A model generated the notes under the pieces. That model did no database searches and had not been told where the DNA came from. It saw only the letters and a program-made list of their open reading frames with translations. A program made the translations under genes and the position numbers. A stretch of DNA of 64,000 nt. It comes from Peronospora farinosa (Eukaryota; Oomycota; Peronosporomycetes; Peronosporales; Peronosporaceae). This document shows, piece after piece, positions 1 to 64,000 of this stretch (position 1 is the first letter of the stretch; each line of letters begins with the position of its first letter). The stretch is taken from positions 1 through 64,000 of the forward strand of contig CANTFK010000366.1 in the NCBI GenBank assembly GCA_947646735.1, given 5' to 3'.

Positions 1-190
1 GATCGCGGTACTAAATAATTAGTATCGGATCGCGGTACTAATAATTAGTATCGAATCGCGATACTAATAGTTAATATCGGATCGCGATACTAATAATTAA
101 TATCGGATCGCGGTACTAATAATTAATATCGGATCGCGGTACTAATAATTAATATCGGATCGCGATACTAATAATTAGCATCGGATCGCG
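1..190. repeat. 26-bp tandem repeat array
   Basis: About seven copies of a 26-bp unit built on GATCGCGGTACTAATAATTA followed by ATATCG, with small differences between copies (GCGGTA/GCGATA, AATATC/AGTATC). The array is cut by the left window edge. Similar GATCGCGG-based tandem repeats lie inside the right LTR of element N (25,060-25,340), so this is probably the repeat part of a related LTR. Confidence 0.85.
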
Positions 191-587
191 ATCCGCCGGA
201 ATCACAACTTGTCCTCTTCACCGTTTCTCAGGTCATGTGAGATAGTTCATCTATGTGACATGCCATATCCACCATTCCAGTCCTCCATAGCGACGTGATC
301 CACACCAGACCGTCCTCCACATGCTTGGATGTACCCATCTTCCTCCTTAGCGATCGCGTTCACGCGGATCGCCATCGAAAAATACTGGAGATCGCAATTG
401 CGTAGTTTCTAGGCCATATTTGACCCCACATAGAACTGCAAACTCCACCATTCACTGTTTTCCATCCCATTTGACGTCATCTCGAAACCTTTCTGCGAGA
501 TCGCGACTCATCAATATTGGCCATTTCGTACTTAACCGAAAAATATGTGATCACACTTTGCGAAATTCACTCCTTCACTTCGCCACA
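1..587 (-). repeat. LTR fragment related to element N
   Basis: The stretch ending at 587 (CACACTTTGCGAAATTCACT, then CCTTCACTTCGCCACA) closely resembles the last 40 bases of both element N LTRs (13,967 and 25,402), which end CTTCTCCACA. As in the right LTR of N, a GATCGCG tandem array precedes the end. The fragment is truncated on the left by the window edge. The orientation given is that of element N. Similarity outside the repeat and the terminus is weak. Confidence 0.5.
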
Positions 588-678
588 AATCCTAGACGAT
601 CGATTGATCGACCTGATAAATCAGATCGATCTCATAGTATAACCAAGTAATTCTGACGATTAATTGATCGATCCAAGA

Positions 679-709
<31 letters not shown>

Positions 710-1270
710 ATAAAAAGGAGATGTTTACGCATTAAATGGAAGTTCCAGTAAACGGCGGCCGTAACTCTGACGGTAACCACCACCAATTTTTCTATTCATT
801 TTAGCTGCTCTTTCTAATAAACGAGAATGTAAATAAAATACATCTGATCGAGCCCATAGTATAACCAAGTGAAATCCCACCTTATCGATCCATTCCATGT
901 ATGTGATCAAAAATTGTTTTTAATCGACTTCACCACACTATTCTTGTGGTCCTTCCGATCGGATGACCTTTGCAGACTTGCAATTCCCATACATTGGGCG
1001 TTTCGGCGGGCGGGCGTAAGGCATCTTTTGTCTTCCCTTGAAAAATACGCTCAAGGTCCCAATGTTTCCAGTTGAAACTGTCGGATTATGGATTAAAATT
1101 TTCGGGCATTCGTGTCTGCCGTTGCTGTCTGGCGCTCCATATGCACGATCCAGATATTGGCCAACCTTTTCTTCTCGAGAGTTCTGAGCTGTGGGTACTT
1201 GCCATTATTGTGGATGGATTAGCCAGGGACTCCATATCGCGTATATTCTTGGTTGAATAATGCCGCCGCG
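588..1270. other. No recognisable feature
   Basis: AT-rich intergenic sequence with only short frames. I see no conserved motif, RNA gene or repeat beyond scattered GATCGATC words. Confidence 0.5.
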
Positions 1271-1274
1271 ATGA

Positions 1275-1865
1275 TCATACGTCGTTCTTTTTGTCGGCAT
1301 CGTGACGGGCCTTCTCCATGAATACCCACAACTCGGATGGGTTTAACCTACGTGCCATTGCATGCCATTCCAGTTGTTCAGCCAGGGTAACCTTTTGCGC
1401 CTGCGACCGTCGTTGTCGCTCCATCGTTGCGGCTTGGGCAAGCAGTGCTCGCTGTCGCATGGCATCGTAGAGATGGTGATGTTGAGGTTTAGGTTCGACA
1501 TGACATGCACAAAAGCACTTGCAGTCTGTCAGGCAATAGGTTTGCTTTTCACAGCAGTATCGACAGTGACAGTTGCATTCACATTCTTGATTATATGGTT
1601 TTGCGCTCGCACACTGGCATTCAAAACTTTTTGTTCCGTGGATCGTGGCGATGGCGTCGTCACGTGAGAGATGTCGTTCAGAACTGACGAGCGTGTGGTT
1701 AAGTGCCAGGGAAAGTTGGAGTTTGAGGGAAACGGAACAGAGAGCAAGAGAATTTCTGGTCACTTCCCCGAGGGAGTGACCAAGACCCGGCCTCGCGGAT
1801 TTACCACCACACACCAGGCCCCGCCTTATTAAGAATATAAGGACCCAGACGTGCGGAGTCAGCAC
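1275..1865 (-). CDS. Cysteine-rich hypothetical ORF, start unknown
   Basis: The open frame has no early ATG; it opens with GTG at 1,865, so either it starts upstream through an intron or it is a decayed gene. Its middle is unusually rich in Cys, about 16 within 45 residues, including CECNCHCRYCCEKQTYC and DCKCFCACH. It then turns into a basic, Gln/Arg-rich probable helix (MRQRALLAQAATMERQRRSQ). The spacing does not match a zinc knuckle of the CCHC type. I do not recognise the family. It lies among retroelement debris, so it may be an element-encoded protein. Nothing shows that it is expressed. Confidence 0.35.
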   Translation of the reverse strand: MLTPHVWVLIFLIRRGLVCGGKSARPGLGHSLGEVTRNSLALCSVSLKLQLSLALNHTLVSSERHLSRDDAIATIHGTKSFECQCASAKPYNQECECNCHCRYCCEKQTYCLTDCKCFCACHVEPKPQHHHLYDAMRQRALLAQAATMERQRRSQAQKVTLAEQLEWHAMARRLNPSELWVFMEKARHDADKKNDV

Positions 1866-1895
1866 AGGCCCCAGGCCCTAAAAACAGGTTCCAGA

Positions 1896-1971
1896 GGCCC
1901 AGGGGTACAGGGGCCCAGGGGTACAGGGGCCCAGGGGTACAGGGGCCCAGGGGCCCAGGGGTACCAGGGCC
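1896..1971. repeat. 16-bp GC-rich tandem repeat
   Basis: Four to five direct copies of GGCCCAGGGGTACAGG, the last ones degenerate (GGCCCAGGGGTACCAG). It is a minisatellite-like array next to the open 5' end of the Cys-rich frame. Confidence 0.85.
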
Positions 1972-2199
1972 CAATGTCCGATAGTGCAGAAACGGTACAC
2001 GGAATATCAAAGATTACAGAAAGTACAGGTAACAAGGAGCCAGTTCTTCTTCCAAGAGTCGACACGGGAACTATCTAGATCAAAGGGTTAAGGTTAGGCA
2101 AGAAAAGCATACAGAGAATAAGGTAAATAAACACACTCGAATTTGCATTACACGTGGCAGCTTTAAGCGCCCCTCCTAAGCTTCTCCGTCGCTCCACCT

Positions 2200-2700
2200 A
2201 TTCCGGGCGGGATACCCTTTGGCCCCCCGACGTCCAGCAGGTGTTAGACGGCTCAAGCAACGCAAGTTGAACCTCAGGATAGTTGGCCTGAGGTGTCAAG
2301 TAAGTGTCAAGACTCTACGACCCGCTACAGGAAGCGGTTTCCCTACGGGGAAGAACACAAAGGGGTCCAAGGACCAAGAACAGTCAGCCACCAAAGGGGT
2401 ACGCAGTACCAGGTGCATCGCTCTCGACTCAGTCGATTGAGCCCAAGAAACCCGGTCCCAAGTGAAGTATATCCACTCGGGGACCACCAAGTCCAAGTCC
2501 TATACAAAGACCAAGTCTTTAAGTCTTCTGCGTCAACCGAGGAGCAAGACCAGCCAAGCCGACGGGTACACAAGGTGAGACCCAAGGACAATACGACACG
2601 GTATCGGGGTACCCCCTCCGTAAGTCGGCAGTCCGGCGCTGTGTGTGTTTGTGGATCTCCTACGTTGTTTGAGAATCCACTCCGCCACAAGCGTGATCGC
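2200..2700 (+). repeat. LTR-like fragment, family of element N
   Basis: The segment around 2,560-2,690 contains GACGGGTACACAAGGTGAG and GGGGTACCCCCTCCGTAAGT. This is the reverse complement of the signature seen in both element N LTRs (13,205-13,265 and 24,430-24,490) and in 4,970-5,250. Read in this orientation it fits the 5' LTR of a plus-strand element whose pol remnant follows at 3,235-4,965. Exact ends are not definable by eye. Confidence 0.55.
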
Positions 2701-3234
2701 TTGCTCCTCGGTCATGGTTGTTTTAGTGTGGGCGTTCATTAACGCAATAAATTTTTTGGAACCCGCCTTTTTCGACGTTGCCTGCGGGGGCGCTGTCGAG
2801 GATTATTGGAGTGATGCTTGCCCATCGGAGAATGTGACACTCGATGTTGTCTTGATCGCCAGGACAAGGGTAGACACGTCTATAATGGGCATCATATTCT
2901 GTCGGGAGCTGAATGCTTAGTTTTCCTGAGCCGTTTGACGCTGCGAAAGCACGCATGTGCTCATCGAGGGATGGGTGGTGTTTATCTTACACGCTGCGCA
3001 AAAGCTGGAGGTCATCGTACGATCACCATGACTTGCGACGATCACCTTTATCGCCGTGTCAACACGCCATTTTTGCCTGCCATTCCTTGAATGGGGGGCG
3101 TTGATTGGAAAAAAGCCGGGCTTTAGCCGTCTCTGATTGGCCAAAAGATCTTGTCTTCTGGGTTCAGTGCACTGAACCGCGGGTAGCGTGTTCGACTTAC
3201 TCACTCCGTGTTAAATTCGAAACTGCTAAGGCTA
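2700..3234. other. Unassigned, probably decayed element interior
   Basis: This lies between an LTR-like fragment and a pol fragment of the same family. Only short broken frames are visible and I see no domain. It is probably leader or gag DNA too decayed to recognise. Confidence 0.35.
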
Positions 3235-4965
3235 GGATTTGGGTGAGGCGCGATCCGAAGTGGGTACCTACAGTGACTACGGGACCTGGTCAGATCAAGT
3301 AACTAAAGCTAACTAATATCGGTGATCAAGAAGTGATTTCAAGTCATGGACCGCCATTAGGTTGGTGGATGGTCGCTGATATTATACCTCGGTCCCCAGG
3401 ATATGTCTCGGTTGGATCGCGTCGGTATAACGAACGGCAGCGACAACGGATCGGGAAGAAGAACCACCGGAAGAGTTTACCGGACCGCTAATGGATCATC
3501 CTTCATACCCTACGCCGAAGAAGATTTTGACACGCTCAAAGGAGGAAGAAGAAGAAGGGACGAAGAGACAGGTGAAACTCACGACGCGATCCAATGATGA
3601 ACGCAGTGCGATAAGAGAATTCGGTGACAAAAATGTAGAAAATTGGGTGATCAAGGATGAACATCAACGATCAGCACGATCGCCGTTTATGACCAATGTG
3701 ATCAAAAGGACGCCAGAAGTCAATTAAGTACAAGATGTGCCAGTTTAGGAAGCTCCACCAACGAGGCCGCAATTCAGAATTTCTTAATCACTATATGGAT
3801 TTCGTAAATCATGATTTTGGAGATCGCGATCCGACAATCATAGATCGCAACTCTGTAGATCGCGATCTAGCAATTATTTATTGTGATTCTGTGGATCACG
3901 ATACGTCAATTACAAAATCAATCTCCGGCAATTATTGACTGTATTTCCGTGGATCGCGATCCGAAAATTATCGATTGTAATTTTGTGGATTGTGATTTTG
4001 TAAATCGAAATTTGGCAATTACAGATTTTACAATCCCGAAAGCTGGCCAATGATTCAGATGTGGAAATTGAGGGAGAAATTTCGACGAACAGTAAAGATG
4101 TAAGTCGTGAAAGTCCAACACATTATCATGAAAGTGGCGAGTTGTATGCAGAGGATGTGGATCAACATATGGCAGTTTTGCCAGAACTTGTTTCGTATAC
4201 AGCCGAAGTCACAATTGATGACATCCAAGTGGGTGATCCGGGAGTTTCCCTAACTGAAGACCAAGAAAGACTACGACAACTGATTTGGAAGAGTCGTCAT
4301 TTGCTTGTCGGCAAAGGAAATGCTTTACCTCCAGCGGCACGTGGTGCTGTGTGTAACATAAATGTTAGTGGAGCACATCCGATCGCACAACGAGTATGAC
4401 CGGTCGCGCCAAAATTTCGTGAGAAGTTAGGTGACCCAATCAAAGGATTATTATCAGCTAAAATCATTCGACCATCGATTTCACCATGGGCCTCGCCAAT
4501 TGTTGTGATCATTAAAAAGAATGGTGTCGACATCCGTTTTTGTATCGACTATCAACGGGTGAACCAAACTGACGAGACTAATGGTTTACCCCATGCCTTT
4601 AATAAGTGATTTGCTACAAGATATGGACAAGGCGATGTGGTATTTCTCTCTGGATATGGCGAGCGGATTTTGGGTCATGGAGATGACGGAGCGGGCAAGA
4701 ATGATTTCTACTTTTATTACACCGTCGGGTTTGTTTGAATGGTTGCGGATCCCGTTTGGGCTGAAAAACGCTCCACTGATTTATCAGCGACTTATAGACA
4801 ATGCGTTGTATGGGTATATCACGATCGGCAAGAGTCCAACTACGATCGGTGCAGAATCACCAGATTCGAAAGTCACAACTACTGGATTGCCAAGATTGGT
4901 TGACGTGTTTACGGAAGGAGAACCAAACACCAGCCAGAATTCTTTTGTGCTTGGTAGAAGATTGT
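3235..4965 (+). pseudogene. Decayed Ty3/Gypsy pol fragment (N-like)
   Basis: Broken frames on the plus strand match, in the same order, the minus-strand pol of element N. Around 3,235-3,290 the sequence reads like the post-protease segment of N (RDPKWVPTVTTGPGQIK). At 4,061-4,399 it carries the linker with DDIQVGDPGVSLTEDQER. At 4,440-4,970 it carries reverse transcriptase fingers and palm: PMPLISDLLQDMDKAMWYFS and IPFGLKNAPLIYQRLID. Stops and frameshifts separate the pieces, and the part with the catalytic DD and everything downstream is missing. A diverged GATCGCG-containing repeat of about 30-35 bp fills 3,800-4,020. This is a dead relative of element N, in the opposite orientation. Confidence 0.75.
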
Positions 4966-5290
4966 GTTGAGTGGAACCTCAACGACGTAGGAGATCCACA
5001 AACACACACAGCACCGGACTGCCGACTTACGGAGGGGGTACCCCGATACCGTGTCGCGTCCAACTTGGGTCTCACCTTGTGTACCCGTCGGCTTAGCTGG
5101 TCTTGCTCCTCGTTAGACGCAGAAGACTTATAGACTTGGTCCTTGTATGGAGGGACTTGGTGGTCCCCGAGTGTCACCGAGTGGATATGCTTCATTCGGG
5201 CCCAGGGTTTCTTGGGCTCAATCGACTGTGTCGAGAGCAATGCACCTGGTATTGTTGGCTTGGGCAACATGAGTCTCCTGCATCATGATA
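4966..5290 (-). repeat. LTR-like fragment, inverted copy
   Basis: The stretch carries GACTTACGGAGGGGGTACCC and CACCTTGTGTACCCGTCGGC, the core of the element N LTRs in the same orientation as N. It is an inverted copy of 2,450-2,690 (GTAGGAGATCCACAAACACA against its reverse complement there). It abuts the pol fragment directly, so a rearrangement or a second insertion truncated that fragment. Confidence 0.65.
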
Positions 5291-5980
5291 GCATCGTAAT
5301 GTTCATTTGAGCGATTACGCTTTAAAGACGCGATTAATAGGTCCATAGGTCCGTATCTGCGTCTCCAGAACCGAATTCACAGACATTTTGTGGTAGTAGA
5401 CCAATAATTTGATCCACAGTTTTTCTTAAAGACCTCGGGGCCGCGCGCGTCTGTTTGGCCGAGACTCGCCTCCGTGATACAAAAATCCGTCGATGTCAAC
5501 CAAATTCCAGATTTAACGCATATTCCCTCGCTTCACCTTGCTACGACGGGTAGGACGCCGCCATTGTGGTTTGCGTGGTACCACTATGGGACGATTGTGG
5601 CCTATAGACCTGTTTTACTAGTGGGCAGCCGACTGCTCCCCCCGCCGGTGTTTATCGTGGAGGAGGGTGTAGTCACGCGTTGCGTAACTGTACTGCAATA
5701 CTCCAGTACTTCTTGGCAGCAATAGACATGCAAAGTTGTCGTATTTGCTCGAATTCACGATGCCAGACAGCGAGAGCGTTCGCGAGCACGCGATGTCGCA
5801 CCACCTTCGGATAGTGTAAGGTAGAGCGCGTAAGGTAAGACAGTGGTCCAATGGTATCCCAAGCGGTCTAGATCGCAGGAGAGAGTCATCTACGTAGGTG
5901 TTCAGCTTGTCCCACCGTAAAATATCTCTAGCCAGCACTAGTAGTGGAGTGAGTTCTCAAAATTGTATGATGAGATCCCA
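5291..5980. other. No recognisable feature
   Basis: Only short frames on both strands. I see no domain, repeat or RNA gene. Confidence 0.45.
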
Positions 5981-5984
5981 CAAC

Positions 5985-6235
5985 CACTCACTATGCCGGA
6001 CTGCCAATTGTCGAAGGGAATACCCCGATGCCATGTATGAACCTTCTCTCACCTTGTGTACACGTCGGCTGGCGCGTTGCACTCTTCGGAAGACTTGGTG
6101 AGGATATGGACGTCTTTCTTGAGAGAGGTAGACCTGGGGGGCCTCGAGTGGATATGTTTCACTCGGTGGGCCGGTAGGTGGCCACTCGATCGACCTTGTC
6201 GAGAGTGGGCTTAGATCCAAGTTCTTCAGGGATCT
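5985..6235 (-). repeat. Diverged LTR-like fragment of the N family
   Basis: A second diverged copy of the LTR core: CCGGACTGCCAATTGTCGAA, then CACCTTGTGTACACGTCGGC and CACTCTTCGGAAGACTTGG. The order matches 13,190-13,300. It is older than the copy at 4,966-5,290, judging by substitutions. Confidence 0.5.
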
Positions 6236-7340
6236 TGTCTTCCCTGGCCTTTTACTTCTTGTTTCAGGGGTATCAACCACCTGACCTTTACTTTGCTCCC
6301 GGACCGTGAGGTGAGAGAGACCGCTTCCGATAGCGGGTCTTGGGGGGTGTTGCTACTCGAACGAGCTCACAGGCCAAATATATCCTGGAGCTCTATTCGC
6401 ACTTGAACTTCGCTACGCAACTGTCTTCAACGGGGGGCTAAATTGTATCCCTTCTCGGAACAGTGAGTAGCTTAGAGCAAGTTCTTCTTGGGTGACGGAG
6501 TCATGCCACGTAGATCGCAAATTGAGTAGTATTTAATATAGTCCTATCCTTTTAACTCCTTTACTCTATCCTTGCCTGAAGCTCTAATTCCTTGCGTCGA
6601 CTAGTCTAATCTTTGTGTTGATTGGTCAGGAGTGGCTGAAACCCCGAGGGAACCGGTCGACCGAAGAGGTACCGGGTATAACAACGAGGGGCCGAGATCG
6701 AACGATGAGGGGCCGGGTCGGCCAACGAGAGACCCAGGTCGACCGATTAGGAAGGTACCGGATAATTGCTACCCTGATACTTTCTCTTTTGTGGGTACTG
6801 CAAATTGTTCTCCGCCAACGATGCTTCACCTCGAGGCCCCCGTCTCTCTGGTCTCTTCTCTCTGATACACGGTCTTTTATACTACGAACCCAACTGGCTT
6901 CTGAGGTTTTCATATCTCAAACAGGCACTTTACCACACACACTACCGCCTCCATTTATTCAGCAGTACGACAAAGTGCCGCCTATTCGGCGCACAGGCGC
7001 ACAGGCGCGTGCTCTGCCGTCATTCTCCTTATCCTCCTCTATACGAACTATCATCTGAAGCTGCTGGGTATATGCTTCCACTTCGCCCTATTCTTCAAAT
7101 TGCTGGAAATTGCAGGCTTGTGCTGCCAGCTGTGGATAGCGGAGGAAAGCCATACTTTGGCGCGATATGGCCGGGTTATTAACCAGCCAATCCCTCGCTT
7201 GCGCACAAGATTGCCTCCCCTCGTCTAGTGCAGGTAGCCCATGCTAGTAGCCTTCCATGCGTGCAAGTCCGCGAAGACATCCTCGTTCACCGAGTGAAGG
7301 CGAGTCGCAATGCGGGCATCAATAGCGCCCATTTTTGAAA
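6236..7340. other. No recognisable feature
   Basis: Moderately GC-rich DNA with short overlapping frames, some with a mild CCGGGTCG/GGTCGACCGA repeat character near 6,655-6,765. No protein family recognised. Confidence 0.4.
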
Positions 7341-7342
7341 GT

Positions 7343-9385
7343 TCAGCATACTGTAGTATCCGATTTTAAACATCGGGGTGTATCCGCGCTGAAGCAGGAA
7401 GAGGTATCCTGTATCGAATTCAGTGCTGTAAGATGTGACATCTCTCCGTCTTGGTACTCAATTACGTACATATTAACGCCCATATCATCCAGCATAAATT
7501 TCTCTTCGAGCGTTATCTCGGCTCGAACTGATTCTAGATCATATTCTGCCGACGGCATTACGAGTAAGCCTGTCGTATCGTGAGCTCGGTCGAGTCTGCT
7601 ACGCATATTTAGAGCCAGCATGTGCATGCTAATCAAAGAAAATATCCCCATGTCGCACGCCATAAAAATGACCTTCCGCATGCTTTAGAAGCATCATAAC
7701 TGGGAACACGGAATTATTGAAGCATGCTTTCAGGAATATCCTCATAAATCATCCGAAACCATCTCAACTTGTCCTGTGTCTTGTGTGTCCCCATTATCCA
7801 AAATTAGCGTCGCAAAGGTACATACGCTGTGTCATTTGCTGCCACATCCCCGACATATGTCGGTTCTCTTAGGTAGAACGCCATCGCTCGCAGCACATGC
7901 GGCCCTTCCCAACATGCCGTAGGGGCATCACGCACTACTGGAACATCCCGAATGTGAAGATAGTGCGTAAAAAGCGCTGCTGTTGTATAGCTAGAACAGG
8001 TCTGTTTGGGTAAAAATGCCCTTACTTCTGTTGGGGGTCTATCAAACTTAACATTACATGGCACCGCAAATTGGTCAGTAAGATATCAATAACATCGTGT
8101 TTGACGGTGTTCGCTGAAGTCAGGTTAGCGCCTACCACTATGAAAGAGCGGGTCTGTACCTTGTCAAGCGATGCATGGAAAGCCATGAAAAGGCACTGCC
8201 CGTCTGTCGGAACTGATACTGGCTTCCCCTTTCATGTCCCCTTTCATCACCCATTTCACTACTGACATGACACCGCGTCATCAAGTAATGGATGTACAAC
8301 CTTCTCGATGGCCACTTCCCCGTCTTCGTTTCTAGGTCGAGATTAAAGAGTCCCTTCTTGAGGCGTTTCCGCAACCATAACCACATCCCTGTCGTGGTAA
8401 ATCTCATAATTTCGATCATCACAAACTGCCGTTTCGACTATTGGTCTGTCTTTGTCTGCATCCATCCATTGAGAATCCAGAGATAATTGAATGTTGGGTG
8501 CCACCTCGTATTGTGTCTACACTGCTGGAAGGCCTCGTCAACGTCAGTCGTTTTTTCGTCACTGTTGCGTGTAAATCCAGCTGAGGCAGATGAAATAGCA
8601 CCGCTACCATCCATTTCGCCGTTCACTTTCGTCGGATCCTGCCCCGTCTGCCGATCACTGCGGCTCTCTTTCACTTCTAATTCGCTGTCTGATTGTTCCA
8701 AATCACCCATGAGCTCCTCGTATATGGCCTTTGTCTCTTTATATCGCGCCGCCGCCGTTGTTGCAGTTCTCCGACCCGATACCCTGTGAGTACTACTCGT
8801 GTCGGGTCTTGACGTCGCTGTGCGCTTAAGCTGAAGGTATTACCGCTTCTCTAGCCACCTCGGCTCCAATAGTAAGTCCGTGTTGTTCCTAGGAATGTTT
8901 CTGTGCTACTGAGAGTTGTGGGTGTGTCGGATGCGCTGCAGAAACTCACACTGTATCCCTAATATTACTTCCACGCTTCCTGGAACGCCCAACTCTGCGG
9001 GATGAGCGAGTCGCACGTGTTACCGTCATTTCCGGACAGTTTCGTCGCATTTCCCACGTCCTGTACGTTGCGGTAGAAACCGTTGTTACGACCGTAATAC
9101 CGGCGCCCGTAGGCCGTCCCCACACCCTGCGATTGTCTCCGGCAATTAAGTGCCATCAATCGAGTTTAAAGTTCCGATAGCTGAGTGCAGTCTGGTAAAT
9201 CCGCATGCGGTGACAATTTTTTTCGTGTCGTCCAATATATTCGTGTTGTCAGCGCGAACGCGCTTTCCCGAGCTTGGTGTCCTTGACGTTGCATCTGCTT
9301 TGAAGGTGCGCTGGACTATAACAGCGAGTGCAGGGAGATGTTTGCATTTTCTAAAAGTGGCGTAGAAGCACCATTTTCGTGCCAA
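7343..9385 (-). pseudogene. Decayed unrecognised gene(s)
   Basis: A run of minus-strand frames of 60-112 codons (7,343-7,681; 7,804-8,064; 8,138-8,422; 8,438-8,710; 8,965-9,159; 9,146-9,385) follows the intact frame at 9,754-10,335 on the same strand. Several pieces have ordinary protein composition, for example LEEKFMLDDMGVNMYVIEYQ in the first and an acidic SDSELEVKESRSDRQ stretch in the fourth. They may be remnants of one long coding region such as a DNA transposon or a single-copy gene. I recognise no catalytic motif, so no function is given. Confidence 0.3.
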
Positions 9386-9753
9386 CTTGATGGAAGTGAT
9401 CCCCGATATTTGGACTGGACAGACCCGTGTAATAAGAACTACAATCCAGTAAGTATTTTCTAGCTACGTCATCCCTGGAACCCCAGGGTGGCGTACATCA
9501 TCTACTATCCCTTTAGTTATGTCTGCAAAAACCTGAATGAGATGTAGCGCGTCCAAGTTTTCGGTCCCAATGCCCAAATAGCGTAATTGCGAGCTAGCAA
9601 CGGCGGAGGGCAGATCATCGCTCTTTCCGCTACAGCCATTAAGACTATCACGCAAAGTTTAGAAGTTTCATTTACCCAGCTGACAGCCAATTTCTTGGAC
9701 ATGAAGGTAAATAAAAAAGTGTACTCCTCATCAAAAATCACTCTTTGTGCAGC

Positions 9754-10335
9754 TTAGAGAAATCTCTTCATTTTGGCCTTGTCTTCAGCCGTAGTCGTAT
9801 TGCTTGCTGCCATTTCCCTTAGTACCGACTGGCGCGGTATACCTTTACCGAGTCGAAAGTGAGCTGGTACATCGACGATGAGCGTTGCCTCTATGTGTGT
9901 CTGAAGAAGTGACAACAGGGCCGCTTTCTTGTTAGCTGTAGCTGTACAGCTTAGAAATTTGGGAGGAGTAGGAAGTTCAAGTCTTCGCCCCAAATACGCT
10001 TCCATTACCGCTTTTTCGTCCTCCGGCATGGCCCTGATTGCAAAGTAGGCATGCAGCGAGTATTTACAGGTTGCAATTTGATACATACCGGTAATCTCTC
10101 GTTTTTGTTCCTTTAAAGCTCTGGATTCAGCCGTTATCTCCTGCCGAAGTCTGGTCACTGCCTCAGTTGACCACACGTCAAGTTCGTGCTCTTCCGCGCC
10201 AGCCGTGGTAGGCTGGATGCTCCCATTGATTTTGACAGCTTCAATATCTCGTTTCTCCGTCCTCGGTGCTGCGACAGGAGGATCAGAAGGTCGAGGCGGC
10301 CTAAGCGGCAGCGCCGATGTTTGCCCACCACTCAT
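9754..10335 (-). CDS. Hypothetical protein, 193 aa
   Basis: A complete frame with an ATG at 10,335. The N-terminal 30 residues are Pro/Arg-rich (PLRPPRPSDPP), followed by a probable helix (RLRQEITAESRALKEQKREI) and an alpha-rich C-terminal part ending KAKMKRFL. No family recognised. The next frames on the same strand (9,464-9,741) continue with similar composition in shifted frames, so this may be the intact front of a longer broken gene. It lies just left of element A. Confidence 0.35.
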   Translation of the reverse strand: MSGGQTSALPLRPPRPSDPPVAAPRTEKRDIEAVKINGSIQPTTAGAEEHELDVWSTEAVTRLRQEITAESRALKEQKREITGMYQIATCKYSLHAYFAIRAMPEDEKAVMEAYLGRRLELPTPPKFLSCTATANKKAALLSLLQTHIEATLIVDVPAHFRLGKGIPRQSVLREMAASNTTTAEDKAKMKRFL

Positions 10336-10545
10336 TTGGGTGGTGATGATAAGGTGTTCTGTTTTTGTTATTTCGTGCGTATTGTGGGGTTAACTATACG
10401 CAATTGTCTTGTAGTCCTGTATTATATGTCAAATTGCCTACCGACGAGATCTTGAGTAGCTTTACGGTTGTTGTTGCTAACACAGCTTGAAAATCTTCCA
10501 CATTTACAAGCTGGTCATTTGGACGACGCGCTACGTGAGCGTTGC

Positions 10546-10864
10546 TGTAATGGGGCAACCTATTACATAAGTAGTTATAGGATTAATACATAATTACATA
10601 AGTAGGCATAGGGCAGTATCCGATTAGCGGATACTGCGCGTCATGTTATTATTGGTTTATTATTGGGGTGCCAGACTTAATAATTAGCCAATAATAAATT
10701 GACTTCCATATTGAGTGGTTCCCATGAGCTAGGGAACATATTCGCACTTACTGCGAATTAAAACTAAAACAAAACTAAAACAGAGTTATATTTGCGAGTT
10801 AATTAAGAGCGCTTCCTCAACGCCCTTTTAATGTAAGACGGTAACGGGTCCTTAGCCCGTTACA
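10546..10864 (+). repeat. 5' LTR of element A
   Basis: A 319-bp LTR starting TGTAATGGGGCAACC and ending CCCGTTACA. It contains a 9-bp-arm hairpin at 10,614-10,636 and the terminal near-palindrome GTAACGGG...CCCGTTAC. The primer binding site begins two bases downstream. Confidence 0.93.
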
Positions 10865-10865
10865 C

Positions 10866-10886
10866 CTGGTAGCACTTCGTAGTCCT
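10866..10886 (+). other. Primer binding site of element A
   Basis: TGGTAGCACTTCGTAGTCC begins two bases after the LTR. It starts with the TGG expected opposite a tRNA CCA end. Element B has the same site with one change (TGGTAGCACTTCGTGGTCC), so the two families appear to share a primer. Which tRNA it is, I cannot say. Confidence 0.7.
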
Positions 10887-10890
10887 TCCA

Positions 10891-12569
10891 ATGCCCAGAT
10901 TCGAGATGAACATGGACGAGTCTTCGGTGGCTCCAGCGGTCTCGCTGGAGCATTCTAATTTTCCACATCTCACCTCGGTGGAGCGGCAGGCACTACATGC
11001 TGTGTCTGGTGGAACTATTGTGACGTCGCTGCTGAGCACAGCGACGTCCGATGATCAACGTGCCGCCATTCAAGACTTTATGGTGCGCGAGCTCGCCGAA
11101 GCGAATCGGCGAGTATTGACTTCCTCGCGCACTTCGCATCATGACGCTATCAAGATGGAGACGTCAACGTACTCCGGTGATGGTCCGGATCGTCTCCCCC
11201 TTAATCGCTGGCTCCGTGAGGTGGATATTGCAATGGCATCAGGATCAATTGACGCTCCGACGGCAAAAGAAATTTCCTGCTGTCTCGGCTTGTTGGAAAA
11301 ACCAAGGAATAGACTCTCGGAAAGCTCGTCGTAGATGAGTCGGAGTTCCCCACGCTGGACGATATCCAGCGTGACTTACGACTGGCTTTCGAGCCTCCTC
11401 AAGATGAATCTCGCTTGCGTGCAGATTTCTTCTCACTCCGACAGGGCAAGCTGTCGATGCGTGACTACGTGCAGAAGACACGTCATCTTGCTTCGTGCAT
11501 TACCACGCAGCCAATTGACATGGCTTCACAAGTCCATGTCTTTATTTTTGGTATGCAAGAGGGCATGACGCGTTACTGCCTCACACGTGCTGAGCCAAAG
11601 TCCCTCGAGGAGGCATTTGCCCTCGCGCTTCGTGAGGATTACACTGTCGCGTTGTCGTACCTGCACGCAGCGCCACAACATCCCCGGAAGTCTGGCCCAG
11701 AGCCAATGGAAATTGATGCAATTGAGTCCTCTCGTGGTCGCGGCAAATCATTAAGCCGCGACATTCGCAATCCTAACACGATGAAGTGTTTTCGCTGTGG
11801 TAAAACAGGCCATCGTACGGCTGTCTGTCGTGCACCTGCGTCGGTGACGATGAACACAGCTGTCTCACGAGGAGACGCTGTGTCGTCGGTGGTCCCGCAC
11901 AAAAAACGAGCGGTTCCAGTAGGCGTGGGGCGCCCTACTGGCAGAAATGGAGCCCCGAGTACTCAGGTGGCAGCTCGGGCTCCAAGCCCCAAAGTGATTC
12001 ACACCCACTTCAATGCCACCACCATGCGCGATGATTCGAGACTGATTATTATTAGTCTCATCGTCGCTGGAATGAAGCGACCACTTCGAGCGTTGTTGGA
12101 TTCTGGCGCTTCCAAAAACTTCTTTCGTGCATCCTGTTTGTCTCTTCTCCCATCGACTGTCACGGTCCGAGAAGGTCCAGGTGACATCGTTGTCAAACTT
12201 GCCGATGGACAACCAAAACGTGTCCCGCGTAAAACAGTGGTTTTACCGTACACTTTCGACGGTTTCCAGAGCAACGACGAATTTTTGGTGTACGAGATGA
12301 ACTATGCATTTGATTGCATACTTGGGATACCGTGGCTGTCACGGTATCAGCCGAAGATAGATTGGATATCTCGGTCCGTCAAACGACGAAGCGGTTATGA
12401 CGTCAGTGAAGTGTTTACTCATTTGCTGGTCGCTTCATCCGATTGGCCTCACGTCAGGGTCGTGAACGAACTCGCCACGACTAGTAGTCAACACAGAGAG
12501 CGCGATGTCCCTCTGTGCGCAATATGTTCCGTTACACTGACGGAGACAAAGAACGAAGCGTTCGAATAG
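10891..12569 (+). pseudogene. Element A gag and protease, broken frame
   Basis: Gag starts at the ATG at 10,891 and runs to a stop at 11,334. The reading continues in another frame at about 11,330-12,569, so one frameshift lies near 11,300-11,335. The second part has capsid-like sequence ([19 protein letters not shown]), a CCHC zinc knuckle ([14 protein letters not shown]) near 11,790, and an aspartic protease motif [11 protein letters not shown] near 12,095 with the partner ILGIPWL near 12,325. The frame ends at a TAG at 12,567 inside the first unit of a 66-bp repeat, after which the same frame stays open. In a working copy, gag, protease and pol were probably one frame. Confidence 0.85.
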
Positions 12570-12800
12570 CGGTTCCCGCACACACAGACATCGGTCGAAC
12601 AGGGGTTCCCGATTCTCAATGAGGCGGTCGATCAGGGGCTCTCGCATACAAGCACATCGGACGAGCAGAGGCTCCCAATCAGTTTCGAGGCGGTCGAGCA
12701 AGGGCTCCCGCGTACAAGTACATCGGACGAGCAGAGATTCTCGATTAATATCGAGGCGGTCGAGCAGGAGCTCCCGCAAACAAGTGAGGCGGTCGATGAC
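12555..12800 (+). repeat. 66-bp (22-codon) tandem repeat in element A pol
   Basis: Units begin at 12,555, 12,621, 12,687 and (partial) 12,753. Each encodes a 22-residue acidic/Gln-rich unit of the form EAVEQGLPRTSTSDEQRFSI. The length is a multiple of three, so the frame is kept. It lies between protease and reverse transcriptase, where these elements have a linker. Confidence 0.85.
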
Positions 12801-13134
12801 GATCCCCCGTCTTTGATTGGAAATGTGTCTTCTGCGCTCCCGAGATTCCAGTACTCGGTTGTTACGTCAGCAAGGAAGGTGTCCGCGCTGATCCTGAGAA
12901 GATATCATCGATCTGTTCCTGGCCAACGCCCAGGGACCAAACTGAATTACGTCAATGGCTCAGTCTGGTGAATATTTTGCATAAGTATACGAAGAACTAT
13001 GCTGAGCTAATTCATCCATTATCGTCTTTGCTCAAGAAAGACGCAGTATGGATATGTAATGCAGAACATCAATCTGCCTTCGACTCCGTAAAGAAGAGCT
13101 TGTCCGAGGCACCGGTGCTGATGCTACCTGATGA
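12801..13134 (+). pseudogene. Element A RT remnant with internal deletion
   Basis: Only the far end of reverse transcriptase survives. From about 12,845 the sequence reads LGCYVSKEGVRADPEKI and NILHKYTKNYAELIHPLSSL, matching the region just after the palm in element B (LGCIVGKNGVRPDPEKI). The fingers and palm with the catalytic DD, about 700 bp in B, are missing between about 12,830 and 12,845. The frame runs up to the 4-bp target ATGA (13,131-13,134), where element N begins. Confidence 0.85.
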
Positions 13135-13967
13135 TGCGGTGGAGTGGCGATCACAAAATTTATGATGTGATCCCAACTCTCCACTGGCACCCAGACAACC
13201 GATTATCGGAGGGGGTACTTCGTTTCCGTGCAACTTTCCTTCCTTTCCTTGTGTACCCGTCGGTAGGGCGGGTAGCACTCTTCTCGGTGGACTTGAGTCG
13301 ATGCTGAACTTAACTGTGTTTGGGATAGCTTGGGGGTGACCGCGCAGAAAATCTTCACGCGGTCGAAGGGTTCTTGTAGGTTCTCTATCCGAATCACCCT
13401 GATCTCTCTTGAGATCACCTTGTCCAAAAATGTAGATACTTGATCCACTTGAGATACTTGATCCACTTGATATACTTGAGCCGTCTCGCGATCTTGTACC
13501 TTGTCCTTTTCTGTTGTGCTGCGTCCAATCGCAGGGGGAGTTGTTGGTTGAGAATTCTTGTAATCCCTGGCCAAACAATCCAGGGATATCACTTGTGTCT
13601 AGGCGTAGCAGATGCTCTTGAGTCGTCGGGGGGCCAAAATTATCCCACCCGGAAGAGAAGCTTGCGTGTCTTAGAAGTAAAATCGAACTCTGTTTAATGT
13701 TACCCAATCACATACCAAAACCTATGAATCTGCCTATCTGTAGACTAGGATCTACTGCCACGTGTTGCACTTTCGGAAAAATCAGGTCTCAATGCGTGGA
13801 CCACATACCTCCGATCGCGGCTGACGGATTAGGTCTACGGATAGCGGTCGACGGATCTTGGTTGACGGATCACGGTCGACGGATCGCGGTCGATCTACAA
13901 GGTGCGGGCCACATTTAATATTGTGCGACTTACACTTTGCGAAATATGGCTCATTCGCTTCTCCACA
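13135..13967 (-). repeat. 3' LTR of element N
   Basis: 833 bp bounded by TG...CA on the plus strand (TGCGGTGGAGTGG...CTTCTCCACA). The middle (about 13,440-13,800) is nearly identical to the right LTR, while the first 300 bp have diverged more. It includes a short direct repeat of ATACTTGATCCACTTGAG. Confidence 0.9.
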
Positions 13968-16570
13968 GTCGTCGCCTGCATTGGTTTTCGACATACAGTG
14001 TCGATCTAGCTGTTTATCGTCTCTGCTCTATTGTCTTGGTCTTCTTATTGGATTCTTTCCCATCTTCTTCGGCTTCCAAATCTGTGGCCCTCTCCAGCTC
14101 AGATGATTCCATCTCCGTCCCTCCTATGAATACATTGATCGTTTCGGGATCAGAGCCATTTCGTGCCACCCAAGGCCGGTCCGATGGACCACCAATTCTG
14201 CTCCCATCCACGCGAATTGAGTTACCGCCGGTGGTGGATCGGCAAACTTTGACATCCTCAATTACGGCGATCTATGATCGCTTGGATGCTCAAGCTGCCA
14301 TCGTGGACAGCTATCGTTCTTTGGAGTAAGCGTTGGGGGAGCAGGAGGTGCGCGGTGATCGGCTGAAACGTGAACTTCAATCCTTCCGGGACGTAGCGCC
14401 TCCTCTAATCGAGTACGTTTTGAAATCGGTACCAACGGCTCCAAGAACAATACCAACGTGCGATCCACAAGGCCGAAATTTTCGAGGAAGAACTGGGCAA
14501 ACGAAAAGATCAATCCCAGAAAATCGCAAGCTTGAAATTCGCCCTGTTCAAGGCTAATGCGGCGACTCAACATACGCAGGAAAGACACCGACGGGTTTGG
14601 CCGTTGTTGAACAGATTCTGACATAACGGTTCCAACTTCAGCAAGCTTCTCTTCAGAATCGGCTGGATAAGCTTCAAACTAATCACGACTATCACCTTGG
14701 GGAAAGTAATCGCAAGGATGTGGCCTTGGGCCAGCTACGTCGAGAGATCGCGGATTGCGAGATGGAGCGTGATAGGGCCGTCGGTGATCGGGACTCTCTT
14801 CGATCGCACTTGGCCCAGCTAGCGTCTGGATCACTTCCAATACCGCCAGTGGGTCATTTCGTTCCCGTTACCTCGGCATCCCCCGGGTGCAAGCGTTCTT
14901 CGTCTACCCCGATATCGGACCCTCCTCTCAAGCGTTCGCGAACCGCGGCTCTCTCTTCTCCTCCAGCTTCATCGGGCTCTGTCCAAGGGACCACTCCTTC
15001 GATCTCCGAGGATATTCCAGCGCGATCCACCACCTCAGCGCGATCCGCCACCTCAGCGCGATCTGCCAATTCAGCGCGATTAGGGGGGGCGCAATTTAGA
15101 CGTTCCAAAGTCGAAGGCGAAAGCCAAGAGCAAGAATTCTACACCACTGAAGGCCAAAAGCAAGACGAAAATTCTCACTTCTTCGAAGACCAAATACAAG
15201 AAGAAAAATCCTGCACCTTCACGCTCGAAAGGCAAAAAGAAAATTCTTACGCCTCCTTCTTCCGAGTCGAGCGACGATGAAGAGTTTTACGATTCTGGGG
15301 ACTCTCTGCTCGCTGCTTTATCCGGATCGCGTTCTTCCTCCAGGCGCCGCGGCTCGGCGCCTGGTAACTCTGCTCACACTGGATCACCCGGTTCCCCCAT
15401 TACTATCGACGTTTCCAGTTCGAAGTTCGGCGTTACTGCCAGCTTCGCCTACGCAATCCCGTACCGCTTCGGCTAAAGTCTCGAAAGTGGACCTTTTTGG
15501 AGAGCCCTCTAGTGATTCCGAGGGTGCTGTCAGCGTCACCAGTGAATCTCGAGAGAAGATCAACATTTTGCTCCTGCTGCAAGAGTATACTGACTTGCCG
15601 GATACTCAAGGGCAAAGAAATCAATGGATCCCTGGGTATTGCAATAGGACTCCTCGGTCGTCAGCCCAAGTTGCTCCATGGTCGGCTCGACGAATCAGTC
15701 TAACCAGCGTGGCTGAGTTGGAAGTCGAATATTTGTACAAGCACCTGTCCAAGCCAAAGGGGTATCCTTTCCTGGTTGCACCCACGTCTCGAGTGCCGCC
15801 ATCCGATTCACTGTGGATACCGAGATTGGTAACTTCGGAGCAGATCGCCGCTCTTTATGCCCAAGAACCCTGGAAAGATCTCAATGTGCCGATTACCCCG
15901 GTCTCATTCCCAGTAACTGGGTGGTTTGCTGAATTGAAGCAACTCTACCTCGAGTTCGAGGATCGGCACCGACAGGCGCTGTGGGAATCAACCCATCCGC
16001 TGCATTTGTCGACAAAGCAACGGGACAACGATCCCGGCATAGCGAACTTTTGAAGAGAGCGCAAGCAGCGTCGGTCGCGATCCGGGCCCCGTTGGAAAAC
16101 CGTACTTCGACTTGTCTTGCGAGGCATGATATGGAACATTGTGATTTGGACATCTTGTTGAACCCCTTTTTTCTCCATTTCCCTTTCTCTTCGGAGATAC
16201 CAGTGTGGTACCCTGGTTTGGGACAACAACGGAAAAACATTCCCAATCTGATGACTGCACTGACGATGTTGGATGCTGCAGAACCTTGGCGCAACCAGTA
16301 CCGATTTGCGATCGCGGATCATCCAGGATCTTCTCTTGCCCGCCTTTTTCATAAAATCTTTCCGCAGTAGCATCCGTGATCAGAGAACATTGCTTCGATA
16401 ATTCAATACCATTTTCCTTTGTTTTTCATCTCTTCCATCTTCTTTCTTGGGCTTTTCAGCCGCGATCCGGCCTCCCTGACCTTCGGTCGCTATACGCATC
16501 ATACACTAACTTACTATCCAACACCCTATACAATCTTCTTGCATATGTTATCACTCCAAACAACTAGATC
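13968..16570 (+). pseudogene. Antisense ORF region of element N (coiled coil)
   Basis: Between the chromodomain and the 3' LTR of N, the plus strand (antisense to the element) has a long protein-like reading broken by frameshifts: 14,127-14,329, about 14,400-14,620, 14,720-15,280, 15,277-16,053 and 15,981-16,370. The first parts are heptad-rich coiled coil (for example LGQLRREIADCEMERDRAVG and, in another frame, YQRLQEQYQRAIHKAEIFEE). Then comes a Ser/Pro/Ala-rich stretch with the repeat SARSATSARSANSAR. The C-terminal part is more globular (WIPRLVTSEQIAALYAQEPW, ELKQLYLEFEDRHRQALWES). Nothing comparable is open on the sense strand. Function unknown; antisense genes at this location are known from some plant Ty3/Gypsy elements. 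Confidence 0.6.
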
Positions 16571-16574
16571 GTCA

Positions 16575-17033
16575 TTATCCACTCGTTCCTTCTTCATGCG
16601 ACTGCATTACTTCAAAACGGTTCCTGCTTGCCCGATCGCGATCGAACTCCTGTAGTAGAGCACCACAATTTAAATCTACTTCGTCAACCCAGGATGGGTC
16701 ACTGAACCTTTTCCATTGTACAAGAAATTCTCGATGTATTCTGTCGTAGCGAGTCTTTCTTCCGGATCGCATATCCACAATCTTCTCCACCTCAAATTCG
16801 TCGTGATTTAAACTGCAAGTCCAACTATCTTCCGGTAACATGGCTTCATCAAAATCTAAGCGATTCGATTCATCAACCTCCAGCAAATGTTTTGGGCGAT
16901 CCGGGAACTTCCTCACTCGTTTCAACTTCGAGATATGCACCACTGGGAATAAAAGATACGGCGTACCCGCGATCTCCAAACGTACATCGTGTTCTCCACA
17001 TAATTCTGCAACTCTAAAAGGTCCATGCCACAT
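16575..17033 (-). pseudogene. Element N integrase tail and chromodomain
   Basis: The frame opens with the integrase C-terminal strand motif GPFRVAEL, then VHISKLKRV, the usual end of Ty3/Gypsy integrase. It ends with a chromodomain-like segment, EFEVEKIVDMRSGRKTRY then FLVQWKRFSDPSWVDEVDL. Chromodomains steer integration toward marked chromatin in chromoviruses. One stop (near 17,035-17,075) separates it from the integrase core. Confidence 0.8.
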
Positions 17034-17075
17034 GTGAGCTTAATTCCTGGCATATCCATCTTTCACTTGATCTAG

Positions 17076-17693
17076 CTAAAACCATACTTGTGATCCCTTT
17101 TCGATCCCATGTATTTCCGGATCAGCATTATGCTGTTCAGCCCGATCTTGGATCGCGACTTTTAGACGATCATTCACTACAGCTCTTTCACGTTTGTATT
17201 GGCTTTTTACATAATACCGCCATCTCCGTGGCTCCGAATCACGACGTTTCGTGCTTCCCAATGGTAAGGTTGCTTCCAATGTCGATCGCGGATCCCAGCC
17301 GTGAATTAAGTAAAATGGGGTGTCACCTCGGACGCGATCTTGGGCGGTACTAAGCGCAAATGTCAATCTCTCTGCGTATTCGTCCCAATCCCATAAACCT
17401 ACGTCTGTTACATACATCTTCAAGGCTCGCGTCAATGTTTGTACCATTCGCTCCGCCGTTCCATTTGCTTGGGGTCGATATGCCATAGTAGCGCGCTGTT
17501 TCTGTCCTGCGATCCGATTAAATGCCCTGAAAAAATCTGACATGAACCCAGGTTCTCTATCGTGACGGATCGCTTCACTCGCACCGAATCTCCGAAAGAC
17601 ACATTCCTCATAATTTTCTGCGATTGTCTGCGCAGTTCTAGACGAACTTGCCTTCGCGATCACATACCCGGAGAAAAGATCCACCCACAGCAA
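17076..17693 (-). pseudogene. Element N integrase catalytic core
   Basis: DDE core: first Asp in LWVDLFSGYVIAKA, second in RHDREPGFMSDFF, Glu in NGTAERMVQTLTRAL. Ordinary Ty3/Gypsy spacing. A single TAA near 17,695 separates it from the HHCC part upstream on the minus strand, so the catalytic residues themselves are intact. Confidence 0.85.
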
Positions 17694-17696
17694 AAG

Positions 17697-19334
17697 TTAC
17701 GTATTTCCCTTAAAAGACCTTGGTAGCGAAGGAATACGATCCATAGCAATTATTTGAAACGGATATGTTGCTTGTACATTCCCCGGAGATTCACCGCGGC
17801 TCGTGGGACGCCCTTTCCCGGTTGAGCAGTCAACACATTCCCCCACATAACGTTGGACACTCCGATACAACCCTCTCCAATGGAAATTCGATCGAATTCT
17901 TTGGTAGGTTCTACCGACTCCTTGATGTCCATCTTCTAAGCTTGTATGATAGTGATGTAAGAAATCCTGCTGCAAGAGTTCTGGTACGACCAAACGTAAC
18001 AATTCCTCACGCCCTTCAACGTTATCGGCCGACTTGGGGCAGAAAAATAACAGTCCACTTTCGTCCACTTCATAATCCGGCGCGATCCGAGCACATAATT
18101 TCGCCTCCTCATTATCCAGACGGTTTACGTCCCCGATTAGATACTCTTTCAACTTAGCGATCCAACTTTCCTCTTCTTGTGTTTGTTTTATTCGCTCAAT
18201 CCGAATTTGCTGTACAATTTCTTCCTGCATGGGTTCCGGTTGTTGCCGTCTTCGAACCGCTGATCTGGTAATCGCGGCCATTTTGACGACCCGATCAACA
18301 CATTTTGGCGTCAACAGTTCACCCAATCGGTTCACTAACATCAACTCTTGCAAGTCTTGATCCGACGTGATCCTCGTGCCCTTTTCTTGTTGCAACGCTG
18401 TGCTCGCCAATCGATCTACACTTTGGTTCCAATCTCGTTTCATATGTAGGAACTCGTGGATCGGCCACGCCCGAAGCTTCTCCATTGCTCTATGTCGTAA
18501 CAACTGCAAACCAGGAGCCTTGCTATCAATTTCGCCCCGCATCTGTCGAATCACTAGATTGGAATCGCCGCAGATAATAACGCGTCCCCTAGTCTGGTCC
18601 GCTAATAAGTCGAAACTGAGGAGCAACCCTCTATATTCTTCTTCATTCACGGTCAGACCGGTAGCAAATTCAGAAGCGGCAGCCACGATCGTCCATTCCG
18701 GCAATCTCCACACGATTGCACTGTACGCTCCGCCTTTCTTCTTCACCCTGGCCAATCCATCGAAACTGACGACCAAAAGACTTTCGCGTTCCTCCACCGT
18801 AGGCGGCGGTATACGTATCGTCTGCCTTGGCTGCTTACGTGGAGCGATCGCAATCAACACTTCGTCCACTTCTTCTCGGGGGGTTATACTCGCAGCCAGC
18901 GTACCCAGTATTTCGTCCTCACCCTTCTCACTTCGGCGGATTTCCAGCGTCCAGTTTGAAAGGAGCGCAGCCCATCTTCCTAATCTTCCGTTGAGACCCG
19001 AAGATTGTAACAGCCAAGCCAGCGTTGAATATCGCGTAAGCACAGTGATCTCACGTGAAACGAGCATCGTGTAGCAAATATCCAGTATCCGAAGGAGGGC
19101 CAAGACCTCTTTCTCCACCATTCCGTAGTTAACTTCGTTTGGCTTCAACGTACGACTTGAGAAAGTAACAGGCCAATAAATGTCTTCATGTTCTTGTAGT
19201 AATGCAGCCGATATCGCCCATTTGCTGACATATACCACGATCACAGGTGGTCGGTCAGGATCAAAATTTTCAAAATCGGCGTTGCAGCTATTATAGCTTT
19301 CAATAGGGTGAATGCGATTATGGCTTTCTCCCAT
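17697..19334 (-). pseudogene. Element N dual RNase H and integrase zinc domain
   Basis: This 545-codon frame holds three domains. The first (codons about 25-145) aligns with Ty3 RNase H (WPVTFSSRTLKPNEVNYGMV, EKEVLALLRIL), but the usual first Asp is replaced (VYVSKWAISAALLQ) and the usual TDH motif reads TRYSTL. The second (about 190-320) is an archaeal/plant-like RNase H with all expected acids: SFDGLARVKKKGGAYSAI, TVNEEEYRGLLL, GDSNLVIRQM and NQSVDRLASTAL. The third is the integrase HHCC zinc domain (HHYHTSLEDGHQG then CVDCSTGKGRP). This looks like the dual-RNase H design in which the old domain becomes a tether. I recall published work on such elements in oomycetes and plants. Confidence 0.85.
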
Positions 19335-19655
19335 CGATTCCTGCCTTCGGGATCCTGATCGTCCCCGGTACTAATATCCAGATCGTGATCGTCCCCAACT
19401 TTTAAATGTGGATCGCACTTCGGTCTAGCATCAATACTGGACATCTGAGCGTCACTAGCACGGGTGATCTCATGAAAATCTGCTTCCCGTAGCTCATATA
19501 GCACCGATGCATAAATCGCAAAGTCTTCAAATAAACCGACTGTAGTACTTCAGACTTCCCAAAAATGATTGCATAGATCGCAAATTTTGAGGGAATGGAA
19601 TATTCACAAGCGATCCCAAATCTTTTGGATGAGCTTCCAAACCTGCAAGCGAGAC

Positions 19656-20780
19656 CTAATGGTCCAGGTAATCCACTTTACAACGTCCACAAAAACTCTT
19701 AGCCACACTAATTGATAAATTCCACGTATTGCACGCTTCCAACAATCGTTCCACCTTCTCATAAAGAGACGTCCACGATGTAGCAGGTATCAGTATATCG
19801 TCAATATATGATCGCCGACCTAACACCGATGGTCTCGGATCGGTATCTGGTTCACCTTCAGTAAACACGTCGATCGGCTTTGACAATTCAGCTGGAATTG
19901 AATCAGAACTTGTACCGATTTTAAATACCCATACAGAGCAATGTCAATCAATCGCTGGTAGATTTGAGGAGCATTCTTCAATCCGAATGGCATTCGTAAC
20001 CACTAAAACAAACCTGACGGTGTAATAAATGCAGAAATCATCCTCGCTCTCTCTGTCATTTCTACTACCCAGAATCCACTCCATATCCAGGGAACAATAC
20101 CACATAGCTTTATCCATATCTTGCAATAAATCACTGATCAATGGCATAGGGTATACCATCAATCGTGTCAACTGGTTCACTCTACGATAATCGATACATA
20201 ATTGAATATCTTCGCCATTTTTCTTGATAATCAGTACAATTGGTGAAGCCCACGGCGACGTAGATGGCCGAATGATCTTGGCAGACAATAATTCCTTAAT
20301 CAAATCAGCTAATTTCTCTCGAAACTTGGGTGCCACTGGCCGTACTCTTTGCGCGATCGGGTTTGCTCCTCCAACATCAATATCACAAACCACTTCACGC
20401 GCCGCGGGGGGTAGGTCATTGCCTTTTCCGATGAGCAAGTGGCGGTTCTTCCAGATCAATTGTCGTAAATTCTCCTGATCCTCTGTCAGCGGTACTCCAG
20501 GGTCGCCAACTTGAATGTCCTCGATAGCAACCTCCACTGTAGGCGTAAAAATTTCTGGTAGAATCGCCATATGTTCATCCACATCTTCAGCGAACAGCTC
20601 ACCGCTTTCGTGAATATATACCGAATCTTTTGGCGATGCATCTTCTGTTGGTATTTCATCGATGACAACTGTGGCGGATTTGTTGCCTTCTTGATCCGAC
20701 GTTTTCTGTTCTTGATGCGATATTTCTTGATCTTTCTTGTTCGTCGCAATCGTCCTTAGATCCTCGATCGCATCACCCAA
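19656..20780 (-). pseudogene. Element N reverse transcriptase
   Basis: Linker with EDIQVGDPGVPLTEDQENL, then fingers (KIIRPSTSPWASPIVLIIKK, LCIDYRRVNQLTRL) and palm (YPMPLISDLLQDMDKAMWYC). The catalytic motif is YIDDILIPA near 19,800 in a separate frame. A stop or frameshift near 20,085 and another near 19,900-19,945 break the domain. 19,335-19,655 is the RT-RNase H connection in broken frames. Confidence 0.8.
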
Positions 20781-20789
20781 TCGATCTTG

Positions 20790-22263
20790 TTACGGATCAT
20801 TTCCTTCAATTTCGGGGATCGCGTTGTTCTCGACTATGACCGTATTGATCACAAAAGGCACTTCTTCTGAATGATAATCTTCCCTATCCAAATGATCTTG
20901 GTCATCGATTTGACCTTGAGTTTCACCGTCGTAGATCGCTGCTTCGCAAGTTTGTGGCGCGATCTCGTCAACGTTCGTGATCTTCTCGATCTCTTCTTTT
21001 CTTGGGCGTGTTAATATCTTAGTTGGTGTAGGATACGACGGATGATCTACCAACGGTCCTGTCTGCTCCTTCGGGAGCTCTTCCTTCCGATCTGTGGTTG
21101 CTTCATAGGCCAGAGTCAGCCACTCATTATAACGGCGCGATCCAACCGAAACATACCCAGGTGATCGGGGTATCATATCTATAGCCATCCACCAACCTAA
21201 CGGAGATCCGTGATTTACAATTACTTCTCGATCCACTAGATTTTTCAGCTGCAAATATTTAATCCGACCCGGTCCGGTAGTCACATTCGGTATCCATTTT
21301 TGATCTCTTCTTACCCAAAACCTTAGCTTTCGATGCACCACTACCAATCTTTATTTCTGTCGATTCGCCTACTGGGATCACCACATACTGATCGTTAATC
21401 GTGATCGGCTGCATATTCGATCGATACGGTGGTCTTCGTCCCGCCAAGTGAATTCTGACCTCATCTGGTAAACAATGAGTTCCATCTGCCAAATCCAAGC
21501 GTATTCCAGCTGGGACCATAATATCCATACCCAAGATCGCTTCTTGGCCAACTTGATCACCCACCCAGATATCGAAATAATATACCAGTGATTCATTTAA
21601 TATGATCTTGATTTTGGTTCGTCCTTCGGTCATATAGGTATTCTCACCAATTCCAATACATTCTTGCCTTTGGCTTTCGTCAATGACACATCCTACCTTA
21701 CGAGCAAAGGTGGTGTCGACGATCGAGACTTCGGCTCCAGAATCGAATAGCATAGTAGCCCTCTCATTATTGATCTTGCCCACTTCCTTGGCCTGCTTGA
21801 ACCATTTTCCTGGGGTATGATATTTCCAATACCCCCGTGATTCTCCTGGCGCTAGGTCGAGCTCCATCTTAGTAGGCGATCGAGCAAATTCATCAACTTT
21901 CCTCAAACTCGCTATTGAATGCATAGAATCCGAATCACATGTATTGATCGGATCGATCCAAGTGTTAAATTCTTGATATTTAAATCCCTTTTCAACAAAT
22001 GCATAAATGCAGAGCCTAGAACGCTCGGCTCGTACCAGATTCCAACCTGGCGAGCGTCCTAGTTTAACATCTCTTCCGCTTTCGGCGGGAGTATCCCAGC
22101 ATGCTTCGTCGGCACATACCACTGACGGATCAGATTGTAGAATTCTTCCATCGGGCAGTTCCCCCCTTCGTGCGTCTCCCCACAGGCCGTACACACGAAA
22201 AAACATTTGTCTGACGGATGTCCTTTGCGCCCACACTTCTGGTAAGTCAATCGTTTCCAACAT
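20790..22263 (-). pseudogene. Element N zinc fingers and aspartic protease
   Basis: At 22,059-22,250 one frame encodes a CCHC-like zinc segment (CGRKGHPSDKCFFVCTACGE) followed by EFYNLIRQWY. The overlapping frame 21,259-22,263 carries the protease: MLFDSGAEVSIVDTTFARKV near 21,735 with the partner ILGMDIMVPAGIRLDLADG near 21,520. 20,790-21,347 continues toward reverse transcriptase with VRRDQKWIPNVTTGPGRIK, also seen in the old fragment at 3,235. At least one frameshift lies at 22,000-22,060. Confidence 0.8.
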
Positions 22264-22355
22264 CCGCGATCGTCATGTTACCTCGATCCGCAATGGGTAC
22301 AGGATCTTGGTGGATCGACACGATCATGACTTTTACCTTGATCGGTCGCATTCTG

Positions 22356-24358
22356 TCAATCGCGGTATTCTATTGGCTTCTTCGCCTGATCCGGTGTTGC
22401 CGCTACAAACATACGATGTAGTTCAACTTCAGCGTCTGATTCACTTGATTCCGACCCTGATCCACTGTTACTCTTTCCAATATGGGTCGCTCTCACTGCG
22501 CGAGTCGGTTTTGATGATGCTTGATCGGGCACAGGAGTTGATCGCTGGCGAAATTTACTCGATCCCATCGATGCTTTGCCTTGACGAGTCTCCATGCGTT
22601 GATAGGCACGTAATGTTTCCTCCATATCGTCAGCATCGTCTAACCTTAATAGAGTCAACTGCTTTGCCAAATCACGATCATCTAATGTCTCGATAAAGTG
22701 TTCCACATGCTCTCGTCTTGTGGCCGGTGTTCCTTCTCGGATCGAGATCTTTGCTCGTATCGCCGCCACATTTAATCGATAACGATATTCCAATGGAGTC
22801 TCATTCGGCTGCTTCCTTCCGTGGTAATATTGTCTTCCGACGGATACTTTCCAATAGAGATTCCAATTATGTCAAGTTGTTCTGCTCAGCTGGCTATACC
22901 AATTTCGTGCTGGCCCCGTTAGCAAATCACACATTACGAGACACTTTTTCGCGTCAGGAGCCTGGTCACGTAAGAAAGCAGACTTGACTTTGCTGATCCA
23001 GCTTCTGGCTCGATCCTCATCTCGGTCTCGTCCGGTAAACTCCTTCAGATCTGCGATCGCCGATACCCGAATTCGCTGCGCAGTAATTCCACCATTTGGC
23101 ATAGCTTCTGCTGCTGCCACCAATGGTCGCCTTAAGTCTTCCAGTCCCAGATCAAGCAGATCGAAATTATTTGATCGACTGTGACGCGATCCAACCGACT
23201 CCATCTCCACATCTGGAACATGTCTTTCTTGAGGAGTGGTCTGGATCCTTGATCGATCAGCACTTTGCTGGGCTAAGATACGTTGATCTTCCTCGTACTT
23301 CCTCATGGCGGCTTTGAAATATGAATTCAGCTGCCCTGATCCAATCGGATTCGCTTGTTGAGCCATGAGCGCATTTGTCGATCGCACTTCAGTCTTGATT
23401 GGCACCGTTCGTCTACGGATGAATGCTGCCCCTGACGGTCCCAGTGACATCCGTTGAATGGAGATCGACTCCTCTGAATCTTCTGCCTCTGCCTCTGATT
23501 CTGCTGACGCATACTGAGAAGAACCAGTTTGGTATGCTTCGGCGGTCAGCGTGCTCGCCTGATCGGCCACATAACGTCTTCCAGTAAGAGGGATTAGTTT
23601 TTCGAACAGCAATCGCCCTGCCTTGATCACTTGATCTTGATCGCATTCTATCAGTGTTTGCGCGTCAAACGCTCCAGCGGTGAGTCCGGCCTCCTTCATT
23701 AGTTCCATAAGACGACGGATCGCTTCCAACTGGTTTGACGTTTCTTTAGGGGCTGATACCGGCCCTTGTAACGACCCAATCAGCTTCGGCTTCAAAATTC
23801 TCAGTACTGGGTCGCTTGACAATAACGTCTTCAACTCCATCTGGTAGAAACACCTTTCCAGTTCTTCCATGTTCGGGTTTTCAGTTTTCGATACCTTATT
23901 TGTCGACTTCTTCTCTTGAAAGCTGCGATCGGCCGATTTCTTCCCTTGAACTTCATGATCGGCTTGTGGCGCCTTCATCTGCAACCGTATATTATTCGAA
24001 TTTTTCTTCGTCAATTTTGCAGGAGTAGTTTTAGATAAAACTCTTTTGGTTTGGCCAAAGGATTTTTATTCGGCGAATCACGTTTTGCAACGTGACTCGC
24101 AGGGGTCCCCGAAGGGACCTGAAGAGGGGGTAGAGGTTTTTCTTCCAGATCGAGTGATCGATCTTCCTCTTTAATTTTCTTCTCATCTGCGCCCCTCCCA
24201 AAACGCTGATGATCCGGGAATCTTCTTTCTTCACGCGTCTGTGGCGATCCCTCAGCCTCTGACGCTTCAATCTCAGGTTCAGTCTTAATCTTGACATCTT
24301 CTCTTAGGGACTCACGGTGAAATCCCGAGTCACCAGAAGATCCGGGCACGCGCACCAT
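22356..24358 (-). pseudogene. Element N gag
   Basis: Gag opens with an ATG at 24,358 that overlaps the primer binding site. The N-terminal part is charged (EEDRSLDLEEKPLPP). A frameshift in an A-run near 24,035-24,060 moves the reading to 22,872-24,014, and an in-frame TGA near 22,872 precedes the last part (22,356-22,793). Capsid-like sequence includes FTGRDRDEDRARSWISKVKS, LLTGPARNWYSQL and TLLRLDDADDMEETLRAYQR. The low-complexity ESEAEAEDSEES stretch precedes the capsid. Confidence 0.8.
24340..24357 (-). other. Primer binding site of element N
   Basis: On the minus strand TGGTGCGCGTGCCCGGAT begins one base after the 5' LTR. Its reverse complement ends CCGGG-CACGCGC-A-CCA, the arrangement of a tRNA T-stem, acceptor strand, discriminator base and CCA. 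The primer tRNA therefore should have an acceptor 5' strand GCGCGTG. It differs from the primer used by A and B. Confidence 0.7.
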
Positions 24359-25402
24359 TGTAGTTGAGTGGGATTCGCAAAATTGCTGATGCGATCCCAA
24401 CTCTCCACTGGTGCCCGGACGACCGACTAACGGAGGGGGTACCCCGATTCCGTGTGTATAGCCTTCCTCACCTTGTGTACCCGTCGGTAGGGCGGGTTGC
24501 TCTCTTCTCGGTAGACTTGAGTCGATGTTGAGCTTGATTGTGTTAGGGATAGGTGGGGGGCGATCGAGTGGAATTCCTCACACGATCGCAGTTGTTCTTG
24601 GGGTGCTCTATTTGAGTCACCCTGATCTCTCTTGAGATCGCCTTGTCCAAAAATGTAGATACTTGATCCACTTGAGATACTTGATCCACTTGATATACTT
24701 GATCTTCTGACCACTTGAGCCGTCTCGCGATCTTGTGCCTTGTCCTTTTCTTGTTGTGCTGCGTCCAATCGCAGGGGGAGTTGTTGGTTGAGAATTCTTG
24801 TAATCCCTGTCCAAACAATCCAGGGATATCACTTGTGTCTAGGCGTAGCAGATGCTCTTGAGTCGTCGGGGGGCCAAAATTATCCCACCCGGAAGAGAAG
24901 CTTGCGTGTCTTAGAAGTAAAATCGAACTCTGTTTAATGTTACCCAATCACATACCAAAACCTATGAATCTGCCTATCTGTAGACTAGGATCTACTGCCA
25001 CGTGTTGACCTTTCGGAAAAATCAGGTCTCAATGCGTGGACCACATATATCGGACCGCAGTCGACGGATCGCTATGGCAGATCGCGGTCACGGATCGCTA
25101 TGGCAGATCGCGGTCACGGATCGCTATGGCAGATCGCGGTCACGGATCGCTATGGCAGATCGCGGTCACGGATAGCTATGACGGATCGCGGTGACGGATC
25201 TCTATGACGGATCGCGGTAACGGATCGCTATGACGGATCGCGGTGACGGATCGCGGTCGACGGATCGCGATGACGGATCGCGGTCGACGGATCGCGATGA
25301 CGGATCGCGGTTGACGGATCGCGGTCGATCTACAAGGTGTGGACCACATTTAATATTGGGCGATCCACACTTTGCGAAATATTGCTCCTTCGCTTCTCCA
25401 CA
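24359..25402 (-). repeat. 5' LTR of element N with tandem array
   Basis: 1,044 bp from TGTAGTTGAGTGG to CTTCTCCACA. It is longer than the 3' LTR because of a tandem array at about 25,060-25,330 built on CGGATCGCTATGGCAGATCG and CGGATCGCGATGACGG units. The array probably expanded after insertion, since the other LTR has only a few units (13,805-13,900). Confidence 0.9.
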
Positions 25403-25927
25403 ATGACTCGAAGCCATTCCACGTCGTATGTGACGCGAGCAATCTCGCTATAGGATGTGCCCTCATGCAATTTGATGACGAGGGTCGAGAGCGCGTCGTG
25501 AGATTTTCAATCACGACAGATGAAACCTGCCGAGAAACATTATCCGGTACACGACAAGGAACTTTTGGCTATGCGTTACGCGCTAATCAAGTTTAGAGTA
25601 TATTTTCTCGGCGAAAATGTGTTTTCTATCTACACAGATCACGCATCATTGCGTACCGCCGTCAAGAGTCCTCACTTGTCCCAGCGTATGACACGGTGGC
25701 TGTCATTTTTCGCCGAGTATAATTTTGTGGTGCATTACAAGCCTGGCAAGAATAAAATTCTCGCTGACGCGCTTTATCGTCGTCCTAATTACGATCCTCG
25801 GCGCGACATGGGTCATCAAACGGAGTATGTTGATGACGACGAAGATATCTGTGCGTGTTGTATTGACCTGGGGCTTAATGCGATGATTTCGACCCTCCGT
25901 GCTGCCGATCCGAACTCATATCGCTGA
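25403..25927 (+). pseudogene. Element A RNase H (right half)
   Basis: Element A resumes directly after N with the RNase H start PFHVVCDASNLAIGCALMQF. A frameshift near 25,515 leads to 25,520-25,927 with EKHYPVHDKELLAMRYALIK, YTDHASLRTAV and LADALYRRP. Catalytic Asp and Glu residues are present. The frame ends after DPNSYR; a broken segment leads on to integrase. Confidence 0.88.
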
Positions 25928-27045
25928 ATCCTACGCGAATGATTCCTTCTATGCAGGAATCATCAACTATCTCAGGGACCCGAGCGGAAAATTACTCGCG
26001 ATAGTTGACGAAACCAGCACGCGACAACATCAAGCGTTACGCGCTTGACGGACCGTTGCTGACGTAAACGATGGACGTCTTTGATTCCCCGCGTGTCGTC
26101 ATCCCTGCTGACGACGACCTTCCAGTCCGATTGGTTCATGAATTTCACGACAGCCCAGCTGGCGGACACCTGGGTCGCGAGAAGACGTTTGCGGCTATTT
26201 TTCGCGTATTTTTCTGGCCGCGAATGTATAAGTACATCCAGAAATGGGTACGCTTCTGTGAAACCTGTCAGCGTGTGAAGCCCGCGCCATCCTCACAAGC
26301 CTCATTGCGTCCGCTTCCGATTGCTACGGAAGCCTGGCGCTCGGTCAGCATGGATTTTACCTTTGGCCTTCCACCGGATGAACAGAAACGCACGGGCGTA
26401 TTGGTTCTAGTGGATCGATTCAGCAAAATGGTGCATTTTGCTTCGGTCTCCGCCAACATTACGGCGTAGACGGCAGCGAAGATATTCATTGATCTTATCT
26501 TCAGGCATCACAGCTTGCCAGAATCGATTGTTTCGGACCGTGACCCGCGCTTCACTTCGGCTTTCTGGGCCGAATTATTCCAGCTATTAGGCACGCGGTT
26601 GCTTATGTCTACGGCGGCCCATCCAGAGACGGATGGGCAAACGGAGCGTGTAAACATAGTGCTCGAAGATGTCTTGCGCAGTTATGCTACATCGTTCTCG
26701 TCATGGAGTTCATTTCTTCCGCTTGCAGAGTTTGCAATCAACAATGCTGTCCATGCGTCAACCGGGTTGAAGCCCTTTTTCGTCAACAATGCGAGGCATC
26801 CTCGCGTTCCGGCGCTACTTGCTCTCTCAGCTTCAGAGCACCCTGTCTCAAAGCTTGATGGGGGAGTATCTACGGATGGAATTGCGCCGAAACTATTGAT
26901 GATTGATTACGATGAGAATAAGGTTGCTGATGATGCACCTAATACTGGCAATTTGTGGCCAACGGCATATCGACTCCTGGCGCGATGCTTTCCATCGCGT
27001 CTCCCGTTGCTAATTTTGCCCCAAAAGAGAATACGTCGCCTGTAA
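25928..27045 (+). pseudogene. Element A integrase
   Basis: The zinc domain lies at 26,071-26,290 (HEFHDSPAGGHLGREKT, CETCQRVKP). The catalytic core has SMDFTFGLP and VLVDRFSKMVHFA (first Asp), VSDRDPRFTS (second Asp) and ETDGQTERVNIVLEDVLRSY (Glu). A TAG at 26,467 and a frameshift near 26,940-27,000 break the frame. 25,928-26,070 is decayed. Confidence 0.87.
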
Positions 27046-28434
27046 GTTCGGCTGCAGTAACCGAATTTCTGCTATTACGACAAGGAATCACGCGTTTTGT
27101 GCGTGATGCATTACAAGAGGCAGTCGACCAGCAAAAGGAGAATGTAGACAGAAGAGGTCGAAAGAATATGTTGATATTTCGAGAAGGTGACAGAGTATTG
27201 TTATCAATAAGTGGATTACCGAACACCTCCGTGACGAATTTGGGCGCTAATCAGTTAGCGCCAAGATATATTGGCCCATTTCGGGTTGTTAAGGTGCATG
27301 GTGACGCTTACACGCTAGACATACATACATGCATCTATGTGTTTGCACCCGACGTTCTACTTCGGGCGCCTCAAGGGTTACCTGCCGGCGGATCTCCCTT
27401 CGAATATTCTCCGCTCTTCTGTGCCGGCTCAAAATACGACATCCCTTGACGACGACGCTAACGACGACTGGGACCAAGTCCTGACCGAACGCGTGCAGAC
27501 TCGATCTGCTGGGGTCCTCCGAACGCAGTCGTCTCAAGCTGACGTAGACGCTCAACCAGTACCAGCTGCTCACGTCGAGTCCGCTCAGCAGCCTCAGTCG
27601 CAGCATCCGCACGGTCTTGAGCTCTCTCAGCCATCTCGCGAGCATCAAGTAGGGCATTCTTCGACTCCTCGGCTTCAGCGCGAAGTAGACGCAGCCCATC
27701 ATTCGACTGTACAGGCGCCCGATTGCGAGAATCGGCGTTCATCGCCAGAGGTCTTCCGTCGTGATGTTCCTCCTCCCTTAGTTAATGCATCGGGTGCGCG
27801 ACGCTGGATTGTCGACCGAATTGTCGATCACGAGGATCACAAGCCCCAGGCGCCGAGTAATAACTCGGCGCCCATGAAGAAGCGTGTCGAGAAACATTAC
27901 AGGGTTCGCTGGTTGGGATATTCCCCGGCGGACAATACATGGGAGCCATCGAGTACGCTGTCCCAAGATGTCCCGGACGTGGTCGAGGACTATGAGTCCC
28001 GTAGAAAGATGGTGATCGCGACCGACGCTGCTGGTTCCATCCCCGATCTCGCGAGCCGTAATGCTCGCGAGCAACGAAACCACGACGACCTCCCGAGCGA
28101 CTCCGAGACCGAGACCTATTACGAGGCTCGGGAGCATACGGATGATACGGTTGACGACCTCGGCTACGTGAATGCCGTCGGCGATCGTAAGGACGCGCTC
28201 TCACTAGCCGTAGCTCGGACACCTGGAGCTTCGAAAGGCTTCTCTCATAACGGGAAATCCATGGACGAATATGATCGGGCATGCCTCGCGCACACACCAA
28301 GTCGTCCCATTCCTGCCGGACCGGTCGAGATCTGCCCACGTTGCACGTTGGACATCCCTCACGAACGTGGACGTAACAAAGGTGATACTCGTCACACGTC
28401 ATACGAAAGATGCGCCGGCGCAGGTCGCCAATAG
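26955..28434 (+). pseudogene. Element A integrase tail, spacer, chromodomain
   Basis: 26,955-27,449 holds the integrase C-terminus (REGDRVLLSISGLPNT, PRYIGPFRVVKVHGDAYTLD). After a frame change, 27,337-28,434 starts with HPTFYFGRLKGYLP and continues through a Gln/His/Ser/Pro-rich spacer. A chromodomain follows at about 27,800-27,990: RRWIVDRIVDHED, HYRVRWLGYSPADNTWEPSS. A 130-residue charged tail follows. The spacer and chromodomain are antisense to another open frame (27,458-28,800, minus). Confidence 0.85.
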
Positions 28435-28800
28435 CGTGTCTATCACGCGTTCCCTCGCGACCGTCTAACCAGGACGTGAAGGACGTTCCTTCACGTCGGC
28501 TCGCGTTTCAGCGCCTGATGAAGGCACACCAAGACCTCTGCAACGCATCGTCGGTATATGCGTTGTTCGTCGCCTTGCCTCTCACTGTACGGTATCGCGT
28601 GAAAAGGCCCTTCATGACCTCCAGTGGCTCGGGTTCGACAGCACCTTCAAGACCATACAAGCGCCACGGTTTCAAGTCCCCATCCATGACCTGCGGCGCC
28701 TGCTCTCTACGGATTGTCGCTTGGTGTTCCCAGTTCTGGTTGTCAGAGACATTGTTTCGTGGACGCCTAGGGTCCATGCTGCTCAGTTAAGTCTATCTGA
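27458..28800 (-). pseudogene. Antisense ORF of element A
   Basis: Three minus-strand frames run end to end opposite the 3' part of pol: 28,508-28,777, 27,782-28,402 and 27,458-27,742. The second carries a zinc-type motif (CDEYHLCYVHVREGCPTC) and an Arg/Ser-rich region (RNRSRSRSRSGGRRG). The third is a clear coiled coil (RLLRAEAEESKNALLDAREM then ERAQDRADAATEAAERTRRE). Element B has the same order (N-terminal domain, C...CPxC, low complexity, coiled coil) in its antisense frame. The sense protein opposite the coiled coil is low-complexity, suggesting the antisense reading is the constrained one there. Broken by frameshifts; function unknown. Confidence 0.5.
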
Positions 28801-28874
28801 GCAGGTTCGGAGTTACGCCGTTGGTCGAGAAGAAACTTCTGCGACTCGCGCTTACGTTGAGGTAAGCGCAACTT

Positions 28875-28888
28875 AAAGAGGGGGGTGA
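28875..28888 (+). other. Polypurine tract of element A
   Basis: AAAGAGGGGGGTGA sits immediately before the 3' LTR, the place and composition of a plus-strand primer. Element B has the same GAGGGGGGTGA at the matching place (29,874 onward, minus strand). Confidence 0.85.
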
Positions 28889-29207
28889 TGTAATGGGGGC
28901 AACCTATTACATGAATAGTTATAGGATTAATACATAATTACATAAGTAGGCATAGGGCAGTATCCGATTAGCGGATACTGCGCGTCATTTTATTATTGGT
29001 TTATTATTGGGGTGCCAGACTTAATAATTAGCCAATAATATATTGACTTCCATATTGAGTGGTTCCCATGAGCTAGAAAACATATTCGTACTTACTTCGA
29101 ATTAAAACAAAACAAAACTAAAAGAGAGTTATATTTACGAGTTAATTAAGAGCGCTTCCTCAACGCCCTTTTAGTGTTAGAAGGTAACGGGTCCTTAGCC
29201 CGTTACA
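28889..29207 (+). repeat. 3' LTR of element A
   Basis: 319-bp partner of 10,546-10,864, starting TGTAATGGGGGCAACC and ending CCCGTTACA. It differs by about 15-17 substitutions or small indels by eye. It abuts the remnant of a B-family LTR directly at 29,208. Confidence 0.93.
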
Positions 29208-29413
29208 GGACACCCTTCGATTATACTGTCAGAGTATAATATACCCTTACTGACTACAGTGAAAACAGATGCCTCAGAGCTTCACGTACACGACAGAGGA
29301 AGTCTTATCAACAAGGGGTTGAGAAGAAAAGAGAACTGTATGTAATATCGTTAAGCTATCTAATAAATGTGAATCTGTTTTGACCTTGTCTTAACTATAT
29401 TGAAGTACACATA
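29208..29413 (-). repeat. Left piece of an older B-family LTR
   Basis: GGACACCCTTCGATTATACT and following bases match the start of the element B LTRs with many differences; the first six bases are missing. The copy is interrupted by element B at the ACATA duplication and resumes at 37,941. Confidence 0.8.
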
Positions 29414-29873
29414 TGTAATGGGCCACCCTCCGACTATACTGATTACAGTATAGTCTACTTTCACTGATTACAGTGAAAGCAGGTGCTCTAATTACCTCTC
29501 TTACACAAGAGGCAGAGGAAGCTTTACTTCTAAACGATACGCTTAGAAGTAGAGGAAAAGAAAACTGTATTTAATATTGTTAACTATCTAATAAAACTAA
29601 TCTGTTATAACCTATGTTAACTATATTAAACTACAACTATGTATGTTGACAACTTGCCCTCCACTCATTGCGCGCGTCCATCGGTCATTGGTTAGCGCGT
29701 CGGTTGATATGATGGCCCATATCAACCAATTAGAGGGCATCTCCAACTTCAAGGAGATCTAGGGACAATATTGTAAGAAAAGGTAATATTGTCAAATATT
29801 ATTAGTTATAATAATATTTTTATTGACACTTCATATAAGTGTCAATATTATGTAACGGGCTCACCCCGTTACA
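29414..29873 (-). repeat. 3' LTR of element B
   Basis: 460 bp, TGTAATGGGCCACCC...CCCGTTACA on the plus strand. Contains consecutive hairpins at 29,432-29,455 (10-bp arms, loop ATTA) and 29,458-29,479 (9-bp arms, loop ATTA), plus others built on GGTTGATATG and GACAATATT. Confidence 0.95.
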
Positions 29874-29956
29874 TCACCCCCCTCAACCAACAGTCACATT
29901 AGTGACTATGGGAAAGGAGCACTTGTTGAATTTACTTTCATTCAACAATTTTACGC

Positions 29957-31631
29957 TATGAAAAAGTCAATGCGCGTCGCTGCTAAGGCAGCTAAGAGCT
30001 CGGCTGCACTCCTGTGTGCAGCCGCTACTGAGGCTTCACAGAGACACTAATGTGTCTGCTGGATGTCAACATCAGCCTGCAACGCCTGTTGCAGGTTCAC
30101 GTAGCGCTTCGCCACGTGAAGATGTTGACCCAGAGTTAGTCGTTGACTACTCTGGTGAGTCGGATGACGCATCCGGCTCAAAGTCACCCGTTCCACTCCC
30201 GGGCTCTTCCCGGGATGATACCTCGTCGTCGGATGTTACGAAGAGGGATCGTGGTACATTGAGTGAATTAATGTACCGTGAAATGTTCGGGTCGTCTGAT
30301 GAATCAGACGACTCTCCAAACGAGTCGAAGGATAGTGACTCGGGTGGGGACCGTAAGGGTGATGTCAGTGCTTCTACTGACATCAATGCTCATAGTGTCG
30401 GTACTTCTGTTGACACCACGCAGGAGGCTTTAGACCGCAACGTATTGCGTCTTGCTCCTGATCGCAAGCCGTGGATGCTACCCAAGCATCTGCTTGATCA
30501 TTGGTCTGGAAAGACCAACGAACGGTTCCTCATACCGTTGTTTGATGCGTCAAAGCTTCATGGCCTTGACGCCAGTGCGAAGAACTTTCGCACTGAGAAC
30601 GATTATTACATCGATGTGTTCCTTGAACATCGATGGTATGGCCCACACAAGAAGCGTGAGGCTGACGCGTTCCTCCAATCTTGGAACGCGTTTATCACCA
30701 ACGTTTTAAACGTTGGGAAAAAGGCTTGGTTTCAAAGACTTTTTGCTAGCCGCAATAAGTTTGAAAACGAAGCACTTCCGGTGCATGCTATCGTTTGCAC
30801 CGGTTATCTAGAGAGGCAGGCCTGTTATGCCTCTCTTGGGGCGACCCATGCCCGGGGTGCCTGAGCACCTCGTCAAGAGCGCCTAAGGAGGCGTACCTCC
30901 TTACTGAGCCCTGGTGGAGGGCTCGCATCTCTTCTGAAATGCGTGAAGGGATTGCTACTTTGCAATCCCTTTACGAGCGTGCTGGGCGCTCGTTTTCCGA
31001 TGGTCCTTCACCATCGGGTGCCCCTTGTCGTACTGTTCGACAAGGCCGGGAACGTCGGCCATCAGTTGGGCCCGAGGTTCCCAGCTATCCGCTGAAGGCG
31101 AATAGCCACGCCACCGGACGAGATAACTCGTCCGACGTCCCTTCACCTCGCGGTGCTTTAGTAAACGTTCCGCGAGGAAGCGCTTTCCACCATGGGAGTC
31201 CACCAGCGGATGCGGTGGTGGAGGGAAAACCCTGTACGATTCTTTCATCGGACTTGGCTGCTGAGTTAGACGGGTTTGCCCGTGTAGCTCGTGAGCTACG
31301 TTGTGATGTTGATCACGAACGGGATAAGCGTCACCGCTTAGAGGACATTGTGCGACAGCTTGGGTTTGACCATGAGAAGTCTCGGTCAGACAATGCTGTC
31401 GCACTATTGGAGAATGAACGGCGACATCATTCTCTAAGTAACGAGCTGGCGACAGCTCGTCAGGCGATCGTCCAATATCATGGAACGATCTCATCTCAAC
31501 ACGACCAGGTATCGAATCTGGTTCGTAACAACACGAATCTGAAGGGGATTCTTGAGAGTAATGGCTATCTTCGTCGTTCGAAAAAGCCGCTTACTGAACG
31601 TACGGACGAAGACGTCCCACGTAAAACGTAG
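29957..31631 (+). CDS. Antisense ORF of element B (two frames)
   Basis: Plus-strand coding opposite the 3' end of pol. An ATG at 29,957 opens a short frame; after a frame change, 30,016-30,864 encodes an acidic Ser-rich region (SSDESDDSPNESKDSDSGGD) and a compact domain (KPWMLPKHLLDHWSGKTNER, READAFLQSWNAFITNVLN). It ends near a Cys cluster (VCTGYLERQACYASLG). 30,795-31,631 continues in another frame with GDPCPGCLS and a long coiled coil (RDKRHRLEDIVRQLGFDHEK, LLENERRHHSLSNELATARQ). Most of 29,957-30,950 has no open pol frame on the other strand, so this is not just a pol shadow. Two frame changes mean this copy may not make a full protein. No family recognised. Confidence 0.55.
30955..31494 (-). 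pseudogene. Element B chromodomain segment
   Basis: Minus-strand frame with a spacer followed by a chromodomain: KRFLAERLLKHREVKGRRTS then YLVRWRGYSPSADSWEPRAQ. It lies in a different frame from the integrase tail, which stops at 31,591. Antisense to the coiled-coil part of the plus-strand frame. Confidence 0.75.
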
Positions 31632-32700
31632 GATGCGTACGCATCCCGCGTGGCAACTCGATCGTGTATGCGTTGTCTAGGAGGCGCAGTACACGAAACG
31701 GGCCGATGTACTTGGGCAACAGTTTATTGCTTCCCACGTCAGTCACTACATGTTTAGGTAGGTTTACTGTTGACAGTAAAACTAAATCACCTTCAATAAA
31801 TGTCTGAGCATTTGCCCTTCCATTATTGTCTGCGTTTCGCTTTTGCTTATCCACCGCTTCCGCGATGGAATCTTGCACGAAACGGACTACCGCTTCACGA
31901 GTCAGCAGGAAATCCTCAGCTGACTCGTTGCTTTTGGCTGCAGTGCATTGTGAGTGCACTACAGAGATATCGGTTACTAATTCAGCGAGAACATTACTGT
32001 TATCACTTGTGATACCTCGAACGATGCTAATATCTTCAGCATCGTTATCAGTAAGAGCGTCATCGCTCTTACTTTCTTCCTCTTCACCGAAGTCGAATGG
32101 TCCTACTTCGGTTACTTTCGCGTCGACCATAACGTCGTCGCGTGATGAGCAAGAGCCAGATTAGTTCTCGCTCAAGCGAGTTCCTCCCCCCCTTGAATTA
32201 GAGTCACCTTCTACTAAGGTGGGGACACGTGGATGGCGAAGGCCATTCACGTAGAACGGTGTATGCGTCGTAGACGCATGCACGGAGTTGTTGATGGCGA
32301 ATTCGACCATCGACAAGAACTCACTCCAACTCGTAAACGAGTGGACGTACCCTCGAAGAATCTCTTCGAGGACGCGATTGGTGCGTTCAGTCTGACCATC
32401 AGTTTCTGGATGGTCAGAAGTAGACATTGTGAGCCGTGTTCCAAGTGTTTGAAACACGGAACGCCACAACTCAGCCGTGAACCGGGGGTCCCTATCGGAC
32501 ACAAGTTAACGAGGTAGACCGTGCAATCGAAAGATTGTTTCGATAAACACTCGAGCACAGACCTCTGCTGTGATCGACTCAGGTACAGCAACAAGATGTA
32601 CCATTTTGCTGAACCTGTCGACAAACACGGGAATACCATTATTCCCGTGAGCGTCTTTGGGAATCCAAAGACGAAGTCCATTGATACGGACTCCCAGCAC
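31591..32700 (-). pseudogene. Element B integrase core and tail
   Basis: 32,506-32,700 and 32,161-32,502 hold the catalytic core in two frames: VFVDRFSKMVHLVAVPES (Asp), SDRDPRFTAELWRSVF (Asp), ETDGQTERTNRVLEEILRGY (Glu). 31,591-32,130 holds the C-terminus (EGDLVLLSTVNLPKHVV, PKYIGPFRVLRLLDNAYTIE, HPTFYVGRLRPYV). Two frame breaks near 32,140 and 32,505. Confidence 0.88.
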
Positions 32701-33518
32701 TATGCCAGAACGGGTAGAGGCTGCAATGGTGCACGGAGTGATGGACTAGGCTTCACTCGTTGACACACCTCGCAAGCACGCACGTACTTGCGCTCAAACT
32801 TATACTGGCGTGGCCAGTAAAAGTCGCGACTGACCGTGAGGTAAGTCTTCTCACGGCCGCGATGCCCACTTATTGGTGCATCGTGACATTTAAACATGAT
32901 CCGTAACCTGAGATCATGTTGTGGCGGTACAACGACACGAGGCGTGTCGTTGTTGACGGCTGTGTAGTACAGTAAGCCGTTCCGCTGGGTGTATCGATCG
33001 AGAGAAGATCGATACATGGCAGGCAAGCGCTTCTTAGCTTGCGTGGATGGGTCCTTGAGATACTCCATCAGGCGTACAAGATCATTATCTTGTGCGCATG
33101 CCCTTCTAATGTCGTCGAGCTTACTCGACGACAAGACGCTGGTACTCAGCGTGGCGACAGTGGTGTTGACATCACTGTCGGATTGCACAGTCGGCTCTAG
33201 GTCAGGCCGACGTGAAAGAGCATCGGCGACGACGTTAAGTCGTACCGGTTTATACTTCACGGAGAAGTTGTACTCCGCGAAGAACGACAACCATCTCGCC
33301 ATTTGTTGCGAGAGGTGTGGACTATTTACAGCCGTGCGTAGTGACGCATGGTCTGTATATACAATGAACGGTCTATCTCCTAAGAGATAGACGCGAAACT
33401 TAGCCAGTGCATACTTCATGGCAAGGAGTTCCTTGTCATGCACTTGATAGTTGCGCTCGGCCGGTTGCAGCTGACGCGATTGATAACAGACGACACGCTC
33501 TGACGCCGTCTGTATCAT
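32700..33518 (-). pseudogene. Element B RNase H and integrase zinc domain
   Basis: RNase H: YQVHDKELLAMKYALAKF, VYTDHASLRTAVNSPHLSQQ, VVADALSRRP. Integrase zinc domain: KCHDAPISGHRGREKTYLTV then CEVCQRVKPSPS. The frame overlaps the RT frame end at 33,436-33,518, so a single frameshift separates them. Confidence 0.9.
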
Positions 33519-35367
33519 ATTGCATCAGTGCACAGCCGATTGCAAAATCGCTGGCGTCACAGACCACATGAAATGGTCTGTCTTGATCGGCAATCGCCAA
33601 TACTGGCGATTGCATCAAGCTTTGCTTGATACGTTCAAAGGAACGCTGACAATCAGCGTTCCAGTTCCACTTTACATTTTTCTTGAGTAAACAAGAAAGA
33701 TGTACTGTCATTTCGGCGTAATTGCGCGAGTACTTGTGCAAATACGCCGCTAGCCCAAGGAACTTCCTTAGTCCCTTGACATCGACTGGCACTGCCCAGT
33801 CGGTGATCGCCTTGATCTTCTCTGGATCAGGGCGTACGCCGTTCTTTCCGACGATGCACCCAAGAAGTGGTATTTCGCTAGCTGCGAATATACACTTCTT
33901 GAGGTTGGCGTATAACTTATGCTCGCGCATAAGTGTAAGAACCTTACGGACGTGGAGTCTATGGACTTCCACGTCTGTTTTCCCGTCCATAGCTCGACTA
34001 TGGACGAACACATCATCGAAGTAACTCGGTGCGAATTCGCGCACCGGTCTCAATAGATGTGAAACACATCTATTGAATGTGGCTGGTGCATTACGGAGCC
34101 CTTGCGGCATCACCAACCATTCCCAGAGCGTACCACTGGGAGTGCTCACTGCTGTGTACGGGATGTCCCGTTCACGCATTAGGATCTGATAGAAACCATC
34201 CATCAGATCCATGGACGAAAAGATGGTACTCTTAGACATACCATCTATGATTACGTCCTTTCTCGGTATCGGCGTTTGTGCCGGTATCGTTGCAGCGTTC
34301 AACTTATTGAACGCGTGCACTATCCGCCACCCTCCTGTGGCCTTGCGCACACAGAAGGTCGGAGAGTTGTGAGGTGAAGTTGACTCCCTCACATGGCCCG
34401 CTGCTAGGCGATTGGCAAAGAACTTGTCGATCGCCTCGACCTGTTCCCGAGGCAGCAACCACTGCTTCATGACACAATAATTTGTGCCAGGAACAAGGTC
34501 GATCTCGTGTCGAGTACATTTTTCCTTAGGTAACTCGCACGGAACGGATTCAGGGAATACATCCTTGAATTCGACCAAATCCTTGTACAAAGGATTTGAC
34601 TTCAGCGACTCCCAGGATTGCGATGTATATCGCTCAATCCGAGTCTTCTCATCAAGGACACTTTCGTCCATTGATGAGCTGCTGAGAACCCGTTCGTTCT
34701 CGGCAAAAACTGTTGCTGACCGAATGTCAGTCATGTACTCGTCCTCTGCGACGAGCACACAGATCTGCTTGACTTTGCCACTACGCAGATCACGCAAGAA
34801 CCTTTTAGGTTCTAGCGTAGGCAACTGAGTTATCTCCGAAGTTAACTTCGGAGGCGCGATCAGATCAAGCGTATAAGCGCCTACGTTTGATCCGTCATTA
34901 ACCAAGAAGTTCAACGTCTCGGTTACTTCCTGGGGACTTATTCCCTCAGGGCACTGGGGACTTATTCCCTCAGTGATTATTTCCTGGGGACTTATTCCCG
35001 CAGGCTCGATGAAACTTGTTCCATCGACTTCCTCTAGCTGTGGTGGCGCAACCACAGCGAGATCCTCTACGATCAACTCTCCAGTTGATCTAGGATTACC
35101 GTGTTGCCGCTTCTGGACAACCGGTTTACTCTTCGGTGAATGCTGCCCTCTAGGCGAGCATTCATGTCCCGGTCCACTCGACTTATTCGGGTGGTGGACC
35201 TTCGGCGCTGCCTGTGCTTGTGCACAGCCGCCGGCAGCTTGCTCCACAGCGTGACTGTCTATCACGCTGAGTTTTTGTGCAGTCGTACTAACGACCGAAC
35301 CACAAGTGAGGCCATCACACTCACTCGTAGTACATTCACACGCTTGTGAACGCTCCAAGACGTTCAT
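33436..35367 (-). pseudogene. Element B linker and reverse transcriptase
   Basis: 643-codon frame. After a Pro/Glu-rich linker (including the repeated ISPQE) comes a complete RT: IDLVPGTNYCVMKQWLLPRE, VRKATGGWRIVHAFNKLNAA, SSMDLMDGFYQILMRERDIP, the catalytic APSYFDDVFVHSRA, and LGCIVGKNGVRPDPEKIKAI. The end enters RNase H (PFHVVCDASDFAIGCALMQY). All RT catalytic Asp residues are present. The upstream join to protease is broken by the 194-bp triplication. Confidence 0.93.
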
Positions 35368-35776
35368 CAGATGGCCATCTGATGAACGTGTGTCTTCGGC
35401 GCTGCCTGTGCTTGTGCACAGCCGCCGGCAGCTTGCTCCACAGCGTGACTGTCTATCACGCTGAGTTTTTGTGCAGTCGTACTAACGACCGAACCACAAG
35501 TGAGGCCATCACACTCACTCGTAGTACATTCACACGCTTGTGAACGCTCCAAGACGTTCATCAGATGGCCATCTGATGAACGTGTGTCTTCGGCGCTGCC
35601 TGTGCTTGTGCACAGCCGCCGGCAGCTTGCTCCACAGCGTGACTGTCTATCACGCTGAGTTTTTGTGCAGTCGTACTAACGACCGAACCACAAGTGAGGC
35701 CATCACACTCACTCGTAGTACATTCACACGCTTGTGAACGCTCCAAGACGTTCATCAGATGGCCATCTGATGAACA
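35201..35776. repeat. 194-bp unit in three tandem copies inside pol
   Basis: Copies start at 35,201, 35,395 and 35,589 (TTCGGCGCTGCCTGTGCTTG). By translation they look identical. 194 is not a multiple of three, so extra copies shift the frame and cut protease from RT; stops occur at the copy joins. Either a recent slippage event or an assembly artefact. Confidence 0.93.
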
Positions 35777-35815
35777 AGCGACAGGCATCTTCACGGTTCG
35801 ATGCTGCCAGCTGAC

Positions 35816-36193
35816 TTATGGCTCGTACCTTCTGAGCCATGGTAATCCTAGGATGACATCAAATTTGTCATCCAGATCAAGTACGATGAAATCATCATCG
35901 TACTTTTTGCCTTCAAGCGTGTAGTGAATTCCCACTACACGTTTCTTTAGTGTCACGGATGCACCAGTTGCAAGGCGCACCGTCATCCTCGTTGGAGGGG
36001 TCTCGCGCTTAACATATTTGAGCCTACGATCATCTAACGATTGGCGTCGAACAAAGTTGTTCGAAGCCCCACAATCAACTAGGGCGCGAAGTGACATGTT
36101 CTTTGTCACTTCGATCTTCAATGTGATGAGGGATACCTCATCACTGGAAGCGGCAACACACAGTGACTGTGTGTTGGGAGCAACCTTCGTCAA
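35816..36193 (-). pseudogene. Element B aspartic protease
   Basis: Retroviral-type protease: ALVDCGASNNFVRRQSLDD is the active site, with Cys in place of the usual Ser/Thr of D-S/T-G. The partner motif is FDVILGLPWLRRYEP. The DCGA variant is worth noting, since element A has DSGA at the same place. The frame stops just after the domain because of the downstream triplication. Confidence 0.85.
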
Positions 36194-36243
36194 GAGTCCC
36201 GCGAACTCTCTTGACGTTGCTGGATCAGTAGGTCGCTCCGCCC

Positions 36244-37428
36244 CTACTGAACCCGACCGTTTTTTGATGGTCCACCACGTTGTTGCGATTTCGCAGCAAC
36301 GTGGGACCCACGTCTCTGGCCCTTCTTGGCAGACGGTCGATCGTCACTCCCAGTGTTACGCGACACTGGGCGTGGGGCAATACACTCATAAGCGTAGTGG
36401 CCCAACTTCTGACAGCGATTGCACTTTTGCAATCGCTTGTACCCTGGAGAGCGAGGTTGCTCGCTCTCTACATAGGAGAGGTCCATTGGTTCTGGACCTC
36501 CGCCCTCCTGTCGTCTCGGTGGACGATAGGATCCCGAGTGGACGTGAGCCTGTTGTAGGCTAAAGTCCTCCTGTTCCGCTGCAGAGATCACTTGATCCAG
36601 CGATTCTAGTTCCAAGCGGAACAGGTGGGTCTTGACAGGACCATCTGTCAGACCCTTGATGAACACAGTAACCTGCGTGTGTTCATCGATTGGGTTCAGT
36701 ACGATACAGCTAACGAGGTATCGTAAGTGTTGGGCGTAAGCGTGTATATCACGCTTACCCTGTTTCAAATCCAGAAGCTCAGCCCGAGCCCTGAATTCGG
36801 CGCGAGGCGGTTCAAACGTGTGTTTGAGCCGTGCCTTGAAGACGTCATACGTTGGGAAAACGTATGGGTCGTGCAGTTTGAGCCCTAAGGCCCAAGATTT
36901 GGCACGTCCTGCCAAGTTCGACATGGCGAACTTGACCTTCATCGCATCGTCATCGATGCGGCGAGCCTCAATGGCATCGTCGAGCTCGACGAACCATCTC
37001 AACAAGGAGTCGCTTTCGACTGCCTTGTACTTGGAGACATCAATCTTCAAGGACTCGGGTCGACGTATACACGTCGACCCGGCAGCAACAGCACTAGCCT
37101 GCTGTTGTCTCAACAGTTCAGACTGTTGAGCACCCTGCTGCATCAACAAGTCAGCTTGTTGAGCGCCTTGTTCTCTCAACAGTTCAACCTGTTGAGAACC
37201 TTGCTCCTCTAGCAAGGTGAGTTTCTTTACAACTTCGTCAAGTTTATGTTGTATGAACTTGGCGATGGTTGCATGTTGGTCGTCTCCGCTAAGAGAGAGC
37301 AACATGGCACCAACGGCAGGGTTGCCGATGGTTTCAGCCATACGCTGAACCGCATTCCATTCGAGGTCACTCAAATGGCGGAAATCATCACGCGTTGCGT
37401 GATGACGTTCATCACCCGCTGATTCCAT
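36244..37428 (-). CDS. Element B gag polyprotein
   Basis: Intact frame from the ATG at 37,428 (an upstream GTG at 37,461 lies in the primer site) to a stop at 36,244, about 394 aa. N-terminal helix region, then four imperfect 10-residue repeats of the type LREQGAQQAD near codons 75-115 (37,100-37,220). Capsid follows (DSLLRWFVELDDAIEARRID, AMSNLAGRAKSWALGLKLHD, FEPPRAEFRARAELLDLKQG). It ends with a CCHC knuckle (CNRCQKLGHYAYEC) and a basic tail. This is the only complete gag among the three elements. Confidence 0.9.
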   Translation of the reverse strand: MESAGDERHHATRDDFRHLSDLEWNAVQRMAETIGNPAVGAMLLSLSGDDQHATIAKFIQHKLDEVVKKLTLLEEQGSQQVELLREQGAQQADLLMQQGAQQSELLRQQQASAVAAGSTCIRRPESLKIDVSKYKAVESDSLLRWFVELDDAIEARRIDDDAMKVKFAMSNLAGRAKSWALGLKLHDPYVFPTYDVFKARLKHTFEPPRAEFRARAELLDLKQGKRDIHAYAQHLRYLVSCIVLNPIDEHTQVTVFIKGLTDGPVKTHLFRLELESLDQVISAAEQEDFSLQQAHVHSGSYRPPRRQEGGGPEPMDLSYVESEQPRSPGYKRLQKCNRCQKLGHYAYECIAPRPVSRNTGSDDRPSAKKGQRRGSHVAAKSQQRGGPSKNGRVQ

Positions 37429-37475
37429 AGCGGATGGTGCGGTGGTCGCTGAAGGGACCACGAAGTGCTACCAGG

Positions 37476-37935
37476 TGTAATGGGGCACCCTCCGACTATA
37501 CTGATTACAGTATAGTCTACTTTCACTGATTACAGTGAAAGCAGGTGCTCTAATTACCTCTCTTACACAAGAGGCAGAGGAAGCTTTACTTCTAAACGAT
37601 ACGCTTAGAAGTAGAGGAAAAGAAAACTGTATTTAATATTGTTAACTATCTAATAAAACTAATCTGTTATAACCTATGTTAACTATATCAAACTACAACT
37701 ATGTATGTTGACAACTTGCCCTCCACTCATTGCGCGCGTCCATCGGTCATTGGTCAGCGCGTTGGTTGATATGATGGCCCATATCAACCAATGAGAGGGC
37801 ATCTCCAACTTCAAGGAGATCTAGGGACAATATTATAAGAAAAGGTAATATTGTCAAATATTATTAGTTATAATAATATTTTTATTGACACTTCATATAA
37901 GTGTCAATATTATGTGACGGGCTCACCCCGTTACA
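37476..37935 (-). repeat. 5' LTR of element B
   Basis: 460 bp matching 29,414-29,873 with about seven differences. Followed on the minus strand, after two bases, by the primer site TGGTAGCACTTCGTGGTCC (37,455-37,473). Confidence 0.95.
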
Positions 37936-38165
37936 ACATATGTATGTTGCCTTTGTACCATCCATTCATTGCGCGCGTCCATCGGTCATTAGTCGGCGCC
38001 CTGGTAGATGTAATGGCCTATATCAACCAGTTAGAGGGCATCTCAAACTTCACGGAGATGCAGGGACAATATTGTAGGAAAAGGTACTATTGTCAATAAT
38101 TTTTTAATTATAATAACATGTTCTTGACACTTCTTATAAGTGTCATTATTATGTACGGACTCACT
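37936..38165 (-). repeat. Right piece of an older B-family LTR
   Basis: After the ACATA duplication the sequence continues as a diverged B-type LTR (TGCGCGCGTCCATCGGTCAT, GGACAATATTGTAGGAAAAG, GACACTTCTTATAAGTGTC). The end is near 38,165; the terminal CCCGTTACA is not preserved. With 29,208-29,413 it forms one interrupted LTR, probably solo. Confidence 0.8.
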
Positions 38166-38343
38166 ACTCAGAAATACCCAAAAGTACCGATAGTTTTATT
38201 TCTTGCCGGTACTTTTTTCTTATAATCTCCTCAATCAGCGTTTATGTAATTTTTTATAACTAGCGTAATACATTTCTAAAATCAAAAATAGGAATTTTTC
38301 CCAACTCAATAAAAAGCGGCTCCAGCCATCGAGTCTACTAAAC

Positions 38344-40463
38344 ATGGGCAAAATCATCGAGTCGATCCTGAGCGTATATTCGGCGCGTGCGGACGATGCG
38401 TCTGCACGTCCCACAATTTCCTTTGAGTTTTTTCCCGCCAAGACGAATGCCGGCATATTTAATCTACTAACGCGCGTGGAAGAGATGGGATTAACGCTAC
38501 AGCCGACGTTTGTGACACTCACATGGCGTTCCGCTTTCAAAGACGAGACGCTGTGGTTACGCATCGGTGCTCATATTCAGAATGAATTTCAAATGGACAT
38601 ACTGCTGCATTTGACGTGCCATTTACCCACGGAACAGCTCAAACGTATCCTCAAGAACGCGCGTGCCGCCGGCATCCGCAACATTCTCGCACTTCGAGGA
38701 GATCCGCCCATTGGATCCGAGCGTTGGGCGCCTGTGGAGGGCGGAATGAGCAATGCGAAGGACCTTATTAAGCTCATTCGAGAAGAGCACGGAGATTATT
38801 TTTGTATTGCTTGTGCGGGTTATGCAGAAGTACACACCGAGTCGTGGAATCATCCGGACCTGCCGCCGTCAAACGAGGCGCGTGCTCTAGATCTGCAACG
38901 ACTGAAAGCCAAACAAGATGCAGGAGCAGACTTTATTATCACTCAGTTTTTCTTTGATGTGGACAATATGATCCAGTGGATCGCTGATTGCAAAGACGCA
39001 GGGATTACCATCCCCATCTTGCCCGGCTATCTACCAATTCAGAACTACAGTTCCTTCTGCAAGTTCACGAGCTGGTGCAAGACACGAGTCCCGGAACAGG
39101 TGCTAACGGATTTAAATGCGATTAAAAATGACGACGCGGCTGTTCGTTACTATGGCACGCAGCTTGCAGTGAAGACGTGTCAGCGTCTGCTGGCTGCTGG
39201 AGTGCACTCGCTGCATTTCTACACGATGAATCTGGCTGCTACCGTGACGCAGGTGTTGGACGATCTGCAACTGCTGCCTGCGCGCAACCAGCGCGAGCTG
39301 CCGTGGCAGTCAACGTTGCATCGCTTGGCCGTCGAGGGTGAGCAGGTGCGCCCCATCTTTTGGTCTAACCGCCAGGCCAGCTATATTGCGCGTACTGCTG
39401 CGTGGGACGAGTTTCCTAACGGACGCTGGGGAGATCGCACAAGCCCGGCTTATGGTGAGCTTTCGGAGTATTATCTAGCCTTCAAGCGACCGAAGGTCCA
39501 GCGTGCTAAACTGTGGGGAACTCCACAGACAGAAGAGGATGTTTGGAACGTGTTCGTTCGTTTCATTGATGGCCAGGTGAAGCAACTGCCGTGGTGCGAG
39601 CAGGCTCTGTCCCTCGAGAGCGCTGCCATCAGCGAAAACTTGCAGTGGCTCAATTCCAACGGCTTCTTAACAATCAACAGTCAGCCGCGAGTGAACGGTG
39701 CTCCTTCGAGCGACAAGTCTGTCGGTTGGGGTGGTGACGACGGTGTTGTGTTCCAAAAAGCTTACGTGGAATTTTTCGTTGCCCCTGAAAAGATGGCACA
39801 TCTCGTGAAAGTCATGCGGCGAGACTACCCGCAGCTGTCGTTCCACGCCCTCAACCGCCGGGGCGATGAGCACCGCAATACTCCGCTGCACAGCGTCACG
39901 GCCGTCACGTGGGGCGTCTTCCCCGGCATCGAAATTGTGCAGCCCACGGTCGTGGACGCGGACTCTTTCGCAGCCTGGAAGGATGAGGCATTTGAGTTGT
40001 GGCAGACCCAGTGGGCATCGGCCTACCCTGAGGGTTCGCGTTCGCGTGAAGTCGTCCAACACATCTACGACACGTACTTCCTTGTCAACATTGTCGACAA
40101 TGACTATGCCAACGGTGAGTTTTGTGCTTTGACAAATGCTACTGATTCTCGAATGCAATTGGTTGTGCTAACAATGTCTCTATCATGCTACATGATACAG
40201 ATGAGTCTGACATCTTTAGCATCTTCACGCGGATTATAACGGAGGCAATGAATAAGGATCAGCTACGCGCGCGTGTGCTGGAGCTGGCAACTCGACGGGA
40301 AAAGATGTTCGACACACTAGCGTCGTTTCAGACGTTGCAGGACGAACAAAATGGAGAGCTGCGCGCTACACACTCGGAGCTCGCGAGTGTGCGCAGCGAG
40401 AATCTCCAGCTAAAGGAGAAGATCCGCCAGCTGCAGGCCCGACTCGCTCTCACGTCACTGTAG
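38344..40463 (+). CDS. MTHFR: Methylenetetrahydrofolate reductase
   Basis: Reduces 5,10-methylene-THF to 5-methyl-THF in cytosolic one-carbon metabolism, feeding methionine synthesis. The N-terminal catalytic barrel (about 20-310) shows SFEFFPAKT (catalytic Glu), PTFVTLTWR, LLHLTCH, ILALRGDPP, GADFIITQFFFD and PGYLPI. The C-terminal half (about 320-590) is the eukaryote-type regulatory domain (NGRWGDRTSPAYGELSEYY, WGVFPGIEIVQPT, YFLVNIVDNDY). I model one 86-bp intron, 40,115-40,200 (GTGAGT...ACAG, branch site GCTAAC), giving join(38344..40114,40201..40463) and 677 aa. Without splicing the frame runs into unrelated residues and stops at 40,239. Exon 2 adds a 60-residue coiled-coil tail (ELASVRSENLQLKEKIRQLQ) not usual for the family. 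ATG at 38,344 is the first in frame. Confidence 0.95.
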
Positions 40464-41276
40464 AGACGAACCGAACCAGCCCCTAGAGACCAGACCCCTC
40501 GCAAATAGAAAGGAGCAATCGCAAACAAACGGGACGGATGGCCTGAGTGGCTGCATCTGTGTGCCTTCCCTTCCAATACATGGATTTCGATTGACCCGAT
40601 ATTGGCAATGTATTGGGCTCTGTCGAGCTAAGCTATCTGAGTAAATGATAGAGTAAATAAAATAGTGGTGCTTTTGCGCCTTGCAGACGCAAATTGACTA
40701 CTATTGATACTTCAAAACTTGTCCTGGCAGCGATTGCTCGTCAGTTTTGCATTTTTGTTGGTTGTGCAAATTAATGACTCAATTGACCACTCTTCTGTTT
40801 AGAAATATATTATTACTCCAGGGGAGGCGTTATGATCACCTCCTACCTTTCGTTTTGTGATGGATGTTGAACTTTTTAATCTACTGCTTGTAAATCTACT
40901 GCTTCTACTGTAGATAGATCTACAGGCGTAATGGTTAGCAAAAAGGTGAATGATAAATAACTACTATGGTTTAAATCAAATAATAGTAATACTCCTGTCG
41001 TCACTCTATTGTACTATTTAAAAAAAGGCTGAAATGATTCTTAATAGTGCTACCCCATCTTGCACTAGAGTAATACAATAGCGAATGTAGTATTGCAATC
41101 AAGCAATACCTTCACTTTATATAACCAAATGTATTTGACATTGTATACATAGTATAGTACCTTTCATATTTAATTATACAATGTGATCCATTCAAGTTGG
41201 TTTATTTTTCCCATTCGTGTCTTCCCCCTCAAAAGACCACTCCAGTACTATCAGTAAGTAGCCCAACAAATTCACC
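40464..41276. promoter_or_regulatory. Intergenic region, ThrRS promoter
   Basis: AT-rich, no gene. Near its right end TTATTTTTCCCATTCGTGTC (41,202-41,221) resembles an oomycete initiator, about 60 bases before the ATG. A tRNA-like stretch at 40,535-40,610 was considered and rejected. Confidence 0.4.
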
Positions 41277-43514
41277 ATGAGCATTGAACCCGCACGCGTG
41301 CAAACGCGTCTTACGAAAGAAAGTGGTCCAAAGGTCACAGGATCCGCCAGTGAAACAAAGATCGGTGGTTCTTTCACGTTGACACCCAATCCGCCCTTCC
41401 TCACAAGACGAATGGCCGTATACGATCGTATTATGACTGAACAAAAGCAGCAGCTCCAAGAACTAGCAGCGAAGCAAACAATAATCAAGATTACGCTTCC
41501 TGATGGCACGATAAAGGAGGGAATTGCCTGGCAGACAAAACCTTTGGATGTAGCACTTGAGATCTCACAAGGATTGGCCGATCAGGTCGTTGTAGCTCGT
41601 GTCACTTATCGTGGAAAACCGGACGACCCCTTTAGTGTCACAGCTGCAGACGTGGACGGTAATGAAGCCAGTGATAAAGCCAGTGAAGACACGTGCTGTG
41701 GTGCTGTTGCTGACTCGTCTGAGCTTTGGGATGTCTTCCGTCCCCTTATTGGTGACTGTAGATTGGAACTGCTTAAGTTTGACGATAAAGAAGGTCGGAT
41801 GGTCTTTTGGCATTCGAGTGCTCATATATTAGGTGAAAGTATTGAGACGCTTAAAGGCGCTCATTTGACTATTGGTCCTCCTGTAGAGGGAGGCTTTTAC
41901 TACGATTCGTACATGGGCACTGAAACGATCTTGGAAAGTGATCTGAGTGTCATTGAAAAGGCCTGTCAAAAGGTCGTGAAGGACAAGCAAAGCTTTGAAC
42001 GTGTCGTGCTGACCAAGGAAGAGGCACTCGAGATGTTTGCCGACAATGTGTTTAAGACGCAGATCATTTCTACCAAGATCCCGGATGGAGGCAAGACCAC
42101 GGCTTACCGCTGCGGCCCACTCATTGACTTGTGTCGCGGTCCGCACGTTCCCCATACGGGAAAGATCAAAGCTTTGGCCGTCACGCGCTCCTCGAGTTCA
42201 TACTGGCTGGGAAAGACCACTAACGACACTTTGCAGCGTGTCTACGGTATCTCGTTCCCGGATAAGAGTAAAATGAAAGAGTGGAAGCACTTTCAGGCTG
42301 AGGCTGCGAAGCGTGACCACCGTCGTCTCGGTGTGAGCGAGGAGCTTTTTTTCTTCCACTCGTTGAGCCCTGGCAGTGGCTTCTGGCTGCCGCATGGTTC
42401 TGCTATCTACTTTAAGCTGCTCAAGTTTATTCGGGAGCAATATCGCGAGCGCGGATACACTGAAATCATCACGCCTAACATTTTCAACATGGAGTTGTGG
42501 AACATTTCGGGTCACGCCCAGCACTATAAGGATAACATGTTTGTGTTTGATGTGGAGGGACAGGAGTACGCACTGAAACCTATGAACTGCCCAGCTGCTT
42601 CGCTGATGTTCGACTTCCGTCAGCGGTCGTACCGTGAGCTGCCCATCCGTTTGGCAGACTGTGGCGTGCTACACCGTAACGAACTGAGTGGTGCCCTAAC
42701 GGGCCTCACGCGTGTGCGTCGCTTTCAGCAGGATGATGCTCACATTTTTTGTCGCGACGATCAGATCAAGAAGGAAGTGCTAGATTTTCTCACTTTTATG
42801 AAGTACGTATATGACGTCTTTGGCATTAAGTTCAATCTGGAGCTCTCGACGCGTCCCGAGAAGGCTATGGGCGAATTAGAACAGTGGGAGCGAGCTGAAA
42901 AGCAGCTTGCTGAGGCTCTTAACGAGTTTGTTGGCGCTGGCAAGTGGGTGGTCAACCCGGGCGATGGTGCTTTCTATGGCCCTAAGATCGACATCATGAT
43001 CACAGACGCGCTAAAGCGTCAGCACCAGTGTGCTACGGTGCAGCTTGACTTCCAGCTGCCCATCCGTTTCAATCTGAAATACCGTACGGACGACGCAGAC
43101 AACTTCAAGCGTCCGGTGATCATTCATCGTGCCATCTACGGATCGCTGGAGCGATTTGTTGCTGTCCTGGTAGAACACTACGCCGGCAAGTTCCCGTTCT
43201 GGCTATCACCGCGCCAGATCCTTGTCGTCACGGTGGGCGCTGCGTTCATTGAGTACGGCTACGAGGTCAAGGACGCAATGTTCCGCGCCGGATTCGATGT
43301 AGATATCGATGACACGGGCAAGACGCTGAACAAGAAGATCCGTGAGGGTCAGATGGCCCACTACAACTTTATTTTGGTGGTAGGCGCACACGAAAAGGAG
43401 GCACGCTCCGTTAATATTCGTACCCGTGACAACAAAGTGACGGGCACCAAGACGTTGGAGGAGGCTATTGCCATGTTTAAGGATCTGGAGATGACCAAGG
43501 CGAGTGAGGAATAA
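41277..43514 (+). CDS. TARS: Threonyl-tRNA synthetase
   Basis: Charges tRNA-Thr for translation. Single exon, 745 aa, a normal length. Domains in order: an approximately 65-residue N-terminal extension; a TGS domain (about 67-115, IIKITLPDGTIKEGIAW); the editing/SAD domain with HSSAHILGES (about 179) and YRCGPLIDLCRGPHV (about 280); the class II core with ALKPMNCPAASLMF, motif 2 CGVLHRNELSGALTGLTRVR, and motif 3 RPVIIHRAIYGSLERF; and the anticodon-binding domain from ILVVTVGAAF to the end. All HxxxH editing residues and the zinc-site Cys in MNCPA are present. The N-terminus shows no clear mitochondrial presequence, so a cytosolic enzyme is most likely. An alternative upstream start cannot be excluded, but ATG 41,277 has a good context (CACCATGAG). 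Confidence 0.97.
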   Translation: MSIEPARVQTRLTKESGPKVTGSASETKIGGSFTLTPNPPFLTRRMAVYDRIMTEQKQQLQELAAKQTIIKITLPDGTIKEGIAWQTKPLDVALEISQGLADQVVVARVTYRGKPDDPFSVTAADVDGNEASDKASEDTCCGAVADSSELWDVFRPLIGDCRLELLKFDDKEGRMVFWHSSAHILGESIETLKGAHLTIGPPVEGGFYYDSYMGTETILESDLSVIEKACQKVVKDKQSFERVVLTKEEALEMFADNVFKTQIISTKIPDGGKTTAYRCGPLIDLCRGPHVPHTGKIKALAVTRSSSSYWLGKTTNDTLQRVYGISFPDKSKMKEWKHFQAEAAKRDHRRLGVSEELFFFHSLSPGSGFWLPHGSAIYFKLLKFIREQYRERGYTEIITPNIFNMELWNISGHAQHYKDNMFVFDVEGQEYALKPMNCPAASLMFDFRQRSYRELPIRLADCGVLHRNELSGALTGLTRVRRFQQDDAHIFCRDDQIKKEVLDFLTFMKYVYDVFGIKFNLELSTRPEKAMGELEQWERAEKQLAEALNEFVGAGKWVVNPGDGAFYGPKIDIMITDALKRQHQCATVQLDFQLPIRFNLKYRTDDADNFKRPVIIHRAIYGSLERFVAVLVEHYAGKFPFWLSPRQILVVTVGAAFIEYGYEVKDAMFRAGFDVDIDDTGKTLNKKIREGQMAHYNFILVVGAHEKEARSVNIRTRDNKVTGTKTLEEAIAMFKDLEMTKASEE

Positions 43515-44468
43515 GCAGTGGAGGGAGTTACTCCCATGTATGGTGTTCACTCTTCTTTGGTAGCCACTTTTCGGCTATAGCGGGTATTTTTCATTTGTAA
43601 CTTAGAGCTAAAGAGCTTGTTACAGTTGTGTCACCGTAATCAAATGTGAAATTTGCCGATTAAAATTTACTTTAGGTAATTCTAATTTTGTTTGCAAGTG
43701 TAGAACATTATTTTGAGGTAATTTAAATAACGCACATATCCTATAAAGTCCTCTATTTTTATAATCTATATCTAGATAAATGTATCTTGTAAGGTAAGTA
43801 GTTCCGTGTTGGTGGCAATAACATTGTAGCGTTGCGAACCATGCTCTCGAGTATCGACGTGGACTGTAGTACTCAATACAAACTCGGCGTTTATAATCGT
43901 CTAATGGGCGCTTACCAAAGCCGAGAATAAAGTTCAGTCATAGCGTAATTATGATCAATTGACTGACGTGAGACAACATAAGTCGAAAAACAAAACGAAA
44001 CTATCCACTACTTCAGTTGACTTGCAAGAATCTTTTGCTTGCTGTCAGACACTCGCACAGCAAACACGTCTCGAGCTCAGAAAATCAAAAATGCCACGGT
44101 TGTGACTATAGCTAAACGAGATAATTACATCTTGACAAAAGATAACGTACGTTGGCTCTATTACTTTGGTAAGAACAAACTGACCGACTTCCTCTAACTT
44201 CAACTTGTTATCTTCAAGCAATGTTCGCCCGTTTATGATCATTCTACTACATTCGACCAATAAGCACGAGTTACGGCTGCTTGTCACTCGTGGCACGACT
44301 GGCACAACCAGTCGGTTGCAGTAGCAAAGGCGATTATCGACACGCAATTTGCAGACGTCACTTGATTGGTCCATGACTTTTGCCAGTCAAATTTATAGTC
44401 CCGTCCTAACTCTCTCCCAAATCATTTTGTATTTTACGCCCTAGGTCCTACAACCTCTGCAAATTATT
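43515..44468. other. Intergenic region between ThrRS and the fusion gene
   Basis: AT-rich, no gene seen. The last 60 bases hold the probable start site of the next gene. Confidence 0.5.
44421..44437 (+). promoter_or_regulatory. Oomycete-type initiator of the APSK fusion gene
   Basis: ATCATTTTGTATTTTAC matches the oomycete initiator/flanking consensus TCATTYYNCAWTTT at most positions, 32-48 bases before the ATG at 44,469. The spacing fits a short 5' leader. Confidence 0.55.
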
Positions 44469-47400
44469 ATGACGGACGTTTTGTATGCGTCCGTAAAACA
44501 GGACGATCTTGAGGACGGAATCGCTAGTCGTATCTTTTCTCCTGGTCCAGACTATGACGAACGTCGTGTCCTAATCAAGAAATTTGTATGTCTGTCATTC
44601 GTCATTACGCCGTATTTGGTCCTATTTGCTCTATTTATTGGTGTAGGAAGTCCCAAGAGCTCCACTAACAGCACTTTCATCCATCATAATAATGTCTCCC
44701 TAGTGACGAATCAGACACAGATGGATCAGATCTGTGCAAACCAACGCCTACAAAAGCTCGAGCTTCAACGCAATGTCTACTACGATTCATCACTCCTTTC
44801 TCGCTCACAACGATACGCTGCAGTACAACAAAAGGGTGCAACTTTATGGTTTACGGGTCTATCCGGTAGTGGCAAAAGTACAGTGGGACGTGCACTGGAG
44901 AAACAATTATTACAACGTCGTATACATACGTATCGACTTGATGGTGATAATGTTCGCATTGGATTAAATCGTGATCTGGGGTTCTCGGAGACGGATCGAG
45001 CAGAAAGTGTGCGACGTGTGGGAGAAATGTCGGCACTTTTTAGTGAAGCAGGTGTGATTACACTTGTTGCTTTGGTTTCGCCTTTTCGTGCTCGTCGTGA
45101 TGACGTGCGAGAGCTTCACAAGAAAATGAATATTCCATTCTATGAGGTATTTGTTGATGTGTCCGTGTCCGTGGCTGCTGATCGTGACGTTAAGGGACTG
45201 TATAAACGTGCCATGAAGGGAGAAATTAAGGACTTTACAGGAATCTCGTCACCTTATGAGGAACCACTGAATCCAGAGATTCATCTTAATACTTCAAGTC
45301 AATCACTTGAGGACGAGATTAAGATGATTTTGGACAAGTTAGAAGCAGAGGGATTGCTTACTGGAGTAACAGATCTACCCCTTGGATACCCTGGTGTCGC
45401 GGTAGCTGATGGAGGCAACGCTGTTGCTACATTTCCAGTGTTATTCCCAGATCAGCCACATTCCTCATATCCGGACAATTATGACACGTTGCCTCGTGTG
45501 CTCCTGCGTGATGAGGATGTACATTGGCTACAAGTCATTGGCGAGGGTTGGGCTGCGCCTCTGCGTGGCTTTATGCGCGAAGGTGTCTACTTGCAGTCTC
45601 TCCACTTCAGCAGCGTGCTATATGACACGGACAACCTTACTGATGGCCAGTTGGCTCTCCATAAATCCACTAACTTCTCAGAATACTCAAATGAATTCGT
45701 GTCAAAGGGTCAGCGCGTAAACATGCCAGTGCCCATTGTACTCCCGATCAACGATGCTGCGAAGAAGATTATTGGCGAATTTAAGCAAGTGGTACTCGTG
45801 AGCCCGTCGGGTGAAGAGCTTGCGTTGCTGACTGACCCTGAAGTCTACGATCATCGCAAAAAAGAGCGCATCACACGCACGTTCGGTGCCATGGACAACG
45901 GTCATCCGTACGTTGCTGAGATTTTGAAGTCGGGTGAGTACTTGCTAGGTGGCGAGATTGAGCTGCTATCCCGCATTAAGTATAACGACGATCTGGATCA
46001 ATATCGCCTGACTCCGACGGAATTGCGTAAGCGCTTTGAAGAAATGGGTGCCGATGTTGTGCTTGCTTTCCAAACGAGAAACCCAACTCACGCTGGCCAT
46101 GCATACCTGATGAATAACGCACGTGAGCAGCTTATTGCGCAGGGCTACAAGAACCCTGTGCTGTGGCTGTCTCCTCTTGGTGGCTGGACGAAAGAGGACG
46201 ACGTGCCTCTTGATGTGCGTGTACGTCAGCATGAAGCGATTCTGCGCGACGGCATGCTGAACAAGAAGAGTACTGTACTTGCCATCTGGCCTTCTCCGAT
46301 GATTTATGCTGGCCCTCGCGAGGTGCAATGGCATGCAAAAAGCCGTAAGAACGCCGGAGCGAGCTTTTTCGTCGTCGGACGGGACCCTGCTGGTATCAAG
46401 CGCTCCGATGGCGATAAGGGCGACATTTATGCCGGCGACCATGGTCGCTTCGTTCTTCACATGGCTCCTGGAATGGAAGATTTTAACATTCTGTCGTTCT
46501 CGAAGGTGTACTACGATGTCCAGGACCACAAAATGAAGCCGATGGACAGCAGTCGTAAGCAGGATTTTCTATCGATCTCGGGCTCGCGTATGCGGAATAT
46601 GGCGCGCGAAGGTTTGCAAAAGTGCGAAGGTGATAAAATTCCTGCTGGCTGGGAAGACAAACCGACATGCGTTCCACAGGGATTCATGGTCAAGTCTGGT
46701 TGGGACATCATGATTGATTACTACCAAAATATCGACAGCTCGCGCTGGATCCCATTTGCCACGCAGTTCTCGAAACCTGTCGTGGATTCTACGCGTTTTT
46801 TCTCGTCAGAGGGTACATTCGGTCGCACTGACTACAAGCTCTACTTCAAGAACGACAAGGGCGAGAAAATCTCTCCGTGGCACGACATTCCGCTCTACTT
46901 GACAGACTCGAAGGACAATAGCTCGTACAATTTCATTGTCGAGATTCCCAAGGGTATTGCACACAAAATGGAGGTGAACAAGGAGGCCCGGTACAACCCG
47001 ATCATGCAAGACACGACCCACAACGGCACTCGTGGTCGCGACTACTTGTACGGTGTGCCATTCTTCAACTACGGTCTGTTCCCGCAGACTTGGGAAGACC
47101 CAAGCGTGAAGGACGAAAAAGGTAACGACGGTGACAATGATCCGTTGGACGTTATCGAGATCGGTGCGAAGCAATTGCCAATGGGCTCAGTGAATCCAGT
47201 CAAGATCCTGGGTAGTCTGGAGCTCGTTGATCAGGGCGAGGTCGACCACAAGATTCTAGTGATTTCCCTCTCTGATAAGGATGTTGACAAGATTAATAAC
47301 GTAAGCGACTTACAGAGTGTGAAACCTGGTGTACTGGATGCGCTAGTGGACTGGCTTAAGAAGTACAAGATCCCAGAGGGCAAGTCCGAGAACTTGTTTT

Positions 47401-47519
47401 CCCAGGAAAAACCGACGTCTGCAGAGGCCGCCATTCAGATCGTGGCAGACACGCACGAGCGATGGCAGAAGCTCAAGACAGGAGAGATTAGTGTCAAGGA
47501 CAAGTTCTGGCTTAATTAG
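44469..47519 (+). CDS. APS kinase-ATP sulfurylase-pyrophosphatase fusion
   Basis: One 1,016-aa protein for sulfate activation: ATP sulfurylase makes APS and PPi, APS kinase makes PAPS, and pyrophosphatase removes PPi, pulling the reaction forward. A membrane helix lies near the N-terminus (about 39-60, FVCLSFVITPYLVLFALFIG), with a short acidic leader before it. The kinase (about 123-300) has the P-loop GLSGSGKST, YRLDGDNVRIGLN and FTGISSPYE. The sulfurylase (about 325-720) has FQTRNPTHAGH, PLGGWTKEDD, GRDPAGIKRSDGDKGDIY and ISGSRMRNMAREG. The family I pyrophosphatase (about 775-1000) has EIPKGIAHKMEVNKEARYNP, YGLFPQTWED and NDGDNDPLDVIEIG. All catalytic motifs look intact, with no intron. 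Such three-part fusions are known from stramenopiles. The membrane helix suggests anchoring to an organelle or endomembrane. Confidence 0.96.
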   Translation: MTDVLYASVKQDDLEDGIASRIFSPGPDYDERRVLIKKFVCLSFVITPYLVLFALFIGVGSPKSSTNSTFIHHNNVSLVTNQTQMDQICANQRLQKLELQRNVYYDSSLLSRSQRYAAVQQKGATLWFTGLSGSGKSTVGRALEKQLLQRRIHTYRLDGDNVRIGLNRDLGFSETDRAESVRRVGEMSALFSEAGVITLVALVSPFRARRDDVRELHKKMNIPFYEVFVDVSVSVAADRDVKGLYKRAMKGEIKDFTGISSPYEEPLNPEIHLNTSSQSLEDEIKMILDKLEAEGLLTGVTDLPLGYPGVAVADGGNAVATFPVLFPDQPHSSYPDNYDTLPRVLLRDEDVHWLQVIGEGWAAPLRGFMREGVYLQSLHFSSVLYDTDNLTDGQLALHKSTNFSEYSNEFVSKGQRVNMPVPIVLPINDAAKKIIGEFKQVVLVSPSGEELALLTDPEVYDHRKKERITRTFGAMDNGHPYVAEILKSGEYLLGGEIELLSRIKYNDDLDQYRLTPTELRKRFEEMGADVVLAFQTRNPTHAGHAYLMNNAREQLIAQGYKNPVLWLSPLGGWTKEDDVPLDVRVRQHEAILRDGMLNKKSTVLAIWPSPMIYAGPREVQWHAKSRKNAGASFFVVGRDPAGIKRSDGDKGDIYAGDHGRFVLHMAPGMEDFNILSFSKVYYDVQDHKMKPMDSSRKQDFLSISGSRMRNMAREGLQKCEGDKIPAGWEDKPTCVPQGFMVKSGWDIMIDYYQNIDSSRWIPFATQFSKPVVDSTRFFSSEGTFGRTDYKLYFKNDKGEKISPWHDIPLYLTDSKDNSSYNFIVEIPKGIAHKMEVNKEARYNPIMQDTTHNGTRGRDYLYGVPFFNYGLFPQTWEDPSVKDEKGNDGDNDPLDVIEIGAKQLPMGSVNPVKILGSLELVDQGEVDHKILVISLSDKDVDKINNVSDLQSVKPGVLDALVDWLKKYKIPEGKSENLFSQEKPTSAEAAIQIVADTHERWQKLKTGEISVKDKFWLN

Positions 47520-47867
47520 GTTTGTCAACTGAATTACTAAGCTCGATGTATGGGAACGTAGCTCAACTTATTAAATGAATTATTTGCAATGTCTGAATAG
47601 GTTTGCGGTGGCGTGAGGCGATCGAGTCGCCACGGTTCACGATCGCTTTATGAGCAGATCGCAGGTGTGGCGGCGTTGACATCGACAATGGTGGGGCTTC
47701 GTGTTGACTGCGCCGCGTTCAACTCACTTGCTAGTTGATGTTCCAGTGAAGCGAAAGCAGCCCTTCCTGAAGTGACTAGCGCGATGATTGCATCTGTCCC
47801 CCGTCCTTAGTCGTGCTTACTACTGAAGCATTGACCGTAAACACCTAAGAGAGACGAGTTGCAAGCA
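47520..47867. other. No recognisable feature
   Basis: Short frames only. It may contain the eroded 5' end of the adjacent LpxK-like pseudogene, but I cannot align it. Confidence 0.4.
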
Positions 47868-48425
47868 GTGCGTCGTTCCACCAGATATCCCGGTGGTGAA
47901 TGTAGGGAACGTCACCTTTGAAGCCACTGAAAAGCACTCCATTTGTACAGTTTCTGGTTGATTACCTGTTGCAACATGCGGACAAAGGCCAAGTGCCGTT
48001 GGTGCTAAGTCGCAGGTATGAGGACAATAAGTGGCGGATGTTGGCCAAGCAGCTTCAATGTGTGAGTGGCGTTGGGGGTGATCGCGTGACAATGGGAGCT
48101 GCTAAAGTAAAGGAACTAGGTGGGGAAGCAGCACCATTGACTTGTGTTGTGCTATACGGATTGCAGCAATGACGACATGCAAAGGACCTGGAGATTGTGA
48201 TGGTGGACGCTCTGCATCCGCAGAGCAACGACTTGCTACTTCCATGTAGGAGTCTGCGGGAGATGCTTTTGTGAGGGCCGACGTGGTGATTGTACATCAC
48301 TCAAATTTACAGGAGGATGAGCGCGTACGCGTGCTGAGTGGAGATAAAGCATTTCCTGATCATCACGCGTTCACTCCAAATAATGTACACGATATTTTCA
48401 AGCGATCACGTGAGCACAAGGAAAG
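47868..48425 (+). pseudogene. lpxK: LpxK-like (tetraacyldisaccharide 4'-kinase) pseudogene
   Basis: LpxK phosphorylates the lipid A disaccharide in bacteria and has homologues in plants. Pieces in three frames follow the family order: PDIPVVNVGNVTF; then TPFVQFLVDYLLQHADKGQV and PLVLSRRYEDNKWRMLAKQL; then GGDRVTMGAAKVKELGGEA; then LYGLQQ, a stop, and DLEIVMVDALHPQSNDLLLP with CRSLREML; then RADVVIVHHSNLQ; and FPDHHAFTPNNVHDIF. The P-loop, normally GGTGKTP, reads EATEKHS in one frame before a frameshift. There is at least one frameshift near 47,930, a TGA at 48,170-48,172, and another stop with frameshift near 48,270. After about 48,425 the similarity fades, although the frame runs on to 48,630. 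The gene is dead in this copy. Confidence 0.75.
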
Positions 48426-48621
48426 TTTAATCGACGGAGAAAAATTTAGCTTGTTTACAGTCGCTCTACCCTTGCATCTTCGTGCTGCTTTTGTGCGCTT
48501 AGACATCTACAGCACCAAACCGGCCACCACCCATACCGTCGGAATCATCTACAACTTTTCCGACCCCAGTGGCTTTCTCTGTCTACTACCACGCACCTGC
48601 CCAAGTAGACGTAATGTAAAA

Positions 48622-48984
48622 GAACTGTAACAAAATCTACTACATGACGGACATGAATTGTAACAGCTTTTGTTACAGTTCGTTTCGTGTCGGCATAAGT
48701 CAACACGAAACGAAACGAATCATGAAGCGAAATGTATTAGTCCATTAGGATGGATTTCTGAGGCGGATACAGCGCTGCCCGCTGTTCGTCTTTGTCGAGC
48801 TGAGACGCAGCGTAAGCGAAACTTGTTGAACACAATTTCATTAGTGTGTTTAACAAGTTTCGCTTACGCTGCGTCTCAGCTCTGTGGCCTTCGTGAAAGA
48901 AACGAGTACGTATCTAGCTAGGACAAGTAGATACGCGACTTGTCCTAGCTAGATACGTACTCGTTTCCTTCACGAAGGCCACAG
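48622..48984. repeat. Four consecutive hairpins, two long
   Basis: (1) 48,622-48,635 with 48,668-48,681, 14-bp perfect arms (GAACTGTAACAAAA). (2) 48,681-48,690 with 48,703-48,712, 10-bp arms (CGTTTCGTGT). (3) 48,797-48,834 with 48,845-48,882, 38-bp arms with one mismatch and a 10-base loop. (4) 48,882-48,928 with 48,938-48,984, 47-bp arms with one mismatch and a 9-base loop. Hairpins 3 and 4 share base 48,882. No open frame of note spans them. Confidence 0.93.
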
Positions 48985-49284
48985 TTTCCGAATTGTAGCA
49001 ACGTTTGTCCTTTGGCTCAGATTCGCATAAGACATCTCGATGGCGTTGTACTGTACAACGGCGTTTTGTACAATACGACGCTCGTCACGATGCAGTAAAG
49101 AACTAGCACCATCACCACTGTCGGAGAGCGACTATCGATTGCGTTGTCGCTCGTCGACAACGGCGAACGGAGGCGTTCCTGACGCCCATGTCAGGTCCCA
49201 CAGCGCCTGTTCCCATTAAACAAGGCGTGTCTGGTGGAGGAGACACGTTTCCACGCTTCGAAAAAGAGACTATTCTCTTTGTCG

Positions 49285-49660
49285 TGGGCGTAACAAATAA
49301 GGACGATGGCCGAAGACAACAGAATAAGTATGTACATTCGCGAGTGCAGCGTCTCACAGACAAAGCAGTTGAAGCAATAATAAACTTTTTTGCAAGTCAA
49401 CAATTGATGACCGACGCCAAACTGTCTTCATTGGAATACATTATGGAGAGTACACTTAACTGCTCGAAGATATTAAAGGTTTGGCATTAAGCGTGGAAAG
49501 ATGTCAGCGAACAGTTCAACACATATCACATTGTTTGCAACTGCCTAACACAAAGAGTGGCAAAGTCAACTGCTTTATCTGTGAGACGATGCACTCGCGA
49601 AAAATGTACATATTTGTTCTGTTGTCTTCGTTCAACGTCCTTGTTCGCTTACGCACAAAA
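49285..49660. repeat. Diverged inverted repeat, arms about 90 bp
   Basis: 49,285-49,373 and 49,563-49,660 are inverted copies at about 80% identity. For example ACATTCGCGAGTGCAGCGTC on the left pairs with GACGATGCACTCGCG on the right, and TCAACTGCTTTATCTGTGAG on the right is the complement of the left end. The spacer is about 190 bp. Possibly an old MITE or foldback element. Confidence 0.75.
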
Positions 49661-49800
49661 GTCCTTTGCATGAAGTTGTTGAAGCGCCAACGACGACGAA
49701 AGTCTTTTTACTGGCAAAGGAACAACCAAGAGTGAATCAGAAAAAACAGAGATTAGGAAGTGCGAACTCGTCGCAGATTTCACCACGCGAAACAATCTAT

Positions 49801-49816
49801 CACTCATTTTCATTCC
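49801..49816 (+). promoter_or_regulatory. Oomycete-type initiator of the bZIP-like gene
   Basis: CACTCATTTTCATTCC fits the TCATTYY initiator with its flanking element, 12-27 bases before the ATG at 49,828. It supports that ATG as the gene start. Confidence 0.5.
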
Positions 49817-49827
49817 ATGAAAGGAAC

Positions 49828-50979
49828 ATGGCATACCGGAAACCATATGATCTTTACGACTCAATTCTAAGCGATCAGGCAATGATGGAGGAGGTATTAG
49901 AGCTGTTGGGGTCGGATAGCACAAGCACCGGCCACGAGAAAAAGCTTACAGCAACTTTCAACAATAACCGAGATGCAGTTTGCAATGAAGTCGCTAATGA
50001 AAATGAGTTACTGGGTTGGGATGAAGAAAAGTACCCGAGAAAACAAGAGCAAGATCTACCACGAGACCAAACTCAATCGACGATGGAAAGCTTAATGTAC
50101 GCTTTAAACATCTTATTGTCTATGTGGACATGAAAGAAAAACAAGAGAGAAGTTTGACCTGTTGAAAGATCTCAACTCCTTTTTTTACTATGCATTAGTA
50201 GGCCAAGCACCCCTATGCACCTTACCGAGGCTGCGTCGAAGAGTCCTTCACTGCTGCCCCAGCAATTTTTGTAAGATACTGTGTCATCACTCGAGTGTTC
50301 GTTTTTCTAAGTGTTGTTTTTCTTGTGCCGACATCACTTAGTCATGGTGCTGTCCCACAACCGTTTTCTGCCGAACCTTGCTTTGTCAACTTTACAGCTG
50401 CACCGGAATCGCGTCAAAGCTTGCGAGCTCCTGTTCAAGAGAATATGATAGTACGAGAAACAGTTACTGCTGACCCTATTCCAATATCTCCTCCAGCTTC
50501 AATACTTCACCATACTTTGCAAGATTCGCAGCCGCTAAGTAAAAGCGCTACGTTGGTCACGCACCTAAACTCGGAGAGTAACGTCTTACCCACTGGTCAA
50601 CGCATTCGCGTTATCAATCCTGACGAGTTTGAAGAACTCCGACGAAAGGTGCAGATGCAGACGGCTTCACGTCGTTATCGTAAACGCAAGAAGGCAAGTT
50701 AAAACGAGGCAAAGATGGCGACATCGTCTACAATGCTAATGATCTATTGCTGATGCGCAGGAGGCAGCTCGATACAAAAAGATGCATGTGCAGGAGCTCC
50801 AGAAAGAGCTTTCTCGGTTGCAATACATGGAAGCACAGACGAAACAGTACCAGCAACGCTCGGTTGAGTCGTTGCAACAGGAGCTTAAGATGCATCAAGC
50901 CGAAGTGGCTGACCTCAGTGGCAAAATTGAGGACGCAACCAGAAAAGAGCTTGACTGGATAGCGCACTTGCCCCTATGA
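49828..50979 (+). CDS. bZIP-like transcription factor with GC-AG intron
   Basis: The C-terminal part is a basic region plus leucine-zipper-like coiled coil: ELRRKVQMQTASRRYRKRKK then EAARYKKMHVQELQKELSRL. The two halves are joined by removing 50,694-50,760, a 67-bp intron with a GC donor (GCAAGT) and AG acceptor (branch-like GCTAAT). Using a GT donor instead gives a wrong frame. The conserved bZIP Asn position is not Asn, as I recall for several oomycete bZIPs. The N-terminal exon is less certain: ATG 49,828 to 50,096, then a 245-bp intron to 50,341, keeps the frame and gives 279 aa, acidic at the N-terminus (MMEEVLELLGSDSTS). The signal-peptide-like stretch before 50,340 would lie in that intron. 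Probable nuclear DNA-binding protein. Confidence 0.6.
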
Positions 50980-51404
50980 TTTCTATCGTCCCCTTATTTT
51001 TTGTCGACATTATATCTACCCTTGTGTTACGGTTTCCAAGGTTTAATCAGTCCAGTACAATTAGGCAAGCGACAACGCTGCAATGAACATGTTCTCATCT
51101 TAAACCCTTTCGAAAGGTTACATCGAATTTTCTTACATGTTCTCGAAACGTTTTTCTAAAACTGTCACGATCGTGCACATCGGATCAACAAGTGCAGTGT
51201 CAGGAACTACTAGGAGCAAGATGAAGAAAAGTAGCCAGTAGTCCAGACAAATCGATGAGAACGACCAGACTTGACTCAGCAGTAAACACTTTTTGAATGT
51301 AGGCCAATCTCACAGTATAATTACTATTTAATCTGTAATTTCATCTTAACGGCAGGGGCGGCACTTAGATCGGACAGACATCGAAAGGTTAGTTGAACGC
51401 CTAA
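50980..51404. other. No recognisable feature
   Basis: Intergenic, AT-rich; no frame or repeat of note. Confidence 0.5.
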
Positions 51405-51875
51405 ATGAATCGACAATCGACTTTACATGTGTGCTACAGGATAAAGGACGCCAATCGTGCGCGCAAGTCTGCTGGCAGAAGCTTATCTGCCACTGAAAAG
51501 GAGAACCTAAAACGTAACACAGTTTCCATCAGCAAGACGAATTGGGCCACGCGCTGCTTGAACCCTTTATTATCTACCCCCTTCGCTAACTCAATTGTGC
51601 ACGCATGCAGTATAGCGAAGCAAACGCTCAAAGTCGATGGCACACTAGAATTGGTACCTCCAAGCAGTAAGAACAAAGCAAGCACAACACGAAAAGGAAT
51701 GGTAGTGGGAAAGTTGCGGCAGACATGGTACCTCGATCGTCGACGATCTGCGAGAATACTAACGAGGAGCAACAGGCGTCAATTCGGGCCGTATAGAACA
51801 TCGATCCCATCTGAGAGTGGTTCCCTGTCGAGTCCCTCCTTGGCTGACCTCGCTAGAAAGGGCACACCCTCTTAG
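51405..51875 (+). CDS. Hypothetical basic protein, 156 aa
   Basis: Frame from ATG 51,405, rich in Ser, Arg and Lys (RRRSARILTRSNRRQFGPYR). No domain, signal peptide or membrane segment recognised. Close to LINE debris, so it may not be a gene. Confidence 0.25.
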   Translation: MNRQSTLHVCYRIKDANRARKSAGRSLSATEKENLKRNTVSISKTNWATRCLNPLLSTPFANSIVHACSIAKQTLKVDGTLELVPPSSKNKASTTRKGMVVGKLRQTWYLDRRRSARILTRSNRRQFGPYRTSIPSESGSLSSPSLADLARKGTPS

Positions 51876-51899
51876 TGTATCGTCGGCTCTTCTTGTAAA

Positions 51900-53090
51900 G
51901 ACTTGATAGATCGTTGCTCGTATGTCTTCACTCAGTTTTGATGCTGTGAAGCGAGACAACCATTCTTGGATCGGGATCTGTTGTTGGCGTCCTTCATCCT
52001 GAAAGAGAGAGCGGCAGACGAGTCCATTAAACCTTTAATGGTTGCAGGATGTCTGGTAGATCCTAAGCCTGGTTAGCAACGCCGGTTCCTCGTTCGAGTC
52101 CGGTGATTGTACGGGGCGTGTCATCTGCAGTGCCGGCTCTCGGGGTTGTCTGGCTATGATACGTTGACACAGCATCAGACGGATCCTCATATTTTTGTGT
52201 CGGCCCACCGGCACTCTCGCTTCGCTATGGCTCGAAGTTGCCTCATGCTGGTTTTTCACACGCTACCGGCGATGGTGCTGAAACTTTACTCGGTTGCGTT
52301 GTATCCACAAGCTAGTGATGCAAATGCTGCTCGGGATGTGCCATAGGCGTTCAGACACGGCGGTGTATGCGGCTCCCTCGTCTGGGTGGTGTCTGAAGAG
52401 CTGTTTCTGGATCACCTTGAATAGTCCTAGTGCGTGTCTGCCTGCACTGTTTGCACAAAAGCACTGTACCACCTTGAATAGTCCTAGCGCGTGTCTGCCT
52501 GCACTGCACAAAGACACTGGACCAGCCGTCCAAACTACCATTGTTCTCCTTACCAGTGGCAGATGAGCTTCTGCCAGCAGGCTTGCGCGCAAGGGCATGT
52601 CCAGCATATGTGTTTCAGTGTTTCTTTCACTCCTTCGCAGCATTGGAGCTTACGGCAACTGTTATCGTGCCCTCGGTCTTAATGAAAGAGATTCACTGCT
52701 ACTCTATAAACAACCCACGATGCCTCTCTTTTCGCACTTGCACTGTCTAAGTAGAGCGATCGTCACAATACAACGGGCCGACCGTAAACATGCTCTTCAT
52801 GCAGAGTGCTGCAGTAAGTTCCAAGTGCTGCCTTCAAAATAACCTCCCACCACGAAAAGGCGTGAATCAACTTGACAAAGACACTTTACGCTTCATTTTC
52901 ACCAGCTGCGCCTTCCAAAAAATTTCTTAGGCTGCAGATCTGGTCATCTTGGCCTCGTTGCAGCGCCCATCTCAATGCTACAAGTTGACGAGCGGTCTCT
53001 TTTCGGAAGACGAGCCGGCAGCCAAACCTTCAAGCATCTGAGCGCGACGTTATCTTGTGCGTCCCAATCCTCCTAGCATCATATCGGAGG
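51900..53090 (-). pseudogene. LINE (non-LTR) 3' remnant
   Basis: On the minus strand near 52,570-52,660 the reading CCEGVKETLKHICWTCPCAQ followed by ACWQKLICHW has the C..C...ET..H....C..A...W pattern of the zinc-binding tail after the reverse transcriptase of LINE-type elements. Further along, SICITSLWIQRNRVKFQHHR resembles the usual end. Upstream pieces (VDSRLFVVGGYFEGSTWNL) fit the segment before the tail. There are many stops and frameshifts, and no RT core is left. A 50-bp block (CACCTTGAATAGTCCTAGYG) is duplicated at 52,418 and 52,471. Confidence 0.6.
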
Positions 53091-53214
53091 TTCTTGCGTA
53101 AAAGTGAGGATTCCGATCAGTCCAGCTAAGCTTCCACTCTGCCATCAGCACATACCTCAGTCGACCACTTTCGATTCTGCACAAATCCTCGCAGGTCTCG
53201 ACCGACTAAACGCT

Positions 53215-54732
53215 ATGAGCTGCTTATCTACCAAAAGTGCCGTCGGCGACAAGCGCCGCTTCCCTTTGCGTGCCATCGAGCGCTTTGGTATCGCCGAACC
53301 TGATGTGTCCGTCAAATGCTGTCACGCTATCGCTATCAGCGGCGACATGGACCAACTAATGCGATTCCTACCGACTGCCGTTATGCGGACATTCAATCGG
53401 CATCCGCGTCTGCGTGCATTGGTTGTCCAGGACAAGAAGTTCATGGGTGAAATTCAACCACCCATTTTACTGGACGACGTTGACGCCAAGAGACTTTTGC
53501 GGGTTCGTGAAATCTCCGACTCACCGGAAGACGTTAAGGCCTGGACAAACTGGAATGAGTTTGTGCAGACGGAGACTCACATTCCGTTCGACCGCTTTAC
53601 GCAGTTCATGTTTTACCTCACGGTTTGGGTAAACAAGGCAGAGGGCAAAGCTCGATTCTTTCTTTTCTCGGACCACGTCATGTCGGACGGAGACTCGGGT
53701 CAAATCTTCGTCAACGATACACTGGAGGACATCGCACTGCTTTCGATTGAGGCAGCAAAGCCAGTGCACGAGCTTCCATTGCGTATGTCGCTCTATGACA
53801 TGTGGTTCACGGGTCCCTGGTGGCTTAAGCCTCTGGCTAGGACCATGCTGGCGCTCGTTGGCGGTTCGGCTTTCGTCAAGTTTATGAAGGTGTTCAAACC
53901 CGTGCTAACCCCTCGCGAGGACCAGAAAGACTTTGGTGTCCCATTTGAGCAGAACAGTACGACTCTGCTGAGCAAGGCGGGTAATCCATCCAATATGCGT
54001 GACACGATGCGAAAGTGCAAAGAGGAGGGTGTCACGCTTGGAGGGGCTCTCATTCCGATGCTCGTACTAGCATTCTACCACGCTAGCCGCGTTGAGCGCA
54101 AACTTAAGGGCGTTGATGAGACCGACGGTCCGTTCCGCTTTGTGGCGGACATGTGCTACAACATGCGTCGACGTGTACCTCAGCCTGCTGAGGAGAGGCA
54201 GGTGGGTCTGTACGTGACCAACACCCCCCTCCAGTGGCTGGCTACTGAGGGCGTCAACATGAAGACCGTAAAATTCTGGGATCTCGCTCGCACCTCAAAG
54301 AGGCAGATGGAAGCTCAGAGTGATAAGCTTCTGGAGATGGCGTTACCGTGCTTTTTGATGGATCGCAAGCTCATCAAGCCCAAGGTGGGCAAGTTGCTCG
54401 GTGACTTCAAGATCCCGAGCTCGTGCACGGGTGACGCTACTATTTCCAGCCTCGGACCCTATCTCTACAAGCAAAAGCACATCCTGGCCTCCAATGGCGT
54501 GTTGGAAGTGAAGGACATGTTCGCCTTCTGCGCTATCCCATTCGTGGCCACGTCATCAACGATTTGGCTTACGTCCGTCACCTCTTTCAACTATTCGTTG
54601 GCTCACAAAGTGGATGAGAAGGTTGGAAACGAGCTATTCAATGCTTACGTCAAGATCTGCGAAAATGCTAGCTGCATTAACAAGGAGGACACGATGGAGG
54701 ATGTGCTTAAGCGTCTTGTTATTGAAGCTTAG
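53215..54732 (+). CDS. Acyltransferase-like protein (HxxxDG superfamily)
   Basis: 505 aa from the ATG at 53,215; the frame is open to a GTG at 53,104, but the ATG is the better start. It carries HVMSDGDSG (about residue 155), the HxxxDG active-site motif of the condensation/alcohol acetyltransferase/BAHD superfamily, after an N-terminal half with LMRFLPTAVMRTFNRHPRLR and LRALVVQDKKF. The second half has VADMCYNMRRRVPQP, a fit to the DMR/NLR-type strand, and QVGLYVTNTPLQW. The length suits the family. No signal peptide or obvious membrane helix, apart from a hydrophobic stretch near 210 (LKPLARTMLALVGGSAFVKF). The acyl donor and acceptor cannot be told from the sequence; an alcohol O-acetyltransferase-like or peptide-condensing role are both possible. 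Single exon. Confidence 0.7.
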   Translation: MSCLSTKSAVGDKRRFPLRAIERFGIAEPDVSVKCCHAIAISGDMDQLMRFLPTAVMRTFNRHPRLRALVVQDKKFMGEIQPPILLDDVDAKRLLRVREISDSPEDVKAWTNWNEFVQTETHIPFDRFTQFMFYLTVWVNKAEGKARFFLFSDHVMSDGDSGQIFVNDTLEDIALLSIEAAKPVHELPLRMSLYDMWFTGPWWLKPLARTMLALVGGSAFVKFMKVFKPVLTPREDQKDFGVPFEQNSTTLLSKAGNPSNMRDTMRKCKEEGVTLGGALIPMLVLAFYHASRVERKLKGVDETDGPFRFVADMCYNMRRRVPQPAEERQVGLYVTNTPLQWLATEGVNMKTVKFWDLARTSKRQMEAQSDKLLEMALPCFLMDRKLIKPKVGKLLGDFKIPSSCTGDATISSLGPYLYKQKHILASNGVLEVKDMFAFCAIPFVATSSTIWLTSVTSFNYSLAHKVDEKVGNELFNAYVKICENASCINKEDTMEDVLKRLVIEA

Positions 54733-55721
54733 GTTTGTGTCTGTATTATGTAACGAGTCCTTTTTATGTACTGCAGAGGCGATACATATCATTGTATCAT
54801 TATTAGAAAATTACATGCGCACTTAACGTCTGGTGTGTTGATTTTACTCGTTTATTCATTCAGTATTGTCGTGTTGTAACAATTATAAACGTGTCATCAA
54901 TGGGAGAGTCAAGACCAGCTATAATTAGAAGCTGTCAAAGCTTTAGAAACCACATTTAAAACCGTTTAAACTTACTAAAACTCACCTGAAGTCGGATTGT
55001 TCGTCGTTTAATCTTTGGTGCACTGGCAAGTGTCTTTCCCTCGTCGTGATTCTCAAATCGCAGTAGTTTTATCCATCCCATTACAGCGTCTTGCGTGCCT
55101 TCTCTCTCTCTCTCTCTCTCTAGTTCATGACCTTTTTACCTCTACTAAAAGACAGTAATCGCCTAATCAGACGGTCGATCTGATACCTCTCAAACTACCG
55201 ACGCTGCTGCCACACTACAACGTTCCCTCCCCGTCTCGAAGCAACAATTCGTACTGTCGCATCTTTACTGATACATACTATACAATTGTAATGTCGTCGT
55301 CCTGATGCTCTCAACTCTTGGACTGTTGCATTCATTATTCTCTGCCCAAGAGGAGGTCGACATGATGTATACTACGGATAAAAAAAGTGGTAGAGAAATG
55401 TAGTTTGTATACATCAATCTATACACTGTATAGCCGTTGTTACGTTGCAGCTAGGATGACTCATATGGCTACATTTCTATCAATAAGTCTTCTTTATCCC
55501 TGTCAAACTTGATATCGTCGTTTTACTTCGGGTAGTCTCGTGATTGACGTCCTGTTCGCACTGTGCACCTTCTCCCTTCGTGTCTTGTCCTTCTCGTGTT
55601 GCTACACATTCATTTCAATCTCTTGACACCTTGACCATCTCTCTCCGTTCTCTGTAGCGTCCTTAAGCTCATAAGTAAGCCACGTGTACCCTCTTTTTGG
55701 TACAATTGTGACACTGTAGCC
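54733..55721. promoter_or_regulatory. Intergenic region with CT microsatellite
   Basis: No gene. A CT run lies at about 55,100-55,121. TTCATTTCAATC at 55,609-55,620 resembles an initiator, about 100 bases before the next ATG. Confidence 0.45.
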
Positions 55722-58628
55722 ATGTCACGTCGTCGAGAGAGTAATTTGACGCTGAACGACGATGAAAAGGACGTAACTTTGGAAATTGAGACTCTTGAAC
55801 AACCTTGGATGACGATTGAACTCTTTGAAACTTTGTGGCTTGATGCTACACAACAAGTGAGTTCCAGCTGCACGTTTACGATGTTCAAGCAGTCGAGACT
55901 CAAGATCACAACAGGAGACTCGACTAGTCATCAACTGAGTCCAGTACAGACAAGAGAAGACAATACAGAGATCAGTACCGATGCCGAGAATTTCCAGCAT
56001 CAATTTCTTCAGATATTGGGCAATGATATTGTCATTTTTCCACAGAAAGTTGGACATTCTGACACGAAAAAGACATTTGTCGTATGTGCCTATGCAAGTG
56101 TTGTGAATCAATCTACAGTGAAGACGGTACTACTGGTGAGAATGGAACAATTGTATGATTCCGAGCAGATTGGAATCACCGTGAAGAGTACGGACCCTGT
56201 GCATCGGACGTGGATGACGGCATTTTTAGGGATTTTGCAACAACGGATTCAACCAGGCAGTGCACCTCGAAGACCACAGCCGAGAAGTGCAGACACGAGC
56301 AGATTGTTTCTAGAAGAAGTCGAACATGAAGGAAATACGGACTCGGACTCGTCGTTTTCAGTGACACCACCGGTACGGACACCACCATCCTCCTCCTCGG
56401 CTTGTGTGCAGACGCCTACATCGGCGACAGTGGAAAAACTGATGACGGTACCACCACGTCCTGTGGAACGTGGACGATCGCATACGATTCGATATCGGAC
56501 GGATCGGGACATTTCATTTGAAGGGTATGTGAGCAAGAAAAGTGACGTGCTTGTAAGCTGGAAGGCAATGTATTGCGTGCTAGAGGAAGACACGCTTGCA
56601 TTTTACGAGACGCGAGAGGAATTTATTTCGAATACGAAACTTATTGGTCGGATTCAGCTGCAGGCCATCGAGGACGACGAGATGGGGAAACCCAACGGGT
56701 TTCGTGTGATTGCGGAAGGCAACCACATTAACCATTTGAGCTCGCGAACTGCGTTTGAAAAAGAGCAGTGGAAGCGAGCGATTAGTGTAAGTTGGGCTTA
56801 CGGATGTACATTGGGGCGATCTTGGAGAAGCTGACATGTAATCTTTGTTTTCTTGTGCTAGATTGCTATTTCCAAAGCACCGGAGGTAGCGCGTCCGTAT
56901 GTGGCGTTTGCGTCGCAGCCATTAGAGCCGCATAAATTCTATCGACTCTTAGGTGCACTACTGTGCCAAGAAATTGGTGATTTTCCGCTTCTCTTTCGGA
57001 GCATGCACCCAGACGTAGTCGTGACGTCGAATTTTCCTCCGATTGTGCCGTTTTGGGGGCAATACCGTCGGTATGATGGTGTTCTGCTGTTCATTTCCAC
57101 GCTCTTAGATACGGTTACGGTGGATAATTTTTCGCTTCTGGAGGTAATTGAGCTGGTGCGCGGTGACGCAGATTGTATCGACGACACTGGCGCTGAAGCT
57201 CTCTCGCCTTCCCCGATCGCGGCTGACTCATACGTGTTGTCCCCCCATACGACGGAGGCATTGGTATCAACTCCTATCAGTGCGTCAACACCATCATCGC
57301 AATGGACAAGGCGCCTCGTGGTCACAGGGAAGGAGACGTACAACCTGCTTAACACAGACAACCGGCGGGTAACACAGCTTTTTGTACATGAGCTGTGGTT
57401 AGATCACAAAGACCGCTTGGTGCGGTGGCATCTGAATGGCGACGCTGTCGCACTCTCAGTTGCATTTGATGATGCCCCGCGAGGAGAAAACATTCGGCTT
57501 GTGTTGCCTGGCGAAGCGTCTGCAATCTCTCACTCGATTCCGCCAGGAACGTTTTACGTACAGATCTTGCAGGCTCAGCAGCTGCATATTGGTGAAGGTG
57601 GAAACGACAACGCATTGAAAGGGAATGCTCAGAAGTTTTCAGCCACCCCTACTTCAAAAAAGAGCTACCCAGTGTATGCACGATGTATCCTGGAGGAAGG
57701 AAATCATATGGAACAAACGTTGCGTGGCCTGGATGTCAAGAAAGGGGAACGTGTACTTGACGAACTTGCTACTTTGTCGCAGAATGGATCGACGAAGGAG
57801 ACCCGCCGCCCTTCCAAGGGAACTCGTTTTTTTCGTGGATTAAAACGTGCTGCTGGAATATCTGGAGAACGAGCTGTTGCAACATTTGGCGATCCAAGTG
57901 GATGCGTTACGAATATTTGCAAGTGCATACCAGATGTGACTCCGGATGGCCACCATAAAATTGGGACACTAAATCCTAACTGGTCCAGTAATCTTCGACT
58001 GGAGTTTCCGGGCTGTGCCCAAGGCTTTACGTATTTCTTGAAGGTGGAGGTATTCCAAAGCCGCTTTATGCTCCCGGATGAACTGCTTGGTGTTTGCAAG
58101 ATCAACGTCACACCACATTTATCGCTTGTTACGGGGTCTGCAGACGCCAAGGCGAACGGCGCACTGACTCGCTGGCATAATTTGTGTGACCAGTATAATG
58201 ATTGCAAGGAATCGTGGGCACCACCGACAGTTTTTCGCGGACGGATCCAGCTTGGCGTCATTTTTGCTCCTTCCGTTGCTTCTGCAGAGGATTTGCCTCG
58301 ATCTCAGGGACTGCGACGCATGGTAAGTGATGGAATGCTGACGGAATCCAGACGAGGTTCCGCTGACGCAATTTTGCTGCAGAGCCTTTCGAGTTATGAC
58401 CTCCGCGAGTCTGTTAGGTTTGAAAAACGAGTCTTTGCTGAAACGTTTGATATTCCAAGGGGAGAGGGAGAACGATATGTATCTCGTCAAATTCGAAGCA
58501 GAATCGACACCTCTGGGAAATGTGCGAATGGTTTAATGAATGCAGAAACTGCGACAGCGACCAGCGATAGAGACTTATGTGCTTACGCGCAAAAACCACA
58601 CTTTTTCAGGAAAAACGACGACTTTTGA
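55722..58628 (+). CDS. PH, NTF2-like and C2 domain protein (kinase N-part)
   Basis: Exon 1 55,722-56,786, intron 56,787-56,861 (75 bp, GTAAGT...GCTAG), exon 2 from 56,862. Residues about 265-355 form a PH domain (ISFEGYVSKKSDVLVSWKAM, NGFRVIAEGNHINHLSSRTA, EKEQWKRAI), a membrane-lipid or protein-binding fold. Exon 2 begins with a SnoaL/NTF2-like segment (FYRLLGALLCQEIGDFPLLF, HELWLDHKDRLVRWHLNGD) and then a C2-like domain (GTFYVQILQAQQLHIGEG, IGTLNPNWSSNLRLEFPG, LKVEVFQSRFMLPDELLGV). The frame stops at 58,628, inside the kinase sequence. A 67-bp intron at 58,479-58,545 (GTATCT...GCAG) would join it in frame to the MAP kinase that follows. This fusion is my preferred model, because the kinase reading begins before 58,628 and there is no room for a promoter. 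Confidence 0.75.
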
Positions 58629-59821
58629 TGTCCCGAAAAAGTACCAGTTGATCAAGGTGGTGGGAGCTGGTACATATGGCGAAGTTGTTGCTGCGAGTGA
58701 CGTTGAGTCAGGAACAACCGTTGCTATAAAAAAAGTCACTAACGCGTTCCAAGACTTGCCTGATACAAAGCGAATTCTTCGCGAGCTGTGTTTGCTTCGA
58801 CAGCTGAGTCATCCGAACCTAATCCAGCTTTATGACGTTCCTCGGCCGGATCGTTTGTCGTATTTGGAAGACATATATCTTGTAACAGATCTCATGGAAA
58901 CAGATCTACATCGTGTAATTCATTCTACGCAAACACTGACGGACGAGCACGTGGCGCACTTCATGCGTCAAATTTTACGTGGGTTGGCGTACTTGCACTC
59001 TGCGAATGTACTCCATCGAGATTTGAAACCGTCGAACATTTTGGTCACGAGTACATGCGAAGCTAAGATTTGTGACCTCGGTCTAGCACGCTACGTGGAT
59101 TATTCCAAGTCAAAATGTATCCAGGAGCCGTCTTCTGATGACGGCTTTGTGGAGTTGACTGAATATGTAGTTACGCGGTGGTACCGCGCCCCCGAAATTT
59201 TACTCGATGGATGTCGGTATGACAAACCCTCCGATTTGTGGTCTGCAGGCTGCATTTTGGGTGAGCTTCTCGGCCGTAAACCGCTCTTCCCAGGGTCTAG
59301 TACTATGAACCAGCTAAACAGAATCTTTAACGTGCTCGGTACACCTGACACCTTCTACATTGCCAAAATCTACAAGGAAGCAGCACAAAAGTGGGTCCGT
59401 CGCCAACGACGGCGCTCGAAGATACCTTTTGAAGAGCTTTATTCAAACGCAAATGAACAGGCACTTGATCTTTTGGACAAGCTACTCGTTTATGACCCGA
59501 AGCAGCGCATCACTGCTGTTGAGGCTCTTAAAACACCCGTATTTGCGAGAGGCGTTTCAGTCAGGAACGGGTGACAACATTGGAGATGACGAGATGTTTT
59601 ATTACAATGAAGCAGAGCAGAAAGAGGACCAGTTTGTGGGAAAAATTGACGACTCAAATGAATACGTAGCCGAGACGAAGCCAGATATGCAAAATGCGGT
59701 ATTCGAACAGGTTTGCCACTTCCACCCTGAGGCGCGCGAGTACGAGGAGTGTTTGAAGAAGCAGGACGAAACGTTTTGTGTAGATCCGGAAACCGGCAAA
59801 CTGGTACCTATCAGCAATTGA
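58540..59821 (+). CDS. MAP kinase (TEY) part, frame broken near end
   Basis: Kinase domain with GAGTYGEVVAAS (glycine loop), VAIKKV (Lys), LRELCLLRQLSHPNLIQLYD, VLHRDLKPSNILV, CDLGLARYVDY (DLG instead of DFG), FVELTEYVVTRWYRAPE (TEY activation site) and SDLWSAGCILGELLGRKPLF. This is an ERK-class MAP kinase. The frame from ATG 58,540 stops at 59,574 in an unrelated tail. The true end is in the next frame, where KHPYLREAFQSGTGDN follows the RITAVEAL motif and runs to 59,821. One extra A in the run 59,530-59,533 explains the break: a real mutation or a homopolymer error. Most likely the C-terminal catalytic part of the PH/C2 protein, joined at 58,546; alternatively a separate kinase starting at 58,540. 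Confidence 0.85.
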
Positions 59822-60728
59822 CACCAGACATCGACCCACGACAGGTCGAGTACTTTGGAATTATCGTCTACAATCCTGCAAGCGTATTCATGGCAATGCC
59901 ATGCTCACATTGTCGGTTTACATCCGTCTATTGATGCAATGGATGAAAACGATGGTGAGCGTTCTTAGCACCGTTTGTATTACGTTTGTTTTGGACGAAA
60001 AGCGAATGCAATTACGGGTCCAAATGGAGAGCTGGTAATGCAAAATAGGTGCGTCGACAGCGCGGGGCCATATGCCGCGAGTATATACCCTGCACGGAAA
60101 ATGGAGTCATCTTGCGCTGAATTGCAAAGCTATACGTTAGCGCATTCTTGTTGGCATGTCCAACACTCATTAAGTTCTAATATACCGTTTGCACGGACAG
60201 TGCTGAGCGTCGATTATTATGACACTTGGCACATTTTGTAACTGCAAGACATGATGAGCAGTTCACCGGTCAAGCTGAACTTACCTATAATCGGTCTGCA
60301 CAAGAAGAAGTCTGCGACCTGGCTGAGCTAAAGAAGCAGGATAGTTTCGTTGAGGAACTCTGGTATGGTGGTTAGAGAATGGAGTTGGTAAGTAGGACCT
60401 CGGATGTGGGAGAAGGATGGGAATGGATATCGAGTGTGAACGAACGTAACACGTCGTTATAGATTGAGTCCGAAAATGGCACTCAGAAATTTCTGCCCAT
60501 TAGAGTATAAATTCGCCATCGGAGCAGCTGAAGCGCTCAGCACCCCAACAAAGCAAGGACGCAAGCAACAAAACGGAACTGATCGAAGCACAAGGTCCAC
60601 AACACGTCCATTTCTAAGTGCAGTTCTCACGCTTGTCGCAAATGACATCTTCCGTTTCTGGATGATACCGTGCATCTTGCACAAATGCTGGTCAATCGCG
60701 TCAATCGATTGCAAACTCGGCATTGGTG
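59822..60728. other. No recognisable gene
   Basis: Short frames on both strands, none with a recognised domain. It includes the 3' ends of the converging kinase and MscL genes. Confidence 0.5.
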
Positions 60729-61503
60729 CTACATCTGCCCCATAACGCTTGGAAGGCTGCTAATATCTGAGCCGCACTCTTTGCATCTCGTGGCAGCTCC
60801 TTTCACAAACTCTTTGCAGAATGGACATTGTTTCTTCACACCCACCTTAAGTTTGAAGACGAGCTCAAGAGCTGAAGAGCAAGAAACAGAAATGACAAGT
60901 TAGTCGACCATGTCGACCGGATCAAGTATTTGGTTTGTCTACCTTTCTTCACGGCACAGAAGAGAAAGATGGCGTTAATGAAGAAGTTCATGATGTTCTC
61001 GAGAAATAATCCATAGTTGATAGTCACGGCACCGGCGTCACGAGCTACAGAAAAAAGGTTGGACAGGTGAGATATTCCTTGAAACGTCAAAATGGATATG
61101 CCGTACCTTCCTTCCAAGTTTGCCACGAGTCACTAGAGCATCCACGTGTAGTCGACGGGCATCGAAGAAGCCAATAGTGGTTAGCAATCCCTCGAGCTGG
61201 ACATTCATCACCTGCAAGTCAGTATTGCACTTTTGCTGGAGGAGTGGTCGTTTTACCTGTGAAAAGGCTGATGATCGGCGACAAGATGTCGACAACTAAA
61301 GAGTTAAGGATACTGGAGAAAGACGATCCGAGAATTAGACCCACTGCCATGTTGAGCATATTGCCCTGCTGAATAAACTCTTGGAAGTCAGTGAGCAACG
61401 CACGAGTTGAGACCAACTTTTGGTTTACCACCATTTGCACGCGACCAAGCAGCGAAGCATTTTCGGACGGTGAAGGTGATGCCGTGAATGGATTCCGATG
61501 CAT
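60729..61503 (-). CDS. mscL: MscL-type mechanosensitive channel, zinc ribbon
   Basis: Large-conductance mechanosensitive channel, releasing solutes under membrane tension. I model four exons, complement(join(60729..60871,60943..61044,61107..61211,61257..61503)), 198 aa. Phases agree at every junction, and introns are 45, 62 and 71 bp with GT-AG ends. Exon 1 holds the N-terminal helix and first membrane helix (FQEFIQQGNMLNMAVGLILG, SLVVDILSPIISLFTG). Exon 2 is a Cys-containing loop (YWLLRCPSTTRGC). Exon 3 is the second helix (AGAVTINYGLFLENIMNFFI, NAIFLFCAVKK). Exon 4 is a zinc ribbon, CPFCKEFVKGAATRCKECGS, as in some bacterial MscL. The start is uncertain: the frame is open upstream to 61,650, and I chose ATG 61,503. 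The 45-bp intron is very short but needed to avoid a stop. Confidence 0.85.
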
Positions 61504-61650
61504 CAGAAGATAAGGATTATACCACGGGAGGAACAAACACATGCAACACTTTTGGCTCAGTCGGCATAGAGCTCTCAAAGTATCCGACAGGTGTTTTCCA
61601 TGGTGACATTTAACTTGGTTGACGTGATTGTACTTGATCATCATCATCAA

Positions 61651-62391
61651 TAGAATCCAAAGCGTTCGGACGGCTTGACATTTATCCTATGTGCCTTCAG
61701 ATTCTCCAACGGACCAAGCTTCTTCGCTTTTTACGCGACTGCTTTAGATATGGGTGGATCAGCCGAGGCTCACAGGTTTCTTGGTCGCTAGTGTCCAAGT
61801 AGTCATCCCAATCTTGAGTAATTACAAAGGTCGTAGCACACACACCGTCGTGTGACGGCATCAAAGCAGTGGCAGAGTAGAACAGCGAACGTTATCAAGC
61901 TGCAAGCGCCATAACGACATCTTTATCCTCTCTACGATGTGCTTGCGACTGACATTCTTGTCGAATCGGGTTGTCATTCATGATGCGTTTGATATCAATG
62001 AGCACCTTCGTAGAGATCATCAGATCCTCGCGACTCCAGACAAATGCTTCTTATATATTGTCTCTACCCAGCACTTCTTCAGCCTGTTCATACTGTACAA
62101 GATCAAAGCTGTCAAAGAAACAATAGGATAAACTAACACTAGCAATGATACAATAACTCTGTACCCATTAAATGCTTAAAGCCCCACCTCATGTCTTCAA
62201 CTATAACATATGACAGACGGGGCGTGTCTGAACTGACTCGATTAAGTCTCTCGGACACTACCCCGTCTATGCAACACTGCACATAGGACTAGGGAAAGAG
62301 CCAGTAGAAATATCAACCAATCATCATACGCTAAATAAATACTGGGCCAGTCAATACATTCATTCTGCTTTTTTCTCTACCGTGTCCTCTA
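61651..62391. promoter_or_regulatory. Divergent intergenic region of mscL and SulP genes
   Basis: No gene. A small imperfect inverted repeat (AGACGGGGCGTGTC with GACACTACCCCGTCT) lies at 62,214-62,271. TTCATTCTGCTTTTTTC at 62,359-62,375 resembles an initiator 17-33 bases before the SulP ATG. Confidence 0.45.
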
Positions 62392-64000
62392 ATGGTGCAC
62401 ACTCCTATGGGCAACGTAACCGACCAGGCGTTTCCTCCTCGTCCTAGTGATGCATCCTCATGCTCTTTTCATGTTCCTCAATCTGGTACTACATGTACGA
62501 CTAAACCACAGAAATACATGGTACTGGAAAGCACGACCACGAACTACCCATTACGTGAACACTGGGACGAGAGTGTTGGTCACGGTGGGCGTCGGCTTCT
62601 TCGCACGTTCCAGCAACATGCTTTGCATTGTTTTTGCAACCATATGTCGCTGTGGGAACGTACACAGAAAGTCCAGCGTGAAGTCAAAGATTCAAGTGTC
62701 TTTTATTGGCAGCATTTGCTCATTTTTCAACGGGAGATTCTATGTGGTGTAGCTGCTATGCTCTTGATGATGCCAGAGACCGTAGCATTTAGTTATGCCG
62801 CCAATTTAGATCCATTGAATGGATTATATGCTACAGGTTTTCTTGGGATTGCGATAAGTCTATTTGGTGGTGTTCCAGCTACGGTAGCAGGTGCTGCAGG
62901 AGCTGTAGCTATGGTCATGCCTCCTATTACCAGTGGTACAGGATCTTTATCGTACTTGACGTACGAAAAACGATTGCAGCATTTATTTGTTGCTGTGACC
63001 ATTGCGGGAATACTGGAGCTTTTCTTTGGAATCTTGGGCCTTTCCAAACTCTTTTCGATGATCCCTCGGACAGCACACATTGGATTCTTAAATGGCTTGG
63101 CTCTTATGATGTTTATTTCACAAAAGACAACTCTTGAAGAATGTAAGAATGATACGATGCGTTTTGGAGAGTGTGAGATTGCAGGTGAGCTCAAATGGAT
63201 GAGCGTGTCTTCTCCGACAACGTGGGTCACGGTTGGACTCATTCTTATGACCATGGCCATCATGCATTATTTTCCCAAGACGCCGTTTATAGGCCATTTG
63301 ATCCCGCCAACGCTTGTGGCAACAGTGATTGGTGTAGGATTCGAGTTTGTCATTAATCGTCCATTACTTGGATATGATGTACGTACGATCGGGGACACAT
63401 CTCCATTGAACGGCGGTCTGCCGACTTTTGGTGTTCCCAAATTTGGAGATGTCCAGGACTGGGGAGTTGTGCTTTCCACAGCGGCGAGTTTTATGGCAGT
63501 CGGACTTTTTGAGTCACTCATGACACTACAATCTGTTGTCGATCTGAAAAAGGAGCAGTTGTCACAGAAAGCCACAAGCAAGGAGTGTATTGCGCAGGGC
63601 ATTGGCAACATTTTGTGTGGTTTCTTTTCCGGTATGGGAGGCTGTTCCATGATTGCACAGTCTAATGGAAACGTGCTGAATGGTGCTCTTTACCGTCTGT
63701 CGTCTTTTACGGGTGGTATGTGCACGTTTCTCGTCGTGTTTTTCGCCAGCTCGGTGATTGAGCAAGTGCCAGTGGCATGTCTTACGGGAATTCTTTTCGT
63801 GATTGTCATCCACACATTCTGCTGGCCGTCATTAAAACTCATCTTTCGCGTCAAGATCGAAGATGCCATTGCAATCATCCTCGTGACCGTGCTTGCTGCG
63901 GCGATGAACCTTGCCATCGCCGTCATCATTGGTGTTATCTGGCAGTGTCTGGTTAATGGATGGCAGAGTGGTCGCAAACTCACATTTCGCACGGGTATGG
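62392..64000 (+). CDS. SulP family anion transporter, 3' truncated by window
   Basis: Open from ATG 62,392 to the window edge (536 codons, no stop). A hydrophilic N-terminus of about 115 residues precedes the membrane domain. SulP signatures: MPETVAFSYAANLDPLNGLY, GGVPATVAGAAGAVAMVMPP, FGILGLSKLFSMIPRTAHIG, GFLNGLALMMFISQK, IPPTLVATVIGVGFEFVINR, SFMAVGLFESLMTLQSVVDL and GFFSGMGGCSMIAQSNGNVL. The PETVAFS and GATGAVA-like motifs are closer to bacterial-type SulP (sulfate/bicarbonate) than to animal SLC26. The STAS domain, if any, lies beyond the edge. Substrate unknown; sulfate would fit the APSK-ATPS-PPase gene 15 kb away, but bicarbonate or molybdate are possible. Confidence 0.93.
   Translation, partial: MVHTPMGNVTDQAFPPRPSDASSCSFHVPQSGTTCTTKPQKYMVLESTTTNYPLREHWDESVGHGGRRLLRTFQQHALHCFCNHMSLWERTQKVQREVKDSSVFYWQHLLIFQREILCGVAAMLLMMPETVAFSYAANLDPLNGLYATGFLGIAISLFGGVPATVAGAAGAVAMVMPPITSGTGSLSYLTYEKRLQHLFVAVTIAGILELFFGILGLSKLFSMIPRTAHIGFLNGLALMMFISQKTTLEECKNDTMRFGECEIAGELKWMSVSSPTTWVTVGLILMTMAIMHYFPKTPFIGHLIPPTLVATVIGVGFEFVINRPLLGYDVRTIGDTSPLNGGLPTFGVPKFGDVQDWGVVLSTAASFMAVGLFESLMTLQSVVDLKKEQLSQKATSKECIAQGIGNILCGFFSGMGGCSMIAQSNGNVLNGALYRLSSFTGGMCTFLVVFFASSVIEQVPVACLTGILFVIVIHTFCWPSLKLIFRVKIEDAIAIILVTVLAAAMNLAIAVIIGVIWQCLVNGWQSGRKLTFRTGM

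Follow-up and report, generated by a model that had tools for sequence, protein, structure and literature searches.

A Ty3/Gypsy retrotransposon of Peronospora farinosa with dense, strand-symmetric short hairpins throughout its LTRs and genes

The window analysed is a stretch of 64,000 nucleotides from the oomycete Peronospora farinosa (assembly GCA_947646735.1, contig CANTFK010000366.1, positions 1 to 64,000), in which retroelements A, N and B lie beside host sequence. The features needed below are as follows.

10543..13100, + strand: 5' part of element A, with its LTR at 10543-10864; 9 hairpins against 0.7 expected
13139..25402, - strand: element N, between the two parts of A, with LTR-like ends 87% identical; the negative control within the window
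25400..29207, + strand: 3' part of element A with a chromodomain, LTR at 28886-29207; 13 hairpins against 0.7 expected
29414..37935, - strand: element B, a Ty3/Gypsy LTR retrotransposon with a chromodomain, recognised from its LTR pair, Pfam domains, flanks and target duplication
29414..29873, - strand: 3' LTR of B, with about 8 hairpins (arm of at least 8) in 460 bp
30955..32160, - strand: C-terminal SH3-like part of the integrase (SH3_Tf2-1, 1.7e-14) and chromodomain (Chromo, 1.4e-13) of B, in two stop-to-stop frames
32700..33518, - strand: RNase H (RT_RNaseH, 2.9e-23) and integrase zinc-binding part (Integrase_H2C2, 4.2e-19) of B
33436..35367, - strand: RT reading frame of B (RVT_1, 2.6e-26)
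34050..34076, no strand assigned: hairpin of arm 12 and loop 3 within RT, named in the initial annotation
36244..37461, - strand: gag reading frame of B (Retrotrans_gag, 1.2e-13)
37476..37935, - strand: 5' LTR of B, from comparison of the LTR pair; hairpins present

Element B is a Ty3/Gypsy LTR retrotransposon: its 460 bp LTRs are 98.5% identical, ACATA stands on either side as a 5-bp target duplication, and the domains run in the order gag, RT, RNase H and integrase in a Pfam scan of the frames other than the short ones of the integrase core at 32,161-32,745. The reading frames of this copy are interrupted, its insertion site is an older related LTR, and the element contains a 194-bp triplication. 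At least 40 copies of B, dead since different times, are present in the genome; no relatives were found in collections of viral contigs and genome contigs. Proteins with 74-87% identity to those of B are on record from other oomycetes, Peronospora matthiolae and Pythium oligandrum being among the sources named. Element N carries a retroelement protease, RNase H, an integrase zinc-binding domain and an extra RNase H domain.

Hairpins were counted as perfect inverted repeats with an arm of at least 8 and a loop of 3-15, the expectation being the mean of 20 dinucleotide shuffles. The whole of B holds 95 against 1.3 expected and the part between the LTRs holds 80 against 1.4, so spaced that one occurs about every 90 bases through LTRs, gag and pol. 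When synonymous codons were permuted (200 permutations per coding piece), the five coding pieces together retained 1.7 hairpins against the 49 present; the figures are 17 against 0.58 for gag, 17 against 0.54 for the pro-RT piece, 6 against 0.22 for RNaseH-IN, 4 against 0.15 for the integrase end and 5 against 0.21 for the chromodomain piece, with pro-RT and RNaseH-IN overlapping by 89 bases. The excess is 57- to 73-fold over dinucleotide shuffles and about 29-fold over codon shuffles. The initial annotation, in which B was said to stand far above chance and 13 hairpins were named, is borne out: the density exceeds both that of codon-shuffled versions and that of host sequence, and 12 of the 13 are perfect where they were placed (two with arms of 10 instead of 9). 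The remaining one, claimed at 32,991-33,017, is real and lies one base away at 32,990-33,016, with arm 10 and loop 7.

The loops are short, with a peak at 4, and on the sense strand they are A-rich (0.318) and C-poor (0.193); the arms show no G+C enrichment (51.2% against 52.1%). A negative correlation of arm with loop length might have pointed to a fixed span, but this idea was dropped because inward extension of stems by chance would, by reasoning, yield nearly the same slope. Apart from the LTR copies, the triplication and a few similar cases, the arms differ from hairpin to hairpin in the list as inspected by eye. Third codon positions face one another in 14 of 75 cases, fewer than for any other codon register, as if synonymous sites did the adjusting, and amino-acid identity to homologues (16 of 120 listed) is about the same in arms as outside, so that no clear extra protein change is carried by the arms.

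Other copies of B carry the trait as well, as the initial annotation had proposed to check, with 9-12 hairpins per kb at eight 4-kb loci, the copy in the window among them. Element N (12.3 kb) shows no excess, with 2 hairpins against 2.1 expected, nor does host sequence at 38,344-47,519 (1 against 2.0) or 50,000-64,000 (1 against 2.6); region 1-10,400 has 4 against 1.6. Counts are near chance in 29 loci of the same genome taken as non-LTR and in five copia loci. The claim that B stands alone holds with respect to host genes, but Gypsy families A and C (2-4 hairpins per kb) and an old copy, L047, share the trait less strongly. Hairpin saturation in this genome tracks one group of elements, and B is a member of a Gypsy group that has been shaped from end to end, in LTRs as in genes, into dense short local hairpins.

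Folding energy, compared with shuffles in 350-base windows (150-base windows agree), differs in B by 29.2% for the sense and 28.8% for the antisense strand, an excess of 29% on both. The difference is 32% in copy L002, 18% in L047, 7-10% in A and C, 3% in host sequence and -1.6% in N, and in 150-base windows it is about -2% for two LINEs and 1.5% for copia. Fifty 150-base windows were scored in B, and z lies below -2 in 90% of them, a level of folding energy that marks genome-scale ordered structure (GORS). In B the two strands fold about equally well, and in A and C the antisense strand has a slight advantage. Among predicted pairs the G-U share is 6% against 12% in shuffles on either strand, and within stems sense A-C mismatches are at least as frequent as sense G-U (43 against 25 overlapping windows; 17 against 11 sites in the B pieces). 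The pairing of B is Watson-Crick and strand-symmetric; pairing of the RNA type on the genomic strand, with G-U accepted and the sense strand favoured, was not found in B. As G-U is halved on both strands and the arms are not G+C-rich, folding of the sense RNA alone is an insufficient explanation. A + strand signal in mismatch type, seen with four flanking pairs (G-T 9, A-C 1), disappeared with three (28 against 30) and is absent from the alignment columns on which eight copies agree (sense G-U 5, A-C 8).

Variants among B copies were taken as shared when common to several insertions and as private when found in one only; each site was labelled by the maximum of its pairing probabilities over the copies. 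In 8 copies over 2.9 kb, shared variants occupy 18 of 2251 paired and 17 of 649 unpaired sites, and in 23 copies over 1.4 kb they occupy 50 of 1196 and 18 of 204. Private variants do not avoid paired sites in the 8 copies (111/2251 against 35/649), and in the 23 copies they are somewhat commoner there (197/1196 against 21/204, p 0.03), an excess that adds to the contrast between shared and private (2x2 p 0.006 for 8 copies and 0.0009 for 23). Avoidance of predicted paired sites in B is confined to variants of the replicating lineage and does not extend to private ones. Folding seems to be maintained only during the element's own copying. Most shared variants fall at third codon positions (42/68 and 25/35), with private ones spread evenly over positions. 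Shared variation in B is highest in loops and predicted unpaired sites, and hairpin arms are not less variable than stretches beyond the hairpins (19/496 against 35/752; 7/839 against 16/1771; p about 1). The effect of pairing is absent from families A and C (p 0.3-1), and in C the loops are even poorer in shared variants (2/257).

The reading preferred here, for which the sequence comparisons suggest a probability of about 0.45, is that B carries a strand-symmetric form of genome-scale ordered structure, which would be kept by selection on single-stranded replication intermediates; the figure was set slightly below 0.5 because of the comparison of arms with their surroundings. The most likely targets of such selection in the replication cycle would be the two single-stranded forms: the genomic RNA, and the minus-strand cDNA copied from it. 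Each would fold locally upon synthesis, and the likely benefits would be compaction, a shield against small RNAs or complementary transcripts that could pair with the element, or a protected cDNA. A tentative proposal, with odds short of even, is that an LTR lineage was selected for short-range self-complementarity of both strands; its RNA genome and its minus-strand cDNA would then each fold into a chain of perfect hairpins during replication. If paired bases mutated less often when RNA or cDNA is made, the same pattern of variants would arise without selection; we infer selection instead of lower copying error, and likewise the step that is protected. The folded RNA genome suggested in the initial annotation as an object of selection agrees with the avoidance of paired sites by shared variants and with the excess of folding energy, but not with the depletion of G-U, an antisense strand that folds as well, or arms as variable as their surroundings.

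Evidence of strand switching at hairpins comes from loops that are inverted between copies, as at the following sites.

32929..32953, no strand assigned: hairpin of arm 11 and loop 3; AGG in 23 of 25 copies, inverted to CCT in L006 and L059
33110..33133, no strand assigned: hairpin of arm 10 and loop 4; inverted in the window's copy (CTTA), with TAAG in 14 of 23 copies

At the second site, moreover, six copies have the loop TAAA and copy L074 has TTTA. In a test of ungapped substitution clusters in six alignments, templated ones number 2/21 in the 8-copy B alignment, 3/39 in the 28-copy B alignment, where the same two events recur, and 1/76 in C, against control expectations of 0.02, 0.11 and 0.15; there are none in A (0/44) or in two LINE alignments (0/5 and 0/2). 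All templated clusters are loop inversions; in none of the six alignments is an arm made or mended by one. The 68 shared variable columns of B contain just two instances of neighbours with the same carriers, namely a pair at a distance of four bases and a loop inversion; A has 10 and C has 17, of which a single C loop is templated. The inverted loops show that hairpin-mediated strand switching occurs now and then. Of the features of template-switch hotspots, B displays spacer inversion but not arm homogenisation by multinucleotide change.

Families A and C, which are about 72% identical over 4.25 kb, share 8 co-located hairpins (arm of at least 7) out of 32 and 30, with 0.5 expected, and 62 of their 69 pairs are identical. 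Stem positions are conserved above expectation yet in a minority of cases, a turnover like that of GORS. Across 57 hairpins compared between families, 21% of sites differ in arms, 30% in loops and 29% in the background, and compensation does not exceed that in slid controls (22 against 14-24). A mutational ratchet, in which the nascent strand folds back in reverse transcription and copies its own arm, so that perfecting outpaces point mutation and the hairpins require no function, would account for perfect Watson-Crick stems in either strand that favour neither G-U nor G+C, for the short loops peaking at 4 and for exact loop inversions above control. It should also make or mend arms, which no templated cluster does, and correction should, by reasoning, copy a mutation across in about half of cases, whereas compensated pairs among B copies number 0/255 (23 copies) and 0/435 (8 copies). 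A neutral balance at the coverage seen would need, by estimate, hairpins to be made at about the substitution rate, and the shared columns of B hold almost no clustered neighbours. In hairpins found in one family only, differences are spread evenly over left and right arms (86 against 92) and are not concentrated in a single arm (p 0.36). The ratchet is doubtful, and of the hairpin-templated correction put forward in the initial annotation the loop inversions and the symmetric, Watson-Crick-only pairing stand, with correction of arms unsupported.

Classical GORS, in which only the sense genomic RNA would be selected to fold, for packaging or evasion of RNA sensing, agrees with the very high folding-energy difference, the turnover of stem positions between families and the composition of sense loops, but the equal or slightly better antisense folding and the scarcity of G-U relative to shuffles and to A-C mismatches make it improbable. 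Small-RNA silencing, whereby hairpins would hide both strands from small RNAs or be processed, is suggested by spans of mostly 20-28 nt, near small-RNA size, and the symmetry between strands would be expected if silencing targeted both. In maize, small RNAs are reported to map more often to hairpins predicted in LTR elements (PMC10760457). Arms of 8-10 bp would make short substrates for Dicer, and silencing should also meet the copia and non-LTR-assigned loci, which lack an excess; this explanation appears, on sequence grounds, quite improbable. Chance, base composition, codon usage or an assembly artefact has a negligible likelihood given the excess over both kinds of shuffle and the presence of the trait in all eight 4-kb loci.

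To our knowledge, genome-scale ordered structure in RNA and DNA together has no described example, and no description of hairpin-saturated retrotransposons was found in open-access literature at the level of titles and abstract beginnings, subscription papers being outside this scope. In B, coding sequence carries dense perfect hairpins with amino-acid conservation in arms no lower than elsewhere. As strong, moderate and unstructured retroelement families and at least 40 B copies dead at different times occur in one genome, a natural test bed is available for the role of genome-scale structure in retroelements and for the origin and persistence of perfect hairpins. According to the accessible part of a survey of viral genomes, the folding-energy difference is 15% in SARS-CoV-2 and 23.4% in the highest virus (PMC7642675); B exceeds these with 29%, at the same fragment length, with another shuffling program and a percentage perhaps defined differently. 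Like B, GORS viruses are described there as having hundreds of consecutive local stem-loops over coding sequence, a large energy difference and stem positions mostly unconserved between relatives (PMC7642675). Unlike these positive-strand RNA viruses, B is an integrated LTR element with G-U depletion and equal folding on both strands.

Palindrome-bearing Ty1/copia elements of maize belong to Sirevirus. They resemble B as LTR retrotransposons with short perfect palindromes; the available text describes one common motif (CACCGGACNNNGTCCGGTG; PMC10760457), whereas the arms of B are varied through gag, pol and LTRs, with no repeated motif. Quasipalindrome correction, or short-range template switching, has been described for yeast genes (PMC8604942) and for RNA genes (PMC8794818), with short inverted repeats, short spacers and spacer inversions as in B. 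Unlike that correction, B shows no arm homogenisation or multinucleotide arm change, and its excess is confined here to one retroelement group. Yeast Ty3 genomic RNA is also a Ty3/Gypsy RNA with local structure, for which the accessible text considers six palindromic sequences of the 5' region in dimerisation (PMC11381356), in contrast to B, where one perfect hairpin (arm of at least 8) occurs about every 90 bases over the element.

Element B carries short perfect hairpins at a density that exceeds chance. With arms of at least 8 and loops of 3-15, 95 perfect inverted repeats are found in B against 1.3 expected and 80 against 1.4 in its interior, and 31 in B have arms of at least 10 (0.2 expected). 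The initial annotation had named thirteen and claimed dozens where chance gives about two; the counts bear this out, and twelve of the thirteen lie exactly where they were placed, the other being shifted by one base. Five B coding pieces hold 49 hairpins against a summed 1.7 after synonymous-codon shuffling, far above this control. Of the interior, 29% lies in hairpins with arms of at least 8 (loops up to 30) and 38% in arms alone of at least 6, loop lengths of 0-12 being favoured with a peak at 4. LTRs and domains identify B as a Ty3/Gypsy LTR retrotransposon; it lies within a related LTR of greater age (about 83% identity), is flanked by the 5-bp duplication ACATA, and has as nearby host genes an APS kinase-ATP sulfurylase-pyrophosphatase fusion and MTHFR.

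29,414-29,873 and 37,476-37,935, minus strand: LTRs of B, 98.5% identical to each other
29,414-37,935, minus strand: B, with domain matches to gag, RT, RNase H, the zinc-binding and SH3-like parts of integrase, and a chromodomain
13,139-25,402, minus strand: N, a further retroelement, lying between the two parts of A, with retroelement protease, RNase H, integrase zinc-binding and extra RNase H (RVT_3) domains and LTR-like ends

The density recurs in other copies of the family, as eight B loci of this genome, the window's included, hold 9-12 hairpins per kb. Twenty other Gypsy loci (L039-L058, the best 20 among the RT matches listed; L038 falls within L039) hold 1.0-4.2 per kb, and 29 loci classed as non-LTR by how long their RVT_1 match is (L009-L037) hold 0-0.8, with Exo_endo_phos beside RVT_1 in all three scanned, two below Pfam's cut-off. 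Five copia loci give 3 hairpins in a total of 7.5 kb. Unlike B, N lacks hairpins, its 2 in 12.3 kb being the chance expectation; its RVT_3 and retroelement domain set is likewise described for the oomycete Chronos and Archon elements in an excerpt of PMC5348765. The claim that host genes show nothing similar holds, but the other Gypsy loci share the trait to a lesser degree. By similarity these form family A (with the window's A), family C, which shares about 70% identity with A, and the single locus L047; B is 65-71% identical to these. One A copy (L050) is open across the 6 kb fetched and has 24 hairpins in the same stretch; therefore, structure and coding coexist.

Folding-energy differences, measured against dinucleotide shuffles in 350-base windows, reach 29.2% (sense) and 28.8% (antisense) in B and 32% in its copy L002, with 7.2/10.3% in A, 8.4/10.2% in C, -1.6% in N and 3.0% in host sequence. 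PMC7642675 places SARS-CoV-2 at about 15%, HCV at 7.5-10.7% and its highest virus at 23.4%, at equal fragment length, with another shuffling program and a percentage possibly defined otherwise. The Gypsy copy L047 (C203:167500-173500), whose frames are broken and which has just six perfect hairpins (arm at least 8), shows 18%, and its stems look once perfect and since broken by mutation. Nine-pair runs in B, counted in overlapping windows, are perfect in 77 (0.67 expected) and carry one inner sense G-U in 25 (1.08), one A-C in 43 (1.25) or another mismatch in 34 (4.0); distinct inner stem positions in three B pieces comprise 156 Watson-Crick, 11 sense G-U, 17 A-C and 19 other. On either strand G-U accounts for 6% of the pairs predicted, where shuffles give 12%; G+C is 51.2% in arms against 52.1% in the rest (third positions, 53.7% against 53.8%), and sense-strand loops are rich in A and poor in C.

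Private variants of B, those in one copy only, are even across codon positions, as expected if they arose after insertion; shared variants, in at least two insertions, fall mostly at third positions, as expected with proteins then under selection. Shared variants are rarer at predicted paired than unpaired sites by a factor of 2-3 (18/2251 against 17/649 in 8 copies; 50/1196 against 18/204 in 23, after removal of five partial copies from 28), and private variants are not (111/2251 against 35/649; 197/1196 against 21/204). The two-by-two p values are 0.006 and 0.0009, from alignments that overlap (1.4 kb, eight copies) and are non-independent; variable columns were labelled paired if they pair in any copy, a rule biased against the result. 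A finding that speaks against this signal is that, for perfect hairpins with arms of at least 7, the proportion of shared columns is 9.2% in loops, 3.8% in arms and 4.7% elsewhere (23 copies), or 4.1%, 0.8% and 0.9% (8 copies). As arms vary like the rest, the contrast arises from loops and other unpaired sites; the rest could be structured too, or loops could mutate more. The paired/unpaired avoidance was absent in families A and C; the arms of A have fewer shared variants than the sequence outside (4/561 against 62/2824 columns), and in C it is the loops that have fewer (2/257 against 87/3375).

A and C have 8 co-located hairpins, of 32 and 30, with 0.5 expected; 62 of their 69 pairs are identical, 1 is compensated and 6 are lost or wobble, and looser alignments add two hairpins with two and one compensated pairs. 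Across families, differing sites make up 21% of arms, 30% of loops and 29% of background for 57 hairpins, some of them the same hairpin in variant form from several copies, with 117 gapped matches excluded (repeats over copies counted). Where at least two pairs are lost in the other family (36 hairpins), the arms differ equally (86 and 92 of 314), and compensated pairs (22/493) show no excess over slid controls (14-24). A minority of the stems are thus old and strictly conserved and most get replaced, by seemingly ordinary substitutions. The DNA of a B-like element (protein P0002, Peronospora farinosa, 82% amino-acid identity), which seems present in the same genome, would be the best intermediate for following this turnover.

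Strand switching does occur at the hairpins, though rarely. Among 23 copies, hairpin 33,110-33,133 has the loop TAAG in 14 and TAAA in six; the window's copy has CTTA, L074 has TTTA and L006 has CTAA, representing two exact inversions and one with an additional change. The loop of 32,929-32,953 is AGG in 23 copies and CCT in L006 and L059, two copies separated by 13 differences in 1400 sites, whose inversion is the only one common to two copies. A TCT loop of family C is AGA in L040, and a TT loop of three copies is AA in L007. When ungapped substitution clusters were tested systematically, 2/21 and 3/39 proved templated in B and 1/76 in C, every one a loop inversion, with 0/44 in A and 0/5 and 0/2 in LINEs; the inversions may precede or follow insertion.

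The favoured reading, given a probability of roughly 45%, is that structure would be maintained on each of the two single-stranded forms that arise during replication; this weight was lowered because arms vary no less than sequence outside hairpins. Strand symmetry, together with the absence of any preference for G-U or G+C, suggests either copying or a two-strand need, and also fits a mutational ratchet, the second-placed and rather unlikely reading. However, pair changes are few, and compensation among B copies, arm copying and arm bias are not seen, which disfavours copying as the present driver and therefore favours two-strand structure; the hairpin-templated correction first proposed has the loop inversions and the strand-symmetric Watson-Crick pairing on its side. 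Fewer errors at paired bases while RNA or cDNA is being made could produce a signal like that of maintenance. If the folding energy of the RNA were the sole target of selection, G-U would be tolerated and G+C favoured, and neither preference is observed; the suggested selection for a folded RNA genome has the folding excess in its favour, but the antisense strand folds alike.

The window's B also contains a 194-bp unit in three tandem, 100% identical copies (35,200-35,775), single in the seven other B copies compared, with a 13-15-bp perfect palindrome inside. Antisense to its 3' part, between pol and the 3' LTR (29,962-31,631, plus strand), are two open frames (300 and 288 codons) that overlap each other; neither the first frame nor the started part of either one had a Pfam match. 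Elsewhere, adjacent long perfect inverted repeats (48,797-48,882 and 48,899-48,967, arms 31 and 30) lie in hairpin-poor surroundings and are perhaps a small transposon or small-RNA locus. Protein P0006, attributed to Pythium oligandrum, matches 65% of the B RT frame at 84% identity, against 52-69% for Phytophthora proteins among the 120 matches listed, and this likeness suggests a possible transfer between distant oomycetes.
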